The notes under the pieces were generated by a model, which was not told the DNA's origin, did not search any database, and saw only the letters and a list, made by a program, of their open reading frames with translations. A stretch of 53,277 nt of DNA from Candidatus Eremiobacterota bacterium. Its GTDB lineage: Bacteria; Vulcanimicrobiota; Vulcanimicrobiia; Vulcanimicrobiales; Vulcanimicrobiaceae. The position numbers and the translations under genes are program-made. Where the stretch lies: positions 1 to 53,277 of the forward strand of contig JAFAKB010000103.1 in NCBI GenBank assembly GCA_019235885.1, read 5' to 3'. Of the stretch, positions 1 through 53,277 are shown piece by piece. The stretch's first letter is position 1. Each line of letters begins with the position of its first letter.

Positions 1-1668
1 ACGCGCCTGATGCAGATTCTCAAGAACCTGCTCTCGAACGCGTTCAAGTTCACGCAGCACGGCTCGGTCGAGCTCTCGCTGCAGCGCGCGGTGCGCGAAG
101 TCGACGGCGTGCTCGGGCAGTACGTCGCCTTCTCCGTGCGCGACACCGGGATCGGGATCCCGGGCGACAAGCACAACGTCATCTTCGAGGCGTTCCAGCA
201 AGCCGACATGTCGACGGCCCGCAAGTACGGCGGCACCGGCCTGGGCCTGGCGATCTCGCGCGAGATCGCAGGGCTGCTCGGCGGCGACATGACGGTCGAG
301 TCCGAGCCGGGCGCGGGATCGACGTTCACCTTCTACCACCCGCTCGAGCGCACCGGGCGCGCCGCGACTGCCGTCGACGGCGTCTACGTTCCGCCGCCGG
401 TAAGGCCGGTCGTCCCCGACGACGTGCCGCTGCTCGACCCGGCCCGCACGATCCCGAGCGGTTCGGTCGAGGACGACCGCGCCGCGGTGCGGCCGCAAGA
501 CCGCGTCGTGCTCATCATCGAGGACGACGCCACCTTCGCGCGCATCCTCTTGGGGCTCGCGCGCGACCGTGGCTTCAAGGGACTGATGGCGAGCAACGGC
601 GCCGACGGTCTTGCGCTGGCGCGGCAGTTCGTCCCCGACGCGATCACGCTCGACATCGGGCTCCCCGACGTCGACGGGTGGTCGCTGCTCGATCAGCTCA
701 AGCGCGATCCGGCGACGCGGGCGATCCCGGTTCACGTGATCTCCGGCGAAGAGCAGTGGCAGAAGGCGCTCGACAGCGGCGCGTTCGCGCACCTGAAGAA
801 GCCGGCCAGCGAGGACGCGCTCACGCAGGCGTTCGACAACCTGCTCGGGTTCGCCGACGCCGCCTCGCGCAACGTGCTCGTCGTCGAGGACGACGTCACG
901 CAGCTCTCGGCGATGGCGAACCTGATCGAGTCGGGCGAGGTGACCGTCACCGCGGTCTCGACCGGCGCGCAAGCGCTCTCCGCGCTCGACGAAGCGCACT
1001 TCGACTGCGTGATCGTCGACCTCGGGCTGCCCGACATCGAAGGGCTGGCGCTGATCGAGAAGATCAAGCAGCATCCTTCGCACGTGCGCGTGCCGGTGAT
1101 CGTCTACACCGGGCGCGAGCTGACCGAGCACGAAGAGAGCTCGCTGCGGCGGCTCTCCGAGTCGGTGATCGTCAAGGACGCGATGTCGCCCGAGCGGCTG
1201 ATCGAGGAGACCTCGTACTTCCTCAACCAGGTCGAGGCGCGGCTCCCCGAGGTGAAGCGGCCGGTCCACGTCAACGGGAACGGCACGCTCGAGGGGCGCA
1301 CGATCCTCATCACCGACGACGACACCCGCAACATCTACGCGCTGCGCAGCGCGCTCGAAGAGTTCAAGATGCTCGTCCTCACCGCCGAGTCGGGCGCGGA
1401 GGCGATCGGGCACCTGCGCACGCATCCTGAGATCGACGTCGTCCTGATGGACATCATGATGCCGGAGATGGACGGATACGAGACGATCCGCCGGATTCGC
1501 GCGCGCAACGAGTGGAAAGACCTTCCGATCATCGCGCTCACCGCGAAGGCGATGAAGGGCGACCGCGAGCAGTGTCTCGCGGCCGGCGCCTCCGAGTACA
1601 TCTCGAAGCCGGTCGACATCGACCAGCTCGTCGCTTTGATCCGGGTGTGGCTGAACGTCGCCGCCTAA
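1..1668 (+). CDS. Hybrid sensor histidine kinase, C-terminal part (HATPase plus three receiver domains), 5' truncated by window edge
   Basis: The reading frame is open from base 1, and the first visible codons are already the kinase N-box (ILKNLLSNAFKFT), so the dimerisation/His domain lies upstream of the window. Counting from the Met at base 10, the ATPase domain spans about 1-112, with DTGIGI at 45-50, the F-box FEAFQQAD and GGTGLGL at 74-80. Three receivers follow: about 165-283 (Asp215, Lys264), 288-405 (Asp337, Lys389) and 431-550 (Asp481, Lys533). Each keeps its acidic pair, phospho-acceptor Asp and Lys, so all three look able to be phosphorylated. This is a soluble-type hybrid kinase able to run an intramolecular phosphorelay. 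The CheR-like gene starts 1 base after the stop, so the two are probably co-translated. The input domain is not visible and the signal is unknown. Confidence 0.93.
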   Translation, partial: TRLMQILKNLLSNAFKFTQHGSVELSLQRAVREVDGVLGQYVAFSVRDTGIGIPGDKHNVIFEAFQQADMSTARKYGGTGLGLAISREIAGLLGGDMTVESEPGAGSTFTFYHPLERTGRAATAVDGVYVPPPVRPVVPDDVPLLDPARTIPSGSVEDDRAAVRPQDRVVLIIEDDATFARILLGLARDRGFKGLMASNGADGLALARQFVPDAITLDIGLPDVDGWSLLDQLKRDPATRAIPVHVISGEEQWQKALDSGAFAHLKKPASEDALTQAFDNLLGFADAASRNVLVVEDDVTQLSAMANLIESGEVTVTAVSTGAQALSALDEAHFDCVIVDLGLPDIEGLALIEKIKQHPSHVRVPVIVYTGRELTEHEESSLRRLSESVIVKDAMSPERLIEETSYFLNQVEARLPEVKRPVHVNGNGTLEGRTILITDDDTRNIYALRSALEEFKMLVLTAESGAEAIGHLRTHPEIDVVLMDIMMPEMDGYETIRRIRARNEWKDLPIIALTAKAMKGDREQCLAAGASEYISKPVDIDQLVALIRVWLNVAA

Positions 1669-1669
1669 C

Positions 1670-2536
1670 GTGATCGCGGAACGCATGGTTCCCGAGCCGC
1701 CTTCGGGCGGTGAGGGAACCCTCTCGCCGGGGGTCGCCGAGCTCGAGCTGCGGTTGCTGCTCGAGGCGGTGTACCGCGTCTCGGGCTTCGACTTCCGCGA
1801 GTATGCGCCGGCGACGGTGAAGCGGCGGGTCGCGGAGCGGGTGCGGGCCGAGGGGATGCGAACGATTTCCGGACTGATCGAGCGCGTGCTGCACGATCCG
1901 CCGGCGATGCTGCGCTTCGTCGACGCGCTCACCCACAACGCCAGCTCGCCGTTCCGCGAGCCGGCGTTCTTCACGGCGTTTCGCGAGCGCGTGCTGCCGC
2001 GGCTGCGGACCTTTCCGCACGTGCGCATCTGGGTGATCGGCGCCGGGGACGATGCGTACTCGCTGGGGATCCTGCTGCGCGAGGCGGAGCTCTATCACCG
2101 CGTGCGGATCTATGCGACCGACGCGGGGGAGGCGGCGACCGAGCGCGCCAAGGCCGGCGCGTTTCCGGTGGAGCTGCTCGACGAGTACGGGCAGCGGTAC
2201 GCGGAGGCCGGCGGCGCGCGGCAGCTTTCCGACTACGTCGAGGTCGTCGGCGGGCAGGCGGTGTTCAAACCGGCGCTGCGCGAGCACATCGTCTTCGCGC
2301 AGCACAACCTCGCTTGCGATTCCTCCTTCAACGAGTTCCATCTCGTGGTGGCGCGGAACGTGATCACGCATTTCAACCGGACGCTCGCGTATCGTGCGCA
2401 CCAGGTCATCTTCGAGTCGCTGATTCGGCTTGGGTATCTTGGGATGTCGGCGAAAGAGACGTTGCGGTATACGCCGCATCAGCGGGCGTACGAAGAGCTC
2501 GACGCTACCGAACGGTTTTATCGGCGGCTGCGGTAG
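1670..2536 (+). CDS. CheR-family methyltransferase-like protein with altered SAM-binding motif
   Basis: 288 residues with the CheR layout: an N-terminal helical part (FREYAPATVKRRVAERV, about residues 38-54) and a Rossmann-like C-terminal part ending with the usual helix-rich tail. CheR enzymes methylate glutamates of chemoreceptors using S-adenosylmethionine. Here the normally conserved glycine/acid motif (GCSTGEE followed by YSLA) reads GAGDDAYSLG, the usual T-x-FFRD segment reads NASSPFREP, and CRNVLIYF reads ARNVITHF. Those departures suggest weak or lost SAM binding, although ATD at the adenosine position and FNEFHLVVARNV are kept. GTG at 1670 is used because it follows the kinase stop by one base; ATG at 1685 is an alternative. 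The context suggests a receptor-independent signalling role beside the hybrid kinase. CheR homology is secure; enzymatic activity is doubtful. Confidence 0.85.
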   Translation: MIAERMVPEPPSGGEGTLSPGVAELELRLLLEAVYRVSGFDFREYAPATVKRRVAERVRAEGMRTISGLIERVLHDPPAMLRFVDALTHNASSPFREPAFFTAFRERVLPRLRTFPHVRIWVIGAGDDAYSLGILLREAELYHRVRIYATDAGEAATERAKAGAFPVELLDEYGQRYAEAGGARQLSDYVEVVGGQAVFKPALREHIVFAQHNLACDSSFNEFHLVVARNVITHFNRTLAYRAHQVIFESLIRLGYLGMSAKETLRYTPHQRAYEELDATERFYRRLR

Positions 2537-2571
2537 CGCACCGGGACTTCGGCATCGGTCATCCGGGTATC

Positions 2572-2713
2572 GGTAGGGGTGCGACGTTGTTGCGGCGGGG
2601 ACGCTCCCTGCGGCGCATCCATGCGCCTCCGGTCACTCGGGTTCGTCGTCGCTCCCGCCCTCCGGGCTCCGCTCCTCCTCAACGCCCCGCCACAACAACG
2701 TCGCACCCCTACC
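2572..2713. repeat. 142-bp element with 29-bp terminal inverted repeats
   Basis: In the gap between two convergent genes, the arm at 2572-2600 (begins GGTAGGGGTGCGACG) is the reverse complement of 2685-2713, with a single mismatch over 29 bases. The 84-base interior contains its own small hairpin, GGCGCATCCATGCGCC at about 2613-2628. The whole could fold as a long cruciform or RNA hairpin. It could be a bidirectional terminator for the convergent cheR-like and response-regulator genes, or a MITE/REPIN-like repeat. It has no T-tract and no coding potential that I trust. Confidence 0.8.
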
Positions 2714-2736
2714 TCCAGGCACGACAACGGCGGGCG

Positions 2737-3405
2737 CTAGGGAATGAGGCCGCGGCGATACGCGGTAACCGCGGCTTGCGCGCGGTCGGAGGCCGAGAGC
2801 TTCGCCAAAATGTCGGCTACATGGCCTTTTACGGTGCCGAGACTTACATAAAGACGTTCGGCGATTTCGGCGTTGCCGATGCCGTCGGCGATCAGCTTGA
2901 GTATTTCCGTTTCGCGCGGTGTGAGGGGCGAGTGCTCAGGACGTTGCGCCGTGCCGCTGAGCTTGCGGAGGACGACGTGGGCGATGCGGGGGTCGAAGTA
3001 GGCGCCGCCGGCGGCGACTGCGCGGACGGCGTCGATCACGATGGACGGGTCGGACGATTTTACGCAGTAAGCGTCGGCGCCGGCGGCGAGGGCAGCTAGA
3101 ACTTCATCGTCCATCTCTTGCATCGTCAGGATGACGACGTGCGGCGGTTCGGGCTTTGCTTTGATCTCGCGGGTCAGCGTGATTCCGTCTTTGCCGGGAA
3201 GACCAAGGTCGATCACCGCAACGTCGGGACGCCCGTGCGTAATCGCTCCTTCTCCAGCAATTCCGTCGGGCGCTTCGGCGACCACGTCGATTCCGGCGGC
3301 TTCCAGCGAAGTACGGAGGCCTGCGCGGACCAGCGCGTGGTCTTCGACCAGGACGACGCGAATCGCCCTGCGCCCGTCATCCTGAGCTTGTCGAAGGGCG
3401 CTCAT
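2737..3405 (-). CDS. NarL/LuxR-type response regulator
   Basis: 222 residues. The receiver domain is residues 15-135, with acidic pocket Glu21-Asp22, phospho-acceptor Asp66 in VIDLGLPG and Lys116. A LuxR-type helix-turn-helix follows at about 150-215 (LTPRETEILKLIADG, then VSLGTVKGHVADIL). It should be a DNA-binding transcription factor activated by phosphorylation. Its ATG overlaps the stop of the upstream histidine kinase gene by 4 bases (ATGA at 3402-3405), so kinase and regulator are translationally coupled and form a cognate pair. Residues 3-9 (ALRQAQD) are encoded by a dispersed DNA repeat, so the extreme N-terminus is not ancestral. The target genes are not evident; the divergent KdpD-like gene and Kdp operon nearby are candidates. 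Confidence 0.93.
   Translation of the reverse strand: MSALRQAQDDGRRAIRVVLVEDHALVRAGLRTSLEAAGIDVVAEAPDGIAGEGAITHGRPDVAVIDLGLPGKDGITLTREIKAKPEPPHVVILTMQEMDDEVLAALAAGADAYCVKSSDPSIVIDAVRAVAAGGAYFDPRIAHVVLRKLSGTAQRPEHSPLTPRETEILKLIADGIGNAEIAERLYVSLGTVKGHVADILAKLSASDRAQAAVTAYRRGLIP
3376..3398. repeat. Dispersed 23-bp repeat, copy 1 (core CTGAGCTTGTCGAAG)
   Basis: This is one of three near-identical 23-bp copies in the window (the others are at 7870-7892 and 29949-29971). The copy lies immediately inside the 5' end of the response regulator gene, on the strand opposite to translation, and encodes its N-terminal LRQAQDD. Confidence 0.85.
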
Positions 3406-4937
3406 GCCGACGCTTTCGGGAGCGAGAAGGTGAACACCGAGCCGCGCGGGTCGCGGGGCGCGTAGCGGACGGTGCCGCCGCTCTCTTCGGCGATGCGGCG
3501 CACGATGTACAATCCTAAGCCCGTCCCGCCGCCGGTGCGCGAAGCGCTGGAGAAACGTTGGAACAACGCGGCGCGCGAGCGCTCGTCGATGCCGTAGCCG
3601 TCGTCGGCGACGATCACGTCGGTCCGGGCGGGTGACGGGACGACGCGCAGCTCCACGGTTCCGCCGGTTGGGGTGTGCTGCAGCGCGTTCGCGACTAGGT
3701 TTGCCAGCGCGCGCTTGACGTCGGCGCGCGCGGCGCGCGCGGCGGCGGGCGCGTTCGCGGTGACGGTGAGCGTGATCCCGCGCGACTCGGCCATTGCGCT
3801 CAGCTCCGAGGCGATCTCGCGGGCGACGGCGGCGAGGTCGAACGGCTCGCGCTCTGGATGACGGTCGCCGGACTCGAAGCGCGCAACGAGCAGCAGCGTC
3901 TCGGCGAGGCGGACGAGGTCGTCGATCGAGACGAGGCTGTCGCGCAAGACCGTTTGATAGCGGTCCGGGAGCGGGCCGTAGGCGCCGGTTGCAGCTTGGC
4001 GGAGCGTCATCGAGAGCGCGGCGAGCGGCGTGCGCAGGTCGTGCGAGATCGCGTAGACCAGGTCGCGAATCACCTCTTGGCGCTCGCCGAGCGCTTCGTT
4101 TCGCTCCGCGAGCTGGCCGAAGAGACGTGCTTGGCCCAGCGCGTTGACCGCCAGCGTCGCGAAGCTGCGCGCGGTTTGCAGCGCGGCGTCGTCGGGCGCT
4201 TCGCCGTCGTAGGCGACGACGAGCACGCCGAAGTTCGCGCCGCGGTCGGCGAGCGGAAGCGCGAGCGCGCTGTGCGCGTTCAGGCGGTCGAGCACGAAGC
4301 GCGCGACCGGATCGGCGGCGCGCACGACGCTGACGGTGCCGTCGTCGGCCACGCGGTGGACCAGCGAGACGATCTCGGACGAAGGGCGCTCGTCGAGGAC
4401 CTCGACTTCGCCGGCGCCGTTGCGGGCCGCGAGGACCTCCTGTCCGGTCCGCGCGGGGTACCAGTAGGCCGCTTCACCGTCGAGCGCACCCGGCGCTTCG
4501 CGCACGATCGCGCGCGTGACGACGTCGGGGGAGAGCGAGGCACGAATCCGTTCCGCCGTTGCGGAAAGCGTCGCTTCGCGGCGGGCGCGCGCTTCTTGCG
4601 CGGCGAGGCGGCCGACCCGCTCCGCGCGCTCTTGCACCGCGGTGCTCAGATAGCCGACGAGCACGATCGAGAGCGCGGACAGGATACGGTCGCCGATCCC
4701 GATCGCGTCCCAGCGATAGCCGGCCTGCGCGGCGTTGACGAACGCCGCGACGGCATCGGCGATCAGCGACGCGATGACGAGCGCGGCGGTGAGGCGGCGG
4801 CTTTGCGTCAGCGCGGCGAGCACGATCGGGACGTCGAGCAGGATCGCGACGACGAGCGTCTGCGGCGTCAGCGCGTCGGCGACGAAGACGAGGGCGAGCA
4901 GCGCGAAGGCGGCAATGGCGACGGCTCGCGAGCGCAC
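3402..4937 (-). CDS. Membrane histidine kinase (DUF4118-like TM region, GAF, HisKA, HATPase), KdpD C-terminal-like
   Basis: About 511 residues from GTG 4937; an ATG at 5054 would give 550 but would overlap the divergent gene. Hydrophobic helices fill roughly residues 5-100, resembling the membrane block of KdpD. A GAF-like domain follows at about 140-275, then the phospho-acceptor His299 in AISHDLRTPL, N-box Asn417, DDGYGI (445-450) and GTGLGL (471-476). It autophosphorylates and should pass phosphate to the NarL-type regulator encoded directly downstream with a 4-base overlap. The domain order equals the C-terminal two thirds of KdpD, and the missing KdpD sensor sits in the divergent gene 50 bases away. 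I infer a split KdpD, but the partner regulator is NarL-type rather than the usual OmpR-type KdpE. Kinase identity is firm; the potassium link is inferred. Confidence 0.88.
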   Translation of the reverse strand: MRSRAVAIAAFALLALVFVADALTPQTLVVAILLDVPIVLAALTQSRRLTAALVIASLIADAVAAFVNAAQAGYRWDAIGIGDRILSALSIVLVGYLSTAVQERAERVGRLAAQEARARREATLSATAERIRASLSPDVVTRAIVREAPGALDGEAAYWYPARTGQEVLAARNGAGEVEVLDERPSSEIVSLVHRVADDGTVSVVRAADPVARFVLDRLNAHSALALPLADRGANFGVLVVAYDGEAPDDAALQTARSFATLAVNALGQARLFGQLAERNEALGERQEVIRDLVYAISHDLRTPLAALSMTLRQAATGAYGPLPDRYQTVLRDSLVSIDDLVRLAETLLLVARFESGDRHPEREPFDLAAVAREIASELSAMAESRGITLTVTANAPAAARAARADVKRALANLVANALQHTPTGGTVELRVVPSPARTDVIVADDGYGIDERSRAALFQRFSSASRTGGGTGLGLYIVRRIAEESGGTVRYAPRDPRGSVFTFSLPKASA

Positions 4938-4986
4938 GAAAACGGCTTCGGGGACCCGCGGTCCCGCCCTGCGAAGAGCCGGACTC
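4938..4986. promoter_or_regulatory. Divergent intergenic region between histidine kinase and KdpD-like sensor gene
   Basis: Only 49 bases separate the chosen GTG starts of the two divergent genes, so their promoters must overlap each other or the coding ends. GAAGAG at about 4969-4974 could serve as the ribosome-binding site for the plus-strand gene. I see no convincing -10/-35 elements. If the longer kinase start (5054) is right, this stretch is coding. Confidence 0.35.
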
Positions 4987-7083
4987 GTGCGCGAATCAGG
5001 ACGCTCCGGGGCGGCGGCGCTGCTCGTCGAGCTCGGCCTCACGCCGAAGCTCACGATCTACCTCGCCGGCGCGCCCGGCGCCGGGAAAACGCACCGTCTG
5101 CTCACCGACGCGCTGCGCGAAGCGAAGGCCGGACGGCGCGTCGCGATCGGGTGGATCGAGACAAAAGGGCGGCCGCAGCTCGACACGCTGGCGGCGGCGT
5201 TCCCGCGGATCGCGCCGCGCCGTTATGCCGTGGGCGGCACGGTCGTGGAAGACTTCGATCTGGACGCGGCGCTGGAGAGCGACTGCGAGACGATCGTGCT
5301 CGACGAGCTCGCCCACTCCAATCCGGACGGGGCGCCGCACGCGAAGCGCTGGCAGGACGCGCTCGCGCTGCGCGAAGCGGGGAAATCGGTCCTCGGCGCG
5401 CTGAACGTGATGCACCTCGACACGGTCGCTCCCGTCGCCGAGCGCATCATCGGCTATCCGGTGCGCGAGATCGTGCCGATGGCGTTCCTGCGCAAAGCCG
5501 ACCGGGTGATCGCGCTCGACGTCGCGCCCTCGATTCTGGAATCGCGCTTGCGGACGGGGCGGATCGTGCGCGACGAGGACGTCGAGCGCGCCGCGGCCGG
5601 CGTCTTCCAGCCGAAGAACTTGAGCATGATGCGCGAGCTGCTGCTGCGCGTCGTGGACGACCTCACCGTGCCGGTCGTCGCGCCGAGCAAAGTCTCGATC
5701 GCGCTGGCGGTCGTCGTCGGGCACGGCGATCCCGAGCCGTTCCTGCGCCGCGCGGCGGCCTTCGCCGACGCGCTGGACCTCGCGCTCGAGGTGACTTCCG
5801 TCGAGGCGAGCGATGCGCAGCGCGTCACCGACGTCACGCTGCGCGTCGACGGCGGCGTCGTTCCGCTCCCGCAGAAGCTCGCGCGTGGCGACTTGCACGA
5901 CGTGCGCGCTTCGCTGGTGATCGTGCCGCGCGGCGGGCTCGCCGACCGCATCCTGGCGCAGCCGCTCGACCGCGATCTGCTCGTCGCCGATCCGGCCAGC
6001 GCGGCCCTGCGCGCCGGCGAGTCGGGCCGGCATCCCTACGGCTTCGCGCTCGGTGACCGGCTGCGCATCGGGTACGGGAAGTTGACGATCTATCTCGGCT
6101 CGGTGGCGGGGAGCGGCAAGACCTACGCGATGCTTGACCGCGCGCACCAGCTCCTCGACGAAGGCGTCGACGTCGTCGCCGCGCTGGTCGAGACGCACGG
6201 CCGCGAAGAGACGGCGGCGCTGCTGGCCGGGATCGAGCAGATTCCGCGCTTGCCGAACGGCGAGATGGACCTGCAAGCGCTGCTCGCGCGGCACCCGAAG
6301 ATCGCGCTGATCGACGAGCTCGCGCACACCAACGTGACCGCCGGCGGGCGCGCGAAGCGCTACGACGACGTGATCGCGGTGCTGCGCAGCGGGATCGACG
6401 TGATCACCACCCTGAACGTGCAGCACTTCGAAGGGGTCGGCGACGCGGTCGAGCGGCTCACCGGGACGCGCGTGCGCGAGACGCTCCCCGACAGCGTCTT
6501 GGAGTTCGCCGACGAGGTCGTCTTCGTCGACGTGACGCCCGACGTGCTCCGGCAGCGGCTGCGCGAAGGGAAGATCTACCCGCGCGAGCGCGTCGACGCG
6601 GCGCTGGCGAACTTCTTCCGCACCGAGAACCTCGCCGCGCTGCGCGAGCTCGCGGTGCGCGAGATGCTGCGCGCGCGCTCGGAGCGGCGGCGCGAGCGGC
6701 CGTTCGTGCGCATCGTCCTGGGCGTCGCGCCGCGCGAGCGCGACGTCGAGCTCATCGAGCGCGCGGGGCGGCTCGCGAAGCGGCTCGACGTCGATTTGCG
6801 CGTCATGGTGGTGACGCCGCAGTCCGACGATGCGACGCGCGCGGTCGTCGCGGTGCTGGCGCGCGCGGCGCACGCCGCGCACGCGAGCTTCGTCCACGAG
6901 GTTGCGCCGGACGCGCCGGCGCGCGTCGCCGAGCGGCTCGCGGAAGGCGACGTCGTCGCGGTCGAGTCGCCGCGCAACCGCCGCAGGCTGTTCGGCAAGC
7001 ACTCCTTTGCGGTGCGGCTGTTGGCCGCGGGCGCGCGCGAGATGCTGGTTCTCGCTCCGCGCCGGGACTCCGATCAGAAGTAG
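4987..7083 (+). CDS. Kinase-less KdpD-like protein with two tandem KdpD sensor/Usp units
   Basis: About 698 residues from GTG 4987. The protein is an internal duplication. Unit 1 has a Walker A GAPGAGKT (28-35), LDELAHSN, the degenerate signature ALNVMHLD and a Usp-like region to about residue 340. Unit 2 has a Walker A GSVAGSGKT (371-379), IDELAHTN, the canonical TLNVQHFEGVGD and a Usp-like tail. In KdpD these domains sense potassium and ATP or cyclic-di-AMP signals and control the attached kinase. Here no transmembrane, GAF or kinase domain follows, so the protein is cytosolic and must act on a separate partner, most simply the divergent kinase. Short sensor-only KdpD proteins are known in other phyla; a tandem one is unusual. 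Its 3' end overlaps the convergent barrel gene by 10 bases. An in-frame ATG further upstream (4735) lies inside the opposing kinase gene and is unlikely. Confidence 0.88.
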   Translation: MRESGRSGAAALLVELGLTPKLTIYLAGAPGAGKTHRLLTDALREAKAGRRVAIGWIETKGRPQLDTLAAAFPRIAPRRYAVGGTVVEDFDLDAALESDCETIVLDELAHSNPDGAPHAKRWQDALALREAGKSVLGALNVMHLDTVAPVAERIIGYPVREIVPMAFLRKADRVIALDVAPSILESRLRTGRIVRDEDVERAAAGVFQPKNLSMMRELLLRVVDDLTVPVVAPSKVSIALAVVVGHGDPEPFLRRAAAFADALDLALEVTSVEASDAQRVTDVTLRVDGGVVPLPQKLARGDLHDVRASLVIVPRGGLADRILAQPLDRDLLVADPASAALRAGESGRHPYGFALGDRLRIGYGKLTIYLGSVAGSGKTYAMLDRAHQLLDEGVDVVAALVETHGREETAALLAGIEQIPRLPNGEMDLQALLARHPKIALIDELAHTNVTAGGRAKRYDDVIAVLRSGIDVITTLNVQHFEGVGDAVERLTGTRVRETLPDSVLEFADEVVFVDVTPDVLRQRLREGKIYPRERVDAALANFFRTENLAALRELAVREMLRARSERRRERPFVRIVLGVAPRERDVELIERAGRLAKRLDVDLRVMVVTPQSDDATRAVVAVLARAAHAAHASFVHEVAPDAPARVAERLAEGDVVAVESPRNRRRLFGKHSFAVRLLAAGAREMLVLAPRRDSDQK

Positions 7084-7958
7084 TAGCTGAGCCCGAAGCC
7101 GACGCCGTGGTACTTTCCGGTTGCGGCGGTCGGCGAGACGCTCGCCGACGCGTCGACTTGCAGCCGCGGGCCGAAGTCGTGGTACACGCCGTAGATGTAC
7201 TGCGTGCGGGTCGCCGTGCCGGGGCCGTTCGCCTGCGAGAACGTCGCGATCTCGGCGTACGCGCCGTTCGCGTTCGGCAGCGTGATCCCGAGGTTCAGCG
7301 AGGGGACGAACGAGTTCCAGCGCTGCGGGCCGTTGGTGAGCGACTGGGACTGCGCCGTCGCCGCCAGCGAGAAGACGGGCGAGAGCGTGTACCCCGCGTT
7401 GAGGGCGTAGATCGCGGTCGTTCCGTTCGCCGAGACGCCGTTCAAGCCGGTCGGCGCGGTGAAGAACGCCTGGCCGCCCCAGTTGAACTTCGGCGTGTAG
7501 CCGAACACGTACTTGAGGCCGGCGCCGACGTCGCTCGCGCCGGTCGTCGCCGGCGGTCCGCCGATGCTGGAGCGCACGATCTGCGGCGGCGCGATCTGCA
7601 GCTCGAGGGCGGGAACCTTCGTCCCGATCCGGATCAGCGTCTGCGGATAGGTCACCGTGTTTCCGATGCCCGGCGAGGTCGCGTTCAAATAGCCCAGCTC
7701 GACCTCGACGTGGTTCGGGCGCACCGTGCAGACGGAGTTCGTCACCGTCGGCCGCGTGACGATCGCGCTGATCGACGTGCACGGGTCGTTCGCGCCGAAC
7801 GCCGGTCCGATCGGGTTCGGCGCAGATGACGGCGCGGGAGACGGCGACGGAGTCGTTTGCGCGAGCGCGCCCTTCGACAAGCTCAGGACGACAAAGGCGC
7901 TCAGCGCGACGACGCGGCTCACGGTGTGGGCGCGGCTCGTGGAGGCGACGGGGGTCAC
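7074..7958 (-). CDS. Outer-membrane beta-barrel protein translationally coupled to kdpC
   Basis: 294 residues: a signal peptide with likely cleavage after ALA (residues 31-33), a Pro/Ser-rich linker, then alternating amphipathic strands ending in GVGFGLSYYF. A terminal Phe with alternating aromatics is the classic outer-membrane insertion signal. The GTG start overlaps the kdpC stop (GTGA, 7955-7958), so it belongs to the Kdp operon and is probably induced under potassium limitation. Porin-like genes next to kdpC are known in several Gram-negative phyla. A role in potassium entry across the outer membrane is inference. The signal peptide contains residues LSLSKG encoded by a dispersed DNA repeat. 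Family below barrel level is not recognised. Confidence 0.82.
   Translation of the reverse strand: MTPVASTSRAHTVSRVVALSAFVVLSLSKGALAQTTPSPSPAPSSAPNPIGPAFGANDPCTSISAIVTRPTVTNSVCTVRPNHVEVELGYLNATSPGIGNTVTYPQTLIRIGTKVPALELQIAPPQIVRSSIGGPPATTGASDVGAGLKYVFGYTPKFNWGGQAFFTAPTGLNGVSANGTTAIYALNAGYTLSPVFSLAATAQSQSLTNGPQRWNSFVPSLNLGITLPNANGAYAEIATFSQANGPGTATRTQYIYGVYHDFGPRLQVDASASVSPTAATGKYHGVGFGLSYYF
7870..7892. repeat. Dispersed 23-bp repeat, copy 2 (reverse orientation)
   Basis: It differs from copy 1 at one base when reverse-complemented. It lies in the signal peptide of the barrel protein and encodes VLSLSKG, adding residues between the hydrophobic core and the cleavage site. Confidence 0.85.
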
Positions 7959-8587
7959 GGTTTCGTGGCGGCTCCTTGCGCGTCGAGGGCGCGGTTCAGT
8001 TGGAGAACGTTCACGCGCGGCTCGCCGAGCAGGCCGAACTGACGCGGCGTGACGTGCGCCGCGATCAACGCGCGCACTGCGGCCAGCGGCAGCGCGCGCG
8101 CCTTCGCGACGCGCGCCGCCTGATAGTATGCGCCTTCGGGAGAGATGTCGGGATCGATCCCGCTCGCGCTAGACGTGATCAGGTCCATCGGGATAGGTCC
8201 GGTCGCGTCGGGGTTCTCCTTCTTCAGCGCGGCGATCGTGCTCTTCGTGGCGTCGAGCAGCTTCTTGCTGGTCGGGCCGTAGTTCGTGCCGCCGGTCTGC
8301 GTCGGATCGTAGCCTTTGCCGGCCGCCGACGGACGGCCGTGGAAGTAACGCGGTTTCGTCCAGTTTTGCCCGACGAGCTCCGAACCGATCAGCGTGCCGT
8401 TCCGGTCGTAGACCAGCGAGCCTTCGGCCTGGTGGTGGAACAGGACCGTCCCGATTCCCCAGATGGCCAACGGATAGATCAGGCCGAGCGCGATCACCGA
8501 GACGATCGTGTAGAGCAGCGAGGTGGTGAGGTGCCGCAGCGTGCCTTCGCGCGCCTCGGTCGTGTCTTGCGTGGTGTTCGTTGCCAT
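7955..8587 (-). CDS. kdpC: Potassium-transporting ATPase subunit KdpC
   Basis: 210 residues, normal for KdpC. A single transmembrane helix at about residues 22-48 is followed by a periplasmic domain with the family signatures GSELVGQNW, FHGRPSA, GYDPTQTGGTNYGPTS and SASGIDPDISPEGAYYQAARVA. KdpC binds between KdpA and KdpB and aids high-affinity potassium capture. It starts 1 base after the kdpB stop and its stop overlaps the barrel gene, so this is a tightly packed operon. Nothing looks broken. Confidence 0.97.
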   Translation of the reverse strand: MATNTTQDTTEAREGTLRHLTTSLLYTIVSVIALGLIYPLAIWGIGTVLFHHQAEGSLVYDRNGTLIGSELVGQNWTKPRYFHGRPSAAGKGYDPTQTGGTNYGPTSKKLLDATKSTIAALKKENPDATGPIPMDLITSSASGIDPDISPEGAYYQAARVAKARALPLAAVRALIAAHVTPRQFGLLGEPRVNVLQLNRALDAQGAATKP

Positions 8588-8588
8588 G

Positions 8589-10715
8589 TCAGTGCGTTCC
8601 GGTGAGGTGGAGGCCGACCAGGATCAAGTCGATCGCCTTGATCCCGATGAACGGGGCGATGATCCCGCCCAGCCCGTAGACGAACACGTTCTCGCGCAGC
8701 ACGGCGTCCGCGCCGCGCGGGCGATAGGCGACGCCGCGCAAGGCGAGCGGGATCAGCGCGACGATGATCAGCGCGTTGAAGACGATCGCCGAGAGGATCG
8801 CGCTCTGCGGCGTCGCGAGCCGCATCACGTTCAGCGCGTCCATCGCGGGATACGCCGCCGCGAACATCGCCGGCAGGATCGCGAAGTACTTCGCGACGTC
8901 GTTGGCGATCGAGAACGTCGTGAGCGAGCCGCGCGTCATCAACAGCTGCTTGCCGATCTCGACGACCTCGATCAGCTTGGTGGGATCCGAGTCGAGGTCG
9001 ACCATGTTGGCCGCCTCTTTGGCGGCCTGCGTCCCGCTGTTCATCGCCACGCCGACGTCGGCTTGCGCGAGCGCCGGCGCGTCGTTCGTGCCGTCGCCGG
9101 TCATCGCGACGAGCCGGCCTTCGCCCTGCTCGCGCCGGATGAGCGCCATCTTCGTCTCGGGCGTGGCCTCGGCGAGGAAGTCGTCGACGCCCGAGTCGCG
9201 GGCGATCGCGGCCGCGGTGAGCGGGTTGTCGCCGGTGATCATCACCGTGCGGATCCCCATCGCGCGGAGGCGGTCGAAGCGGACGCGCATGTTCGGCTTG
9301 AGGATGTCCTTGAGCGCGATGCATCCGAGCACGCGCCCGCGCTCCGCGAGCAGCAGCGGCGTCCCGCCGGCGCGGGCGATCTTCTCGACCTCGGCCGCCA
9401 GGACGTCAGTGCCGACCGCCGGTTTCGCGGTCGTCGTCGCGCCGCCGCCGCCCGCCGTAACGGCACCCGCGCCGTTGTTTTGCGCGACCCAGGCGCGGAC
9501 TGCGTCGGGGGCGCCCTTGCGCAGCTGAGAGCCGTCGGCATAGTCGACGCCCGACATGCGTGTGTACGCGCTGAACGGCACGACCGTCGCATCGTGCGGG
9601 AGCGCGCCGGCCGCCGCGTCTTGCACGGCGAGCCCACCTTGCGACCCCGCGAGGAGAACGAGGGAACGTCCTTCGGGCGTCTCGTCGGCAAGCGAGGCGA
9701 AATACGCGGCGCGGTAGGCCTCGGCGTCGCTCACGCCGGGCGCCGGTATGATCTCGGTCGCCTGGCGGTTTCCGAGCGTGATCGTGCCCGTTTTGTCGAG
9801 CAGAAGCGTGTCGACGTCGCCGGCCGCTTCCACGGCGCGGCCGGACATCGCCAGCACATTGCGCTGCAGAACACGGTCCATCCCCGCGATGCCGATCGCG
9901 CTGAGCAGCCCGCCGATCGTCGTCGGAATCAGGCACACCAGGAGCGCGATCAGGACGACGACGCTCGGCACCGCGCCGGCGTAGATGGAGAACGGCGCCA
10001 GCGTCGCGACGGCGATGACGAAGATGATCGTCAGCCCCGCGAGCAAGATCGCGAGCGCGATCTCGTTCGGCGTCTTCTGGCGTTGCGCGCCTTCGACGAG
10101 CGAGATCATCCGGTCGAGGAACGTCTCGCCGGGATTCGCGCTGACGACGTAGACGATCCGGTCGGAGAGAACGCGCGTTCCGCCGGTCACCGACGAACGG
10201 TCACCGCCGGCTTCGCGGATCACCGGTGCGGACTCGCCGGTGATCGCCGACTCGTCGACCGTCGCCGCGCCTTCGACGATCTCGCCATCGGTCGCGATCA
10301 GATCGTTCGCCTCGGCCACGACGCGGTCGCCGCGGCGCAACTGCGTCGCCGGCACGTTCTCTTCTCGCGCGCCGCGGGAGCCGTCGGAAGAATCGACGAG
10401 GCGACGGGCGAGCGTCTCGGTCTTCGTTCGGCGCAGGTACTCCGCTTGCGCCTTGCCCCGCCCTTCGGCCATCGCTTCGGCGAAGTTGGCGAAGAGAACG
10501 GTGAACCACAGCCAGGCGGAGATCGCGAGGTCGAACGAAGCCTGCCCGTTCCGCACGTCCCGGAACGCGTAGAAGATCGTAACGACCGCCCCGATCTCGA
10601 CGACGAACATCACCGGGTTGCGGATCTGCACCCGCGGGTCCAGCTTGACGAACGACGACCGGATCGCCGGCCAAACGATCCCCGGATCGAGCAATGAACG
10701 TGTGCGCGCCGCCAT
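8589..10715 (-). CDS. kdpB: Potassium-transporting ATPase ATP-binding subunit KdpB
   Basis: 708 residues, a P-type ATPase. It has TGES at 159-162 (Ser162 lies at the position of the inhibitory phosphoserine known in E. coli KdpB), the phosphorylated Asp307 in DKTGTIT, a nucleotide domain insert that is longer and Gly/Ala-rich ([15 protein letters not shown]) compared with typical KdpB, the hinge [20 protein letters not shown], and C-terminal membrane helices. It hydrolyses ATP to drive potassium uptake through KdpA. ATG at 10715 follows the kdpA stop by 1 base. All catalytic motifs are intact. The Gly-rich insert around residues 410-430 is lineage-specific. Confidence 0.98.
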
Positions 10716-10716
10716 C

Positions 10717-12417
10717 TCAGTAGACCTTCCCTTGCAGGTTCAGGAGGTGCTCGACGATCGGGCCGAGCGCGTCGGCCGGGAAGAACGTGAGCGCGCCGAG
10801 GATAACGATCACGCCGATCAGCAGCACGACGAAGATCGGCGACGTCGTGCGGAACGTGCCGGCGGTCGTCGCCACCGCCTGTTTGCCGACCAGCGAGCCG
10901 GCCAGGGCGAGGACCGGAATCATGATCGCGATGCGGCCGAAGAGCATCACGACGCCGCCCGAGACGTTCCACCACGTGTTCGGCGAGAGTCCGGCGAACG
11001 CCGACCCGTTGTTGTTCACCATCGACGAGTACGCGTAGAGGATCTCGCTGAAGCCGTGCGGCCCGCCGTTGTTCAGCGTCGCGAGACCGGCGGGAAGCAC
11101 CGCCGCGATCCCCGCCGGAACGAGCGCGAACACCGGAACGACGAGCGCGGCGAGGATCGCCAGCTGAACCTCGCGCCGTTCGATCTTCTTCCCGAGATAC
11201 TCCGGCGTCCGGCCGACCATCAAGCCGGCGATGAACACCGTCAGAATCGCGTAGTAGATGATCCCGTAGAAGCCTGAGCCGACCCCGCCGAAGACGACTT
11301 CGCCGAGCTGCATGTCGAACATCGGCACGAGCCCGCCGAGTGCGGTGAACGAGTCGTGCATCGCGTTGACCGCCCCGCACGACGTGTCCGTCGTCATCGT
11401 CGCGAACAGCGCCGAGGCGGCGACCCCGAAGCGCGCTTCCTTGCCTTCCAAATTCGGGCCCGCGACGCCGAGCGCGTGGACCGCCGGGTTACCGGCCGCT
11501 TCGGCCCAGTACGCGACGGCGAACCCGACGATGAACAGCGTGCTCATCGCGCCGAACAGCGCCCAGCCTTGCCGCTGGTCTCTCACGTACCGCCCGAAGG
11601 TGTACGTCAGCGCGCCGCCGATGAGGAAGATGCAGACGAGCTCCAGCAGGTTGGTGAAGCCGTTCGGGTTTTCCCAGGGCGCCGCCGAGTTCGCGTTCAC
11701 GAAGCCGCCGCCGTTGGTGCCGAGCTCTTTGATGATCTCTTGCGAGGCCATCGGCCCTTGCGGCAGCGATTGCTTCGCGCCTTCGAGCGTCGTCGCGGTC
11801 GGGTACGCGTTAAAGTTCTGCGGGACGCCTTGCGAGAGCAGGATCAACGCGCCGGCGAACGAGATCGGCAGCAGCACGTACAGCGACGCGCGGGTCAGGT
11901 CGACCCAGAAGTTTCCGATCGTGCGCATCTGCCGGCGCGCGAGCGCGCGGATCAGCGCGACGCAGATCGCGATCCCGGCCGCCGCCGAGACGAAATTGTG
12001 CCACGCCAAGCCGGCCATTTGCGAGAGGTAGCTCATGGTCGACTCGCCGCTGTAGAACTGCCAGTTCGTGTTCGTCATGAACGAGATGGCGGTGTTCCAG
12101 GCCAGGTCGGGCGCGAGGTTTCCGAAGCCCTGCGGGTTCAGCGGCAAGAACGCTTGCAGCCGCAAGAGCGCATACAAATACAGGAAGCTGATCAGCGAAA
12201 ACGCGAGCACGGCGAAGGCGTAGCCCTTCCAGCCCATCTCGCGCGACGCGTCGATGCGGGTGAGGCGGTAGATGACGCGTTCGAGCGGTTCCAGCACCGG
12301 CGTGAGGAACACGCGCTCGCCTTCGAAGACGCGCGCCATATAGCTGCCGACCGGCTTTACCAAGAGGCAAACGATCGCGAAGATGACGGCGGCTTGCAAC
12401 CACCCGGTCAAACTCAT
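10717..12417 (-). CDS. kdpA: Potassium-transporting ATPase channel subunit KdpA
   Basis: 566 residues, a polytopic membrane protein of the SKT channel superfamily with four pore loops: [41 protein letters not shown] and [11 protein letters not shown]. These match canonical KdpA selectivity-filter segments. It forms the potassium pathway of the KdpFABC pump in the inner membrane. GGGAGG lies 8 bases before ATG 12417. It is preceded by kdpF at 12 bases and followed by kdpB at 1 base. This is the functional-looking copy; a second, divergent copy lies at 12757-14457. Confidence 0.98.
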
Positions 12418-12429
12418 CGTGCGCCTCCC

Positions 12430-12519
12430 TCAGAAGCGTTCGGGACGCAGCATCGCGTACGTCAAGTACACGAGCGCGAGGACGGCCAGGCCTAGGCCGA
12501 CGATCAAGTCGAGCGTCAT
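12430..12519 (-). CDS. kdpF: KdpF small membrane subunit
   Basis: A 29-residue single-helix peptide, MTLDLIVGLGLAVLALVYLT followed by a YAMLRPERF tail, which is the typical KdpF pattern (hydrophobic helix, then Y-x-L-x-x-P-E-x-F). KdpF is a lipid-like stabiliser of the KdpFABC complex. Its ATG overlaps the stop of an upstream 37-codon gene (ATGA, 12516-12519), and it ends 12 bases before kdpA. Length, sequence and position all agree. Confidence 0.93.
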   Translation of the reverse strand: MTLDLIVGLGLAVLALVYLTYAMLRPERF

Positions 12520-12629
12520 ATCTTCTCGCAGCCGATCACGTAGCGGTCGAGCAGCCAGAACGAAGCTGCCGTCAGCGCCAGGAGTCCCAGCTCCAAGAGC
12601 ACGTTCATCGAGAGCATCGCATCCATCAT
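12516..12629 (-). CDS. 37-residue membrane microprotein leading the kdp operon
   Basis: The ATG at 12629 (or 12626) follows a perfect GGAGG with 7-base spacing, and the stop overlaps the kdpF ATG. The peptide has one hydrophobic helix (LLELGLLALTAASFWLL) followed by DRYVIGCEKI. The tail Tyr-Val-x-Gly-Cys-Glu is distinct from KdpF, so this is not a kdpF duplicate. Similar short peptides ending in YVxGC before kdpF occur, as far as I recall, in other phyla but are rarely annotated. Its strong ribosome site and coupling argue that it is translated as the first gene of the operon; a role in KdpFABC assembly or regulation is inference. Confidence 0.72.
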   Translation of the reverse strand: MMDAMLSMNVLLELGLLALTAASFWLLDRYVIGCEKI

Positions 12630-12756
12630 AGGCTGCCTCCGCACCGGCCGGTACCGGCCGTTCGGCCGAACCGTTCGGCCGGTCGGCGACCCCGGATACA
12701 GGCAAAGTTTCGGCCGATGGGCGGTTCTACGGCCAAGGCCCGCTCGGCTACGATCG
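12630..12756. promoter_or_regulatory. Divergent kdp promoter region with palindromic and direct repeats
   Basis: This 127-base region separates the kdp operon from the orphan kdpA. It contains a perfect 16-base palindrome CGGCCGGTACCGGCCG at 12645-12660, a 12-base palindrome GTTCGGCCGAAC at 12660-12671, and two direct copies of CCGTTCGGCCG at 12658-12668 and 12671-12681, 13 bases apart. These are strong operator candidates for a dimeric regulator controlling both directions. The binding protein is unknown; no OmpR-type kdpE is present in the window. Confidence 0.6.
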
Positions 12757-14457
12757 GTGGACATGAACGGCTGGCTCGAAGCTGCGGCGCTGGTGATCGT
12801 GCTCACCGCGGTCACTCCGCTGCTGGGCCGTTACCTGACCGCCGTCTTCGAGGGGCCACCGACCGGTGTTCGGCGGGTCTTCGGCGGCGTGGAAAACGCT
12901 ATCTATCGCCTATGCCGGATCGATCCGCGGCACGAGATGCGATGGACGACGTACTTTTGGGCGATCGTCGCGTTTACCGCGGTTTCGAGCGCGGCGCTGT
13001 TCGCGCTGCTGTTGCTGCAGGCGGTGCTGCCCTTCAATCCTCAGCGGTTCGCGAACCTTTCGCCGCTGCTCGCGTTCAACGTCGCAATCAGCTTCGCGAC
13101 GACGACCAACTGGCAGGCGTACAGCGGTGAGTCCGCGCTCGGATATCTCGCGCAGATGGCGGGGCTCGCGTGGCAGAACTTCGTCGCCGCCGCGGCCGGG
13201 CTCGCGGTCGCGATCGCGGTGATCCGCGGCTTCACCCGCTCTCGCGGCGCGACGCTCGGAAATTTCTGGGTCGATCTCACGCGCTCGCTGCTCTACGTGC
13301 TCCTCCCGATCAGCGTCCTCGGTGCGCTGCTCTTCGTGTGGCAGGGCGAGCCGCAGAACTTCTCGCCGTACCTCACCGCGACGACGCTCGACGGCGCCAA
13401 ACAGACGATCACCGGCGGACCGATGGCCTCGCAAGAGATCATCAAGCAGCTCGGTGTCAACGGCGGCGGGTTCGTAGGCGCGAACTCCGCGGCCCCGAAC
13501 GAGAACCCGACCCCGCTCACCGACTTCGCGCAGCTGCTGGCGATGTTTCTGATCGGTGCGGGGCTCACCAACGCGTTCGGCCGGCTCGTCGGCGACGTGC
13601 GCCAAGGCTGGATGCTCTACGCCGTGATGCTCGCGCTCTTCGTCGGCGGGTTTGCCGTCGTGTGGAGCGCCGAGCACGCCGGAAACCCCTTGGTCCATCA
13701 GCTCGGCGTCGCGGGTGCGAACCTTGAAGGCAAGGAAGCGCGGTTCGGCGATGGGGCCGGCGCGCTCTCGGTCACCGTGGCTACCGACACGTCGAGCGGC
13801 GCCGCGAACGTGGCCTACGACTCGCTGATGCCGCCCTCGACCCTGGTGGCGGTGTTGAACATGCAGGTCGGGGAGATCATCTTCGGCGGCGTGGGAAGCG
13901 GCTTGTACGGGATGATCCTGCTGGTGATCGTCACCGTGTTCATCGCGGGCCTCATGGTCGGCCGCACGCCCGAGTATCTCGGAAAGAAAATTGAGCGCCG
14001 CGAGATAACGCTCGCGATCTTCGCGGCGCTGATACCGACCGTGAGCACCCTGATACCGACCGCGATCGCGTTGATTCCAGGTGCCTCGGCACCAGGAAAC
14101 GGCGGACCTCACGGGTTCAGCGAGATCCTCTTCGCGTTCACCTCGGTGGCCGCAAACAACGGCAGCGTGATGGGCGGGCTGAACGTGGCGAACGATTTCT
14201 ACAACTGGTCGACCGCGATCGTCATGCTGCTCGGACGGTTCGGCACGCTCGTGCTCGCGCTCGCCGTCGCCGGAGGGCTCGTCGTCAAGCCTCGCAACAC
14301 GAAAGCAACCCCGGGCACGCTCGGCACGGCGACGCCGCTCTTCGGCGCGCTGCTCGGCTCGACGGCGCTGGTCGTCACCGCGCTGACGTTCGTCCCGGCC
14401 GACTGTCTCGCGCAGGTCGCAGAACATCTGCTGTTGCGCGCGGGAGCGACGTTCTAG
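12757..14457 (+). CDS. Second, orphan KdpA-like channel protein
   Basis: 566 residues, the same length as the operonic KdpA and collinear with it throughout ([26 protein letters not shown]). It differs at the pore loops: TTNWQAYSGES; VNGGGFVGANSAAPN, where the residue before Asn is Val instead of Thr; TSSGAANVAYDS instead of [12 protein letters not shown]; and ANNGSVMGGLN instead of [11 protein letters not shown]. Filter glycines are retained. No kdpB or kdpC follows, and the neighbouring genes are unrelated. It may pair with the operonic KdpBC, act as an independent channel, or have changed ion preference; none of these can be decided here. The start is GTG 12757 or ATG 12763. Its stop codon shares CTAG with the convergent small ORF. 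Confidence 0.92.
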   Translation: MDMNGWLEAAALVIVLTAVTPLLGRYLTAVFEGPPTGVRRVFGGVENAIYRLCRIDPRHEMRWTTYFWAIVAFTAVSSAALFALLLLQAVLPFNPQRFANLSPLLAFNVAISFATTTNWQAYSGESALGYLAQMAGLAWQNFVAAAAGLAVAIAVIRGFTRSRGATLGNFWVDLTRSLLYVLLPISVLGALLFVWQGEPQNFSPYLTATTLDGAKQTITGGPMASQEIIKQLGVNGGGFVGANSAAPNENPTPLTDFAQLLAMFLIGAGLTNAFGRLVGDVRQGWMLYAVMLALFVGGFAVVWSAEHAGNPLVHQLGVAGANLEGKEARFGDGAGALSVTVATDTSSGAANVAYDSLMPPSTLVAVLNMQVGEIIFGGVGSGLYGMILLVIVTVFIAGLMVGRTPEYLGKKIERREITLAIFAALIPTVSTLIPTAIALIPGASAPGNGGPHGFSEILFAFTSVAANNGSVMGGLNVANDFYNWSTAIVMLLGRFGTLVLALAVAGGLVVKPRNTKATPGTLGTATPLFGALLGSTALVVTALTFVPADCLAQVAEHLLLRAGATF

Positions 14458-14651
14458 CCGGCGTCGTCCGGGATGCCGGCGATCGTGCGACTCGCGCGGT
14501 ACGCGTCGAGCGGGATCGGCCCGCCGCGCGAGCGCAGCGCGCTGAGCTGCAGCTCCTCGAGCATCTCGGCGCGGCGCCGGCGCAGCCCGTCGGCGATCTC
14601 TTGAGCGCGCCGTAAGCGCAGCTCGTCCCGGCGAAGCCGATCGTCGATCAT
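14454..14651 (-). CDS. Small charged helical protein, unknown
   Basis: 65 residues, very rich in Arg/Glu/Leu in a heptad-like pattern (LRRDELRLRRAQEIADGLRR), so probably one long helix or short coiled coil with a flexible tail. The start ATG at 14651 has only a weak GGGA upstream. Its stop overlaps the orphan kdpA stop (CTAG at 14454-14457). I do not recognise a family. It lies downstream of the RsbW-like gene on the same strand, 66 bases away, so it may share its transcript. It could be a spurious high-GC frame. Confidence 0.45.
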   Translation of the reverse strand: MIDDRLRRDELRLRRAQEIADGLRRRRAEMLEELQLSALRSRGGPIPLDAYRASRTIAGIPDDAG

Positions 14652-14717
14652 GCCATCCCGTTACCCGCCGCCAAGCCTCACGGCTCGAGCAAGCGACGAT
14701 GCTCCTTCGCGGGGCGG

Positions 14718-15317
14718 TCAGCGCGCGAGGTTGCCGCGCCGGCGGGTGACCGGGAGCGTCACGGTGGTCGTGGTCGTGCCGTGCTCGCGGCGCACGACGA
14801 GGCCGCTGCCGAACGCGCTGACCAGAAACAGCCCGCGCTGGGACTCGGAGAAGTCGGCCGGTAGGTGGACGTCGTCGACCGAGTAGCCCGGACCGTTGTC
14901 GGCGACCTCGAGGATCGCCGTGGGCCCGTTCCAGCGCAGCCGCACGTCGATCGCGCCGGGCGCGTGGCGCGCGACGTTGCCGAGCAGCTCGCCGAAGATC
15001 AGCTCGGCGCCGTAGAGGTCCGAGGCCGGCTCGACCTGCGCGGCGAGGTACCGCTGGAAGATCGTGCGCGCGTTGTTCGCCAGCGACGCGTCCGCGATGC
15101 GGAAGACGAAGCCGGTGCTGTCGGCCTTCAGGGTCCAGCCCTCCGAGGACCGCCTTTCGCCGGGCGAACGCTCCACGAGGACACTCTGTACCCCTTCAGA
15201 GCGAGCCGGTCCCGCCCGGTTCCCGCCGAACTGCCCGATCCGGGGGTATCCCGGGCTGTCAACCTGAGTATCGCCCGAGAGTTCCGTTAAGTCTCGAGCA
15301 ACTTGAGGCCAATCCAA
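14718..15317 (-). CDS. RsbW-like ATP-binding (GHKL) protein, putative anti-sigma factor
   Basis: The C-terminal ~130 residues form a compact HATPase domain: an N-box-like ELLGNVARHAPG, DNGPGYS as the G1 box, and RGLFLVSAFGSG as the G2 region. There is no His-phosphotransfer domain. This is the RsbW/SpoIIAB-like anti-sigma kinase architecture, which binds a sigma factor or phosphorylates a STAS antagonist. No STAS or sigma gene is adjacent. The N-terminal ~55 residues are low in family similarity, and a start at GTG 15176 would give about 152 residues, so the true start is uncertain. It acts in the cytosol. Partner unknown. Confidence 0.75.
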   Translation of the reverse strand: MDWPQVARDLTELSGDTQVDSPGYPRIGQFGGNRAGPARSEGVQSVLVERSPGERRSSEGWTLKADSTGFVFRIADASLANNARTIFQRYLAAQVEPASDLYGAELIFGELLGNVARHAPGAIDVRLRWNGPTAILEVADNGPGYSVDDVHLPADFSESQRGLFLVSAFGSGLVVRREHGTTTTTVTLPVTRRRGNLAR

Positions 15318-15367
15318 AAGCGCCGCTCCCGACGCCGTCTAATGCTTTTCCAATCGAAGGGAGGGCG

Positions 15368-16093
15368 GTGTTGGCGTACGAGGTGATCAAGCGCGTCAGC
15401 GGACGAGCCTACCGCTACCGGGTGGAAAGCTTCCGCGACCCGGAGACCCGCCGCGTCCGCGGGCGCTGGACGTACCTGGGCCGCGTCGACCCGGCCGACG
15501 CCGGCTTGCCGGAGCGCCCGGCGAAGCCGAGCTCGCGCGAGCGGCTGCTCGAAGCGGTCTCGCGGCTGCTGGCCACGACCGAGGCCGAGTCGCTCTCGGC
15601 GGGCTCGATCGCGCGCGAGGCCGGCGTCGCGTACGGCACGTTCTACCGCTATTTCACCGACCGCGCGCACGCTGTGCGCGAGGCGCTGCTGCGCCGCGGC
15701 CCGACCCTCGGCGACGTGGTGACCCGGTTCGGCCAGCCGCCCGGGAACGGGGAAGCCGAGCGCGAGCGGCTCGCGAGCTGGCTGCGGCAGGTCGCCGCCA
15801 CCGCGCGCCGCGAGCGCGGCGTCGTGCGCGCCTGGCACGTCTACTCGAACGCCGACGACGCCGTCGTGCGCGCCCGCCGGCTCGCCGTCGACGCCGCGGT
15901 CGACCAAGTCGCCGCGTACCTGGAGGCGCTGCGCGTCGCGGGGGTGAGCGCGATCTCGTCGTCGCGTTTCGCGGCGTACGCGCTGGTCGCGCTCGCCGTC
16001 GCGCTCGGCCGCGACGCGGCGCTCGACGACGACGTCAGCCCGCGAGTCGACGGGCTCATTGCGCTCGCGTGGGATCTCTGCGGCCTGGGCTGA
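15368..16093 (+). CDS. TetR/AcrR-type regulator with an unusual N-terminal extension
   Basis: 241 residues. The GTG at 15368 is preceded by GGGAGGG, a clear ribosome site. A TetR helix-turn-helix lies at about residues 56-103 (LSAGSIAREAGVAYGTFYRYFTD), followed by an all-helical ligand/dimer domain. The first ~45 residues (AYRYRVESFRDPETRRVRGR, then WTYLGR) are not part of TetR proteins; the pattern Y-x-Y-x-V-E-S-x-R-D ... Y-L-G resembles the N-terminal strand-rich module seen in some transposase-like proteins. It is probably a repressor of unknown target. It lies upstream of the S9 peptidase, with 43 bases between stop and start, so it could control or be co-transcribed with it. Confidence 0.85.
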   Translation: MLAYEVIKRVSGRAYRYRVESFRDPETRRVRGRWTYLGRVDPADAGLPERPAKPSSRERLLEAVSRLLATTEAESLSAGSIAREAGVAYGTFYRYFTDRAHAVREALLRRGPTLGDVVTRFGQPPGNGEAERERLASWLRQVAATARRERGVVRAWHVYSNADDAVVRARRLAVDAAVDQVAAYLEALRVAGVSAISSSRFAAYALVALAVALGRDAALDDDVSPRVDGLIALAWDLCGLG

Positions 16094-16136
16094 GCGTGCC
16101 GTAGGACGCCTTTCGAGACCGACCGAAGGCGCGCGC

Positions 16137-18572
16137 ATGCTCGCGCGCTCGTGTCTCGCAGCGGTACTCGTCGCGTCGTGGATCGCGTCGCTCGCAGCGG
16201 CGGCGTTCGCCGACGCGACGCGTTATCGCATCCCGCCGCCGGCGATCGAGGCGGCGCTGAACGCGCCGCCGGTGCCGAGCGTCGTCGTCGGACCGCGCCA
16301 CCGTTTCCTCGCGATCATGACGCCGCTGCGCTATCCGCCGGTCGCCGACCTCGCGCGCCCGATGCTGCGGCTCGCGGGGCTGCGCATCGATCCTGCGACG
16401 AACGGGATCCACCACGCGCGCGCCTTCACCTCGCTCGCGTTCGCGCGGATCGATCCTTCGCCGGGCTCCGGACAAGGGACCGTTCGCGTCGCACTGCCGG
16501 CGGACGCGCACCTAACGGATTTGCGGTTCTCACCGGACGAGACACGATTTGCGGCGACGAACGCGACCGCGCACGGCACGGAGCTGTGGCTCGGTACGCT
16601 TGCCGACGGGCGCGCGTCGCGCGTCGCGAACCTCGCGGTGAACGGCGTCTTCGACGAAGCGGTGCGCTGGGCGCCGGACGGGGTGCATCTGTTCGTGCGC
16701 GCCGTCGACCGCCGCGGACCCGCACCCGCCGAGACGATCGCGTCCGGGCCGGCGGTGCAAGAGACGAGCGGCAAAGCGGGCCAGATCGTCACGTACGAGG
16801 ACATGCTGGCGAACGCGCACGATGAAGCGCTCTTCGAGTACTACGCGACGTCGCGCGTCGAGCTGGTCGACGCGCGCACCGGCGCGGTGACGCGCACCGC
16901 GGCGCGCGGGATTTTCACCGCGCTTTCGCCGTCGCCCGACGGGCGCTATGTCCTCACCGAGCGCGTGCATCGGCCGTTTTCGTACCTGTTCCCGTACGGG
17001 CGCTTCCCGCGCGTGAGCGAGGTGCTCGATCTGGGCGGCCGGCACGTCGCGACGATCGCTGACCGTCCGCTCGAAGAGCGCGTCCCCGCCAACGGCGTCC
17101 CGACCGGCCCGCGCGACGTCGCCTGGAAACCATCGTCGCCCGCGACGCTCGCCTGGACCGAAGCGCTCGACGGCGGGGACCCGCGCGCGAAGACCGCGCT
17201 GCGCGACCGGATCGTCACGCTTCCCGCGCCGTTCGGCGGTCCACCGCGCGAAGTGACGCGCACCCCGGCGCGGACGCTCTCCTTCCTCTGGCTGAGGGCA
17301 GACGAGCGCGCGCTCATCAACACCTTCGACCGCGACACGGGCATTCGCACCGAGCTGCTCGCCGACGCGCACGCGGCGAGCGACGCACCGAAGACCGTCT
17401 TCACCTTGCGCGACAGAGACGTCTACAACGACCCCGGGAGCGCGGAGGTGGAGTTCGCGCGGAACGGCGACCTCGTCGTCGCGCACGACGGCGATGTGAT
17501 CTGGCTGCGCGGCGCGGGCTACGGTCGGGACGGGCGCCGGCCGTTCCTCGACCGCCTCAACCTGCGCAGCGGCGAGAAGACGCGGCTCTTCGTCTCCGAG
17601 CTTACGCCGCTCGAGCAGCCGATCGTCATGCTCGATCCCGATGCTGCACGTATCGTCACGTCGCGCCAGTCGCCGGCCGAGCCGCCGAACGTCTACGTGC
17701 GAACGCGCGCGAACGGCGCGCTGCGCGCGGTGACCGCGTTCACCGATCCCGCGCCGCAGCTGCGCGCGATCGGGCGCCGCGTCGTGAGCTATAAGCGCGC
17801 CGACGGCGTCGACCTGTCGTTCACCCTCTACACGCCGCCGGGTTGGAAAGAGGGAACCCGGCTGCCGACGTTCGTGTGGGCGTATCCGCTCGAGTACATC
17901 GACCCGGACACCGCCTCGCAGAACACCAACACCACGCAGACGTTCGTCAGCGTGACCGGCGCTTCACCGCTGTTTCTCGCGCTCGCCGGCTACGCCGTGC
18001 TCGACAACGCCTCGATGCCGATTGTCGGCGATCCGGCGACGGTGAACGACACCTACGTCGAACAGCTCGTCGCCGACGCGAAGGCGGCGGTCGACAAAGC
18101 GGTCGAGATCGGCGTCGCCGACCCGAACCGGATCGCGGTCGGCGGGCACTCGTACGGCGCGTTCATGACCGCGAACCTGCTCGCGCACACGCGGCTCTTC
18201 AAAGCCGGCATCGCGCGCAGCGGCGCCTACAACCGGACCCTCACGCCGTTCGGGTTCCAGAGCGAACGGCGCAGCTACTGGGAGGCGACCGATCTCTACA
18301 CGAAGATGTCACCGTTCACGTACGCCAACGCGATCAAGGATCCGCTGCTGCTCATCCACGGCATGGCCGACGACAACACCGGCACGTATCCGATCCAGTC
18401 GGAGCGGCTGTACGCCGCGATCCAAGGGAACGGCGGGACCGCGCGGCTCGTGATGCTGCCGTACGAAGCGCACGGCTACGTCGGCCGCGAGTCGGTCGAG
18501 ACGACGCTGGCCGAGATGATCGACTGGCTCGACCGCTGGCTCGGCCCGCGCCGCACGCTCACCGTTCGCTAG
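16137..18572 (+). CDS. Secreted S9-family (prolyl-oligopeptidase-like) serine peptidase
   Basis: 811 residues from ATG 16137, chosen because GAAGG lies 8 bases upstream and a signal peptide begins there (cleavage near AAAFADA, residue ~27). The N-terminal two thirds is a predicted beta-propeller (repeated SPDGRYVL- and APDGVHLF-like blades). The C-terminal alpha/beta hydrolase domain carries nucleophile Ser672 in GGHSYGAF, Asp745/746 in MADDNTG and His779 in YEAHGY. It should cleave peptides outside the cytoplasm; the closest-looking subgroup is the glutamyl-endopeptidase-like S9 enzymes, judged by GHSYGAFM and the long propeller. The stop shares CTAG with the convergent secreted gene. Catalytic triad complete. 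Confidence 0.92.
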   Translation: MLARSCLAAVLVASWIASLAAAAFADATRYRIPPPAIEAALNAPPVPSVVVGPRHRFLAIMTPLRYPPVADLARPMLRLAGLRIDPATNGIHHARAFTSLAFARIDPSPGSGQGTVRVALPADAHLTDLRFSPDETRFAATNATAHGTELWLGTLADGRASRVANLAVNGVFDEAVRWAPDGVHLFVRAVDRRGPAPAETIASGPAVQETSGKAGQIVTYEDMLANAHDEALFEYYATSRVELVDARTGAVTRTAARGIFTALSPSPDGRYVLTERVHRPFSYLFPYGRFPRVSEVLDLGGRHVATIADRPLEERVPANGVPTGPRDVAWKPSSPATLAWTEALDGGDPRAKTALRDRIVTLPAPFGGPPREVTRTPARTLSFLWLRADERALINTFDRDTGIRTELLADAHAASDAPKTVFTLRDRDVYNDPGSAEVEFARNGDLVVAHDGDVIWLRGAGYGRDGRRPFLDRLNLRSGEKTRLFVSELTPLEQPIVMLDPDAARIVTSRQSPAEPPNVYVRTRANGALRAVTAFTDPAPQLRAIGRRVVSYKRADGVDLSFTLYTPPGWKEGTRLPTFVWAYPLEYIDPDTASQNTNTTQTFVSVTGASPLFLALAGYAVLDNASMPIVGDPATVNDTYVEQLVADAKAAVDKAVEIGVADPNRIAVGGHSYGAFMTANLLAHTRLFKAGIARSGAYNRTLTPFGFQSERRSYWEATDLYTKMSPFTYANAIKDPLLLIHGMADDNTGTYPIQSERLYAAIQGNGGTARLVMLPYEAHGYVGRESVETTLAEMIDWLDRWLGPRRTLTVR

Positions 18573-19564
18573 CGCGTAGCGTCGATAATCTGCAGCGAGC
18601 CCGTTGCGCGCGACCGCAGGTGCAGCGCTACCGACGTGCCGTAGCCGGTTTCCAGCCTCAGCAACTGTAAACCGTCCGGGCCGGTCACGGCGTGTGGACG
18701 AAGCGTCTCCGTCCCTGCGACCGGGTCACCGACAGACCAGGCGAAGCGTTCGACGACGAAAGCCCCGTCGTCGGCGCGGTCGATCACAAACCGGTACTCG
18801 AGGTTTGCCGGCGCCGAGCTGCTCGTCGTCACTGCGACATCGAATGCCCGCCGTGTGTCCAGCGCCGCAGTCGCCTGCTTCGCATCACGTGGCTGAAACG
18901 AAACCGCGCGAAACCTGACCACCGTTCGGACCGGCTGCTCGGGGTCGAGCGCTCGCAATGCGCTAGGAGCAGGGACGCGTAACGATGACAGCGTTGCGGT
19001 CGACAGCGGCCGGTCCAGCCGAACCAGCGGTCGCAGCCCCGCCGGTCCACGCTCGTTCTCCAGTTGCGGTCCTTCCGCGACGGCCGTCACCATATGCCGA
19101 AAGGCGCTACTGCACGGCTGATCCGTCCTCGTGTCCGTGCCGGTCCACACCTCGTCGAAGTACACCGCGAATGAAGTGCGCAACGGCAATGGACCTTCGA
19201 GCGTCCAGTACTCGCCCGGGTCGGACTTCGCGGCACCGAAGCGTCGCACCGCGTCGGGTCCGACGATGGGCCCCGTCATCTTCATCTGCACCGGTTCACG
19301 ACTAGGCGCGGCAAGATAGTACGGAACGTGCTTTTCCAGATCGGCGCCTCGCACGAGATGAAGGATGACGGTCACGGTATGCGTCGCGTCGCTGTAGCTC
19401 GCCTGAGGCGGGCCCGAGCCCAGGTGAGGCAACTCTGGGCCGGTCGGCAAATACTCGCAGCGCGCCTGTGGTGGCGCACTGGTCGCTGCGGCGGAGGAGG
19501 TCTGCGCCGCGCTCTGCGATCCGAGCGAAGCAGCAAGCACACCAAACAGCAGAACGTGGCGCAA
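18569..19564 (-). CDS. Secreted protein of unknown function
   Basis: 331 residues, starting with TTG at 19564 behind a strong GAGGAGG (6-base spacing). The signal peptide (LLFGVLAASLGSQSAAQ) is followed by an Ala/Ser-rich stretch and a mostly beta, soluble domain without recognisable motifs. Two Cys (in ARCEYLP and DQPCSSAF) may form a disulfide. It is convergent with the S9 peptidase, sharing CTAG at 18569-18572. I do not recognise the family. Export is well supported by the signal peptide; function is unknown. Confidence 0.78.
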   Translation of the reverse strand: MRHVLLFGVLAASLGSQSAAQTSSAAATSAPPQARCEYLPTGPELPHLGSGPPQASYSDATHTVTVILHLVRGADLEKHVPYYLAAPSREPVQMKMTGPIVGPDAVRRFGAAKSDPGEYWTLEGPLPLRTSFAVYFDEVWTGTDTRTDQPCSSAFRHMVTAVAEGPQLENERGPAGLRPLVRLDRPLSTATLSSLRVPAPSALRALDPEQPVRTVVRFRAVSFQPRDAKQATAALDTRRAFDVAVTTSSSAPANLEYRFVIDRADDGAFVVERFAWSVGDPVAGTETLRPHAVTGPDGLQLLRLETGYGTSVALHLRSRATGSLQIIDATR

Positions 19565-19581
19565 ACCCTACCTCCTCGCCG

Positions 19582-19815
19582 TCACGAGTCTGGAGGTCGT
19601 TGCAAAGGAGCCAACTGCACGGGATCTCGTGTGCCTCGGCCCTGCACCGACTTCCTGGACGTGGGTTGGCGCCGCACGGAGTAGATGACCGATCCGGGCC
19701 CGCAGTTCGGCGAGTTGCCGCTATAGCCGTCTGGGCAGGCGCAATTAAAGCCAATGCACGGTGGTAGCCCGCCGTCGGAGCTTTCCGTCACCTCTGCGCG
19801 TTCTCGGGAGCGCAT
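19582..19815 (-). CDS. Doubtful small Cys-containing ORF
   Basis: 77 codons with a short Cys/Gly segment (PPCIGFNCACPDGYSGNSPN, then CGPGS) resembling one EGF-like loop, in an otherwise gene-free interval between two minus-strand genes. There is no ribosome-binding site before ATG 19815 and no signal peptide. It could be a decayed remnant of a secreted protein. The rest of the interval 19565-19870 shows nothing else I can name. Confidence 0.25.
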   Translation of the reverse strand: MRSRERAEVTESSDGGLPPCIGFNCACPDGYSGNSPNCGPGSVIYSVRRQPTSRKSVQGRGTRDPVQLAPLQRPPDS

Positions 19816-19870
19816 GGTTCAGCGGCGGTCTCGTCGCCCCTTCCTACGCGGAGCTACGTAAGTAATAGTT

Positions 19871-20446
19871 TTAGCCATGGCCGGCTTTGGCGGGCTCTTC
19901 GCGGCGCGCGCGGATCCAGCTGGCGCGGGTGAGCGAGAACAGGAGCACGTCGACGTGGCGGCCGCGGATCATCGCGCCGCTGCGCAGCATGCGCTCTTCA
20001 CGAAAGCCGGTGCGGTCGAGCACCTTGCGCGAGGGGACGTTCGCGGGGACGATGCAGGCCTGCACTTCGTCGAGCTCGCCGGCGGCGAACGCTTCGCCGA
20101 TCACCGCGCCGAGCGCCTCCGTCGCGTAGCCGAGGCCGCGCGCTTCGCTCAGCAAGCTGTACCCGACTTCGCCGACGCGCGGCGCGCGGTCGTTGACGCG
20201 CAAGGAGATCCAGCCGACGGCGCGCTCCGGCTCGCCGGTTTTCACCAGCCACTCGAAGCGGCCCGTCGCCGACGGGCGCAACGCTTTCGGCCGCGCGCGC
20301 ACCTGGCGCTCGAACTCCTCGGCGCGCACGCGCGGGATGTCTTGGTACTTGCGCAGATCGGGCGCGTTGAGCACCGCCCACAATTCGCGCGCGTTGTGCG
20401 CTTCGACCGGCACGAGCGTGACGCGCCCGGCGCGCAGCGGCTTCAT
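19871..20446 (-). CDS. GNAT-family N-acetyltransferase (RimJ/RimL-like)
   Basis: 191 residues from ATG 20446, which overlaps the stop of the upstream membrane-protein gene (ATGA, 20443-20446). It has the GNAT fold order: the N-terminal TLVPVEAHNARELWAVLN, the acetyl-CoA loop region VGEVGYSLLSEARGLGYATEA (Q/R-x-x-G-x-G/A-like) and the C-terminal VPANVPSRKVLDRTGFREE typical of the RimJ/RimL group that acetylates protein N-termini or small molecules. The substrate is unknown. Coupling to the membrane protein suggests co-expression but not a clear pathway. Confidence 0.88.
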   Translation of the reverse strand: MKPLRAGRVTLVPVEAHNARELWAVLNAPDLRKYQDIPRVRAEEFERQVRARPKALRPSATGRFEWLVKTGEPERAVGWISLRVNDRAPRVGEVGYSLLSEARGLGYATEALGAVIGEAFAAGELDEVQACIVPANVPSRKVLDRTGFREERMLRSGAMIRGRHVDVLLFSLTRASWIRARREEPAKAGHG

Positions 20447-22113
20447 CGCGCGAGCGACGCGTCGGCGAAGGCGTGCACGAGCTGGGCGCCGCTCTCGTCG
20501 GGCGCGGTCTCGAAGCTGACGCGGTCGCCGGGCCGCGCGAGCAGCACGTCGGGACCGGCCGCGTCGACGATGGTGAAGACGCCGCGCCGGCCGCGCAGCG
20601 TGAACCACACCCGTCCACCCGCGACGGCGAAGCGGTCGATCACGCCGGCGATCCGCGGCGTCGGCCGCCCGCCGGCGCTCTCGCCGAGATACGCGCGGTA
20701 CGACGCGAACGCGTCCTGCGAAGGCGAGGGCGCACCGCTGTTGCCGACGACGACGTGGCCGCCCGCTGCCTGCACCAGCGCGAGGGTCTGAAACTTTCCG
20801 TTGTCGGCGACGGCCGGAACCACCCACGTATTCTGCCCGAACAGCGAGTAGAGTACCGGTTGGGTGGGGAGCAGGCGACCTTGCTTGATCACCGGGTTTC
20901 CGCCCACCGCGTCCTCGGCGGCCGTCGAGTTGTACTCGCCGCCGCTCGAGGTGAAATAGGTCATCGCGCCGGTCCGGCTGTCGAAGTAGGTGAAGCCGGT
21001 CATCGACGCGTCGGTGCGGTTCGGTGAGGTGTGGTCGACGAACCACACGAAGCGCCCGTCGGCGAGCAAGATTCCGAACACGTCGTCGCGCGCGGGCAGG
21101 TGCACGTCGCGCTTGGTGATCTGCGCGTTCCACCAGCCGTGCACGTAGCGCCCGAACCAGTCGTTGTAGTCGATGACGAGCGCCGGCGGAAAGACGCGGC
21201 TCACCCACTTCGGCAGCGTGTCGAAGCGCTCGCGCGGGATGCGCTCCATCGCGCCGGTCGTCGGGTCGACGATCACCACCGCGGTCACCTTCTCGCCGCT
21301 CCAGCCGATCGTCGGCCGGCCCAGCGTCACCAGATAGCGCGGATCGCCGCGGTCGTCGAGCTGCAGCGTCTCCTCGAGCAGCAGCTCGGTGCCGTAGCGC
21401 AGCCACACGTGGCGGCGCAAGTTGTCGTTGAAGAGCGCCGAGGGGACGTAGCGCAGCGGCGCGCGCGTGCGCAGCTCCGCCGGCGCGTCGGGGTTCTCCG
21501 CGTCGACGATGACCACGCCAGGCGAGGTGTGCCGCGCGAGCCACTGCACGAAGCCTTGAAAGTTCAGCGGCGCGACCCACACCAGATGCCCGCTCGCCGA
21601 CTGCACGTTGTAGGTGCCGACGCGGTAGTACGCGCCGAGCTGACCGACGACTTTCTCACCGGCGAAGATCGCCGACTCTTCCGGCACGACGCGCACGTGG
21701 CGCGGGTCGGCGGCCGGCGCGCCGGCGGTCGAGACGGTCGCACCGGTGAGGTCGCGCAGTCCGCTCGCGTCGACCACCGGCGCGACGAGCAGCCCGAGCG
21801 CGAACAAGCCGACCACGCCGACCACGCCGATCAGCGGCCAGACCGGCGTGCGGCGCAGCGAGACGATCCGGCGCGAGAGGACCATCGTGCGCGCGGCGGT
21901 GAGCGAGGTGATCAGCGCGTTGGGGAGCAGCGTGAGCAGCAGCAGCGAGATCGCCTGCGGGAAGACCAGCTGCGGCAGCGTCAGGTAGCAAAACGCGCCG
22001 ACGAGCGGCACGCCGACCACGAGCCGCCGCAGTTGCCCGCGCCACCACCCGCGCGAGAAGTCCAGGTTGACGAGCCCCAGCGAGAGGAACCCCGTCGCGA
22101 GCAGCCAGATCAC
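20443..22113 (-). CDS. Membrane-anchored protein of unknown function with large extracytoplasmic domain
   Basis: 556 residues from GTG 22113. About four hydrophobic segments lie within residues 1-115 (start to LFALGLLVAPVV). They are followed by a ~430-residue soluble domain rich in beta strands and aromatics, with YNDWFGRYVHGWWNAQI, a Gly/Ser-rich FTSSGGEYNSTAAEDAVGG and an OB-like C-terminal part. I do not recognise the family. The topology suggests a sensor, transport accessory or envelope enzyme facing the periplasm. Its stop overlaps the acetyltransferase start. No catalytic triad or metal motif stands out. Confidence 0.8.
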   Translation of the reverse strand: MIWLLATGFLSLGLVNLDFSRGWWRGQLRRLVVGVPLVGAFCYLTLPQLVFPQAISLLLLTLLPNALITSLTAARTMVLSRRIVSLRRTPVWPLIGVVGVVGLFALGLLVAPVVDASGLRDLTGATVSTAGAPAADPRHVRVVPEESAIFAGEKVVGQLGAYYRVGTYNVQSASGHLVWVAPLNFQGFVQWLARHTSPGVVIVDAENPDAPAELRTRAPLRYVPSALFNDNLRRHVWLRYGTELLLEETLQLDDRGDPRYLVTLGRPTIGWSGEKVTAVVIVDPTTGAMERIPRERFDTLPKWVSRVFPPALVIDYNDWFGRYVHGWWNAQITKRDVHLPARDDVFGILLADGRFVWFVDHTSPNRTDASMTGFTYFDSRTGAMTYFTSSGGEYNSTAAEDAVGGNPVIKQGRLLPTQPVLYSLFGQNTWVVPAVADNGKFQTLALVQAAGGHVVVGNSGAPSPSQDAFASYRAYLGESAGGRPTPRIAGVIDRFAVAGGRVWFTLRGRRGVFTIVDAAGPDVLLARPGDRVSFETAPDESGAQLVHAFADASLAR

Positions 22114-22181
22114 GCGCCTTCGCCCTACGGCGGCCCCTTGCCGCGCGCCTCCTCGCGCGTGAACGGAAGGCGGAGGTGCCC

Positions 22182-22478
22182 ATGCAGGTTCGCTACAGCG
22201 GGACGGTCACGTCGCCGCCCCGCTTCTTCTACTCGCGCCACTCGCATCGCGAGCACGAGCAGTTCGACGTGCGCGGCGACGACGGCGCGCGGTTTCGCGT
22301 CGTCGACAACGTCTCGATCGCACCGCGCGTCCCGGTGCAGCCCGGCGACCGGGTGACGGTGCAGGGCGAGCTGGTGCGCGCGCACGTCACGCCGCCGATC
22401 GTGCACTGGACGCATCACGATCCGGACGGCCGGCACGCGGGCGGCTTCATCGACCTGAACGGCCGCTTCTACGCCTGA
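22182..22478 (+). CDS. DUF3465 family protein
   Basis: 98 residues from ATG 22182; GGAGG sits 5 bases upstream. An in-frame GTG at 22176 is an alternative. It matches the DUF3465 pattern: a short OB-like beta domain with HREHEQFDVR, VSIAPRVPVQPGDRVTVQGE and the signature VHWTHHDPDGRHAGGFIDLNG near the C-terminus. Members are small proteins of unknown biochemical function; the nucleic-acid or ligand role of the OB-like fold is unproven. No signal peptide is visible here, unlike some members. It is monocistronic and ends before the convergent HU gene. Confidence 0.82.
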   Translation: MQVRYSGTVTSPPRFFYSRHSHREHEQFDVRGDDGARFRVVDNVSIAPRVPVQPGDRVTVQGELVRAHVTPPIVHWTHHDPDGRHAGGFIDLNGRFYA

Positions 22479-22492
22479 GGGCGAAACGAAAA

Positions 22493-22512
22493 GGGGCGAA
22501 TCGCTTCGCCCC
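22493..22512 (-). terminator. Rho-independent terminator of the HU gene
   Basis: A perfect 8-bp stem GGGGCGAA/TTCGCCCC with a four-base loop. Read on the minus strand it is followed by TTTTCGTTTCG, and it lies 23 bases past the HU stop codon. It may also serve the DUF3465 gene on the other strand. Confidence 0.75.
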
Positions 22513-22535
22513 CGATCGCCTGCCGAGCTGGAAGC

Positions 22536-22967
22536 TCAGCGGCGCTTCTTCGCGCCCCCCGCGGCCTTGCGGCCCGGGGCGGCTGCCTTCGAGCCGCCTT
22601 TCTTCGCCGCGGGAGCGGCTTTGCGGCCCGGCGCGGCGGCTTTTTTCGCCCCGCCCTTCTTGGCGCCGCCCTTTTTCGCGCCGCCGCGCTTGGCGGTGCC
22701 GACGGCTTCCTTGAGGCTGCGCCCGGCGGTGAACTTCAGGACGCGCTTCGCCGGAACGTTCACCGGCTCGCCCGTCTGCGGATTGCGCGCGACGCGCGCC
22801 GCGCGGTCCCGGATCTTGAACTGGCCGAAGGGCGTCAACTGGACTTTGTCGCCCGACTTCAGCACCTGCGTGATCCGGTCCAGGATCCCGTCCAGCAGCT
22901 CGGCGACCTGCCGGCGCGGAAGCTCGAAATCATCGGCGAGCTCTCTCGCCAGTTCGTTCTTGGTCAT
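22536..22967 (-). CDS. HU-family DNA-binding protein with histone-H1-like basic tail
   Basis: 143 residues from ATG 22967 (GAAAGGA upstream). Residues 1-90 are a standard HU/IHF fold (MTKNELARELADDFELPRRQ, FGQFKIRDRAARVARNPQTGEP, KFTAGRSLKEAV). Residues 91-143 are a low-complexity tail of KKGGAKKGGAKK and AAPGRKA units. HU bends and compacts DNA; such Lys/Ala tails resemble eukaryotic histone H1 and occur in some actinobacterial and other HU proteins. A longer in-frame start at 23093 has no ribosome site and is rejected. A second, tail-poor HU is encoded at 26820-27134. Confidence 0.94.
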   Translation of the reverse strand: MTKNELARELADDFELPRRQVAELLDGILDRITQVLKSGDKVQLTPFGQFKIRDRAARVARNPQTGEPVNVPAKRVLKFTAGRSLKEAVGTAKRGGAKKGGAKKGGAKKAAAPGRKAAPAAKKGGSKAAAPGRKAAGGAKKRR

Positions 22968-23119
22968 GCGGTCCTTTCGGTTTGCGGGTTCGGCTCGCGG
23001 GGAGCCGCGTTGGCGCCCAGTATACGCCGAAAAACTCCTACCTCCGGCCGATTTCCTCTGTTTTTTGCGAGAATTCCTCGCCTCGGCCGCCACGCCGGGC
23101 CGGAACCCTCAACCGGCCG

Positions 23120-23845
23120 CTAGCGCTCCGAACGCGCGACGAGCTGATCGACGGTGACGAACCCGTAGCCTTGCGCGCGCAGCGCGGCGATGACGCGCGG
23201 CGCGAGGGCGGCTTCGTAGGCGCGCTCGCCGGCGTCGCCGCGGCCTTGGTCGCCGTCGTGCAACACGACGATCGCGCCGTCGCGCACCTGCCGCAGCAAC
23301 GTTCGCACGAGCTCCTCGCGGTCGGCGTGCGGCGAGGTTTCGTCGAGCATCGCGCTCCACAGCACGACGCGCAAGCCGTGGCGGCGCGCCGCGTCGAGCA
23401 CCGCGGCGTTGCGCGCGCCGAACGGCGGGCGCAGGTAGCGCGGCCGCGCGCCGGTGGCGGCGGCGATCGCGTCGCCGGCGTTCGCGATCTCCGCGTCGAG
23501 CGCGTAGCGCGCGAGCAGCGCGTTGAGGTGCGGGTGCGTCTCGGAGTGGTTCTCCACTTCGTCGCCGTCGGCGCGCATGCGGCGCAGCAGTCCTGGATTG
23601 CGCCGCGCCGCGCGTCCGACCACGAAGAACGTCGCGGGCACGCGCTCGCGCTCGAGGACGCTCAGCAGGTGGTCCGTCACGCCGGGCGTGGGCCCGTCGT
23701 CGAACGTCAGCGCGACGAGGTGGCCGCCGCCGTGCGTGATCACCGGCTCGAACGCGTCGCTGCGCGGCGACTCGACCAGCTCGTACAAGCCGTAGAACCC
23801 GGCGGCGAGCAGCGCGAGCGCGGCCAGCACGCGCAGCGCGCTCAC
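23120..23845 (-). CDS. Polysaccharide deacetylase (NodB domain), membrane-anchored
   Basis: 241 residues from GTG 23845, which overlaps the preceding gene's stop (GTGA). An N-terminal hydrophobic helix (ALRVLAALALLAAGFYGLY) anchors or exports it. The NodB motifs are present: TFDDGPTP with the catalytic/metal Asp pair, HSETHPHLN giving two metal His, RPPFGA, and LHDGDQ near the C-terminus. These enzymes remove acetyl groups from peptidoglycan or surface polysaccharide using a divalent metal. All core residues are visible. Natural substrate unknown. Confidence 0.92.
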   Translation of the reverse strand: MSALRVLAALALLAAGFYGLYELVESPRSDAFEPVITHGGGHLVALTFDDGPTPGVTDHLLSVLERERVPATFFVVGRAARRNPGLLRRMRADGDEVENHSETHPHLNALLARYALDAEIANAGDAIAAATGARPRYLRPPFGARNAAVLDAARRHGLRVVLWSAMLDETSPHADREELVRTLLRQVRDGAIVVLHDGDQGRGDAGERAYEAALAPRVIAALRAQGYGFVTVDQLVARSER

Positions 23846-24489
23846 GACTTGAGCAATTTCTCCCGCGCCGCCGCGACGGTCTTCTTGAAGCTCGGCGGGC
23901 CGAACGCCGCGAAGTCGTCGACGACTTTCTGGTAGCGCGCGTCGGCGGTTGAGGTCGAGTTCAGCGTGACCAGGTTCGGCACCGGCTTGTTCTTGTCGAG
24001 ATGGATCTCGTACTGGCGCCCCGCGGTCGTCGCCAGGTAGTGCGGGTCGGTGAAGGTGAACTTGTGCTTGCCGCTGCGGTTGCCGTCGACCTGCGCCACC
24101 GTGACGGTGTACATCTCGTTCGTGTTGCCGCGCAGCGGCCGCGTCTGCAGCTCCCAGACGCCGTCTTGCACGAGCTGCTGAAACAAGAACGTCACGTCGT
24201 AGCCGTGGATCGGCTCGGTGAACTTCGCCACCCGCGTCCCGGCGCGGTTCTCGGCGCGGTACGATGCGGTCGAGCTTCCGTTGACGTTGTCGAGCTGCCA
24301 CACCTCGCGAGCGATCGGCCCCTTCGCGTGCGCGATCGTTTCGCTGAAGTGCAGCTCGGAGCGCTGGGTGCGGACGGCGTGAACCGCTTGGTAGCGCGCG
24401 GACTCGGACGGAAAGAAGATCTTCCAGCCGGAGATCGCGGCGGCGATTGCGATGACGATCACGACCAGCGTGGTGGGGAAGCGGCGCAT
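23842..24489 (-). CDS. Single-pass membrane protein of unknown function
   Basis: 215 residues from ATG 24489, with GAGGGG about 7 bases upstream. One N-terminal transmembrane helix (LVVIVIAIAAAISGWKIFF) is followed by a ~180-residue extracytoplasmic domain of alternating strands. There is no Cys and no family motif that I recognise. It is sandwiched between the RNase H-like gene (8 bases) and the deacetylase (4-base overlap), so all three are one transcript; a role with the deacetylase at the envelope is plausible but unproven. Confidence 0.8.
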   Translation of the reverse strand: MRRFPTTLVVIVIAIAAAISGWKIFFPSESARYQAVHAVRTQRSELHFSETIAHAKGPIAREVWQLDNVNGSSTASYRAENRAGTRVAKFTEPIHGYDVTFLFQQLVQDGVWELQTRPLRGNTNEMYTVTVAQVDGNRSGKHKFTFTDPHYLATTAGRQYEIHLDKNKPVPNLVTLNSTSTADARYQKVVDDFAAFGPPSFKKTVAAAREKLLKS

Positions 24490-24497
24490 CTTCCCCT

Positions 24498-24944
24498 CTA
24501 CAACGCTCCGCGGGGCTGGGAAGTGTCAGCGTGCGCGTCGAGGATCTGGTTGACCACGGCGTCGGCCGCCTTGTTCTCCTTGCGAGGCACGTGGCGCACG
24601 TCGGTCCGCGCGAACTTGCGCAGCAGCGCCTTCGCCTCTGCGTGCAGCGGGACGAGGCCGGGGTGCTTCACACGATAGGCGCCGGAGAGCTGCTTGACCA
24701 CCAGCTCGGAATCCATCCGCACGTCGAGCTCGTCCACGCCGCGCGCGAGCGCCGCCCGCAGCCCTTCGAGCAGCGCGGTCCACTCGGCGACGTTGTTCGT
24801 GGTCGTGCCGAGAAACGTCCCGATCTCTTCGAGCACCGCGCCGTCGTGGGCGTACAGCACGGCGCCCGACGCGGCGGGACCGGGGTTGCCGCGGGAACCG
24901 CCGTCGGCGTAGAGGGTGGCCTTCACGTGGAAAGGGGGAACCAC
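24498..24944 (-). CDS. Ribonuclease HI-family protein
   Basis: 148 residues from GTG 24944 (GTG 24926 is an alternative). It has the RNase H fold with all four acidic positions: Asp14 in YADGGSRGNPG, Glu54 in NNVAEWTALLEG, Asp78 in VRMDSELVVKQL and Asp128 in NKAADAVVN. It should cleave RNA in RNA-DNA hybrids using two metal ions; this short COG0328-like subgroup lacks the basic handle of E. coli RnhA. It is the first gene of the unit with the membrane protein and deacetylase, a link that looks positional rather than functional. Confidence 0.9.
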   Translation of the reverse strand: MVPPFHVKATLYADGGSRGNPGPAASGAVLYAHDGAVLEEIGTFLGTTTNNVAEWTALLEGLRAALARGVDELDVRMDSELVVKQLSGAYRVKHPGLVPLHAEAKALLRKFARTDVRHVPRKENKAADAVVNQILDAHADTSQPRGAL

Positions 24945-24977
24945 ACCGAACGGCCTATTACCTCCTACGGCTCCCGG

Positions 24978-25054
24978 CGGGCAGTGGCGCAGCTTGGTAG
25001 CGCATCAGTCTGGGGGACTGGGGGTCGCAGGTTCAAATCCTGTCTGCCCGACCA
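24978..25054 (+). tRNA. tRNA-Pro, anticodon GGG
   Basis: A 77-base cloverleaf: the acceptor stem CGGGCAG pairs with CTGCCCG. The anticodon arm is TCAGT/ACTGG with the seven-base loop CTGGGGG, giving anticodon GGG (codon CCC). The T arm contains GTTCAAATC, and CCA is encoded. The first pair C1-G72 is typical of bacterial proline tRNA. Confidence 0.97.
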
Positions 25055-25141
25055 ACGACGACGAGGGTTTGCACGCAGCGAACCCTTTTCGTTTTCCGCA
25101 CCGCGAACATTTTGGAATCTCCACCGCCTCTCTTGTCTCAG

Positions 25142-25711
25142 ATGGTATCGCTCCTCGAGCCGCGCGCGCCTCGGCGCCGCGTCGACCCCGAGCTCGTGCT
25201 CGCCGCGATGCGGCGCGAGCCCGCCGCCGCCGACCGGCTCGTCGCCGCGATCTGGCCGGCGTGCTTTCGTCTCGCGGCGAGCGCCACCGGCGATCGTGGG
25301 CTCGCGCAGGACGCCGCGCAGGAAGCATGCGCGCTCGTCGTTCGCAAGGTCCACGGGCTGCGCAACACCGACGCGTTCGACGCCTGGCTGTACCGCATCG
25401 TCATGCGCGAGGCCTCGCGCGTGCGGCGCGGACACTGGTTCAACCCGGAGCAGCTCGTCGAACCGGCGGCCGGCGAAAGCGGCACCGCGGCGCTCGATGT
25501 GTGGCGCGCGCTGGCGGCGCTGCCGCCGGAGCTGCGCGACGTCACCGTGCTGTTCTATTTCGACGACCTGCGCAGCGAAGAGATCGCCGCGATCCTGGGC
25601 GTTCGGCATCCGACCGTGCGCACGCGCCTGGCGCGCGCCCGGGAACGGCTGCGCGGTCTGCTCGCGGACTACCGCCCATATCCGCTGAGGGAGGCGCACC
25701 GTGCCGTTTGA
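25142..25711 (+). CDS. ECF-type sigma-70 family RNA polymerase sigma factor
   Basis: 189 residues from ATG 25142 (a TTG at 25112 would add ten). Region 2 spans about residues 35-105 (FRLAASATGDRGLAQDAAQE, AWLYRIVMREASRVRR) and region 4 about 125-180 (LPPELRDVTVLFYFDDLRSE, EIAAILGVRHPTVRTRLARA). It lacks regions 1 and 3, as extracytoplasmic-function sigmas do. The last 11 bases overlap the start of a membrane gene that is probably its anti-sigma factor. It begins 87 bases after tRNA-Pro. Its regulon cannot be deduced here. Confidence 0.9.
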   Translation: MVSLLEPRAPRRRVDPELVLAAMRREPAAADRLVAAIWPACFRLAASATGDRGLAQDAAQEACALVVRKVHGLRNTDAFDAWLYRIVMREASRVRRGHWFNPEQLVEPAAGESGTAALDVWRALAALPPELRDVTVLFYFDDLRSEEIAAILGVRHPTVRTRLARARERLRGLLADYRPYPLREAHRAV

Positions 25712-26786
25712 TTTCGCAACGAGCGGTCGCCACGCGCGCGAGCAGATCGCCGTTCCCGCCGTGCCGCTCGAGACGATCGCCCGGCGGGCGGAGCGGCAGC
25801 GCGCGCGCTCGCGAGCTCACGCGCTCGCCGCGGCAGCCGGCGTGCTCGTCGCCGGCGCCGTTGCCGTCGGCACGGGAGCTGGCGCGCGGATCTTGGATAC
25901 GGTACACGTCTGGTTGGGCGGAGGCCACGCGGCGATCCGAACCTCGTCGGTCTCCGGAACGCGCTGGCCCACGCGCGAGGAGTTTCGCCGCGCGATCGCG
26001 GGCGCGACGTTCCCGGTGCGGCTGCCGGTCGGGCTTCCGCCGAACGCGCGCGTCGTGTTCGTGTGGGCCATGCCCGCGACGCATCCGAGCGCGATAACCC
26101 TGGAATATCGGGCTCAAAACCAGGCGAAACCGCTCAGCTTCTTGCTGGCCGATCCCTCGGTCGTCGACGTCGGGCGGCAGCTGCTCGCAGTGACCGCGCC
26201 TAACGCCGCGGTCTATGACTGGCGGTCCGGCGACGAAGTGGTCTCCATCCCGAAAGACGAGATCGACGCCGCCGGCGCCGACCGGCTCAAAGCGTCGATG
26301 GCGCAGACGACGCCCCAGGCATCGCTGGCCGCAACCGATGCGATGCTTGCAACCGTCGCGGTGCTCGGCGATGCCGACCACATCACGCTCGCGGAACACT
26401 ATCGTGCCGCCGCAGGCCCGAACGCACTCGTCGGCACGCAAACGGCACGGACGATCGCATCGCTGGCGGCGCGCGGGCTTCCGATGCGCGACAGGCGGCA
26501 CCTAGTCGTCACGAACCTTCACTACGCGCACGGAGAGCCCGACTATGCGCGGACGAGGAACTCGTTTGCGGGCAGCATCGCGGTCTCCGCGGGCGGCGTG
26601 CGCGCGCTCGCCGCGACGCTGCGCGCGCGCGGCGTCGCATCCGGCGGCGACTGCGCGTGCGAGCTTCTCTACAGCCGCCCCGACGCGCGCGCAGCATATC
26701 GCATCGTCGTCATCCCGCTGCGAGGCTCGGGCGTTCGCACCTACGCGGTCGACCCGAAAACGTACGCGGTGCGAGCCGCGACCTAG
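25701..26786 (+). CDS. Probable anti-sigma factor or sigma-linked single-pass membrane protein
   Basis: 361 residues from GTG 25701, preceded by GGGAGG inside the sigma gene. The order is a cytosolic ~40 residues, one transmembrane helix (ALAAAAGVLVAGAVAVGTGA, about 41-60), then a ~300-residue extracytoplasmic domain with few motifs and a single Cys pair (GGDCACELL). The overlap with the ECF gene and the in/TM/out topology are those of ECF anti-sigma proteins; a zinc anti-sigma motif (HxxxCxxC) is absent from the cytosolic part. It should hold the sigma factor at the membrane until an envelope signal arrives. This is inference from context. Confidence 0.75.
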   Translation: MPFDFATSGRHAREQIAVPAVPLETIARRAERQRARSRAHALAAAAGVLVAGAVAVGTGAGARILDTVHVWLGGGHAAIRTSSVSGTRWPTREEFRRAIAGATFPVRLPVGLPPNARVVFVWAMPATHPSAITLEYRAQNQAKPLSFLLADPSVVDVGRQLLAVTAPNAAVYDWRSGDEVVSIPKDEIDAAGADRLKASMAQTTPQASLAATDAMLATVAVLGDADHITLAEHYRAAAGPNALVGTQTARTIASLAARGLPMRDRRHLVVTNLHYAHGEPDYARTRNSFAGSIAVSAGGVRALAATLRARGVASGGDCACELLYSRPDARAAYRIVVIPLRGSGVRTYAVDPKTYAVRAAT

Positions 26787-26819
26787 CCGAAAAAGAAACG
26801 AGAGCCCGCCGGCCTAAGC

Positions 26820-27134
26820 CTACTTCGTGCGGCCGGACTTCCTCGCGCCGGCGCGCCTGGCGCCGCCCACCGCGTCCTTGAGTCCTTTGCCGGGCGTGAA
26901 CGCCGGCACTTTGCGCGCTGCGATCTTCAACACCTCACCCGTTTGCGGATTGCGTCCGGTGCGCGCCCGGCGCTCGCGGACGACGAAGCTTCCGAACGGG
27001 ATCAGCTGAACCTTTTCGCCCTGCTTGAGGGCGGTTGTGATCTCGTCGAGGATCAAATCGACGATCTCTCCGGCCTGACGTTTCGAGAGCTCGTGCTCGT
27101 TGGCCAAATTGTCCACGATGTCGGCTTTGGTCAC
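26820..27134 (-). CDS. HU-family DNA-binding protein
   Basis: 104 residues from GTG 27134 (TKADIVDNLANEHELSKRQA), with the HU core PFGSFVVRERRARTGRNPQTGE and FTPGKGLKDAVGG and only a short basic tail (RRAGARKSGRTK). A TTG at 27152 would add six residues not typical of HU. It binds and bends DNA as a dimer and may heterodimerise with the tailed HU at 22536-22967. It converges with the sigma/anti-sigma pair. Confidence 0.93.
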   Translation of the reverse strand: MTKADIVDNLANEHELSKRQAGEIVDLILDEITTALKQGEKVQLIPFGSFVVRERRARTGRNPQTGEVLKIAARKVPAFTPGKGLKDAVGGARRAGARKSGRTK

Positions 27135-27287
27135 TGTTTCGCTGTACCTCAATGAGAACGTCGTAGCGGCGCGGTTTCGTACGCCCGCGCGACCGCTCGC
27201 TCGGGAGGATACGCTTGCACGCCGCCTGCTCCTTCCGACCGGCGAGCGCGCGCAACGGCCGAATCCCGCGCACGGTTAAGGGAAGGA

Positions 27288-28181
27288 ATGGATCGCATCG
27301 TCACCGCCTCGGCCGCGCGCGGCACCGTTTCGCTCGCGGCCGGGATCACGACGGAGCTCGTCCGCGAGGCGCGGGAACGTCACGACCTCGCGCCCACCGC
27401 AAGCGCGGCGGTCGGCCGCCTGCTGACCGCGGCGGCGCTTCTCGGCGCCTCGCTGAGCGGCCGCGAGCGGCTCACGCTGCAGATCGTCGGCGACGGCCCG
27501 ATCGGCGCGATCACCGCCGATGCGTGGAGCACCGGCGAGCACGCCGTCGGCGCGCGCGCGTACGCGCGCAACGGCCGCGCCGATCTGCCGCTGAACGCGC
27601 GCGGCAAGTTCGACGTCGCGCGCGTCGTCGGAAACGGCAAGCTGCAGGTGACGAAGACGTACGAGGTGGGACAGCCGTACAGCGGGATCGTTCCGCTCGC
27701 GACCGGCGAGATCGGCGACGACGTCGCCGCATACCTGGCGAACTCCGAACAGATTCCCAGCGTCGTCGCGCTCGGCGTGCTCGCCGATCCGAACGGGATT
27801 CGCGCCGCCGGCGGCGTGATCGCGCAGGTGCAGCCCGGCGCCGACGACGCGACGGTCGCCGCGCTCGAGCGCAACGCCTCGCAGATGCCCCCGGTGACGA
27901 CGCAGATCGTCGAAGGCGCCGACGAGCACGCGCTCTTGCGCGCCGTCGCCGGCGACTTGGGACTGAACGTCTTCGACGAGTACCGGACGGCGTTCGACTG
28001 CCGCTGCACGCGCGCCAAAGTCGAGACGGCGCTGCTGGGGCTGGGCAAGGACGAGCTGGCGAAGATCGCGCGCGAGCAGCCGCACACCGAGGCGACGTGC
28101 GACTTCTGCGGCGAGAGCTACGTGCTCAGCGCCGACGACGTGCGCGGGCTCGCCGAGCGCGCATCGAGCGGCTCAGCCTGA
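27288..28181 (+). CDS. hslO: Redox-regulated chaperone Hsp33
   Basis: 297 residues, normal length. The C-terminal zinc-binding switch is complete: Cys238-x-Cys240 (FDCRC) and Cys271-x-x-Cys274 (CDFC). The N-terminal substrate-binding domain shows GDGPIGAITADA and VGNGKLQVTK. Oxidation releases zinc, forms disulfides and activates holdase activity against unfolded proteins in the cytosol. AAGGGAAGGA provides the ribosome site for ATG 27288. It is monocistronic and convergent with the zinc-ribbon gene, 4 bases apart. Confidence 0.96.
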   Translation: MDRIVTASAARGTVSLAAGITTELVREARERHDLAPTASAAVGRLLTAAALLGASLSGRERLTLQIVGDGPIGAITADAWSTGEHAVGARAYARNGRADLPLNARGKFDVARVVGNGKLQVTKTYEVGQPYSGIVPLATGEIGDDVAAYLANSEQIPSVVALGVLADPNGIRAAGGVIAQVQPGADDATVAALERNASQMPPVTTQIVEGADEHALLRAVAGDLGLNVFDEYRTAFDCRCTRAKVETALLGLGKDELAKIAREQPHTEATCDFCGESYVLSADDVRGLAERASSGSA

Positions 28182-28185
28182 CGGC

Positions 28186-28452
28186 TTAGCGGCGCTTCGC
28201 GCCCGGCCCGGCGGCGGCTTCGGGGCCTGCCGTCTTGGCGCCGCCGATCCGCGGGCGGAACTCTTCGGCGATCCGGCCGCGCCCGAGGTTCGTGTACCAC
28301 CAGCCGCACTCGCAGCGCACCGGCGGACCCTGCTCGACCGGGTAGCGGTAGACGCGCCCGCAGCGCGGACAGGTGAAGGTCGGGCCGTCGATCCGGCCGG
28401 CCGGAGTGTACGTTTTGGGGGCCGCCGAGGCCGCCGGACGATGCGTCGCCAT
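28186..28452 (-). CDS. Small zinc-ribbon-like protein
   Basis: 88 residues. The centre carries CPRCG and, about 20 residues later, CECGWWYTN, a CxxC...CxC arrangement suggesting one zinc site. Flanks are basic and Gly/Ala/Pro-rich with a Lys-Arg-Arg C-terminus. It could be a small RNA- or DNA-binding protein. It lies 18 bases downstream of tyrS on the same strand as the last gene of the gat-mutS2-tyrS unit. Family not recognised. Confidence 0.75.
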   Translation of the reverse strand: MATHRPAASAAPKTYTPAGRIDGPTFTCPRCGRVYRYPVEQGPPVRCECGWWYTNLGRGRIAEEFRPRIGGAKTAGPEAAAGPGAKRR

Positions 28453-28470
28453 GCTGCTTCCTGTCGGTTT

Positions 28471-29673
28471 TTAAGGAATGATTCGGACGAACTTGCGCGA
28501 GCCGACCTGCAGGACCGCCGGAGCGCTCGCGCTCCAGCGCGCCGCGGGATCGGTGACCGGCGCGCCGTCGATTTTCACGCCGCCTTCCGCGATCAGCCGC
28601 TGCGCGGCCCGCTTGGACTCCGCGAACTTCGCCGCGACGACGAGATCCGCCAGCTTGTCGCGCCCGTCGAGCCGCAGCTCCGGCATCTCGGCGGGGATCT
28701 CGCCGCGCTGGATCGTGCGCTCGAACCACTCGCGCGCCGCGCGCGCCGCATCCGTCCCGTGATAGCGCGCGACCAGGTCCTCGGCGATGCGCTTCTTCTC
28801 GTCCATCGGCGAGACGGCGCCGGTCTCCAGCCCGTCGCGCAGCCGCTCGACCTCTTCCGCCGGGCGAAAGACGGCCAGCCGCGCGTACTCCGGCAGCACG
28901 TGATCGGGGATGCGCATCGTCTTGCCGAACATGTCGTTCGGCGGATCGGTCAGCGCGATGTGGTTGCCGGTCGACTTCGACATCTTCTTCACGCCGTCGA
29001 TCCCGACCAGCAGCGGCGCGGTGATGCAGATCTCCGGCTCCTGCCCGAAATGCGTCTGGTACGGGCGGCTGATCAGCAAGTTGAAGAGCTGATCGGAACC
29101 GCCCAGCTCGACGTCGACGTGCATCGCGACCGAGTCGTACGCGACCGCGACCGGGTAGACGAACTCGTGCAGCGCGATCGGCGTCCCGCCTTCGTAGCGC
29201 TGTTTGAAGTCGTTGCGCTCGAGCATCTGCGCGACGGTGGTGAGCGAGAGCAGCTTGTAGATCTCCGAGAAGGTCAGCTTGGAGAGCCATTCGCTGTTGT
29301 AGACCAAGCGCACGCGCGACATGTCGAGCACCTTGCCGGCTTGCTCGGCGTAGGTTTTCATGTTGGCGGCGATCTGCGCGTCGCTCAGGGGTGGGCGCAG
29401 CGCGTTGCGGCCGCTCGGATCGCCGATCCGCGCGGTGAAGTCGCCGATCAGCAGGATCACGTCGTGGCCGTCGTCGACGAACCGCTGCAGCAGCCGCAGC
29501 ACGACGGCGTGCCCGACGTGCAAATCCGGCGAGGTGGGGTCAAGCCCGAGGTACACGCGCAGCGGTTTTCCGCGCTCGAGGCGCTGCGCGAGCTCGGCGA
29601 GCGTCTCGACGTGGTCGCAGCCTTCGGTCAGAAATTCCGCGCGCTCGCGCGCAGAGCGAAATTTGGTCGTCAT
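28471..29673 (-). CDS. tyrS: Tyrosyl-tRNA synthetase
   Basis: 400 residues, class I aminoacyl-tRNA synthetase of the shorter (TyrRS type 2) group. HVGH (residues 52-55) is the HIGH motif, KMSKS is at 230-234, the tyrosine pocket segment GLDPTSPDLHVGH is visible, and an S4 RNA-binding domain covers about 335-400. It attaches tyrosine to tRNA-Tyr. Its ATG overlaps the mutS2 stop (29670-29673), so the two are coupled. Nothing is missing. Confidence 0.97.
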   Translation of the reverse strand: MTTKFRSARERAEFLTEGCDHVETLAELAQRLERGKPLRVYLGLDPTSPDLHVGHAVVLRLLQRFVDDGHDVILLIGDFTARIGDPSGRNALRPPLSDAQIAANMKTYAEQAGKVLDMSRVRLVYNSEWLSKLTFSEIYKLLSLTTVAQMLERNDFKQRYEGGTPIALHEFVYPVAVAYDSVAMHVDVELGGSDQLFNLLISRPYQTHFGQEPEICITAPLLVGIDGVKKMSKSTGNHIALTDPPNDMFGKTMRIPDHVLPEYARLAVFRPAEEVERLRDGLETGAVSPMDEKKRIAEDLVARYHGTDAARAAREWFERTIQRGEIPAEMPELRLDGRDKLADLVVAAKFAESKRAAQRLIAEGGVKIDGAPVTDPAARWSASAPAVLQVGSRKFVRIIP

Positions 29674-32066
29674 GCGGTCGGCGAGCGCAGTTCAAAGACC
29701 GTTACCCCACCGCCTCCCTCGTCGGCGTTTCCGTAGCGGACGTTCTGCACGAAAGGGTGCGCCTTCAGATACTGCTGCAAGCCCTTGCCGAGCAGGCCGG
29801 TGCCCTTGCCGTGGATCAGCCGCAGCGGCGAGTGGCCGAGCATGATCGCGTCGTCGATCCAGCGCTCGACCAGCGGCTCGGCCTCGACGAACCGCTTGCC
29901 GCGCACGTCGATCTCCGTCTGCGCGCTCGACGCCACGTCCAGCGTAGCGTCACCCTGAGCTTGTCGAAGCGCGCGCTTTCCGGCCGGCCCACCGGACGAT
30001 GCGCCGGCGCGGCGGCGCAGCTCGCTTTTCGGAACGGTCATGCGCAGCGCGCCGATCTGCACCAGCGCGTTCTCGCCGAGGTCTTCGAGGATTGTGCCGT
30101 CCTGCTCCCAGGCGGCGACGTGAACGCGGTCGCCGGCGCCGACCGGCGCTTGCGCATCGCTTTCGCGCGCGCGTTGCGGTCGCGCTTCGAGGCCCAGCTC
30201 GCGGTGCATCTGGTCGAGCGTGCGCGCCAGCAGGTCCGCTTGGCCCGGCGTGACGCGCGGCGCACGCGCGGCGCGCTCGGTCCGCTCAGCGGCGCGGCGC
30301 TCGAGCTCCGCGGTGAAGCGGCGCAGCGTCTCGGCGAGCTCGGCGTCGGCGCGCTTGGCGAGCTCGCGCCGCTCGCGGTCGAGCGCCTCGGCGCGGCGGC
30401 GCGCGTTGTCCTCGAGCGAGCGCAGGTGCGCGCGCTCGCGGTCGAGCTGCTCGCGCTCGCGCGTCGCGCGAACGCGCTCTTCGCTCACCTCGGCGAGCGC
30501 GCGCTCGTAGTCGCGTTCCTGCGAGCCCAACACGTCCTGCGCGCGCGCGACGACCTTGGGATCGAGCCGCATCCGGCGCGCCAGCGCGAAGGCGAGCGAT
30601 TGTCCGGGCGAGCCCACGTCGAGCTGATAGGTCGGCTCGTACGTGTCGGGATCGAAGCGCACGCTCGCGTTCGCGACGTGCGCGTGGTCGGCGCCGAACA
30701 GCTTCAGCTCGGTCGCGTGCGTCGTGGCGAGAACGCGCGCGCCGCGCTCGAGAAACCGCTCGAGCACGGCGACGGCGAGCGCGGCGCCGGCGTTCGGCTC
30801 GGTTCCGCTGCCGATCTCGTCGATGAGGATCAGCGTGCGGTCGTTGGCGGCGTCGACGATCTCGGCGAGCCGGCGCAGGTGCGCGGAGAACGTCGAGGCG
30901 TTCTGCGCGATCGACTGCTCGTCGCCGATGTCGGTGCAGACGCGCTCGAACCGCCCGATCGTCGCCGCCGCGGCCGGGACGTGCAATCCGCACGCCGCCA
31001 TCGCGACCGCGAGCCCGACCAGCTTGAGCGCGACGGTCTTCCCGCCCATGTTCGGCCCGGAGACGATCAGGATGCGGATCTCCTCGTCGAGCCGGACCGA
31101 CTGCGGCACGGCGCGCTCGTCCAGCAGCGGATGGCGCCCATCGGAAAGATCGATCACCGCCGCCTCGACCAGCTCGGGCGCGACCGCCTGCATGCGGTGC
31201 GCGACGCTCGCGCGCGCGGCGGCGAGATCGAGCTCGACGTAGACGTCCACGTCGGTGCCGATTTGGGCCGCTTCGTTCGCGATGAGCGAGGAAAGCTCGC
31301 CGAGGATGCGCGCGATCTCCACCTCTTCTTGCACGCGCAGCGCGCGCACGCGGTTGTTCGCTTCGAGCGATTCGAGCGGCTCGACGAACAGCGTCTGCCC
31401 CGACGAGCTGGTGTCGTGGACGATCCCTTGGATCTCGCCGGAGAACTCTGCCTTGACCGGAACGACGTAGCGCCCGTCGCGCATCGTGACGATCGCGTCC
31501 TGAATCGCGCGCGCGTATTTAGCCGAGCGGGTGATGGCGGCGGCGCGGTCGCGCGCGTCGTCCTGGGCTTGCTGCATCGAGCGGCGAATCCGCGCCAGCG
31601 CCGGCGAGGCGCGGTCGAGGATCGTGCCGCGCTCGTCGATCGCGTCGTGCACGCGGTGCACGATCTGCGGCAGCGCGCGAAACGGCGCGCAGCGCTCGCG
31701 CAGCAGCGGAACGTCCAGCTCGGCTTCCCGCACCGCTTTGACCGCCGCCGCGGCGGCGGCGAGCGCATCGGCGACCGAGCGCAATTCGCGGGCCGGCAGG
31801 GCCACGCCGCGCGCTGCGGTCGCGACCGCTTCGTCCACGTCGTCGATCCGCTGCATCGAGAAGCCGGCGTCCTGCATCAGCGCGCGCATCTCGCTCGTCT
31901 CGCCGACCAGCCGCCGCACGCGGGCGAAGTCCGTCGTCGGCTCGCACGCCAGCGCCAGCGCCTGCGAGCGCGGCGCATGCGTCTGCCCCGCATACCGCTC
32001 CCGAATCCGCTGAAAATCCAGAACCTCGAGCCCGCGCTCGTCGATCAGCGCGCCGTACTGGGGCAT
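29670..32066 (-). CDS. mutS2: MutS2 family ATPase/endonuclease
   Basis: 798 residues. It lacks the mismatch-recognition domain of MutS. It has a core/clamp region, the ATPase with Walker A GPNMGGKT (337-344) and Walker B LILIDEIGSGTEP (about 410), a long Glu/Arg-rich coiled coil (about 510-600), and a C-terminal Smr domain (EIDVRGKRF to HGKGTGLLGKGL). MutS2 proteins act on recombination intermediates or collided ribosomes depending on the species; which applies here is unknown. Residues ~699-706 (LRQAQGDA), in the linker before Smr, come from the dispersed repeat. The gene starts 3 bases after the gatB stop. Confidence 0.95.
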   Translation of the reverse strand: MPQYGALIDERGLEVLDFQRIRERYAGQTHAPRSQALALACEPTTDFARVRRLVGETSEMRALMQDAGFSMQRIDDVDEAVATAARGVALPARELRSVADALAAAAAAVKAVREAELDVPLLRERCAPFRALPQIVHRVHDAIDERGTILDRASPALARIRRSMQQAQDDARDRAAAITRSAKYARAIQDAIVTMRDGRYVVPVKAEFSGEIQGIVHDTSSSGQTLFVEPLESLEANNRVRALRVQEEVEIARILGELSSLIANEAAQIGTDVDVYVELDLAAARASVAHRMQAVAPELVEAAVIDLSDGRHPLLDERAVPQSVRLDEEIRILIVSGPNMGGKTVALKLVGLAVAMAACGLHVPAAAATIGRFERVCTDIGDEQSIAQNASTFSAHLRRLAEIVDAANDRTLILIDEIGSGTEPNAGAALAVAVLERFLERGARVLATTHATELKLFGADHAHVANASVRFDPDTYEPTYQLDVGSPGQSLAFALARRMRLDPKVVARAQDVLGSQERDYERALAEVSEERVRATREREQLDRERAHLRSLEDNARRRAEALDRERRELAKRADAELAETLRRFTAELERRAAERTERAARAPRVTPGQADLLARTLDQMHRELGLEARPQRARESDAQAPVGAGDRVHVAAWEQDGTILEDLGENALVQIGALRMTVPKSELRRRAGASSGGPAGKRALRQAQGDATLDVASSAQTEIDVRGKRFVEAEPLVERWIDDAIMLGHSPLRLIHGKGTGLLGKGLQQYLKAHPFVQNVRYGNADEGGGGVTVFELRSPTA
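29949..29971. repeat. Dispersed 23-bp repeat, copy 3
   Basis: Same core CTGAGCTTGTCGAAG as copies at 3376-3398 and 7870-7892. It is inserted in frame in the non-conserved linker between the MutS2 coiled coil and Smr domain. Confidence 0.85.
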
Positions 32067-32069
32067 GAC

Positions 32070-33572
32070 TTATTCGCGGAGCTTCTCCTTCAGCAACTCT
32101 TGTGCTAAGGCCGGGTTTGCTTTGCCGCGAGAGGCTTTCATCACCGCGCCGGTGAGGAAGCCGAGGACGTTCGTTTTGCCGGCTTTGTAGTCGGCGGCGA
32201 CTTTCGGGTTGGCGGCGAGGACTTCGTCGACGATCGCTGCGACAGCGCCGCGGTCGCTGACCTGGGCCAGGCCTTCACGCTCGACGATCGCCTTCGCCGA
32301 GCCGCCTTCCGTCCACAGCGTTTCGAGGACTTGCTTCGCGGCTTTCGAGTTGATCGCGTTCGAGCTCGTCAGCGCGACCAGCTCGGCGAGCGATTCCGGC
32401 GTCACCTTGCCGCGTACGACGTGCGTGCCGCTCTCGTTCGCCAGGCGCGCGAGGTCGCCCAGGACGAACGCGACGACGCCTTTCCCATCGCCGTTCGCAG
32501 CGCGCACCGCGCGGTCGAACCAGGCGGCGAGCGCGTGGTCTTCGACGAGTTGCGTCGCGCGCTTCGTATCGAGCGCGTAGTCGTCGACGTAGCGCAGGTA
32601 GCGTTCGTACGGAATCTCCGGCAGCGACGCGCGCACGCGCTCGATCATCTCCGGCGTGACGTCAAGCGGGACGAGGTCTGGGTCGGGGAAGTAGCGGTAG
32701 TCGTGCGCCTGTTCTTTCGAGCGCTGGCTGTGGGTGACGCCGGCGGCCTCGTCCCAGCCGCGCGTCTCCTGGATCACGCGGCCGCCGCTCTCCACCACCG
32801 CGATCTGCCGCGCGATCTCCGACTCGATCGCGCGCCGCACGCTGCGGAAGGAGTTCATGTTCTTGATCTCGGCTTTGGTGCCGAGCCCGGTCTCGCCGCG
32901 CTTGCGGATCGACACGTTGGCGTCGCAGCGCAGCGAGCCTTCCTCCATCTTCACGTCGCTCACGCCGAGCTCGCGGAACGTGCGCGCCAGCGTTTCGAGG
33001 TACGCCACCGCTTCCTCGGCGCTGCGGATGTCCGGCTCCGAGACGCACTCCATCAGCGGCACGCCGGCGCGGTTGAAATCGACGAGCGAACCGGTCGACG
33101 CGGCGAGCCGCCCGTCGGCGCTGCCCACGTGTGTCGACTTGCCCGTGTCTTCTTCTAAATGAATGCGGGTGAGGCGGCACTCGCGCCGCGTGCCGTCTTC
33201 CAGCCAGTAGCGCACGACGCCGCCGACCGTGAGCGGCATGTCGTACTGCGAGATCTGGTAGTTCTTCGGCATGTCCGGATAGAAGTAGTTCTTCCGGTCG
33301 AACTTCGAGTGCGGCGGAATCGTCGCGCCGAACGCCAAGCCGGCGCGGAACATGTGCTCGATCGCGGCCGCATTCGGCACCGGCAGCGCTCCCGGCAGCG
33401 CCAAGCACACCGGGCACACGTTGGTGTTCGGCTCGCCGCCGAACGCGTTCGGACACCCACAAAACATCTTGCTCACGGTCTTGAGCTCAACGTGGCACTC
33501 GATCCCGATCACAGCTTCGTACTTGTCGAGCAACTGTGCCGTAACGACGGCGTCCTCGGCAACGGTAGACAT
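32070..33572 (-). CDS. gatB: Aspartyl/glutamyl-tRNA(Asn/Gln) amidotransferase subunit B
   Basis: 500 residues from ATG 33572. It shows the GatB signatures YEAVIGIECHVELKT, the Cys set CGCPNAFGG/NTNVCPVCLALPG, YFYPDMPKNYQISQYDMP, HLEEDTGKS and DFNRAGVPLMECVSEPDI, and the C-terminal helical YqeY-like tail ending KANPALAQELLKEKLRE. GatB binds the misacylated tRNA and activates it with ATP. It starts 1 base after the mazF-like stop, so it depends on read-through from the gatCA-mazEF transcript or an internal promoter. The longer frame reaching 33752 runs through mazF and is rejected. Confidence 0.97.
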   Translation of the reverse strand: MSTVAEDAVVTAQLLDKYEAVIGIECHVELKTVSKMFCGCPNAFGGEPNTNVCPVCLALPGALPVPNAAAIEHMFRAGLAFGATIPPHSKFDRKNYFYPDMPKNYQISQYDMPLTVGGVVRYWLEDGTRRECRLTRIHLEEDTGKSTHVGSADGRLAASTGSLVDFNRAGVPLMECVSEPDIRSAEEAVAYLETLARTFRELGVSDVKMEEGSLRCDANVSIRKRGETGLGTKAEIKNMNSFRSVRRAIESEIARQIAVVESGGRVIQETRGWDEAAGVTHSQRSKEQAHDYRYFPDPDLVPLDVTPEMIERVRASLPEIPYERYLRYVDDYALDTKRATQLVEDHALAAWFDRAVRAANGDGKGVVAFVLGDLARLANESGTHVVRGKVTPESLAELVALTSSNAINSKAAKQVLETLWTEGGSAKAIVEREGLAQVSDRGAVAAIVDEVLAANPKVAADYKAGKTNVLGFLTGAVMKASRGKANPALAQELLKEKLRE

Positions 33573-33573
33573 A

Positions 33574-33903
33574 TTAGGTGATGATTTCCCTGACAATATC
33601 GGCAACCCGGCCGACGAGCTCATCCGGTGCTTTGCCGGCGGACGCGGCACGCCGTGCGCGCCAGTCGAGCGCTCGCATTTGGTGTGCCAAGACCGATCCG
33701 CGGACCGGCAAATCGTTCGGCAGCGCGATCTCGAACGCATTTCGCGCCTCACGTGTCGTCACCGGCGCCACAAACGCGACACCGAACGCTTCATTGAACG
33801 GCGCGGGGGAAAGCACGAGCGCGGGCCGCCGCTTCATCTGTTCATGCCCTGCCTGCGGATTGAAGTTGACGATGATGAAATCGCCGCGATCGGGCGTCGT
33901 CAT
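33574..33903 (-). CDS. MazF/PemK-family endoribonuclease toxin
   Basis: 109 residues. It has the MazF core RGDFIIVNFNPQAGHEQMKR, RPALVLS, VAFVAPVTTR and the C-terminal VGRVADIVREII. The Arg-x-Pro-Ala-Leu-Val segment and the Thr-Thr in PVTT align with the catalytic region of MazF, which cleaves mRNA. It starts directly after the stop of a MazE-like antitoxin. It is embedded between gatA and gatB, an unusual location. Confidence 0.92.
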   Translation of the reverse strand: MTTPDRGDFIIVNFNPQAGHEQMKRRPALVLSPAPFNEAFGVAFVAPVTTREARNAFEIALPNDLPVRGSVLAHQMRALDWRARRAASAGKAPDELVGRVADIVREIIT

Positions 33904-34143
33904 TCAATCAATACGCTCATTGCCGAGATCGGGGCCAATGTCCCATTCACCGCCCGGTGGGCCTTGCACCGTTCGGAGCATCGCGGAAAGACGAGAACCG
34001 TGGCGGCGCTCGACGGCGACACCGCCGTCAATGCGCCGCAGCGTCACGATGTCGCCTTCGCGCAGATCGAGATCGCGCGCTAATGCGGCCGGGAGCCGGA
34101 CGGTCAAACTATTGCCGTATCGCGCGATCTTCGTTTCCGTCAT
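33904..34143 (-). CDS. MazE/AbrB-family antitoxin
   Basis: 79 residues from ATG 34143. The N-terminal swapped-hairpin DNA-binding domain (ARYGNSLTVRLPAALARDLD, REGDIVTLRRIDGGVAVERR) is followed by an acidic C-terminal tail (GGEWDIGPDLGNERID) that should wrap the toxin. Its stop adjoins the toxin ATG. An in-frame start at 34185 exists, but ATG 34143 fits the family and sits beside an inverted repeat. It represses its own promoter in known systems. Confidence 0.9.
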   Translation of the reverse strand: MTETKIARYGNSLTVRLPAALARDLDLREGDIVTLRRIDGGVAVERRHGSRLSAMLRTVQGPPGGEWDIGPDLGNERID

Positions 34144-34194
34144 CGTATATCCGAAAGTATACACGTTGAGAACAGTGCCCCGCAAGACCGCCCG
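34144..34194 (-). promoter_or_regulatory. Candidate mazEF promoter/operator
   Basis: A 51-base gap between gatA and the antitoxin, lower in GC than its surroundings. GTATA (34145-34149) and TATAC (34158-34162) form an inverted repeat with an 8-base spacer, directly before the antitoxin ATG. It could be the MazE-type operator and would give gatB a toxin-controlled internal promoter. Confidence 0.5.
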
Positions 34195-35679
34195 CTATGC
34201 CGCCGTGATCTCCGTGACCGGTGTCAGTTTTACGGCGTGGCGCGTGGCTCGTTCATAGGCGTGGGCGTAGCCGAGCAGGGCGCGCTCGGTGAACAGCGGG
34301 CTGGTCAGCTGCAGGCCCATCGGCATCGGGTGGTCACCGTCTTCGGGGAGGGCGGGCGCGCAGGGCACTGAGAGCGACGGCAGGCCGGCGAGCGAGCCGG
34401 GAATCGTGTAGTAGTCCATCAAGTACATCGTGACCGGATCGCTCTTCGCGTTGAACCGGAACGCGGGCGACGACGCGGCGGGCGCCGCGATCACCTCGCA
34501 GCGCTCGAACGCGCGCGCGAAGTCTTCGGCGATCCGCGTGCGCGCCTTCTGCGCTTTCACGTAGTACGCGTCGTAGTAGCCCGAGGAGAGCGCGTACGTG
34601 CCGATCAGGATGCGGCGCTTGACCTCGGCGCCGAACCCCGCTTCGCGTGTGCGCTCGTACATCTCGCCCACGTCGGGCGCGTCGACGCGCAGTCCATAGC
34701 GCACGCCGTCGAAACGCGCCAGGTTCGAAGAGCATTCCGCCGGCGCGATCAGGTAGTACGTCGCCAAGCCGTAGTCGGCCGCCGGCAGCGTGACCTCGAC
34801 CAGCTCCGCGCCGAGCCGCTCCAGCTCGGCGTACGCGCTCTCGTAGGACGCGCGGCTCGCGGCGTCGAGCTTGTCGAGCTCGAACTCCTTGACGATGCCG
34901 ACCCGCACGCCGCGCAAGTCCTCGCGCAAATGGTCCACGCTCGGTTCGACCGCGCGGTCGACGCTGGTCGCGTCGAGCGGATCTTTGCCGGCGATCACGT
35001 CGTAGGCCAGCGCCGCGTCTTCGACGCTGCGCGCGAACGGCCCGATCTGGTCCAGCGACGAAGCGAACGCGATCAAGCCGTAGCGCGAGACGCGCCCGTA
35101 GGTCGGCTTGAACCCGACCACGTTGCAGAACGCGGCCGGCTCGCGGATCGAGCCGCCCGTGTCGCTGCCGAACGACAGCGTCGCCGCAAAGCCGCCGACC
35201 GCGGCCGCGCTGCCGGCCGACGAGCCGCCGGGGACGCGCTCGAGATCGTACGGGTTGCGCGTCGGGCCGAAGGCCGAGTTCTCGCCCGACGAGCCCATCG
35301 CGAACTCGTCCAGGTTCGTCTTGCCGACCGGGAGCGCGCCGGCGTCGAGCAGCCGCTGCACCGCCGTCGCCGTGTACGGCGAGACGAAGCTCTCCAGGAT
35401 CTTCGAACCGGCGGTGGTTCGCGTGCCGGTGAGGCACAGGTTGTCCTTGAGCGCGACCGGGACGCCGGCCAGCGGGAGGTGCTCGCCGGCCGCGACGCGC
35501 TCGTCGACGCGGCGCGCCTGCGCGCGCATCAGCTCCGGGGTGAGCTGAAGGAACGCGGCGAGCTGCGCGTCGGCGCGTTCGACATGCGGGATCACCGCCT
35601 CGGCGATCTCTGCGGCGCTCGCGGCGCGCGCGTTGACCTCCCGCGCGAGCGCGCGAGCCGAGTCCGTCAGCGGGTTCAC
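34195..35679 (-). CDS. gatA: Aspartyl/glutamyl-tRNA(Asn/Gln) amidotransferase subunit A
   Basis: 494 residues, amidase-signature enzyme with the Ser-cisSer-Lys triad visible: Lys78 (VALKDN), Ser153 (GGSSAGSAAA) and Ser177 (DTGGSIREPAAFC). It hydrolyses glutamine and channels ammonia to GatB for conversion of Glu-tRNA(Gln) or Asp-tRNA(Asn). It starts with GTG 35679, 1 base after the gatC stop, with GAGGAGG a little upstream. Complete. Confidence 0.97.
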   Translation of the reverse strand: MNPLTDSARALAREVNARAASAAEIAEAVIPHVERADAQLAAFLQLTPELMRAQARRVDERVAAGEHLPLAGVPVALKDNLCLTGTRTTAGSKILESFVSPYTATAVQRLLDAGALPVGKTNLDEFAMGSSGENSAFGPTRNPYDLERVPGGSSAGSAAAVGGFAATLSFGSDTGGSIREPAAFCNVVGFKPTYGRVSRYGLIAFASSLDQIGPFARSVEDAALAYDVIAGKDPLDATSVDRAVEPSVDHLREDLRGVRVGIVKEFELDKLDAASRASYESAYAELERLGAELVEVTLPAADYGLATYYLIAPAECSSNLARFDGVRYGLRVDAPDVGEMYERTREAGFGAEVKRRILIGTYALSSGYYDAYYVKAQKARTRIAEDFARAFERCEVIAAPAASSPAFRFNAKSDPVTMYLMDYYTIPGSLAGLPSLSVPCAPALPEDGDHPMPMGLQLTSPLFTERALLGYAHAYERATRHAVKLTPVTEITAA

Positions 35680-35680
35680 C

Positions 35681-35983
35681 TCAGCCCTCCTCAGCGAGGA
35701 TGCGCGGGACTCGGAAGAAGCCGGCTTGCGGCTGCGGAGCGTTTGCCAGCGCCTGCTCGCGGGAGAGGCGCGTCTGCGGCCGGAGCACGTCTTCGCGCTG
35801 AACGTTCCGCGAGGGAACGACTTGCGCCGTCGCCGGAACGTCGCCGAGGTCGAGCGCGGTCAGCGCGTCGACGTGCGTCATCAGGCTCCCGAGCTGGGGC
35901 CCGAAGGTGGCGATCTCCTCGTTGCTCAATGCCAGCCGCGCGAGCCGCGCGACGTGGCGGATGTCGATCCGGTCCGTTGGCAT
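35681..35983 (-). CDS. gatC: Aspartyl/glutamyl-tRNA(Asn/Gln) amidotransferase subunit C
   Basis: 100 residues from ATG 35983. It has the GatC pattern: DIRHVARLARLALSNEEI at the N-terminus, the middle LGSLMTHVDALTALDLGDVP, and a C-terminal tail with DVLRPQTRLSREQALANAP and GFFRVPRIL. It stabilises the GatA-GatB interface. First gene of the minus-strand unit gatC-gatA-mazE-mazF-gatB-mutS2-tyrS. An in-frame extension to 36208 lacks family similarity and is not included. Confidence 0.95.
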   Translation of the reverse strand: MPTDRIDIRHVARLARLALSNEEIATFGPQLGSLMTHVDALTALDLGDVPATAQVVPSRNVQREDVLRPQTRLSREQALANAPQPQAGFFRVPRILAEEG

Positions 35984-36291
35984 GACCAGCTTGAGTTCGC
36001 GCCGCGCCGCGGCGGGTCCGTCCGGTCGCCGGGTCCCGGACATTCGTCCGGTTGAGCGCTGGGGGGTCAGACGAACGGTAAAGGTTTCCCAACAAGCCAG
36101 GGGTGGGCCGTACCACGCCCGTAAACAGGGCGCACGGCTCGTGAGACGTGGGTGTTCTCGCGCGTCCGCGCTGCTGCTGGGGGTACGGTGCCGATCCGCT
36201 CTAACCAATTCATGCCCGGCTCTCAGATGGCCGGGCTTTCCCGTGCAGACTCTGCCCCGCGCCGGCGCGGAACTGACATCGAGGTTTTCGC
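35984..36291. promoter_or_regulatory. Divergent intergenic region between gatC and the stalk lipoprotein gene
   Basis: 308 bases with no credible gene. It must hold the promoter of the gat unit and that of the lipoprotein. A clear hairpin GCCCGGC/GCCGGGC with a 9-base loop is at 36214-36236, followed by TTTCCC. A second structured part at about 36113-36151 pairs CCACG with CGTGG around CCCGTAAACAGGG. I looked for known riboswitch cores (c-di-GMP, cobalamin, c-di-AMP) and found none. Confidence 0.4.
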
Positions 36292-37488
36292 GTGAGACGT
36301 CTCGCTTCGGCCGCCCTCGTCGCCTTCGGTGCGGTCGCCGCGCTCGTCGCCTGCCAGGGCGGCGGCGCGAACCCGCCGCCGTTCCCGACCGGTGGCTCGC
36401 CGTTCTGGTCGGTCACGTCGTCCTCCACGGTGACGCTGACCCCGGGAACCACCGTCTCGCTGCCCAGCTCGCACGGCTACGGCGGCTCGTTCACCGTGCC
36501 GTCCGGCAGCGTGCCGCCGGCGACGACGACGATCACGATCACGATGCAGAACTTCGCGCCGACGCAGACCGACGGCATCCCCGCCGTCGGACGCGTGCGC
36601 GCGCCGCAGAGCCACGGCCGCAGCGCCGAGGCGAACTTGCCGCCGCACACGACGCTGGTCTACGTCGGCGTCGAGTCGGACCACGACATCACGCTCCCCG
36701 GCGGGCTCTCGTTCACGGTCCAAGTTCCGCCGGACGTGGCCAATGCAGGCAACTTCTACATCGTGTTCTACGACCCGACCATCAAGGACTGGGTCGTCTA
36801 CTCGGGACCCGCCGCCGTGCACGGCAACAGCCTCACGTTCACGACCAACGGCCCGTTCACGCTGAAGGCGAACGTCAAATACTGGTTCGCGCTGATCGTC
36901 ACGAACGTGCTGATCCCGACGCCCACGCCTTCGCCGACGCCGACGCCGAGCGCGACCCCGACCGGCGGCCCGACGCCGACGCCCAGCCCGACGCCGCACG
37001 GCACCGCGACGCCGACGCCCACGCCGACCCCGGCCGGCGCAACACCGACGCCGACGCCGACCCCGGCCGGCGCAACGCCGACTCCGACTCCGACGCCGAC
37101 AGCAACTCCAACAGCGACCCCCACGCCGACGCCGACGCCGACGCCGACGCCCACGCCAACACCGACTCCCACGCCGACCCCGGTACCGTTCGCTCTGAGC
37201 GCGACGCCGAACCCGACGAACGTGAATGGTACGGGCGCCACGAACGCGCAGCCGATCACCGTCCATGAAACCGGCTACAATGCGACGTTCAACGAGGGCG
37301 ACAACTGCAGCGGTATCGCGACCGTCACGACGTCGAACAACCACGGCCCGAGCGCAACCTACACCGTCACCGGCGTCGCTGCCGGCTCGTGCACCGCGAC
37401 CTTCTCCGACCTCTTCGGTCAGACGGCTCCGGTGACCATCAACGTGACCACCAACCCGTTCCACATCTCGAGCAAGAAGCGCCGATGA
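36292..37488 (+). CDS. Lipoprotein with Thr-Pro stalk and beta-sandwich-like domains
   Basis: 398 residues from GTG 36292 (GAGG 7 bases upstream). The lipobox VAAL-VAC places the lipid Cys at residue ~21. Residues ~25-205 form a beta-rich, Thr/Ser/Val domain. Residues ~208-300 are almost purely Thr-Pro with Gly/Ala breaks, an extended rigid stalk. The last ~95 residues are a small Ig-like domain ([20 protein letters not shown]) with two Cys. It ends in a basic KKRR. The design suggests a surface- or periplasm-exposed adhesin or scaffold. It is followed 41 bases later by another lipoprotein. Family not recognised. Confidence 0.82.
36913..37190. repeat. Low-complexity tandem ACSCCS (Thr-Pro) repeat
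   Basis: Imperfect hexamers of the form ACGCCG/ACCCCG encode the Thr-Pro stalk. Such arrays change length by slippage, so stalk length may vary between strains. It is an in-frame protein repeat, not a CRISPR array. Confidence 0.85.
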
Positions 37489-37529
37489 GCGGCGCAACAA
37501 CACCATCACCCCAAGGAGCCCACGCCCAC

Positions 37530-38837
37530 ATGCGTAAGATCCTCATTCTCGCCACCGTGCTTGCGCTTGCGGGCTGCGGCGGCGGCGGCGGCGGCAGTTC
37601 GCAGCCGCAGCCGCCTCCCGTGCCGACCGCGGCGCCGAACGGTCCCTTCTACACGCCGCAGTTCACGATCGTCGTGCCGAGCGGCGGCAAGTCCGGCTCG
37701 AGCGCCAAGGTGAAGTCGAGCGCGCGCACGCCGAATTACGTCTCGTCCGGGACGCTCTCCGTGCAGATCACGCTGACCGCGGACTCGGTCGGCATCGCGC
37801 CCAACACGATCACAGGCAATCCGGCGACAACGGTAATCCCGGCGAACTCGTGCAACAGCGGATGCACGGTGAACGGGCCGCCGTCGCCGCCCGGAACCGA
37901 CTCGTTCCTCATCGTTACGTACGACAACAACGTCCCGGCCAGCGGCCACCCGCTCAACGCGGCCCAGCTCAACAACGTGACGATCACCGCGGGCCAGAAC
38001 AACCCGCAGAGCGTCACGCTCGGCGCGATCCCGAAGACGCTCAGCGTCTCGGGCGTTCCGACGGGCGGCGGCGCGTTCACCGCGGGCACCGCGTCGCAGG
38101 CTGCGAACGTCAGCGTCGTCGCGGTCGACGCGGCCGGCGTCACGATCCCGACCGGCCACACGCCGAACGTGTTCTACGTCGATGCCACCGGCACGGCGAT
38201 CAACGTCACGCTGAGCGATCCGGACACGGGCCAGCACGGCTCGTGCGTGATCAACACCGGCACGTCGACCTGCACCACCGGTGCGGCGACGTCGGTGACG
38301 TTCAGCGGTCCGGACGTCACGCGCGTCCTCGCGTACGACGGCCTCGCGGAGAACGACGTGACCTTGACGGCGTCCGCGAGCACAGCGACGAACGGGACCG
38401 CGATCTTTGAGCCGAAGCTGAACGCGCCGGTCTTCAACGGCTCGCAGGCGACGCCCAGCGGCGTCGCGCTGAGCGGCTCGCCGGAGATCGACCTGTTCGC
38501 CACCAGCGGAATCGGCAGCACCGGCTCCGAGTCGTTCACCGAGAGCGGCTGGACGAACGCGCCGTACGGCCACGCGCTGACGCACGCGGAGACCGGCGCC
38601 TGCACGGGCACGGCGACGTCGATGTCGCAGATCGCCACGATCTCGACCGGCGCGAACGACACGACGAACGGCACGCCGTTCACCGCGACGGTCGTCGGCA
38701 GCCCGGTCACCGGCTCGTGCCCGTCGACGATCAGCGACGGTCTTTCGGGCAACGGCACCGACGGCTCGGCGACGCTGACCGTGACCTACACGACCTCGTC
38801 GATCAGCGCGTCGGCGAAGCACCGCCACCAGAAGTAA
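37530..38837 (+). CDS. Gly-rich secreted lipoprotein, unknown
   Basis: 435 residues from ATG 37530, chosen over the upstream in-frame starts because AAGGAG precedes it and a lipoprotein signal begins there (ILATVLALAGC, Cys at residue 16) followed by a Gly/Ser linker. The rest is a repetitive Thr/Ser/Asn-rich beta protein with three or more Ig-like modules and paired Cys (NSCNSGCTV, GSCVINTGTSTC). Its segment ARTPNYVSSGTLSVQITL matches APQYVSSSTSKIVFTL of the next lipoprotein, so they share an N-terminal domain. Function unknown; a surface matrix or adhesin role is suggested by composition. Confidence 0.85.
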   Translation: MRKILILATVLALAGCGGGGGGSSQPQPPPVPTAAPNGPFYTPQFTIVVPSGGKSGSSAKVKSSARTPNYVSSGTLSVQITLTADSVGIAPNTITGNPATTVIPANSCNSGCTVNGPPSPPGTDSFLIVTYDNNVPASGHPLNAAQLNNVTITAGQNNPQSVTLGAIPKTLSVSGVPTGGGAFTAGTASQAANVSVVAVDAAGVTIPTGHTPNVFYVDATGTAINVTLSDPDTGQHGSCVINTGTSTCTTGAATSVTFSGPDVTRVLAYDGLAENDVTLTASASTATNGTAIFEPKLNAPVFNGSQATPSGVALSGSPEIDLFATSGIGSTGSESFTESGWTNAPYGHALTHAETGACTGTATSMSQIATISTGANDTTNGTPFTATVVGSPVTGSCPSTISDGLSGNGTDGSATLTVTYTTSSISASAKHRHQK

Positions 38838-38899
38838 ACCGGCGCTGAAAGGCACCGCCGCGCATCCGCCTTCGGACGGGTCGCGGCGGTGCGCCGGTT
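38838..38899 (+). terminator. Strong intrinsic terminator-like hairpin
   Basis: Nested stems GCACCGCCGCG/CGCGGCGGTGC (38852-38862 with 38882-38892) and ACCGGC/GCCGGT, followed by TTCTCTT, directly after the stop of the preceding lipoprotein. It should separate this gene from the tail-collar operon that follows. Confidence 0.75.
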
Positions 38900-38976
38900 C
38901 TCTTCCGGTCCTCCCTTCCAACCGTCTCCACGAATTTTCTGGTTCAGCCGCTTGCGGCGGCTGAGGAATGGTGTCC

Positions 38977-41124
38977 ATGAAACGGCTCGGCAAGAAGCTC
39001 TTCTTCAATTTCCTCGCCTCCGTCGCGGCCGCATCGCTCGCCGCGTGCGGCGGTGGTTCACACAGCGCTCTGCCGCTAGCCGGCCCGATCGCGAACGGCG
39101 CGCAGTATAACGGCCCGCTCGCCGACGCGACGTTCAAGATCACCATTCCGCCACCGCCGAAGACGAGCGGCAAGCAGCGCGCGCCGCAATACGTCTCGTC
39201 GTCGACCTCGAAGATCGTCTTCACGCTGAACACGGCGAGCCGCCTGACCGCCGGGCAAGTGACTTCGTTCAACACGAGCAGCCTCGGCGCGATGGCCGTG
39301 ACGCTCAACAGCCCGACGTGCCCGGGGACCGGGCCGTGGACTTGCACGCTGACGATCAAGCTGCCGCCGGGCACCGACAACATCACCGTCTCCGCCGAGG
39401 ACTCCTCGAACCACGTCCTCTCGCAGCAGATTCAGAGCTTCACCGTCGTCGTGGCGACGGCGAACTCGTTCAGCCTCGTCCTCGACGCGAACGTCAACGT
39501 CATGACCGTCAACGGCAGCGGCAGCTGCCAGAACGGCCCGGTCGGCTCCGTGTTCGGCTCGGTCGGAACGACGCCGGTCACGTTCACGGTCTCGAACACC
39601 GACCTTGCGAACAAGACGATCATCGGACCCGGTCTGCCCAAGATTGAGATTCAGGACAACACCGCCACCTACCAGGCAGCGTCGGGGACCATCAACGGGA
39701 CCGGCGGCACGGTGAGCTTCACGATCAACCAGGCTGCGCAAAGCTTCACGCTGACGCCGAGCAACAGCTCGACGACCAACGCCTCGATCAACGTCAAGGA
39801 GATTCCGCCGAACTCGAACGGCGGGAGCGACGGCTTGTCGTTCGCGCCGACCAAGAGCTTTGCGTTCTCGACCGGCGTCGCGCCGCCGTCGCACAATTTC
39901 CTCGCCGTCGTCGAGCAGACCGGCGCAAACAGCGGTCAGGTCGATCTCTTCAACGTCAACAGCACGGATCAGTCGTCCCTCTCGGCGTTCAGCCCCGCGA
40001 CGCTGCCGGTCACGAACTCGACGAACGAGAACAAGCCGGACGTCGACAACCCGCTCTCGCTCGTTTGGGACAACACCGGCGATCTGCTGATCGGCAACTC
40101 CCATGACGGAAGCGCGAACGGGGGCGACATGGCGTGCATTCCCGTCGGCGCGATCTCGACCGGCGCGAACACGTCGACGACCGTCTCGTCGAACGTCACC
40201 GTTCCGGTCGCGATCGCATACGACAGCCGCGACGGCAGCGTGGCGCTCGCCGACAACACGATCAGCGCGACGTACGCTCTCTCCGAATATCTCTTGACGG
40301 GAAACTACACCGCCGCGGCCCCGCCGCGCGACCTGACCGAAACCGGTCTTGGTGACAACTGGGTGGTCGACATCCCGGTCACGACCCTCAACGCCGGAAC
40401 GTACGCGGCAGCGATCACGGACGGCGGTGAGGTCGACCCCGCGCACGGCGGTCCTCACACCTCAAAGATCACCATCTTCAGCCCGAACGGAACTGCTACC
40501 GACGTCACGTGCGGGGGGTCGTGCACGGGCACGACGTACGCGATCGACAACCCGACCTCGCTGGCATGGGACAACACGAACAACCAGCTCGTGATCGCCA
40601 ACGGCTCGATCTTCCACAAGCAACTGAGCTTCTATACGATCTCGGGCGCCGGAAATAGCCCGGTCGCGGTGCAGACGAAAGTCATCGCCGTGCCGAGCAA
40701 GCAGTTCGTCGTCGCGACCTCGCCCGACGGGCACGTCGCGGTCCAGTACAACTCGCCCGCCGGTTCGGGCTATCCGCTGGTGCAGGTCTACGACAACACC
40801 GCCGCACGGAACCCCGTCGGCGGCCCGATTCCGTACAACAACACCACCGACGCCGGAACGTGCTCGAACTACGTCTACGGCAGCATCGGCGCGCCGATCG
40901 TGCGCTCGTTGACGTGGCTGTCGAACTCGAAGCTGATGGTGGCGCTGGAAGACACCAACGCCGGCTTCACCGCCCAAAACGGCTTGCACATCTACGACAT
41001 CACCAACCTGACCGTCCCGACGGGCTACGACGACAAGAACTGCGCGGCGTATAGCGCCGCGCCGACTCAAACGTCGTCGACGCAGATCACCAACAGGCCG
41101 CTCGGGACGGCGTTCAAGCCTTAA
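38977..41124 (+). CDS. Large secreted lipoprotein heading the tail-collar operon
   Basis: 715 residues from ATG 38977 (GAGG 10 bases upstream; ATG 38968 is too close to it). The lipobox LAAC (Cys ~24) is followed by GGGSHS. The N-terminal domain is shared with the previous lipoprotein. The C-terminal ~450 residues show spaced repeats such as NPLSLVWDNTGDLLIGN and NPTSLAWDNTNNQLVIAN, which look like blades of an NHL/YncE-type beta-propeller. A propeller on a lipid anchor suggests a binding scaffold. A small hairpin CAGCCGC/GCGGCTG (38945-38963) precedes the start. Only 16 bases separate it from the first tail-collar gene, so they are one operon. Confidence 0.85.
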   Translation: MKRLGKKLFFNFLASVAAASLAACGGGSHSALPLAGPIANGAQYNGPLADATFKITIPPPPKTSGKQRAPQYVSSSTSKIVFTLNTASRLTAGQVTSFNTSSLGAMAVTLNSPTCPGTGPWTCTLTIKLPPGTDNITVSAEDSSNHVLSQQIQSFTVVVATANSFSLVLDANVNVMTVNGSGSCQNGPVGSVFGSVGTTPVTFTVSNTDLANKTIIGPGLPKIEIQDNTATYQAASGTINGTGGTVSFTINQAAQSFTLTPSNSSTTNASINVKEIPPNSNGGSDGLSFAPTKSFAFSTGVAPPSHNFLAVVEQTGANSGQVDLFNVNSTDQSSLSAFSPATLPVTNSTNENKPDVDNPLSLVWDNTGDLLIGNSHDGSANGGDMACIPVGAISTGANTSTTVSSNVTVPVAIAYDSRDGSVALADNTISATYALSEYLLTGNYTAAAPPRDLTETGLGDNWVVDIPVTTLNAGTYAAAITDGGEVDPAHGGPHTSKITIFSPNGTATDVTCGGSCTGTTYAIDNPTSLAWDNTNNQLVIANGSIFHKQLSFYTISGAGNSPVAVQTKVIAVPSKQFVVATSPDGHVAVQYNSPAGSGYPLVQVYDNTAARNPVGGPIPYNNTTDAGTCSNYVYGSIGAPIVRSLTWLSNSKLMVALEDTNAGFTAQNGLHIYDITNLTVPTGYDDKNCAAYSAAPTQTSSTQITNRPLGTAFKP

Positions 41125-41140
41125 CGAAAGCAGAGGATCA

Positions 41141-41680
41141 ATGGCCTCACCTTATGTCGGCGAGATTCGAATGTTCGCTGGGAGCTTCCCACCACAGGGG
41201 TGGATGACGTGCGACGGCCAGATACTCCCGATCTCGGAATACGAAACGCTCTTCAACCTGATCGGAACGACGTACGGAGGGGACGGTCAAAGCACGTTTG
41301 CCCTGCCGAACCTCGCCGCGCAGGTTCCGCTCCACATGGGCAACAACGGCATCTCCACCTACACCTTGGCCCAGACCGGAGGCACCCCGAGCGTCACGCT
41401 GACGACGAATCAGATGCCGTCCCACACTCATCCGATCGTCGCGGACAACAACGGGGCGACGGCGGTCAGTCCCTCGAGCGCATACTATGCGGCGTCGACG
41501 CCGAAGCTGCTGTACACCGTTCCGAACAGCCCGGCGAATCCCGATTCGCCGACATGGCGCAACTTCAACGCCGGATTTCTTCCGTCCCAAGGCGGAAGCC
41601 AGCCGCACGAAAACATGCAGCCGTACTTGGCGATTACGTTCATCATATCGCTGTTCGGCATTTACCCGAGCCCGACGTAG
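41141..41680 (+). CDS. Phage tail collar domain protein 1
   Basis: 179 residues. It opens with the tail-collar signature YVGEIRMFAGSFPPQGWMTC, DGQILPIS and IGTTYGGDGQSTFALPNL, then the His motif MPSHTHPI, and ends with GGSQPHENMQPYLAITFIIS. This module forms trimeric tips of phage tails; free-standing bacterial versions are known and often occur in trios. It has no signal peptide. First of three paralogues. GAGGA precedes ATG 41141. Confidence 0.92.
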   Translation: MASPYVGEIRMFAGSFPPQGWMTCDGQILPISEYETLFNLIGTTYGGDGQSTFALPNLAAQVPLHMGNNGISTYTLAQTGGTPSVTLTTNQMPSHTHPIVADNNGATAVSPSSAYYAASTPKLLYTVPNSPANPDSPTWRNFNAGFLPSQGGSQPHENMQPYLAITFIISLFGIYPSPT

Positions 41681-41689
41681 AGGTTAGAG

Positions 41690-42235
41690 ATGTCGAGTCC
41701 ATTCCTAGCAGAGATCCGCATCTTTCCGTTCAACTTCGCCCCGAAGGGCTGGGCGTTCTGCGACGGGCAGCTCATGCCGATCTCCCAAAACACGGCTCTC
41801 TTCTCGCTCCTCGGCACGTTTTACGGCGGCGACGGCAAGAGCAATTTCGCGCTGCCGAACCTGCAGGGCAACGTGGCGATCCACACGACCCAGTACAGCG
41901 GTAACTCACCGTTCGGCCAATTCTACCTCGGGCAGACGGGTGGCGTGGACTACGTCACGCTCCTCACGAGCGAGATGCCGGCACACACGCACACGGCGCA
42001 GGCCGACTTCGACAACAACAACGCTACGGCGAGTTCGCCGAGCGGTGCTGTGCCGGTGAACGCGACGCCGATCCACACCTTCTCGAACCCGAGCGGGCAG
42101 ACGCCGCAAATCGCCTCCATGAACCCGGCCATGATCAGCGTCGCAGGCGGCAGCCAGCCGCACAACAACATGATGCCTTATTTGACGCTCAACTACTGCA
42201 TCGCACTTCAGGGAATCTTCCCGGCGCGCCCGTAG
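41690..42235 (+). CDS. Phage tail collar domain protein 2
   Basis: 181 residues, paralogue of its neighbours (FLAEIRIFPFNFAPKGWAFC, DGQLMPIS, FYGGDGKSNFALPNL, MPAHTHTAQ, GGSQPHNNMMPYLTLNYCIA). The start is 9 bases after the previous stop with GAGG in the gap. Divergence lies in the central loop (residues ~105-140), probably the exposed, specificity-bearing part of the trimer. Export route unclear, as no signal peptide is present. Confidence 0.92.
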   Translation: MSSPFLAEIRIFPFNFAPKGWAFCDGQLMPISQNTALFSLLGTFYGGDGKSNFALPNLQGNVAIHTTQYSGNSPFGQFYLGQTGGVDYVTLLTSEMPAHTHTAQADFDNNNATASSPSGAVPVNATPIHTFSNPSGQTPQIASMNPAMISVAGGSQPHNNMMPYLTLNYCIALQGIFPARP

Positions 42236-42271
42236 GCGCCGGGACGACGATACGCTAGGAGCAACGATTCG

Positions 42272-42784
42272 ATGTCTGAACCATTCCTCTCCGAGATCAG
42301 GATCATGTCGTTCAACTTCGCTCCCAAAGGGTGGGCGCTGTGCAACGGCCAGCTGTTGCCGATCAACCAAAACCAGGCTCTCTTCTCGCTGCTCGGCACG
42401 ACTTACGGCGGCGACGGGCGTGTGAACTTCGCGCTTCCCAACCTTCAGGGACGCGTCGCGATGCACATGGGCGGCGGTCATACGCTCGGTGAGCGCGGCG
42501 GTGAAGAGGCGCACACCGTGATCCAGAGCGAGATGCCCGCGCACATCCATCCCGCGCAGGCCGACATCAAGCAAGGCGATGCGAACACCGGAAACCCTGG
42601 GAACGCCTATCCGGCATACACCACGGGGAACCCGATGTACTCGAACGGCAGCAACAACATGGTGGCGATGTATCCCCAAATGGTCTTGAACACCGGCGGC
42701 AGCCAGCCGCACGAGAACCGCCAGCAGTTTCTGTGCCTGAACTTCTGCATCGCCCTGCAAGGGATCTTCCCGAGTCAGAACTAG
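42272..42784 (+). CDS. Phage tail collar domain protein 3
   Basis: 170 residues (FLSEIRIMSFNFAPKGWALC, NGQLLPIN, TYGGDGRVNFALPNLQG, MPAHIHPAQ, GGSQPHENRQQFLCLNFCIA). Closest to protein 2 in the N-terminal half. AGGAG lies 11 bases before the ATG. It keeps the C-terminal LQGIFPSQN shared with protein 2, which supports recent tandem duplication. Confidence 0.92.
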   Translation: MSEPFLSEIRIMSFNFAPKGWALCNGQLLPINQNQALFSLLGTTYGGDGRVNFALPNLQGRVAMHMGGGHTLGERGGEEAHTVIQSEMPAHIHPAQADIKQGDANTGNPGNAYPAYTTGNPMYSNGSNNMVAMYPQMVLNTGGSQPHENRQQFLCLNFCIALQGIFPSQN

Positions 42785-42828
42785 TCTGCGACAGCCCTTT
42801 CTGACCTACACCGAAAAGGACAATTACA

Positions 42829-43752
42829 TTGAAGCGCGCCCCGTTTCTCGGGGCCGCCGGAGCGGCGTTGCTCGCAGGCTGCGGCGGTTCCCACGTGATG
42901 CGAGCGCTTCCGGGTGTCGCGCCTTCGAACATCAGTCACTCTTCGCAGCCCGCTCTTAGCGGGCGACTCGAACCACAAGCCGCGGACCCAATCCCGGACA
43001 ACGTCCTCAACAACCCCATCATGGGTGAAGCTCGGCGTTTCGACGGCGCCGTCGCGCCCCATGGCTGGATGCTCGCTCAAGGACAAGCGCTGGACATTGC
43101 GCAGAACCGGCACCTCTTCTCCATCCTCGGCGTGAGCGCCGGCGGCGACCGCCGCACGACGTTCAAGCTGCCCGCGCCACGATTCGGGTTGATCGTGGCG
43201 ACCGCGGGGTTGTTCCCCACCAGCCCCGAGGCGCTCGCTCAATCGAGCCGCCGCACCACGCTCGCAGCGTCGCTCGGCCCGAACGCGCGTCCCGGCCCCG
43301 TTCGAGCAAAGAACACCAAGCGAGAGGAGGCGCTGCTCGCCGAGCGCCGGCTGCGGCCTTCGGCGATTCGCGTCAGCTCCGCCTCACCGATTCCGCTCTC
43401 GCGCGAGCTCCGCGGGCGGATACAGCAGGCCGAGGGCGACGCGCGCTCAGCCGTTTTCGGAGCGCTGACGACAGAGAACCAAGCTCGGCTCGAATCCGCC
43501 GTCCGCAGTGCCGTTGCCGGAGAAGTTTCCGTCTCGGACGCGGTCCGCGCGATGATCGCGGTGCTCAGCCGGACGGAAGCCGAAACGGTCGTCAGAGCGA
43601 ATGACGCGCTGATACACCCCTTCAACGACCGATGGGCCGGAGAGCCGGAGCAAGATTTGCAGCTGGAAGCCGCTACCTTCCTCATCTCGATCATGATCAC
43701 GCGCGAACAGGCGCATACGATCTACCTGCGCGAACGCGCCACCGAACGCTGA
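42829..43752 (+). CDS. Lipoprotein with a tail-collar-like N-terminal module and helical C-terminus
   Basis: 307 residues from TTG 42829, preceded by AAGGA with 8-base spacing. The lipobox ALLAGC (Cys ~18) is followed by a segment that mirrors the collar module: MGEARRFDGAVAPHGWMLAQ, then GQALDIAQNRHLFSILGV and AGGDRRTTFKLPAP. The collar's His-rich C-terminal half is absent. Instead residues ~140-307 are Arg/Glu/Ala-rich helices. A lipid-anchored, truncated collar fused to a helical domain would suit a docking partner for the three soluble collar proteins encoded just upstream. That role is inference; the homology is seen by eye. Confidence 0.82.
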   Translation: MKRAPFLGAAGAALLAGCGGSHVMRALPGVAPSNISHSSQPALSGRLEPQAADPIPDNVLNNPIMGEARRFDGAVAPHGWMLAQGQALDIAQNRHLFSILGVSAGGDRRTTFKLPAPRFGLIVATAGLFPTSPEALAQSSRRTTLAASLGPNARPGPVRAKNTKREEALLAERRLRPSAIRVSSASPIPLSRELRGRIQQAEGDARSAVFGALTTENQARLESAVRSAVAGEVSVSDAVRAMIAVLSRTEAETVVRANDALIHPFNDRWAGEPEQDLQLEAATFLISIMITREQAHTIYLRERATER

Positions 43753-43754
43753 GC

Positions 43755-44114
43755 GTGGGCAAGATCGTCAACTTCCACCTCCCGGCCGACGACGTGGAGC
43801 GGGCCGCGACGTTCTACCGGGAGGTGTTCGGGTGGAACTTCGTACCGCATCCCGATTCGCCGGTTCCGTACCTGGTGCACGAGCCGACCGAGGACTCGGG
43901 GTCCGGCATTCCGGCCGCAATCACCCAGCGCCAAGAGATCATCAAGGCGCCGGTGCCGACCATCGAGGTCGAGCACATCGACCAAGCGATGGTGAACGTC
44001 GCGATGAACGGCGGCCAGCAGGCGCGCGTTCAGGACATCCCCGGGCTGGGGCGCTTCGGTTATGCGATCGACTCCGAAGGGAACGTGATCGCGCTGCTCC
44101 AGCGCGCCCCGTGA
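43755..44114 (+). CDS. VOC (glyoxalase/bleomycin-resistance fold) family protein
   Basis: 119 residues from GTG 43755, 2 bases after the previous stop. One VOC unit: VNFHLPADDVERAATFYREV, FGWNF, YLVHEP, then the second half IEVEHIDQAMVNVAMNGGQQ to GRFGYAIDSEGNVIALLQ. The family binds metals or small ligands and dimerises; the substrate is unknown. Position suggests co-transcription with the collar operon but no functional link is apparent. Confidence 0.88.
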   Translation: MGKIVNFHLPADDVERAATFYREVFGWNFVPHPDSPVPYLVHEPTEDSGSGIPAAITQRQEIIKAPVPTIEVEHIDQAMVNVAMNGGQQARVQDIPGLGRFGYAIDSEGNVIALLQRAP

Positions 44115-44222
44115 GCGCCTAGGCGAGAGCTCGCCTGCCCGCAGTAGCGGGCGCCCTACCCGATTTTGTGTATGTCGGGGGTTGCCTTCCGGATCGTAGC
44201 GTGTATCCGGGAGGAACCCTTG
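44115..44222 (+). promoter_or_regulatory. Hairpin-rich leader upstream of the first S53 peptidase
   Basis: Hairpins AGGCGA/TCGCCT (44121-44136) and GCCCGC/GCGGGC (44137-44152) may terminate the preceding operon. CCCGA/TCGGG (about 44159-44179) follows. Then CTTCCGGAT (44186-44194) pairs with ATCCGGGAG (44205-44213), overlapping the GGGAGGA ribosome site of the peptidase gene. A translational control element is possible. Confidence 0.5.
44121..44152 (+). terminator. Tandem hairpins after the VOC gene
   Basis: Two adjacent 6-bp GC stems with 4-base loops directly after the VOC stop. No T-run follows, so a factor-dependent or RNA-end-protecting role is as likely as intrinsic termination. Confidence 0.45.
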
Positions 44223-46049
44223 ATGAAGAAATTTGCGGCCCTAGCCGCCCTCGGAGTGCTCGCGACCGCCTGCTCGCACGGCGGCGCCGCCTTGCCGCCG
44301 GCCGGACCGGCCGGCCTCGCGCCCGGCAGCAGCGGCGCGCCCAGCACGATGGGTGCTCGAACCCTGCGCCCGAAATCGATCACCGCGCCGGCCGGCTGGG
44401 CGGCGACCGCGACCGGCGCGCTCGCGCTGGCGAACGCGAGCGACCTCGGCCAGCTCGACCGCGGCAAGACCGTAGAGGTCACGCTCGCCCTGCAGATGCG
44501 CAACGCCGACGCGGTCAAGTCTGCGATCGCCTCGGGACAGCGCATGTCGCGCGACGCCTTCGTCGCGCAGTACGCGCCCTCGTCGAGCCAAGTGTCGGCG
44601 GCCGTCGGCTACCTGCAAAGCCAGGGCTTCAGCAACGTTCAGGCAGCGCCGAACAACATGCTGGTCACGGCGAGCGCGGGCGCCGCGACAGTCGAGAAAG
44701 CGTTCAACACCTCGCTGCACGCGTTCAGCGTCAACGGGAAGAGCTATTTCTCGAACACGCAGCCGGCGTACGTCCCCACCTCGCTCGGTGGCAACGTCGT
44801 CGCCGTGCTCGGGCTGACCAACTTCCCGGGATTGCAGGTCCATCCGACCACGCGCCCGATCTCCGGTGCGCAGCCCTCCGTCTTCGACGGCAACGGAAAC
44901 CCGCAGACGACCGCGTGCACGAAGAACGTCAACACGACCACCGGCACGCCGGTCTGCCCGCGCTTCTACGATCCAGCTGCGTTCAGCATCGCGTATGACG
45001 TCGCCGGTACCCCGCCCGCTACGAACACGCAGCTCGCGATCTTCACCGAAGGCGACGTCGGCACGGCGATCAGCGATTTTCGCTCGAACGAGACGAACTT
45101 CGGGATGCCGTACGTCGGCATCAACGTGCTGCATGTCGGGACGCCGTCCGCCGACACGTCGGGGAACACCGAGTGGACGCTCGACATGACGTATTCGTCC
45201 GGCATGGCGTACAACCTCAGCCAGATCGACCTCTACAACGCGCCCTCACTCTCGTTCACCGATTTGGTGCGCGCGATCAACCGCTGGGCGAGCGACGACA
45301 TCGCGCCCGTTATGAACGCGTCGGTCGGCGGCTGCGAGGTCTTCCCGTACGAGAGCGGCGACATGCTCGCCGGCGACATGGTGCTCGTCGAAGCGGCCGC
45401 GCAAGGACAGACGCTCTTCGCCTCGACCGGCGACACCGGCGCGTACTGCGGCGCGGCGGGCGTTCCGCCGAACGGCGGCGTCGGCGGCGCCCCGCTGATC
45501 GAGTGGCCCGCGGCATCGCCCTACGCGGTCGCGGTCGGCGGCACCGATCTGTTCAGCAACGTCGACGGCACGTACCTCGGCGAAGACGCGTGGCAGTCGG
45601 GCGGCGGCGGCTTGAGCCAGTTCGAGTACTCGCCGTACTGGGAGAGCCCCGCGCAGCCGGTCGGCACGACGCCGGCAGGCTTGACGTTCCGCGGCGCGCC
45701 CGACATCGCGTACGACGCGGGAATCGAGACCGGCGCGCTGCTGTGGCAGGGCGGCACGGAGTACATCACCGGCGGAACGAGCCTCGCATCGCCGATGGCC
45801 GCAGGCGTCTACGCGCGCATGCAGAGCGCGCACGGCAACGCGCTCGGCTTCGCTGCGCCGCTGCTCTACCGCGTCTTCGGCAACAGCACCCCGCAGCAGA
45901 TTGCCGGACCGCCGGAGACTGAGTTGATCGGACCGTTCCACGACATCTTGCAAGGGACCAACGGCCTCTACACCGCGCTGCCCAAGTACGATTACACGAC
46001 CGGACTCGGCAGCATCGACGTCGCGCGCCTCAGCGCGGCACTGCACTAA
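44223..46049 (+). CDS. S53 (sedolisin/kumamolisin-like) peptidase 1, lipoprotein-like signal and propeptide
   Basis: 608 residues from ATG 44223 (GGAGGA upstream). A signal peptide ends near TAC (Cys17), a degenerate lipobox. A pro-kumamolisin activation domain spans about 75-205 (KTVEVTLALQMRNADAVKSA, QYAPSS, GFSNVQ). The catalytic domain carries Glu317 and Asp321 (TEWTLDM), oxyanion Asp404 (STGDTGA) and nucleophile Ser520 (GGTSLASP), and ends with the calcium-site segment (FHDILQGTN ... DYTTGLGSID). Such enzymes are acid-active endopeptidases that self-process after secretion. An identical gene order with a second S53 follows 12 bases later. Confidence 0.95.
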   Translation: MKKFAALAALGVLATACSHGGAALPPAGPAGLAPGSSGAPSTMGARTLRPKSITAPAGWAATATGALALANASDLGQLDRGKTVEVTLALQMRNADAVKSAIASGQRMSRDAFVAQYAPSSSQVSAAVGYLQSQGFSNVQAAPNNMLVTASAGAATVEKAFNTSLHAFSVNGKSYFSNTQPAYVPTSLGGNVVAVLGLTNFPGLQVHPTTRPISGAQPSVFDGNGNPQTTACTKNVNTTTGTPVCPRFYDPAAFSIAYDVAGTPPATNTQLAIFTEGDVGTAISDFRSNETNFGMPYVGINVLHVGTPSADTSGNTEWTLDMTYSSGMAYNLSQIDLYNAPSLSFTDLVRAINRWASDDIAPVMNASVGGCEVFPYESGDMLAGDMVLVEAAAQGQTLFASTGDTGAYCGAAGVPPNGGVGGAPLIEWPAASPYAVAVGGTDLFSNVDGTYLGEDAWQSGGGGLSQFEYSPYWESPAQPVGTTPAGLTFRGAPDIAYDAGIETGALLWQGGTEYITGGTSLASPMAAGVYARMQSAHGNALGFAAPLLYRVFGNSTPQQIAGPPETELIGPFHDILQGTNGLYTALPKYDYTTGLGSIDVARLSAALH

Positions 46050-46061
46050 GGAGCGACGAAG

Positions 46062-47831
46062 ATGAAACGCCTTCTGGCACTCGCACTCACCACCGGGCTC
46101 GCGACGGCGTCGTGCTCCGGCGGCGGCATAAGCCACCTCCTCCCAGGCACAAGCAGCCCCGGAGCGCGCGCCGCGCGCGTCGCACCGAGCGACGCGATCG
46201 TCGCGCCGGCCGGTTGGGCGGCGACCGCGACGCGCGGCGCGACGATTCCGAGCGGAGCCGATCGCGGCGCGCTCGCGCCGACGACCCCGCTGACGGTGCG
46301 CGTCGCGCTCAACCTGCACAACGAAGACTCGCTCAAGTCCTTGATCGCGGCGCGCCAGAAGATCTCGGCGGCGCAGTTCGCAGCGCAGTTCGGCCCCGCG
46401 CCGAGCGAGGTGCAGTCCGTCGTCACGTACTTGCGCAGCCAAGGCTTCACCAACGTGCAGACGAGCGCGCAGCTCGTCAGCGCGGACGGCACCGCGGCGC
46501 AAGCCGCCAAAGCGTTCAACACGACGCTGGAATCGTTCTCGCTCGGCGGCGCGAACGTGTACGTCAACACGCAGCCGGCATTCGTTCCGACCTCGCTCGG
46601 CAACGTGGTGAGCGCCGTGCTCGGGCTGAACAACGCGGCCCGGATGGCGGTCCACCCCGTCCAGCGCACGAACACGCAGTGTTTCCCCGGACAGGCGAGC
46701 GCACCGTGTCTGCCGCTCTTCGACTCCGCGGGCGTTCAAAAGTACTACGACGTCGGCTCGACGCCCACCGCGTCGTCGACGACGATCGCGGTGATCTCCG
46801 AAGGCGACGTCTCGGCGGTCGTCAGCGATCTGCGCATGGCGGAAGCGGCGCAGAGCCTGCCGCAAGTTCCGGTGACGGTCGTGCACGTCGGACTCTCGAC
46901 GCCGGACACTTCCGGGGGCGGCGAATGGGATCTCGACACGCAGAGCTCGACTGGGATGGCGGGCAACGTCTCGATGCTCTACATCTACGCGACCTCGTCG
47001 CTGACCGACTCCGACATCGCGAACGACTACAGCCGCTGGGTCGGCGACGACCTCGCGCAGCTCGGCAACTCCTCGTTCGGCGAGTGCGAGTACCAAGCGT
47101 TCCTCGACGGCGCGCTGAAGGTCGACGATCACCTCTTCATGCAAGCCGCAGCACAAGGGCAGACGATGTTCGCCTCGACCGGCGACACCGGCTCGGCGTG
47201 CGCGCTCGCACCGACGAACGGCGCGCCGGGCTCGGGCCCGCCGATGGTTTCGTATCCCGCCGCCTCGCCGTACGTGGTCGGCGTGGGCGGGACGAGCGCG
47301 GTCGCGAACAACGACGGCAGCTACGCCGGCGAGACCGCGTGGAACGCCGGCGGCGGCGGGATCAGCCAGTTCGAGAACTCGACCTCGTGGCAGCAAGCGG
47401 TCACGCCGAACAGCACCGGGCTCGCCGCGACGAACCTGCGCGGCCTCCCCGACATCGCGATGGCGGCCGATCCGAACCTGGGCGGCTACAACGTGTACGG
47501 CGCGAACGTCCCGGGGATTGGCGCGTGCCCGAGTGGTTGCGGCATCGGGGGAACGAGCGAAGCGTCGCCGCTCGCGATGGGCTCGTATGCGCGACTCCTG
47601 ACCGCGCACCCGGCGCTCGGCTTTGCAGCGCCGCAGCTCTACCGGAACTACATCGAAACGAACGCGGCCGCCACGACGGTCACGGGACCGCCCCCGACGC
47701 AGGCGTACGGTGGGTTCCACGATGAGATCACCGGCGGCAACGGTGCCTACACCGCGCTGCCCGGCTACGACTACACGACCGGGCTCGGTTCGCTCGACCT
47801 CTCGCTGATGAATGCGCAAATCGGAACGTAA
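46062..47831 (+). CDS. S53 (sedolisin-like) peptidase 2
   Basis: 589 residues, a tandem paralogue of the preceding gene. AAGGAG precedes the ATG by 8 bases. The signal peptide ends near ATASC; the propeptide covers about 75-200. Catalytic Glu288 and Asp292 (GEWDLD), Asp375 (STGDTGS) and Ser499 (GGTSEASP) are all present. Extra Cys pairs (QCFPGQASAPC, CPSGCG) indicate disulfides not found in copy 1. It probably forms an operon with copy 1 and gives broader extracellular protein digestion. Confidence 0.95.
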   Translation: MKRLLALALTTGLATASCSGGGISHLLPGTSSPGARAARVAPSDAIVAPAGWAATATRGATIPSGADRGALAPTTPLTVRVALNLHNEDSLKSLIAARQKISAAQFAAQFGPAPSEVQSVVTYLRSQGFTNVQTSAQLVSADGTAAQAAKAFNTTLESFSLGGANVYVNTQPAFVPTSLGNVVSAVLGLNNAARMAVHPVQRTNTQCFPGQASAPCLPLFDSAGVQKYYDVGSTPTASSTTIAVISEGDVSAVVSDLRMAEAAQSLPQVPVTVVHVGLSTPDTSGGGEWDLDTQSSTGMAGNVSMLYIYATSSLTDSDIANDYSRWVGDDLAQLGNSSFGECEYQAFLDGALKVDDHLFMQAAAQGQTMFASTGDTGSACALAPTNGAPGSGPPMVSYPAASPYVVGVGGTSAVANNDGSYAGETAWNAGGGGISQFENSTSWQQAVTPNSTGLAATNLRGLPDIAMAADPNLGGYNVYGANVPGIGACPSGCGIGGTSEASPLAMGSYARLLTAHPALGFAAPQLYRNYIETNAAATTVTGPPPTQAYGGFHDEITGGNGAYTALPGYDYTTGLGSLDLSLMNAQIGT

Positions 47832-47934
47832 ACGTCAGCCTGGCCCCGTCGAAGGGGCGCTACCCTGCTCGTGAGGCGGGTCATATCCCCAAATCGGGGG
47901 TGGCCCGCCTTGCGGCTCCTCGGGAATTTGAAAG
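47832..47934 (+). promoter_or_regulatory. Structured intergenic region between S53 peptidase 2 and tamB-like gene
   Basis: Hairpin CCCC/GGGG (47844-47857), then ACCC/GGGT around GCTCGTGAG (47867-47875), and an alternative nested stem GGCGGG/CCCGCC (47875-47880 with 47904-47909) enclosing CCCCAAATCGGGG. It may terminate the peptidase transcript, lead the next gene, or both. There is no T-tract. Confidence 0.45.
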
Positions 47935-50900
47935 ATGATGCGCCGACGACGTCTGCTCTTGGTCGCGACCGGCGCCGTGGCTCTCGCAGCCATCGGCGTC
48001 GTGAGCGCGCACGACCAGCTCGCGGGCGCCGGCATCCGCGCCGCGGTCGGAGCGCTCGGGTACGACTTCAGCGCGCAGAGCACGCACGTCACACGGAATA
48101 GCTTGGCCGTCGTCGCGCCGGTCGTGCGCAACCGCCAAGGCGAGCCGGTGCTCAGCGCGGACCGGCTGGACGTTCAGTTCTCGCTGCGCGACTTGCTGCC
48201 GGGCGGGAAACGCCGCTTCGGGCTGCGCGCGATCGACGTGCAGCGCCCGCTGCTTACGCTCATCCATCACGCCGACGGCACGTACAACGTCGCGCTGCCC
48301 GGCGGAAGCGGGCCGCCGCCGCGGCCCGACAACACGCCGCTCGACGTGCGCGTGCGGGTGCGCGACGGGCGGATCGCGCTAATCGACCGCTTCGTGGTGC
48401 CGAACCACGAGCGGCGCGAGTCGGTGAACGGGGTGAACGTCGACGCGGTTCTCGCGCCGACCGATCCGGCGTACTATCGCGTCGACGGCGTGCTGCAGGA
48501 CGGCGCGCGCAGTTACCCCATCAGCGGGCGCGCGCGGTTCGACCACAAGCGCGGCTTCGCGTCGCAGCACTGGCACGCGGATGAGCTGCCGGTCGGGCCG
48601 CTGGTGAACTTCGCGATGGCGACGCACGCCGTGCACGTCGTCGACGGGCGGCTGCAGAACGTCGACGCGCGCATCTACGGCTTCATCGCGGACGACGGCA
48701 CGACGAGCACGCACGCCGGCGCGGTCGCCGACTTGGTGGACGGAAAGATTTTCGCGGCGCAGCTGCGCGTTCCGATCGGCGACGCGCACGGCCGCTTGTA
48801 CGTCTACGACGACGGCGTGACGACGGGCGGGATCGTCGCGACGCTCGCCGGCGTCCCGCTGCACCTGGCCGGCGGCGTCTACGGTCTCGCGCACCCGCAG
48901 ATGCGGTTCCTCATCGACGGGCGTGGACCGCTCCAGCAATTGCGCACGATCTCCGAGCAGTCGGCGCGGCGCCCGCTCTCGGGCGACGTGGCGTTCCAGC
49001 TGCGTGCCGACGGGCCGATCGACAAGCCGGTCGTGCGCGGCTCCTTCTTCTCACCGCGGCTCGCGTACGGCGGGTACGGGCTTACGCGCGCCGCCGGCAC
49101 CGTCGCGTTCTCCGGCGAAGATTTCCAGGTCCTCGGCATCGAGGCGCGCTACGGGCCGCTCGCATTGCGCGCGCACGGCGAGCTGATCCTCGGCAAGCAA
49201 GTCGACACCGATATGCTCGCGACGGTCGACGGCCCCGGCGACGCGCTGCCGTACGGCGCCGCGGTGCTGCCGCACGCGCGCGTGCACGCGTTGGTGCACC
49301 TGACCGGCACCGCGGAGAAGCTCGCGGCGCTCGGTGCGGTCGCGGCGCAGGCACCGCACGGCACGCTGGACACGACGTTCGCGCTCGATCCCGACGGCAC
49401 CGGAACGGTCGGCCCGCTCGCGCTCGCGCGCGCCGACGGCGCGTCGGTGTATGCGCGGGTCGCGTTCGACCGGCCGAACAACGCGGTCGACGGGATCGTC
49501 AGCGCGCGCCGCTTCGCGCTGTTGCCGGCGCGCGCGGTACGGCTGCCCGGCTTCAACGGGGCGGCGCTGCCGCCGGTTTCGGGGACGCTCGACGCGGACC
49601 TCGCGGGTTACCTGCGCGGCTCGAACGTCGCGGAAGCGGCCGGCGACGTTCATTTGCGCCGCGCCGGCGTGGCGGGGATCGCGATCGGCGACGCCGACGC
49701 GCACCTCGGCACGACGAGCGAAGGCGTCGCGTTGAACGGCGTCAGCGTGCGCGGACCGCTCGGCGAGCTGCGCGGCGAGGGCGCGTACGCGACGGCGAAC
49801 GGCCTCTTCGCATTGCGCGCGCGGCTGCGCAGCAGCGTCGAGCGGCTGGCATCGGTGCTGCACGGCGCGCGCGGGAGCGGCGGCATCGACGCGCAGCTGC
49901 GCGTCGTCGCGCGCAACGGCCGCGGCGTGCTGCAGATCGCCGATGCGCGCTTCGCCGGCGCACGCCTTCAAGGCGTCGCGCTGCAGCACGCCGAGGCGAC
50001 CGTCGCGTTGCGCAACAACGCGATCGACGTTCCGGCGGCGCGGATCGACGCCGCCGGCGGTTCGGTCGTCGGCGCGGGCAGCTTCGGGAACGGCGGCAGC
50101 GTGCGGCTGAGCGCGAGCGGAATCGACGCTTCGGCGTTCCGCGGCGCGGGGCTTCCGCTCTCCGGGGGGCGGCTCGCCGCCGTCGGCGTCGTGAGCGGGA
50201 CGCAGCGCGATCCGCGCGCGCAAGCCGTCGTCGCGCTCGCGGGCGCGAGCTACGGCGGCGCGCCGCTCGCCGCGACCGCCTCGGGCGCATACGCCGGCGG
50301 AACGCTCGCGCTCGACCGCGCGAACGTCGCCTACGACGGCGCGGTCGCCGATGCGAGCGGTTCCATTTCGAACCTCGCCGGCGCGGCCCCACTCCTTGAT
50401 TTGAACGGTCACGTGCGCGGTGCCGACGTCGCGGCGTTCTCGCGCCGGCTCGGCGTGAAGCTGCCGTATCCGGACGCGGCGGTCGACGCCGACCTGCGCG
50501 TGCGCGGCGCGCTGAGCGACCCGTCGATCGGCGGCGCGGCGCGCATCGCGGCCGGCTCGATCAACGGGCTCGCGTTCCACGACGTCGTGCTTCCGCTCAG
50601 CGGCGATCTCGCGGCGGTCGCCGTGCGCGGCGGGAGCGCGACGGTCGGCTCGACGACACTGCACTTCGATGCGCTCGCCTCGCGCGGCGGCGCGCGCGGC
50701 TCGGTGCGCTCCGACCGCGCGGACTTGGCCGATTTCAACGACTACTTCGACTCCGCCGAAACCCTCGCCGGGCGTGGGCGGCTCGCGATCGCGTTCGCCG
50801 CCGGCGGTTCGTCGCTGGCGACCTCCGGCGACGTCGCGCTCGCGGGCGTGCGCTATTTCCGGCTGCCGATCGGCGACGTCGGCGCGCGCTGGTCCTCGCA

Positions 50901-53031
50901 CGGCCGCACGATCGCCGCGAGCGCCGACGTCGGCGGACCGCACGGGCGCTTGAGCGCGCGCGGCTCGGCGACCGTTCCGGCGCGCGATCCGCTCGCGCAC
51001 CTCGTTGCGAGCGCGATCGACACGCAGGCGACGATCGCCGGGCTCGATCTCACGACCTGGCTCCCCGCGCTCGGCGTCATCGCGCCGGTCACCGGCCGCG
51101 TCGACGGGGCGGTGCGCGTGCGCGGCACGGCGCCTCAGCTCGCGTTCTCCGGGAACGCTGCACTGCACGACGGCAACGTCGGACGCCTTCCGATTCGCCG
51201 GCTCGAGCTCGCTGCCAATGAAGACCGCGGCCGCACCCGGATCGCGCGCGCGCGGCTGGAAGCGCTGAACCTCGTCGCCGAGGGCAGCGGCTCGTTCGGT
51301 TTGCGCGCCGGCGATCCGGTGCAGCTCGCGTTGCACGCCGTCTCGCCCGACGTCGGCACGTTCGCGACGCGCGCGACCGGCACGCTGGTCGACGCGGCGG
51401 GCGCGCTCGACACGACGCTGACAATCTCCGGCACGCGCGGCAAGCCGATCGTGCACGGACTGCTCGACGTCGACAACCCGCGCTACGAGCGGACGAACGC
51501 GCGCCATGCGCATGCCGACCTCGCGTACGGCAACGGCCGGCTGAACGTGCGCGACGCCTCGCTCGATTTGATCGCCGGGCGGCTCGCGCTCAGCGGCAGC
51601 GTTCCGGCTACGCTGACGCCGCCGTTCGTCGACCGCCGCAACGCCCCGATTACGGCGCGGCTGGTCGCGAGCAACGTCGACCTCGGCCAGTTCGCGCAGC
51701 TCTTGCCGAAGGACACGAAAGCCGGCGGGATCGTGAACGGCGACGTCGCGGTCGCCGGAACGCTGCGCGTTCCGCGGCTCAGCGGGAGCGTCGCGCTCGC
51801 GAAGGCGACCTTCGTCTCGTCGCAGCTCGCCTCGGAGCTGCGCAACGGAACGCTGCAGCTCGCGCTCGCCGGACGGACCGCGCGCATCACGGCGCTGCAT
51901 GCGGACATCGGTGGCGGCGCGGTCGACGGGAGCGGCATGCTGCGCGCCGGCGATCTGCGCGGGCTGCCCGGGTCGCTCGCGTTCAATCTCGACACGCGCG
52001 AGAAGAACGTCGGGATCGACATGCCCAAGCTCTTCCGCGGCAAGCTGAACGGCGCGCTCTCGGTGAGCCGCAGCAACGGTGCGCCGATCCTGCTCGCGGG
52101 CGATCTGGCGATCTCGCACGCGCGCGTTCCGCTGAGCGCGCTGCTGCCGTCGTCGTCCGGCCCCTCGAACGCGGCGCCGCTTCCGGTCGCCTTCGCATTG
52201 AACGTCGCTGCGACGAGCGACGACCGGCTCCAAGGACCGGCAGTCGACGTCGGCGCGAAAGGCGCCGTGCAGGTGAGCGGAACGCTCGCGCATCCCGCGC
52301 TCAGCGGCGACTTCGCCTCGACCGACGGAACGCTGAGCTTCTACCGCACCTTCGTGCTGCAGAGCGCGCAGGTCGCGTTCGACCCGGCGAGCGGGATCAT
52401 CCCGAGCGTCGACGCGACCGCGACGACGCACGTCCCCGACCCGGCGACCGACGTGCTGCTGCACGTGCACGGGCCGGCGACCGGCTTGTCGATCGACTTC
52501 GCCTCGAATCCCGATTACGACCGTTCGCAGATCCTCGGGCTGCTGGTCGGCGCGCAAGGCCTCGGTGCGGTCGCCGGCGTCGCGCGCACGACGCCGCCCG
52601 CGAGCGACAACGGCAACGCGATTCAGAATCTCGCCGTCGGCTACGTCGACCAGCGCTTCACGCAGTCGCTGTTCGAGCCGTTCTCCGCCTCGCTCGGCAG
52701 CGCGCTCGGCTTTTCGACGTTCAGCTTCAACGCCGGCCTCACCGGCGGGTTCTCGGCGAGCGCGAGCCGCCAGCTCGGCAAGAACCTCCAAGCGTCGTTC
52801 TCCGAGGCGGAGGGCTCGCAAGGAAACCAGCAAGCGCTCGCGCTCGCGATGAGCTTCTCGAACGCGGCTTCGATGCAGCTGACGATCTTCAACGCGGGCA
52901 GCAGCGCGCGCACGTTCGGGCTGTCGAACCCCTTGACGCCGACCGGCCCGACGAACTATCAGCTCCAGGCGCTGGCGCCCACGCCCGGCACGAGCGGTTA
53001 CGTCTTCACCTTCCAGCGCCGCTATCCCTAA
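47935..53031 (+). CDS. TamB/AsmA-like inner-membrane-anchored envelope protein
   Basis: 1,698 residues from ATG 47935 (ATG 47938 is equally possible). A short basic N-terminus and one transmembrane helix (LLLVATGAVALAAIGVVSA) are followed by more than 1,500 residues of repeating Gly/Ala/Leu-rich beta strands (ALRAHGELIL-, SGSVALAKATF-like units), the taco-shaped lipid-transport architecture. The C-terminal TamB domain (DUF490) is recognisable: LSGDFASTDGTLSFYRTFVL, FDPASGIIPSVDATATTHVP and DYDRSQILGLLVGAQG. These proteins span the periplasm and move phospholipids, or help insert barrels together with TamA. No tamA/BamA gene is visible here. It is longer than E. coli TamB (about 1,260 residues). 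Confidence 0.92.
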   Translation: MMRRRRLLLVATGAVALAAIGVVSAHDQLAGAGIRAAVGALGYDFSAQSTHVTRNSLAVVAPVVRNRQGEPVLSADRLDVQFSLRDLLPGGKRRFGLRAIDVQRPLLTLIHHADGTYNVALPGGSGPPPRPDNTPLDVRVRVRDGRIALIDRFVVPNHERRESVNGVNVDAVLAPTDPAYYRVDGVLQDGARSYPISGRARFDHKRGFASQHWHADELPVGPLVNFAMATHAVHVVDGRLQNVDARIYGFIADDGTTSTHAGAVADLVDGKIFAAQLRVPIGDAHGRLYVYDDGVTTGGIVATLAGVPLHLAGGVYGLAHPQMRFLIDGRGPLQQLRTISEQSARRPLSGDVAFQLRADGPIDKPVVRGSFFSPRLAYGGYGLTRAAGTVAFSGEDFQVLGIEARYGPLALRAHGELILGKQVDTDMLATVDGPGDALPYGAAVLPHARVHALVHLTGTAEKLAALGAVAAQAPHGTLDTTFALDPDGTGTVGPLALARADGASVYARVAFDRPNNAVDGIVSARRFALLPARAVRLPGFNGAALPPVSGTLDADLAGYLRGSNVAEAAGDVHLRRAGVAGIAIGDADAHLGTTSEGVALNGVSVRGPLGELRGEGAYATANGLFALRARLRSSVERLASVLHGARGSGGIDAQLRVVARNGRGVLQIADARFAGARLQGVALQHAEATVALRNNAIDVPAARIDAAGGSVVGAGSFGNGGSVRLSASGIDASAFRGAGLPLSGGRLAAVGVVSGTQRDPRAQAVVALAGASYGGAPLAATASGAYAGGTLALDRANVAYDGAVADASGSISNLAGAAPLLDLNGHVRGADVAAFSRRLGVKLPYPDAAVDADLRVRGALSDPSIGGAARIAAGSINGLAFHDVVLPLSGDLAAVAVRGGSATVGSTTLHFDALASRGGARGSVRSDRADLADFNDYFDSAETLAGRGRLAIAFAAGGSSLATSGDVALAGVRYFRLPIGDVGARWSSHGRTIAASADVGGPHGRLSARGSATVPARDPLAHLVASAIDTQATIAGLDLTTWLPALGVIAPVTGRVDGAVRVRGTAPQLAFSGNAALHDGNVGRLPIRRLELAANEDRGRTRIARARLEALNLVAEGSGSFGLRAGDPVQLALHAVSPDVGTFATRATGTLVDAAGALDTTLTISGTRGKPIVHGLLDVDNPRYERTNARHAHADLAYGNGRLNVRDASLDLIAGRLALSGSVPATLTPPFVDRRNAPITARLVASNVDLGQFAQLLPKDTKAGGIVNGDVAVAGTLRVPRLSGSVALAKATFVSSQLASELRNGTLQLALAGRTARITALHADIGGGAVDGSGMLRAGDLRGLPGSLAFNLDTREKNVGIDMPKLFRGKLNGALSVSRSNGAPILLAGDLAISHARVPLSALLPSSSGPSNAAPLPVAFALNVAATSDDRLQGPAVDVGAKGAVQVSGTLAHPALSGDFASTDGTLSFYRTFVLQSAQVAFDPASGIIPSVDATATTHVPDPATDVLLHVHGPATGLSIDFASNPDYDRSQILGLLVGAQGLGAVAGVARTTPPASDNGNAIQNLAVGYVDQRFTQSLFEPFSASLGSALGFSTFSFNAGLTGGFSASASRQLGKNLQASFSEAEGSQGNQQALALAMSFSNAASMQLTIFNAGSSARTFGLSNPLTPTGPTNYQLQALAPTPGTSGYVFTFQRRYP

Positions 53032-53277
53032 GATCCTCGTCGGGACGAGCGGCTGGACCTACCGCGACTGGCGCGGGCGCTTCTACCCGCAGAAGCTGCC
53101 GCAGCGCGAGTGGCTCGCGTACTACACGACGATCTTCCCGACCGTCGAGCTGAACGTCACGACGTACCGGCTCCCGAAGGAGAACGATCTCGCGCGATGG
53201 GCGAACGTGCCGCCCGGCTTCGTCTACACGGTGAAGCTCAGCCGGCTGATCACGCACCGCAAGCGTCCGGCCGAAAA
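53030..53277 (+). CDS. DUF72 family protein, N-terminal part, cut by window end
   Basis: In the frame starting at 53030, beyond the tamB stop, the translation reads KILVGTSGWTYRDWRGRFYP followed by a typical DUF72 continuation (VELNVTTYRLP, FVYTVKLSRLITH). DUF72 (YecE-like) proteins have a TIM-barrel-like fold of unknown function. No ATG, GTG or TTG is obvious at the expected position, so the start is uncertain and may lie within the end of tamB or use a rare codon. The frame is open to the last base. Confidence 0.85.

Follow-up and report, generated by a model that had tools for sequence, protein, structure and literature searches.

Are tandem tail-collar genes in a bacterial genome the debris of a prophage, or do they belong to a structure of the bacterium itself? 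The collar domain (PF07484) is familiar chiefly from the tail fibres of phages, and the many bacterial genes labelled 'tail fiber protein' are readily written off as phage scrap. The question arises for the window analysed here, a stretch of 53,277 nucleotides from a Candidatus Eremiobacterota bacterium, in which three consecutive collar genes are enclosed by lipoprotein genes. An earlier note had proposed that five of these genes build a trimeric, receptor-binding surface structure anchored by two lipoproteins.

Gene content of the cassette

The open reading frames of the five genes (38977-43752) were confirmed as consecutive, closely spaced and all on the plus strand, with gaps of 16, 9, 36, and 44 nt, in that order (Table 1). 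The block is wider than the earlier note had described, as it includes two more lipoprotein genes upstream and a VOC gene downstream. Lipoboxes were found on four block proteins and on none of the three collars. Each collar of the trio scored 95 to 96 bits with the Pfam profile PF07484 and the collar-lipoprotein 51 bits, all above the curated cut-off of 24 bits, and these four proteins were the only matches in the window genome (4.5 Mb).

Table 1. Genes of the conserved block in the window
Feature	Position	Strand	Remarks
PT-rich lipoprotein, 398 aa	36292-37488	+	LVACQ lipobox; opens conserved block
435-aa lipoprotein	37530-38837	+	lipobox LAGC
715-aa lipoprotein, C-terminal part repeat-rich	38977-41124	+	lipobox SLAAC
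collar protein class B	41141-41680	+	PF07484 E 2.8e-27; class from profile
collar protein class C	41690-42235	+	PF07484 E 2.3e-27; class from profile
collar protein class A	42272-42784	+	PF07484 E 9.6e-28; class from profile
collar-lipoprotein, 307 aa, TTG start	42829-43752	+	lipobox LAGC; PF07484 E 1.1e-13
VOC/glyoxalase-fold protein, 119 aa	43755-44114	+	closes block

The lipobox cysteine of the 715-aa lipoprotein (C24) was invariant among eight aligned orthologues, and the lipobox of the collar-lipoprotein was retained in full-length as well as in the three truncated relatives, so that both proteins carry a lipid-anchor signal conserved among orthologues. The C-terminal end A(F/Y)KP of the 715-aa lipoprotein was also conserved. 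The 'propeller-like repeats' previously ascribed to this protein could be recognized by eye as five stretches of the type [VIL].[WY]D..G.L.[IV], but they gave no sequence match in Pfam, NCBIfam or the PDB, and a beta-propeller was rejected for want of HMM or PDB support. The collar-lipoprotein comprises a shortened collar domain (residues 66-115) and a helical C-terminal domain (about residues 191-306, pLDDT mostly 80-90), which was not assigned to a family. A Spy/CpxP (LTXXQ) motif was seen by eye in the latter domain, with a weak PF07813 match (E 0.21) in 1 of 12 members; a PDB profile search with this domain returned no Spy/CpxP protein, and the best Foldseek hit had an E-value of 0.97, none being below 0.9.

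Conservation in relatives and the prophage question

Orthologues stood in the same five-gene order in nine relatives, which together with the window provided ten cassettes from three genera. In all ten, the 715-aa lipoprotein gene lay directly upstream of the trio, co-directional with it and separated by 13-20 nt (starts corrected), and the collar-lipoprotein gene lay downstream. The lipoproteins thus co-occurred with the collar genes in every cassette, while the earlier proposal would have fallen had they never done so. The VOC gene followed within 17 nt of the collar-lipoprotein gene in nine of the ten (with overlapping starts in some), and one of its orthologues matched Ble-like_N/Glyoxalase. 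Further upstream, the PT-rich lipoprotein had orthologues at the same place in G002, G004, G007, G009, and G040, and the 435-aa lipoprotein in G002, G004, G007, G008, G009, G013, and G040. The gatCAB genes adjoined the cassette in several relatives. Counts made against G008 yielded dN/dS values of about 0.17-0.5, which suggests that the cassette genes are under purifying selection. Because of these counts and the order shared by nine relatives, the five-gene arrangement cannot be ascribed to chance.

It could be argued that the lipoproteins adjoin the trio by coincidence, lying in a lipoprotein-rich region and sharing no function with it. Indeed, one genome (G001) retains the 715-aa lipoprotein and lacks collars, and another (G002) has a second trio that is free of lipoproteins. 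This explanation is nevertheless improbable in view of the co-directional layout and short gaps in all ten cassettes, and of the collar domain that the collar-lipoprotein itself contains. Moreover, the 715-aa lipoprotein was present in 12 of 98 genomes and directly preceded collars in 10 of these 12.

That the collars are a remnant of a prophage or tail module is largely refuted, and we give this possibility very little credit. The collars do match PHROG tail families, and an IMG/VR contig (L189/G131) carries a trio and, at a distance of about 27 kb from it, a phage capsid gene. However, the flanking window genes that were tested contained no phage structural family of Pfam or PHROGs, in agreement with the earlier statement that capsid, terminase, sheath, baseplate, and integrase genes are missing nearby, and no tail, capsid, terminase, or integrase gene adjoined the cassette. 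In the relatives, where adjacent phage structural genes would have argued against a bacterial cassette, the loci showed lipoproteins, gatCAB, and enzymes instead, and the gene order was constant across the three genera. The best phage matches had 35-38% identity and were single-copy in tail modules, whereas bacterial matches reached roughly 40-67% and came in sets of three. Among 80 cross-phylum loci, 73 contained three collars, no more and no fewer, and the majority of 33 genomes had exactly three PF07484 matches in total. The purifying selection suggested above also argues against debris. The view that the cassette is bacterial was therefore upheld.

Collar classes and their neighbours across phyla

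Class profiles separated the collars into three sequence classes, A, B, and C, which are ancient paralogues. Of 93 trios that came from several phyla, 90 contained exactly one A, one B, and one C (22% expected). Most frequent among the 93 trios was the order ABC (58), followed by BAC (15) and BCA (14); the window has the order B-C-A, also found in its genus, and with its tandem of one each it belongs to the cross-phylum trio module. On the collar tree, position labels required 43 changes, compared with a mean of 132 (minimum 113) when they were shuffled within operons. The one-of-each composition of 90 of the 93 trios points to an obligate three-part complex of A, B, and C, and a multi-part collar complex, as envisaged earlier, is likely since the three sequence classes come together. 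AlphaFold modelled the class A monomer poorly (mean pLDDT 53), and this model was not taken into a fold search.

Within four genes of the trio, 75 cross-phylum loci contained GNAT (59), DUF6916 (57), and proteins of more than 1000 aa (52), the corresponding numbers among 316 genes farther away being 1, 1, and 9. In the set of 33 genomes, 35 of 37 DUF6916 genes lay within 5 kb of collars. Outside the window's lineage, the usual trio is accompanied by a giant exported protein of the cadherin/Ig/beta-helix type. In Paenibacillus the giants contain SLH domains and in Dyadobacter a T9SS sorting domain, which are surface anchors specific to the lineage. Trios were found on plasmids in many genera. 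Nif11-like genes also clustered with trios, and in the window's relatives the trio was closely linked to an aspartyl-hydroxylase-like (AspH) enzyme and a sulfotransferase, one contig carrying an APS kinase too.

Near the window trio there was no usual GNAT, DUF6916, giant protein, AspH, or sulfotransferase, and the last two were absent from the whole window genome. The usual GNAT profile matched only G089 among the relatives' loci and nothing adjoining the window trio. DUF6916 (PF21880) was not found in the window genome and occurred in 1 of 98 genomes, there beside collars. The C-terminal profile shared by the giants had no match in the window or its relatives; in the window, lipoproteins occupy that place. 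When the hydroxylase and sulfotransferase of the relatives were turned into narrow profiles, these matched in just 2 of 80 cross-phylum loci, indicating that this modification set is not universal.

Published data touch on individual components. In Acaryochloris, an acetyltransferase gene is co-regulated with three collar genes, and a sheath gene is induced by the same condition as the collar trio (PMC11633204). A collar protein was detected in the exoproteome of Ruegeria pomeroyi, which does not imply that it is a member of a trio (PMC4949626). In the open-licence PMC literature, DUF6916 was named nowhere, and no description of the trio module was found for collars with sulfotransferase, GNAT, or choice-of-anchor.

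The Acaryochloris finding and a single sheath-family match in the window genome, on a different contig, would be consistent with a contractile injection system whose other genes lie elsewhere in the genome and to which the collars contribute the tip or a receptor part. Judged on sheath genes, this seems quite unlikely: 21 of the 33 trio-bearing genomes had no sheath match, nor did the cassette-bearing G002, G004, G005, G009, G010, G013, and G040, and none was found near any trio.

A more serious competitor, though still an unlikely one, is that the collars do not form an anchored fibre but a cytoplasmic or secreted multi-protein assembly on which modifying enzymes act (a signal, a bacteriocin-like or a stress-related particle). 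No signal peptide was found on the three collars, which are 170-181 aa long with a domain starting at about residue 7; in the class A alignment, column 1 is almost invariably the start methionine, so that a cytoplasmic role is possible. The clustering of GNAT, hydroxylase, sulfotransferase, APS kinase, and Nif11-like genes with trios and the exoproteome finding also favour such a substrate. In contrast, the giant exported, surface-anchored proteins beside most trios, like the lipoproteins that accompany the trio in the lineage of the window, point to a partner at the surface, and the window lacks the hydroxylase and the sulfotransferase.

Proposed surface structure and comparison with known systems

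In the window's lineage, A/B/C collars are thus co-directional with three upstream lipoproteins and with a collar-lipoprotein whose lipobox is kept. The cassette probably serves a cell-surface structure, and the explanation that we favour, with moderate confidence, is a chromosomal bacterial cassette that builds a hetero-oligomeric fibre tip at the cell surface, tethered here by lipoproteins. Phage collar domains assemble as trimers and, by analogy, A, B, and C would assemble together into the tip, in the simplest form as one heterotrimer. The collar-lipoprotein may enter the complex via its shortened collar domain and tether it to a membrane, and the 715-aa lipoprotein may act as a stalk or platform, replacing the giant cadherin/Ig protein of other phyla. 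In the relatives, the linked hydroxylase, sulfotransferase, and acetyltransferase would probably act as modifying enzymes on the complex or its partner. Counting against this explanation are the lack of a signal peptide on the collars, the poor class A model, the 715-aa lipoprotein that G001 has without collars, and the five usual or linked partners missing near the window trio. We infer surface display, heterotrimer assembly, and modification alike from the genes.

More speculatively, the trios might be part of an undescribed cross-phylum surface apparatus, with an obligate A/B/C heterotrimer as its tip, decorated by dedicated enzymes and held by an anchor that varies with the lineage. The candidate decorating enzymes are the acetyltransferase, the aspartyl-hydroxylase-like oxygenase, and a PAPS-dependent sulfotransferase that comes with an APS kinase of its own; the candidate anchors are SLH, T9SS, and a giant adhesin or, in the lineage of the window, lipoproteins.

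Together with the constant presence of acetyltransferase, DUF6916, and a giant surface protein, the three-class rule defines a bacterial system that spans many phyla and can be tested, which gives a context to DUF6916 and to the set of sulfotransferase and hydroxylase genes. These regularities suggest that a fibre tip of the phage type has persisted in bacteria in the form of an obligate assembly of three parts, to which the window would contribute a lipoprotein-tethered variant.

The nearest solved structure in a profile search was the long tail fibre 8KEC (E 1.7e-10), the T4 short fibre being a weak match (0.08). These fibres (8KEC; T4 gp12, 1OCY/1PDI) have PF07484 in common with the window collars, which differ in being free-standing, short, and organized as an A/B/C set in a bacterial operon devoid of phage structural genes. 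The MAT fibres of Bdellovibrio are phage-fibre-like trimeric surface recognition proteins; in their description, which makes no mention of collar domains, each is one long chain that starts with a signal peptide, shares an N-terminal domain with the others, and includes a stalk (PMC10769870). The likeness is that of a bacterium using phage-fibre-like proteins, as proposed for the window; unlike MATs, the window collars are short and have an early domain, no signal peptide, and no long stalk. RhiB of Rhizobium, reported to have a collar domain and a possible role in plant interaction (PMC13133039), would have the domain in common with the window collars. The free-standing bacterial collars ('tail fiber protein', COG4675 'microcystin-dependent protein') share domain and size class with those of the window. 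Where the usual trio is accompanied by GNAT, DUF6916, and a giant cadherin/Ig protein, the window trio has lipoproteins, among them a fourth collar protein with a lipid anchor.

The collar cassette in the window and in related genomes

The earlier note had described five consecutive ORFs, and all five were found at these places (see table). They code for a 715-aa protein, three small proteins with a phage-tail-collar domain (PF07484; collars) and a 307-aa protein with a shortened collar domain (collar-lipoprotein). PF07484 scored far over the Pfam cut-off in all four collar-bearing proteins, which were the only ones to match this domain in the 4.5-Mb window genome. Beyond the upstream lipoproteins lie gatC/gatA, on the strand opposite to the cassette. 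The 1698-aa protein had no match in a PHROG search. Sedolisin-type cluster members also adjoin the cassette in G002, G004 (fragment), G007 and G008.

Genes of the window in and around the collar cassette
Feature	Position	Strand	Remarks
MazF/PemK-type toxin and AbrB-like antitoxin look-alikes	33574-33903 and 33904-34185	-	between gatB and gatA; by eye
PT-rich lipoprotein	36292-37488	+	upstream of 715-aa gene
Second upstream lipoprotein	37530-38837	+	between PT-rich lipoprotein and 715-aa gene
715-aa protein	38977-41124	+	signal sequence with lipobox at end
First collar	41141-41680	+	no leader; collar domain from very start
Second collar	41690-42235	+	no leader; collar domain from very start
Third collar	42272-42784	+	no leader; collar domain from very start
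307-aa collar-lipoprotein	42829-43752	+	signal sequence with lipobox at end
VOC/glyoxalase gene	43755-44114		downstream of collar-lipoprotein
Two tandem sedolisin-type proteases	44223-46049 and 46062-47831		lipoprotein-like N-termini; downstream of VOC gene
1698-aa protein	47935-53031		TamB/AsmA-type envelope protein look-alike; by eye

Collars were present in 20 of the 98 related genomes (the window genome, G000, being counted), and ten cassettes were identified, in G000, G002, G004, G005, G007, G008, G009, G010, G013 and G040, the last two representing two genera other than the window's. The order 715-aa lipoprotein, three collars, collar-lipoprotein was the same in all ten, with a gap of 13-20 nt before the first collar (starts corrected in the window and G008). 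A VOC gene followed the collar-lipoprotein within 17 nt in nine of the ten, overlapping it in some, and gatCAB genes adjoin the block in the window, G004, G005, G007 and G008. The 715-aa family, found in 12 of the 98 genomes and directly before collars in ten, was almost restricted to collar loci; G001 contained it without collars, and a second copy in G008 adjoins a stop-broken collar (contig C6, 1090038-1090154). Its lipobox cysteine was invariant in eight sequences, and the lipobox of the collar-lipoprotein was retained in full-length relatives as well as in three truncated ones. For the collars, the dN/dS ratio against G008 from simple counts was about 0.17-0.23; the collar-lipoprotein had about 0.30 and the 715-aa protein about 0.51. 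Three truncated tandem collars in G007 (contig C300, 1767-2421) and the broken one in G008 are decaying copies.

At its C-terminus the collar-lipoprotein has a helical domain, which was predicted with a pLDDT of mostly 80-90 and had no database match. The monomer model of a trio collar was poor. Stand-alone proteins related to the helical domain occur in G048, G067, G057, G034, G032 and on contig C183 of G004 (loci L071-L074).

Three collar classes and the phage question

Among 80 loci from a scan of GTDB genomes (the best of at least 571 matches, the query being headed by a class A protein), 73 contained exactly three collar ORFs. The 80 loci came from Pseudomonadota, Bacteroidota, Acidobacteriota, Chloroflexota, Bacillota, Actinomycetota and other phyla. 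An independent tblastn on plasmids gave three places per record for most full-length matches. Iterative profiles, seeded by gene position but with each sequence's own locus left out and no operon rule, assigned each of 279 collars to class A, B or C. One of each was found in 90 of 93 trios, against 22% expected (the loci include related species and are not independent), in the orders ABC (58), BAC (15), BCA (14), ACB (2) and CBA (1). Although the profiles started from gene position, the window's genus shifted to B-C-A by sequence alone, so the seed did not create the classes. In a FastTree tree the position label changed 43 times, compared with a mean of 132 (minimum 113) when labels were shuffled within operons. 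The simplest meaning is that A, B and C form an obligate three-part complex. Two short contigs contained six (L182) and nine (L183) collar genes in tandem, i.e. two and three trios; collagen-like GxT repeat proteins lie upstream in L182.

The suggestion that the cassette is not prophage debris was borne out: phage matches to a related collar were at most about 38% identical, single-copy and located in tail modules, as against about 40-67% identity with bacterial proteins. At least three collars were present in 9 of 80 IMG/VR loci, mostly short contigs. The IMG/VR contig L189 also has phage genes, among them one for a capsid, about 27 kb away from its trio; the module there may be either cargo or adjoining host DNA. 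Sheath genes were absent from 21 of 33 trio genomes.

Neighbours of the trio across phyla

Of 75 loci, 59 had a GNAT of one cluster within four genes of the trio, 57 a DUF6916 protein and 52 a protein of more than 1000 aa, compared with 1, 1 and 9 among 316 farther genes; annotated plasmids gave the same pattern. In 33 genomes selected for having collars, 35 of 37 DUF6916 genes lay within 5 kb of them. The giant proteins frequently have cadherin, Ig or beta-helix domains and anchors that vary by lineage: Paenibacillus has SLH domains and Dyadobacter a T9SS sorting domain. In those directly upstream of the trio (L096-L177), a C-terminal region of about 220 aa is common to different phyla, frequently with a cysteine and a proline close to its end (e.g. 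GGAACPTP). A search of the open-licence PMC literature gave no paper about DUF6916 or the trio module. An acetyltransferase gene and three collar genes are co-induced in Acaryochloris under low far-red light (PMC11633204), and the Ruegeria pomeroyi exoproteome contains one collar protein (PMC4949626).

The window has none of the three usual neighbours (GNAT, DUF6916, giant protein), and DUF6916 occurs in only one of the 98 genomes, G089, where it adjoins the collars. No sulfotransferase-like match (14 places in 11 related genomes) was farther than about 6 kb from a collar match, and the same was true of eight of the nine members of a short, hydroxylase-like PF05118 group; the 18 stronger PF05118 matches lay outside this distance. 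The relatives' trio regions also repeatedly contain a small Nif11-like protein and a further GNAT. These enzymes are found beyond this lineage too: a sulfotransferase and a hydroxylase adjoin a Spirosoma trio, and a single-chain GNAT-sulfotransferase fusion directly adjoins an Acidimicrobiaceae one (L162, 7101-8606). In L189 (42 kb), consecutive genes at 955-8516 code for an APS kinase (Pfam E 1.9e-69), an Asp-hydroxylase-like protein (PF05118, E 1e-17), a Nif11/sulfotransferase-like chain (sulfotransferase by our own profile, E 1.1e-54; Nif11 by reading), a GNAT, three collars and a DUF4347 protein. Because a PAPS-making kinase adjoins the sulfotransferase, sulfation is likely to be the linked chemistry. 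L185 has a second, ordinary sulfotransferase (2910-3764) between its trio and a DUF4347/fn3 giant. A search of the window genome gave neither such a sulfotransferase nor the short hydroxylase, and G040 shows just a broken stretch of sulfotransferase; these enzymes are therefore accessory in this lineage.

A putative surface complex

Gene order, collar classes, lipoboxes and gene linkage were observed directly. Most likely, A, B and C would assemble into a fibre-tip complex displayed at the cell surface, where it may bind a ligand and be modified. In the window's lineage, lipoproteins would take the place of the giant anchor, and the collar-lipoprotein may dock via its own shortened collar domain. 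By analogy with phage collars, an A/B/C heterotrimer is the natural guess.
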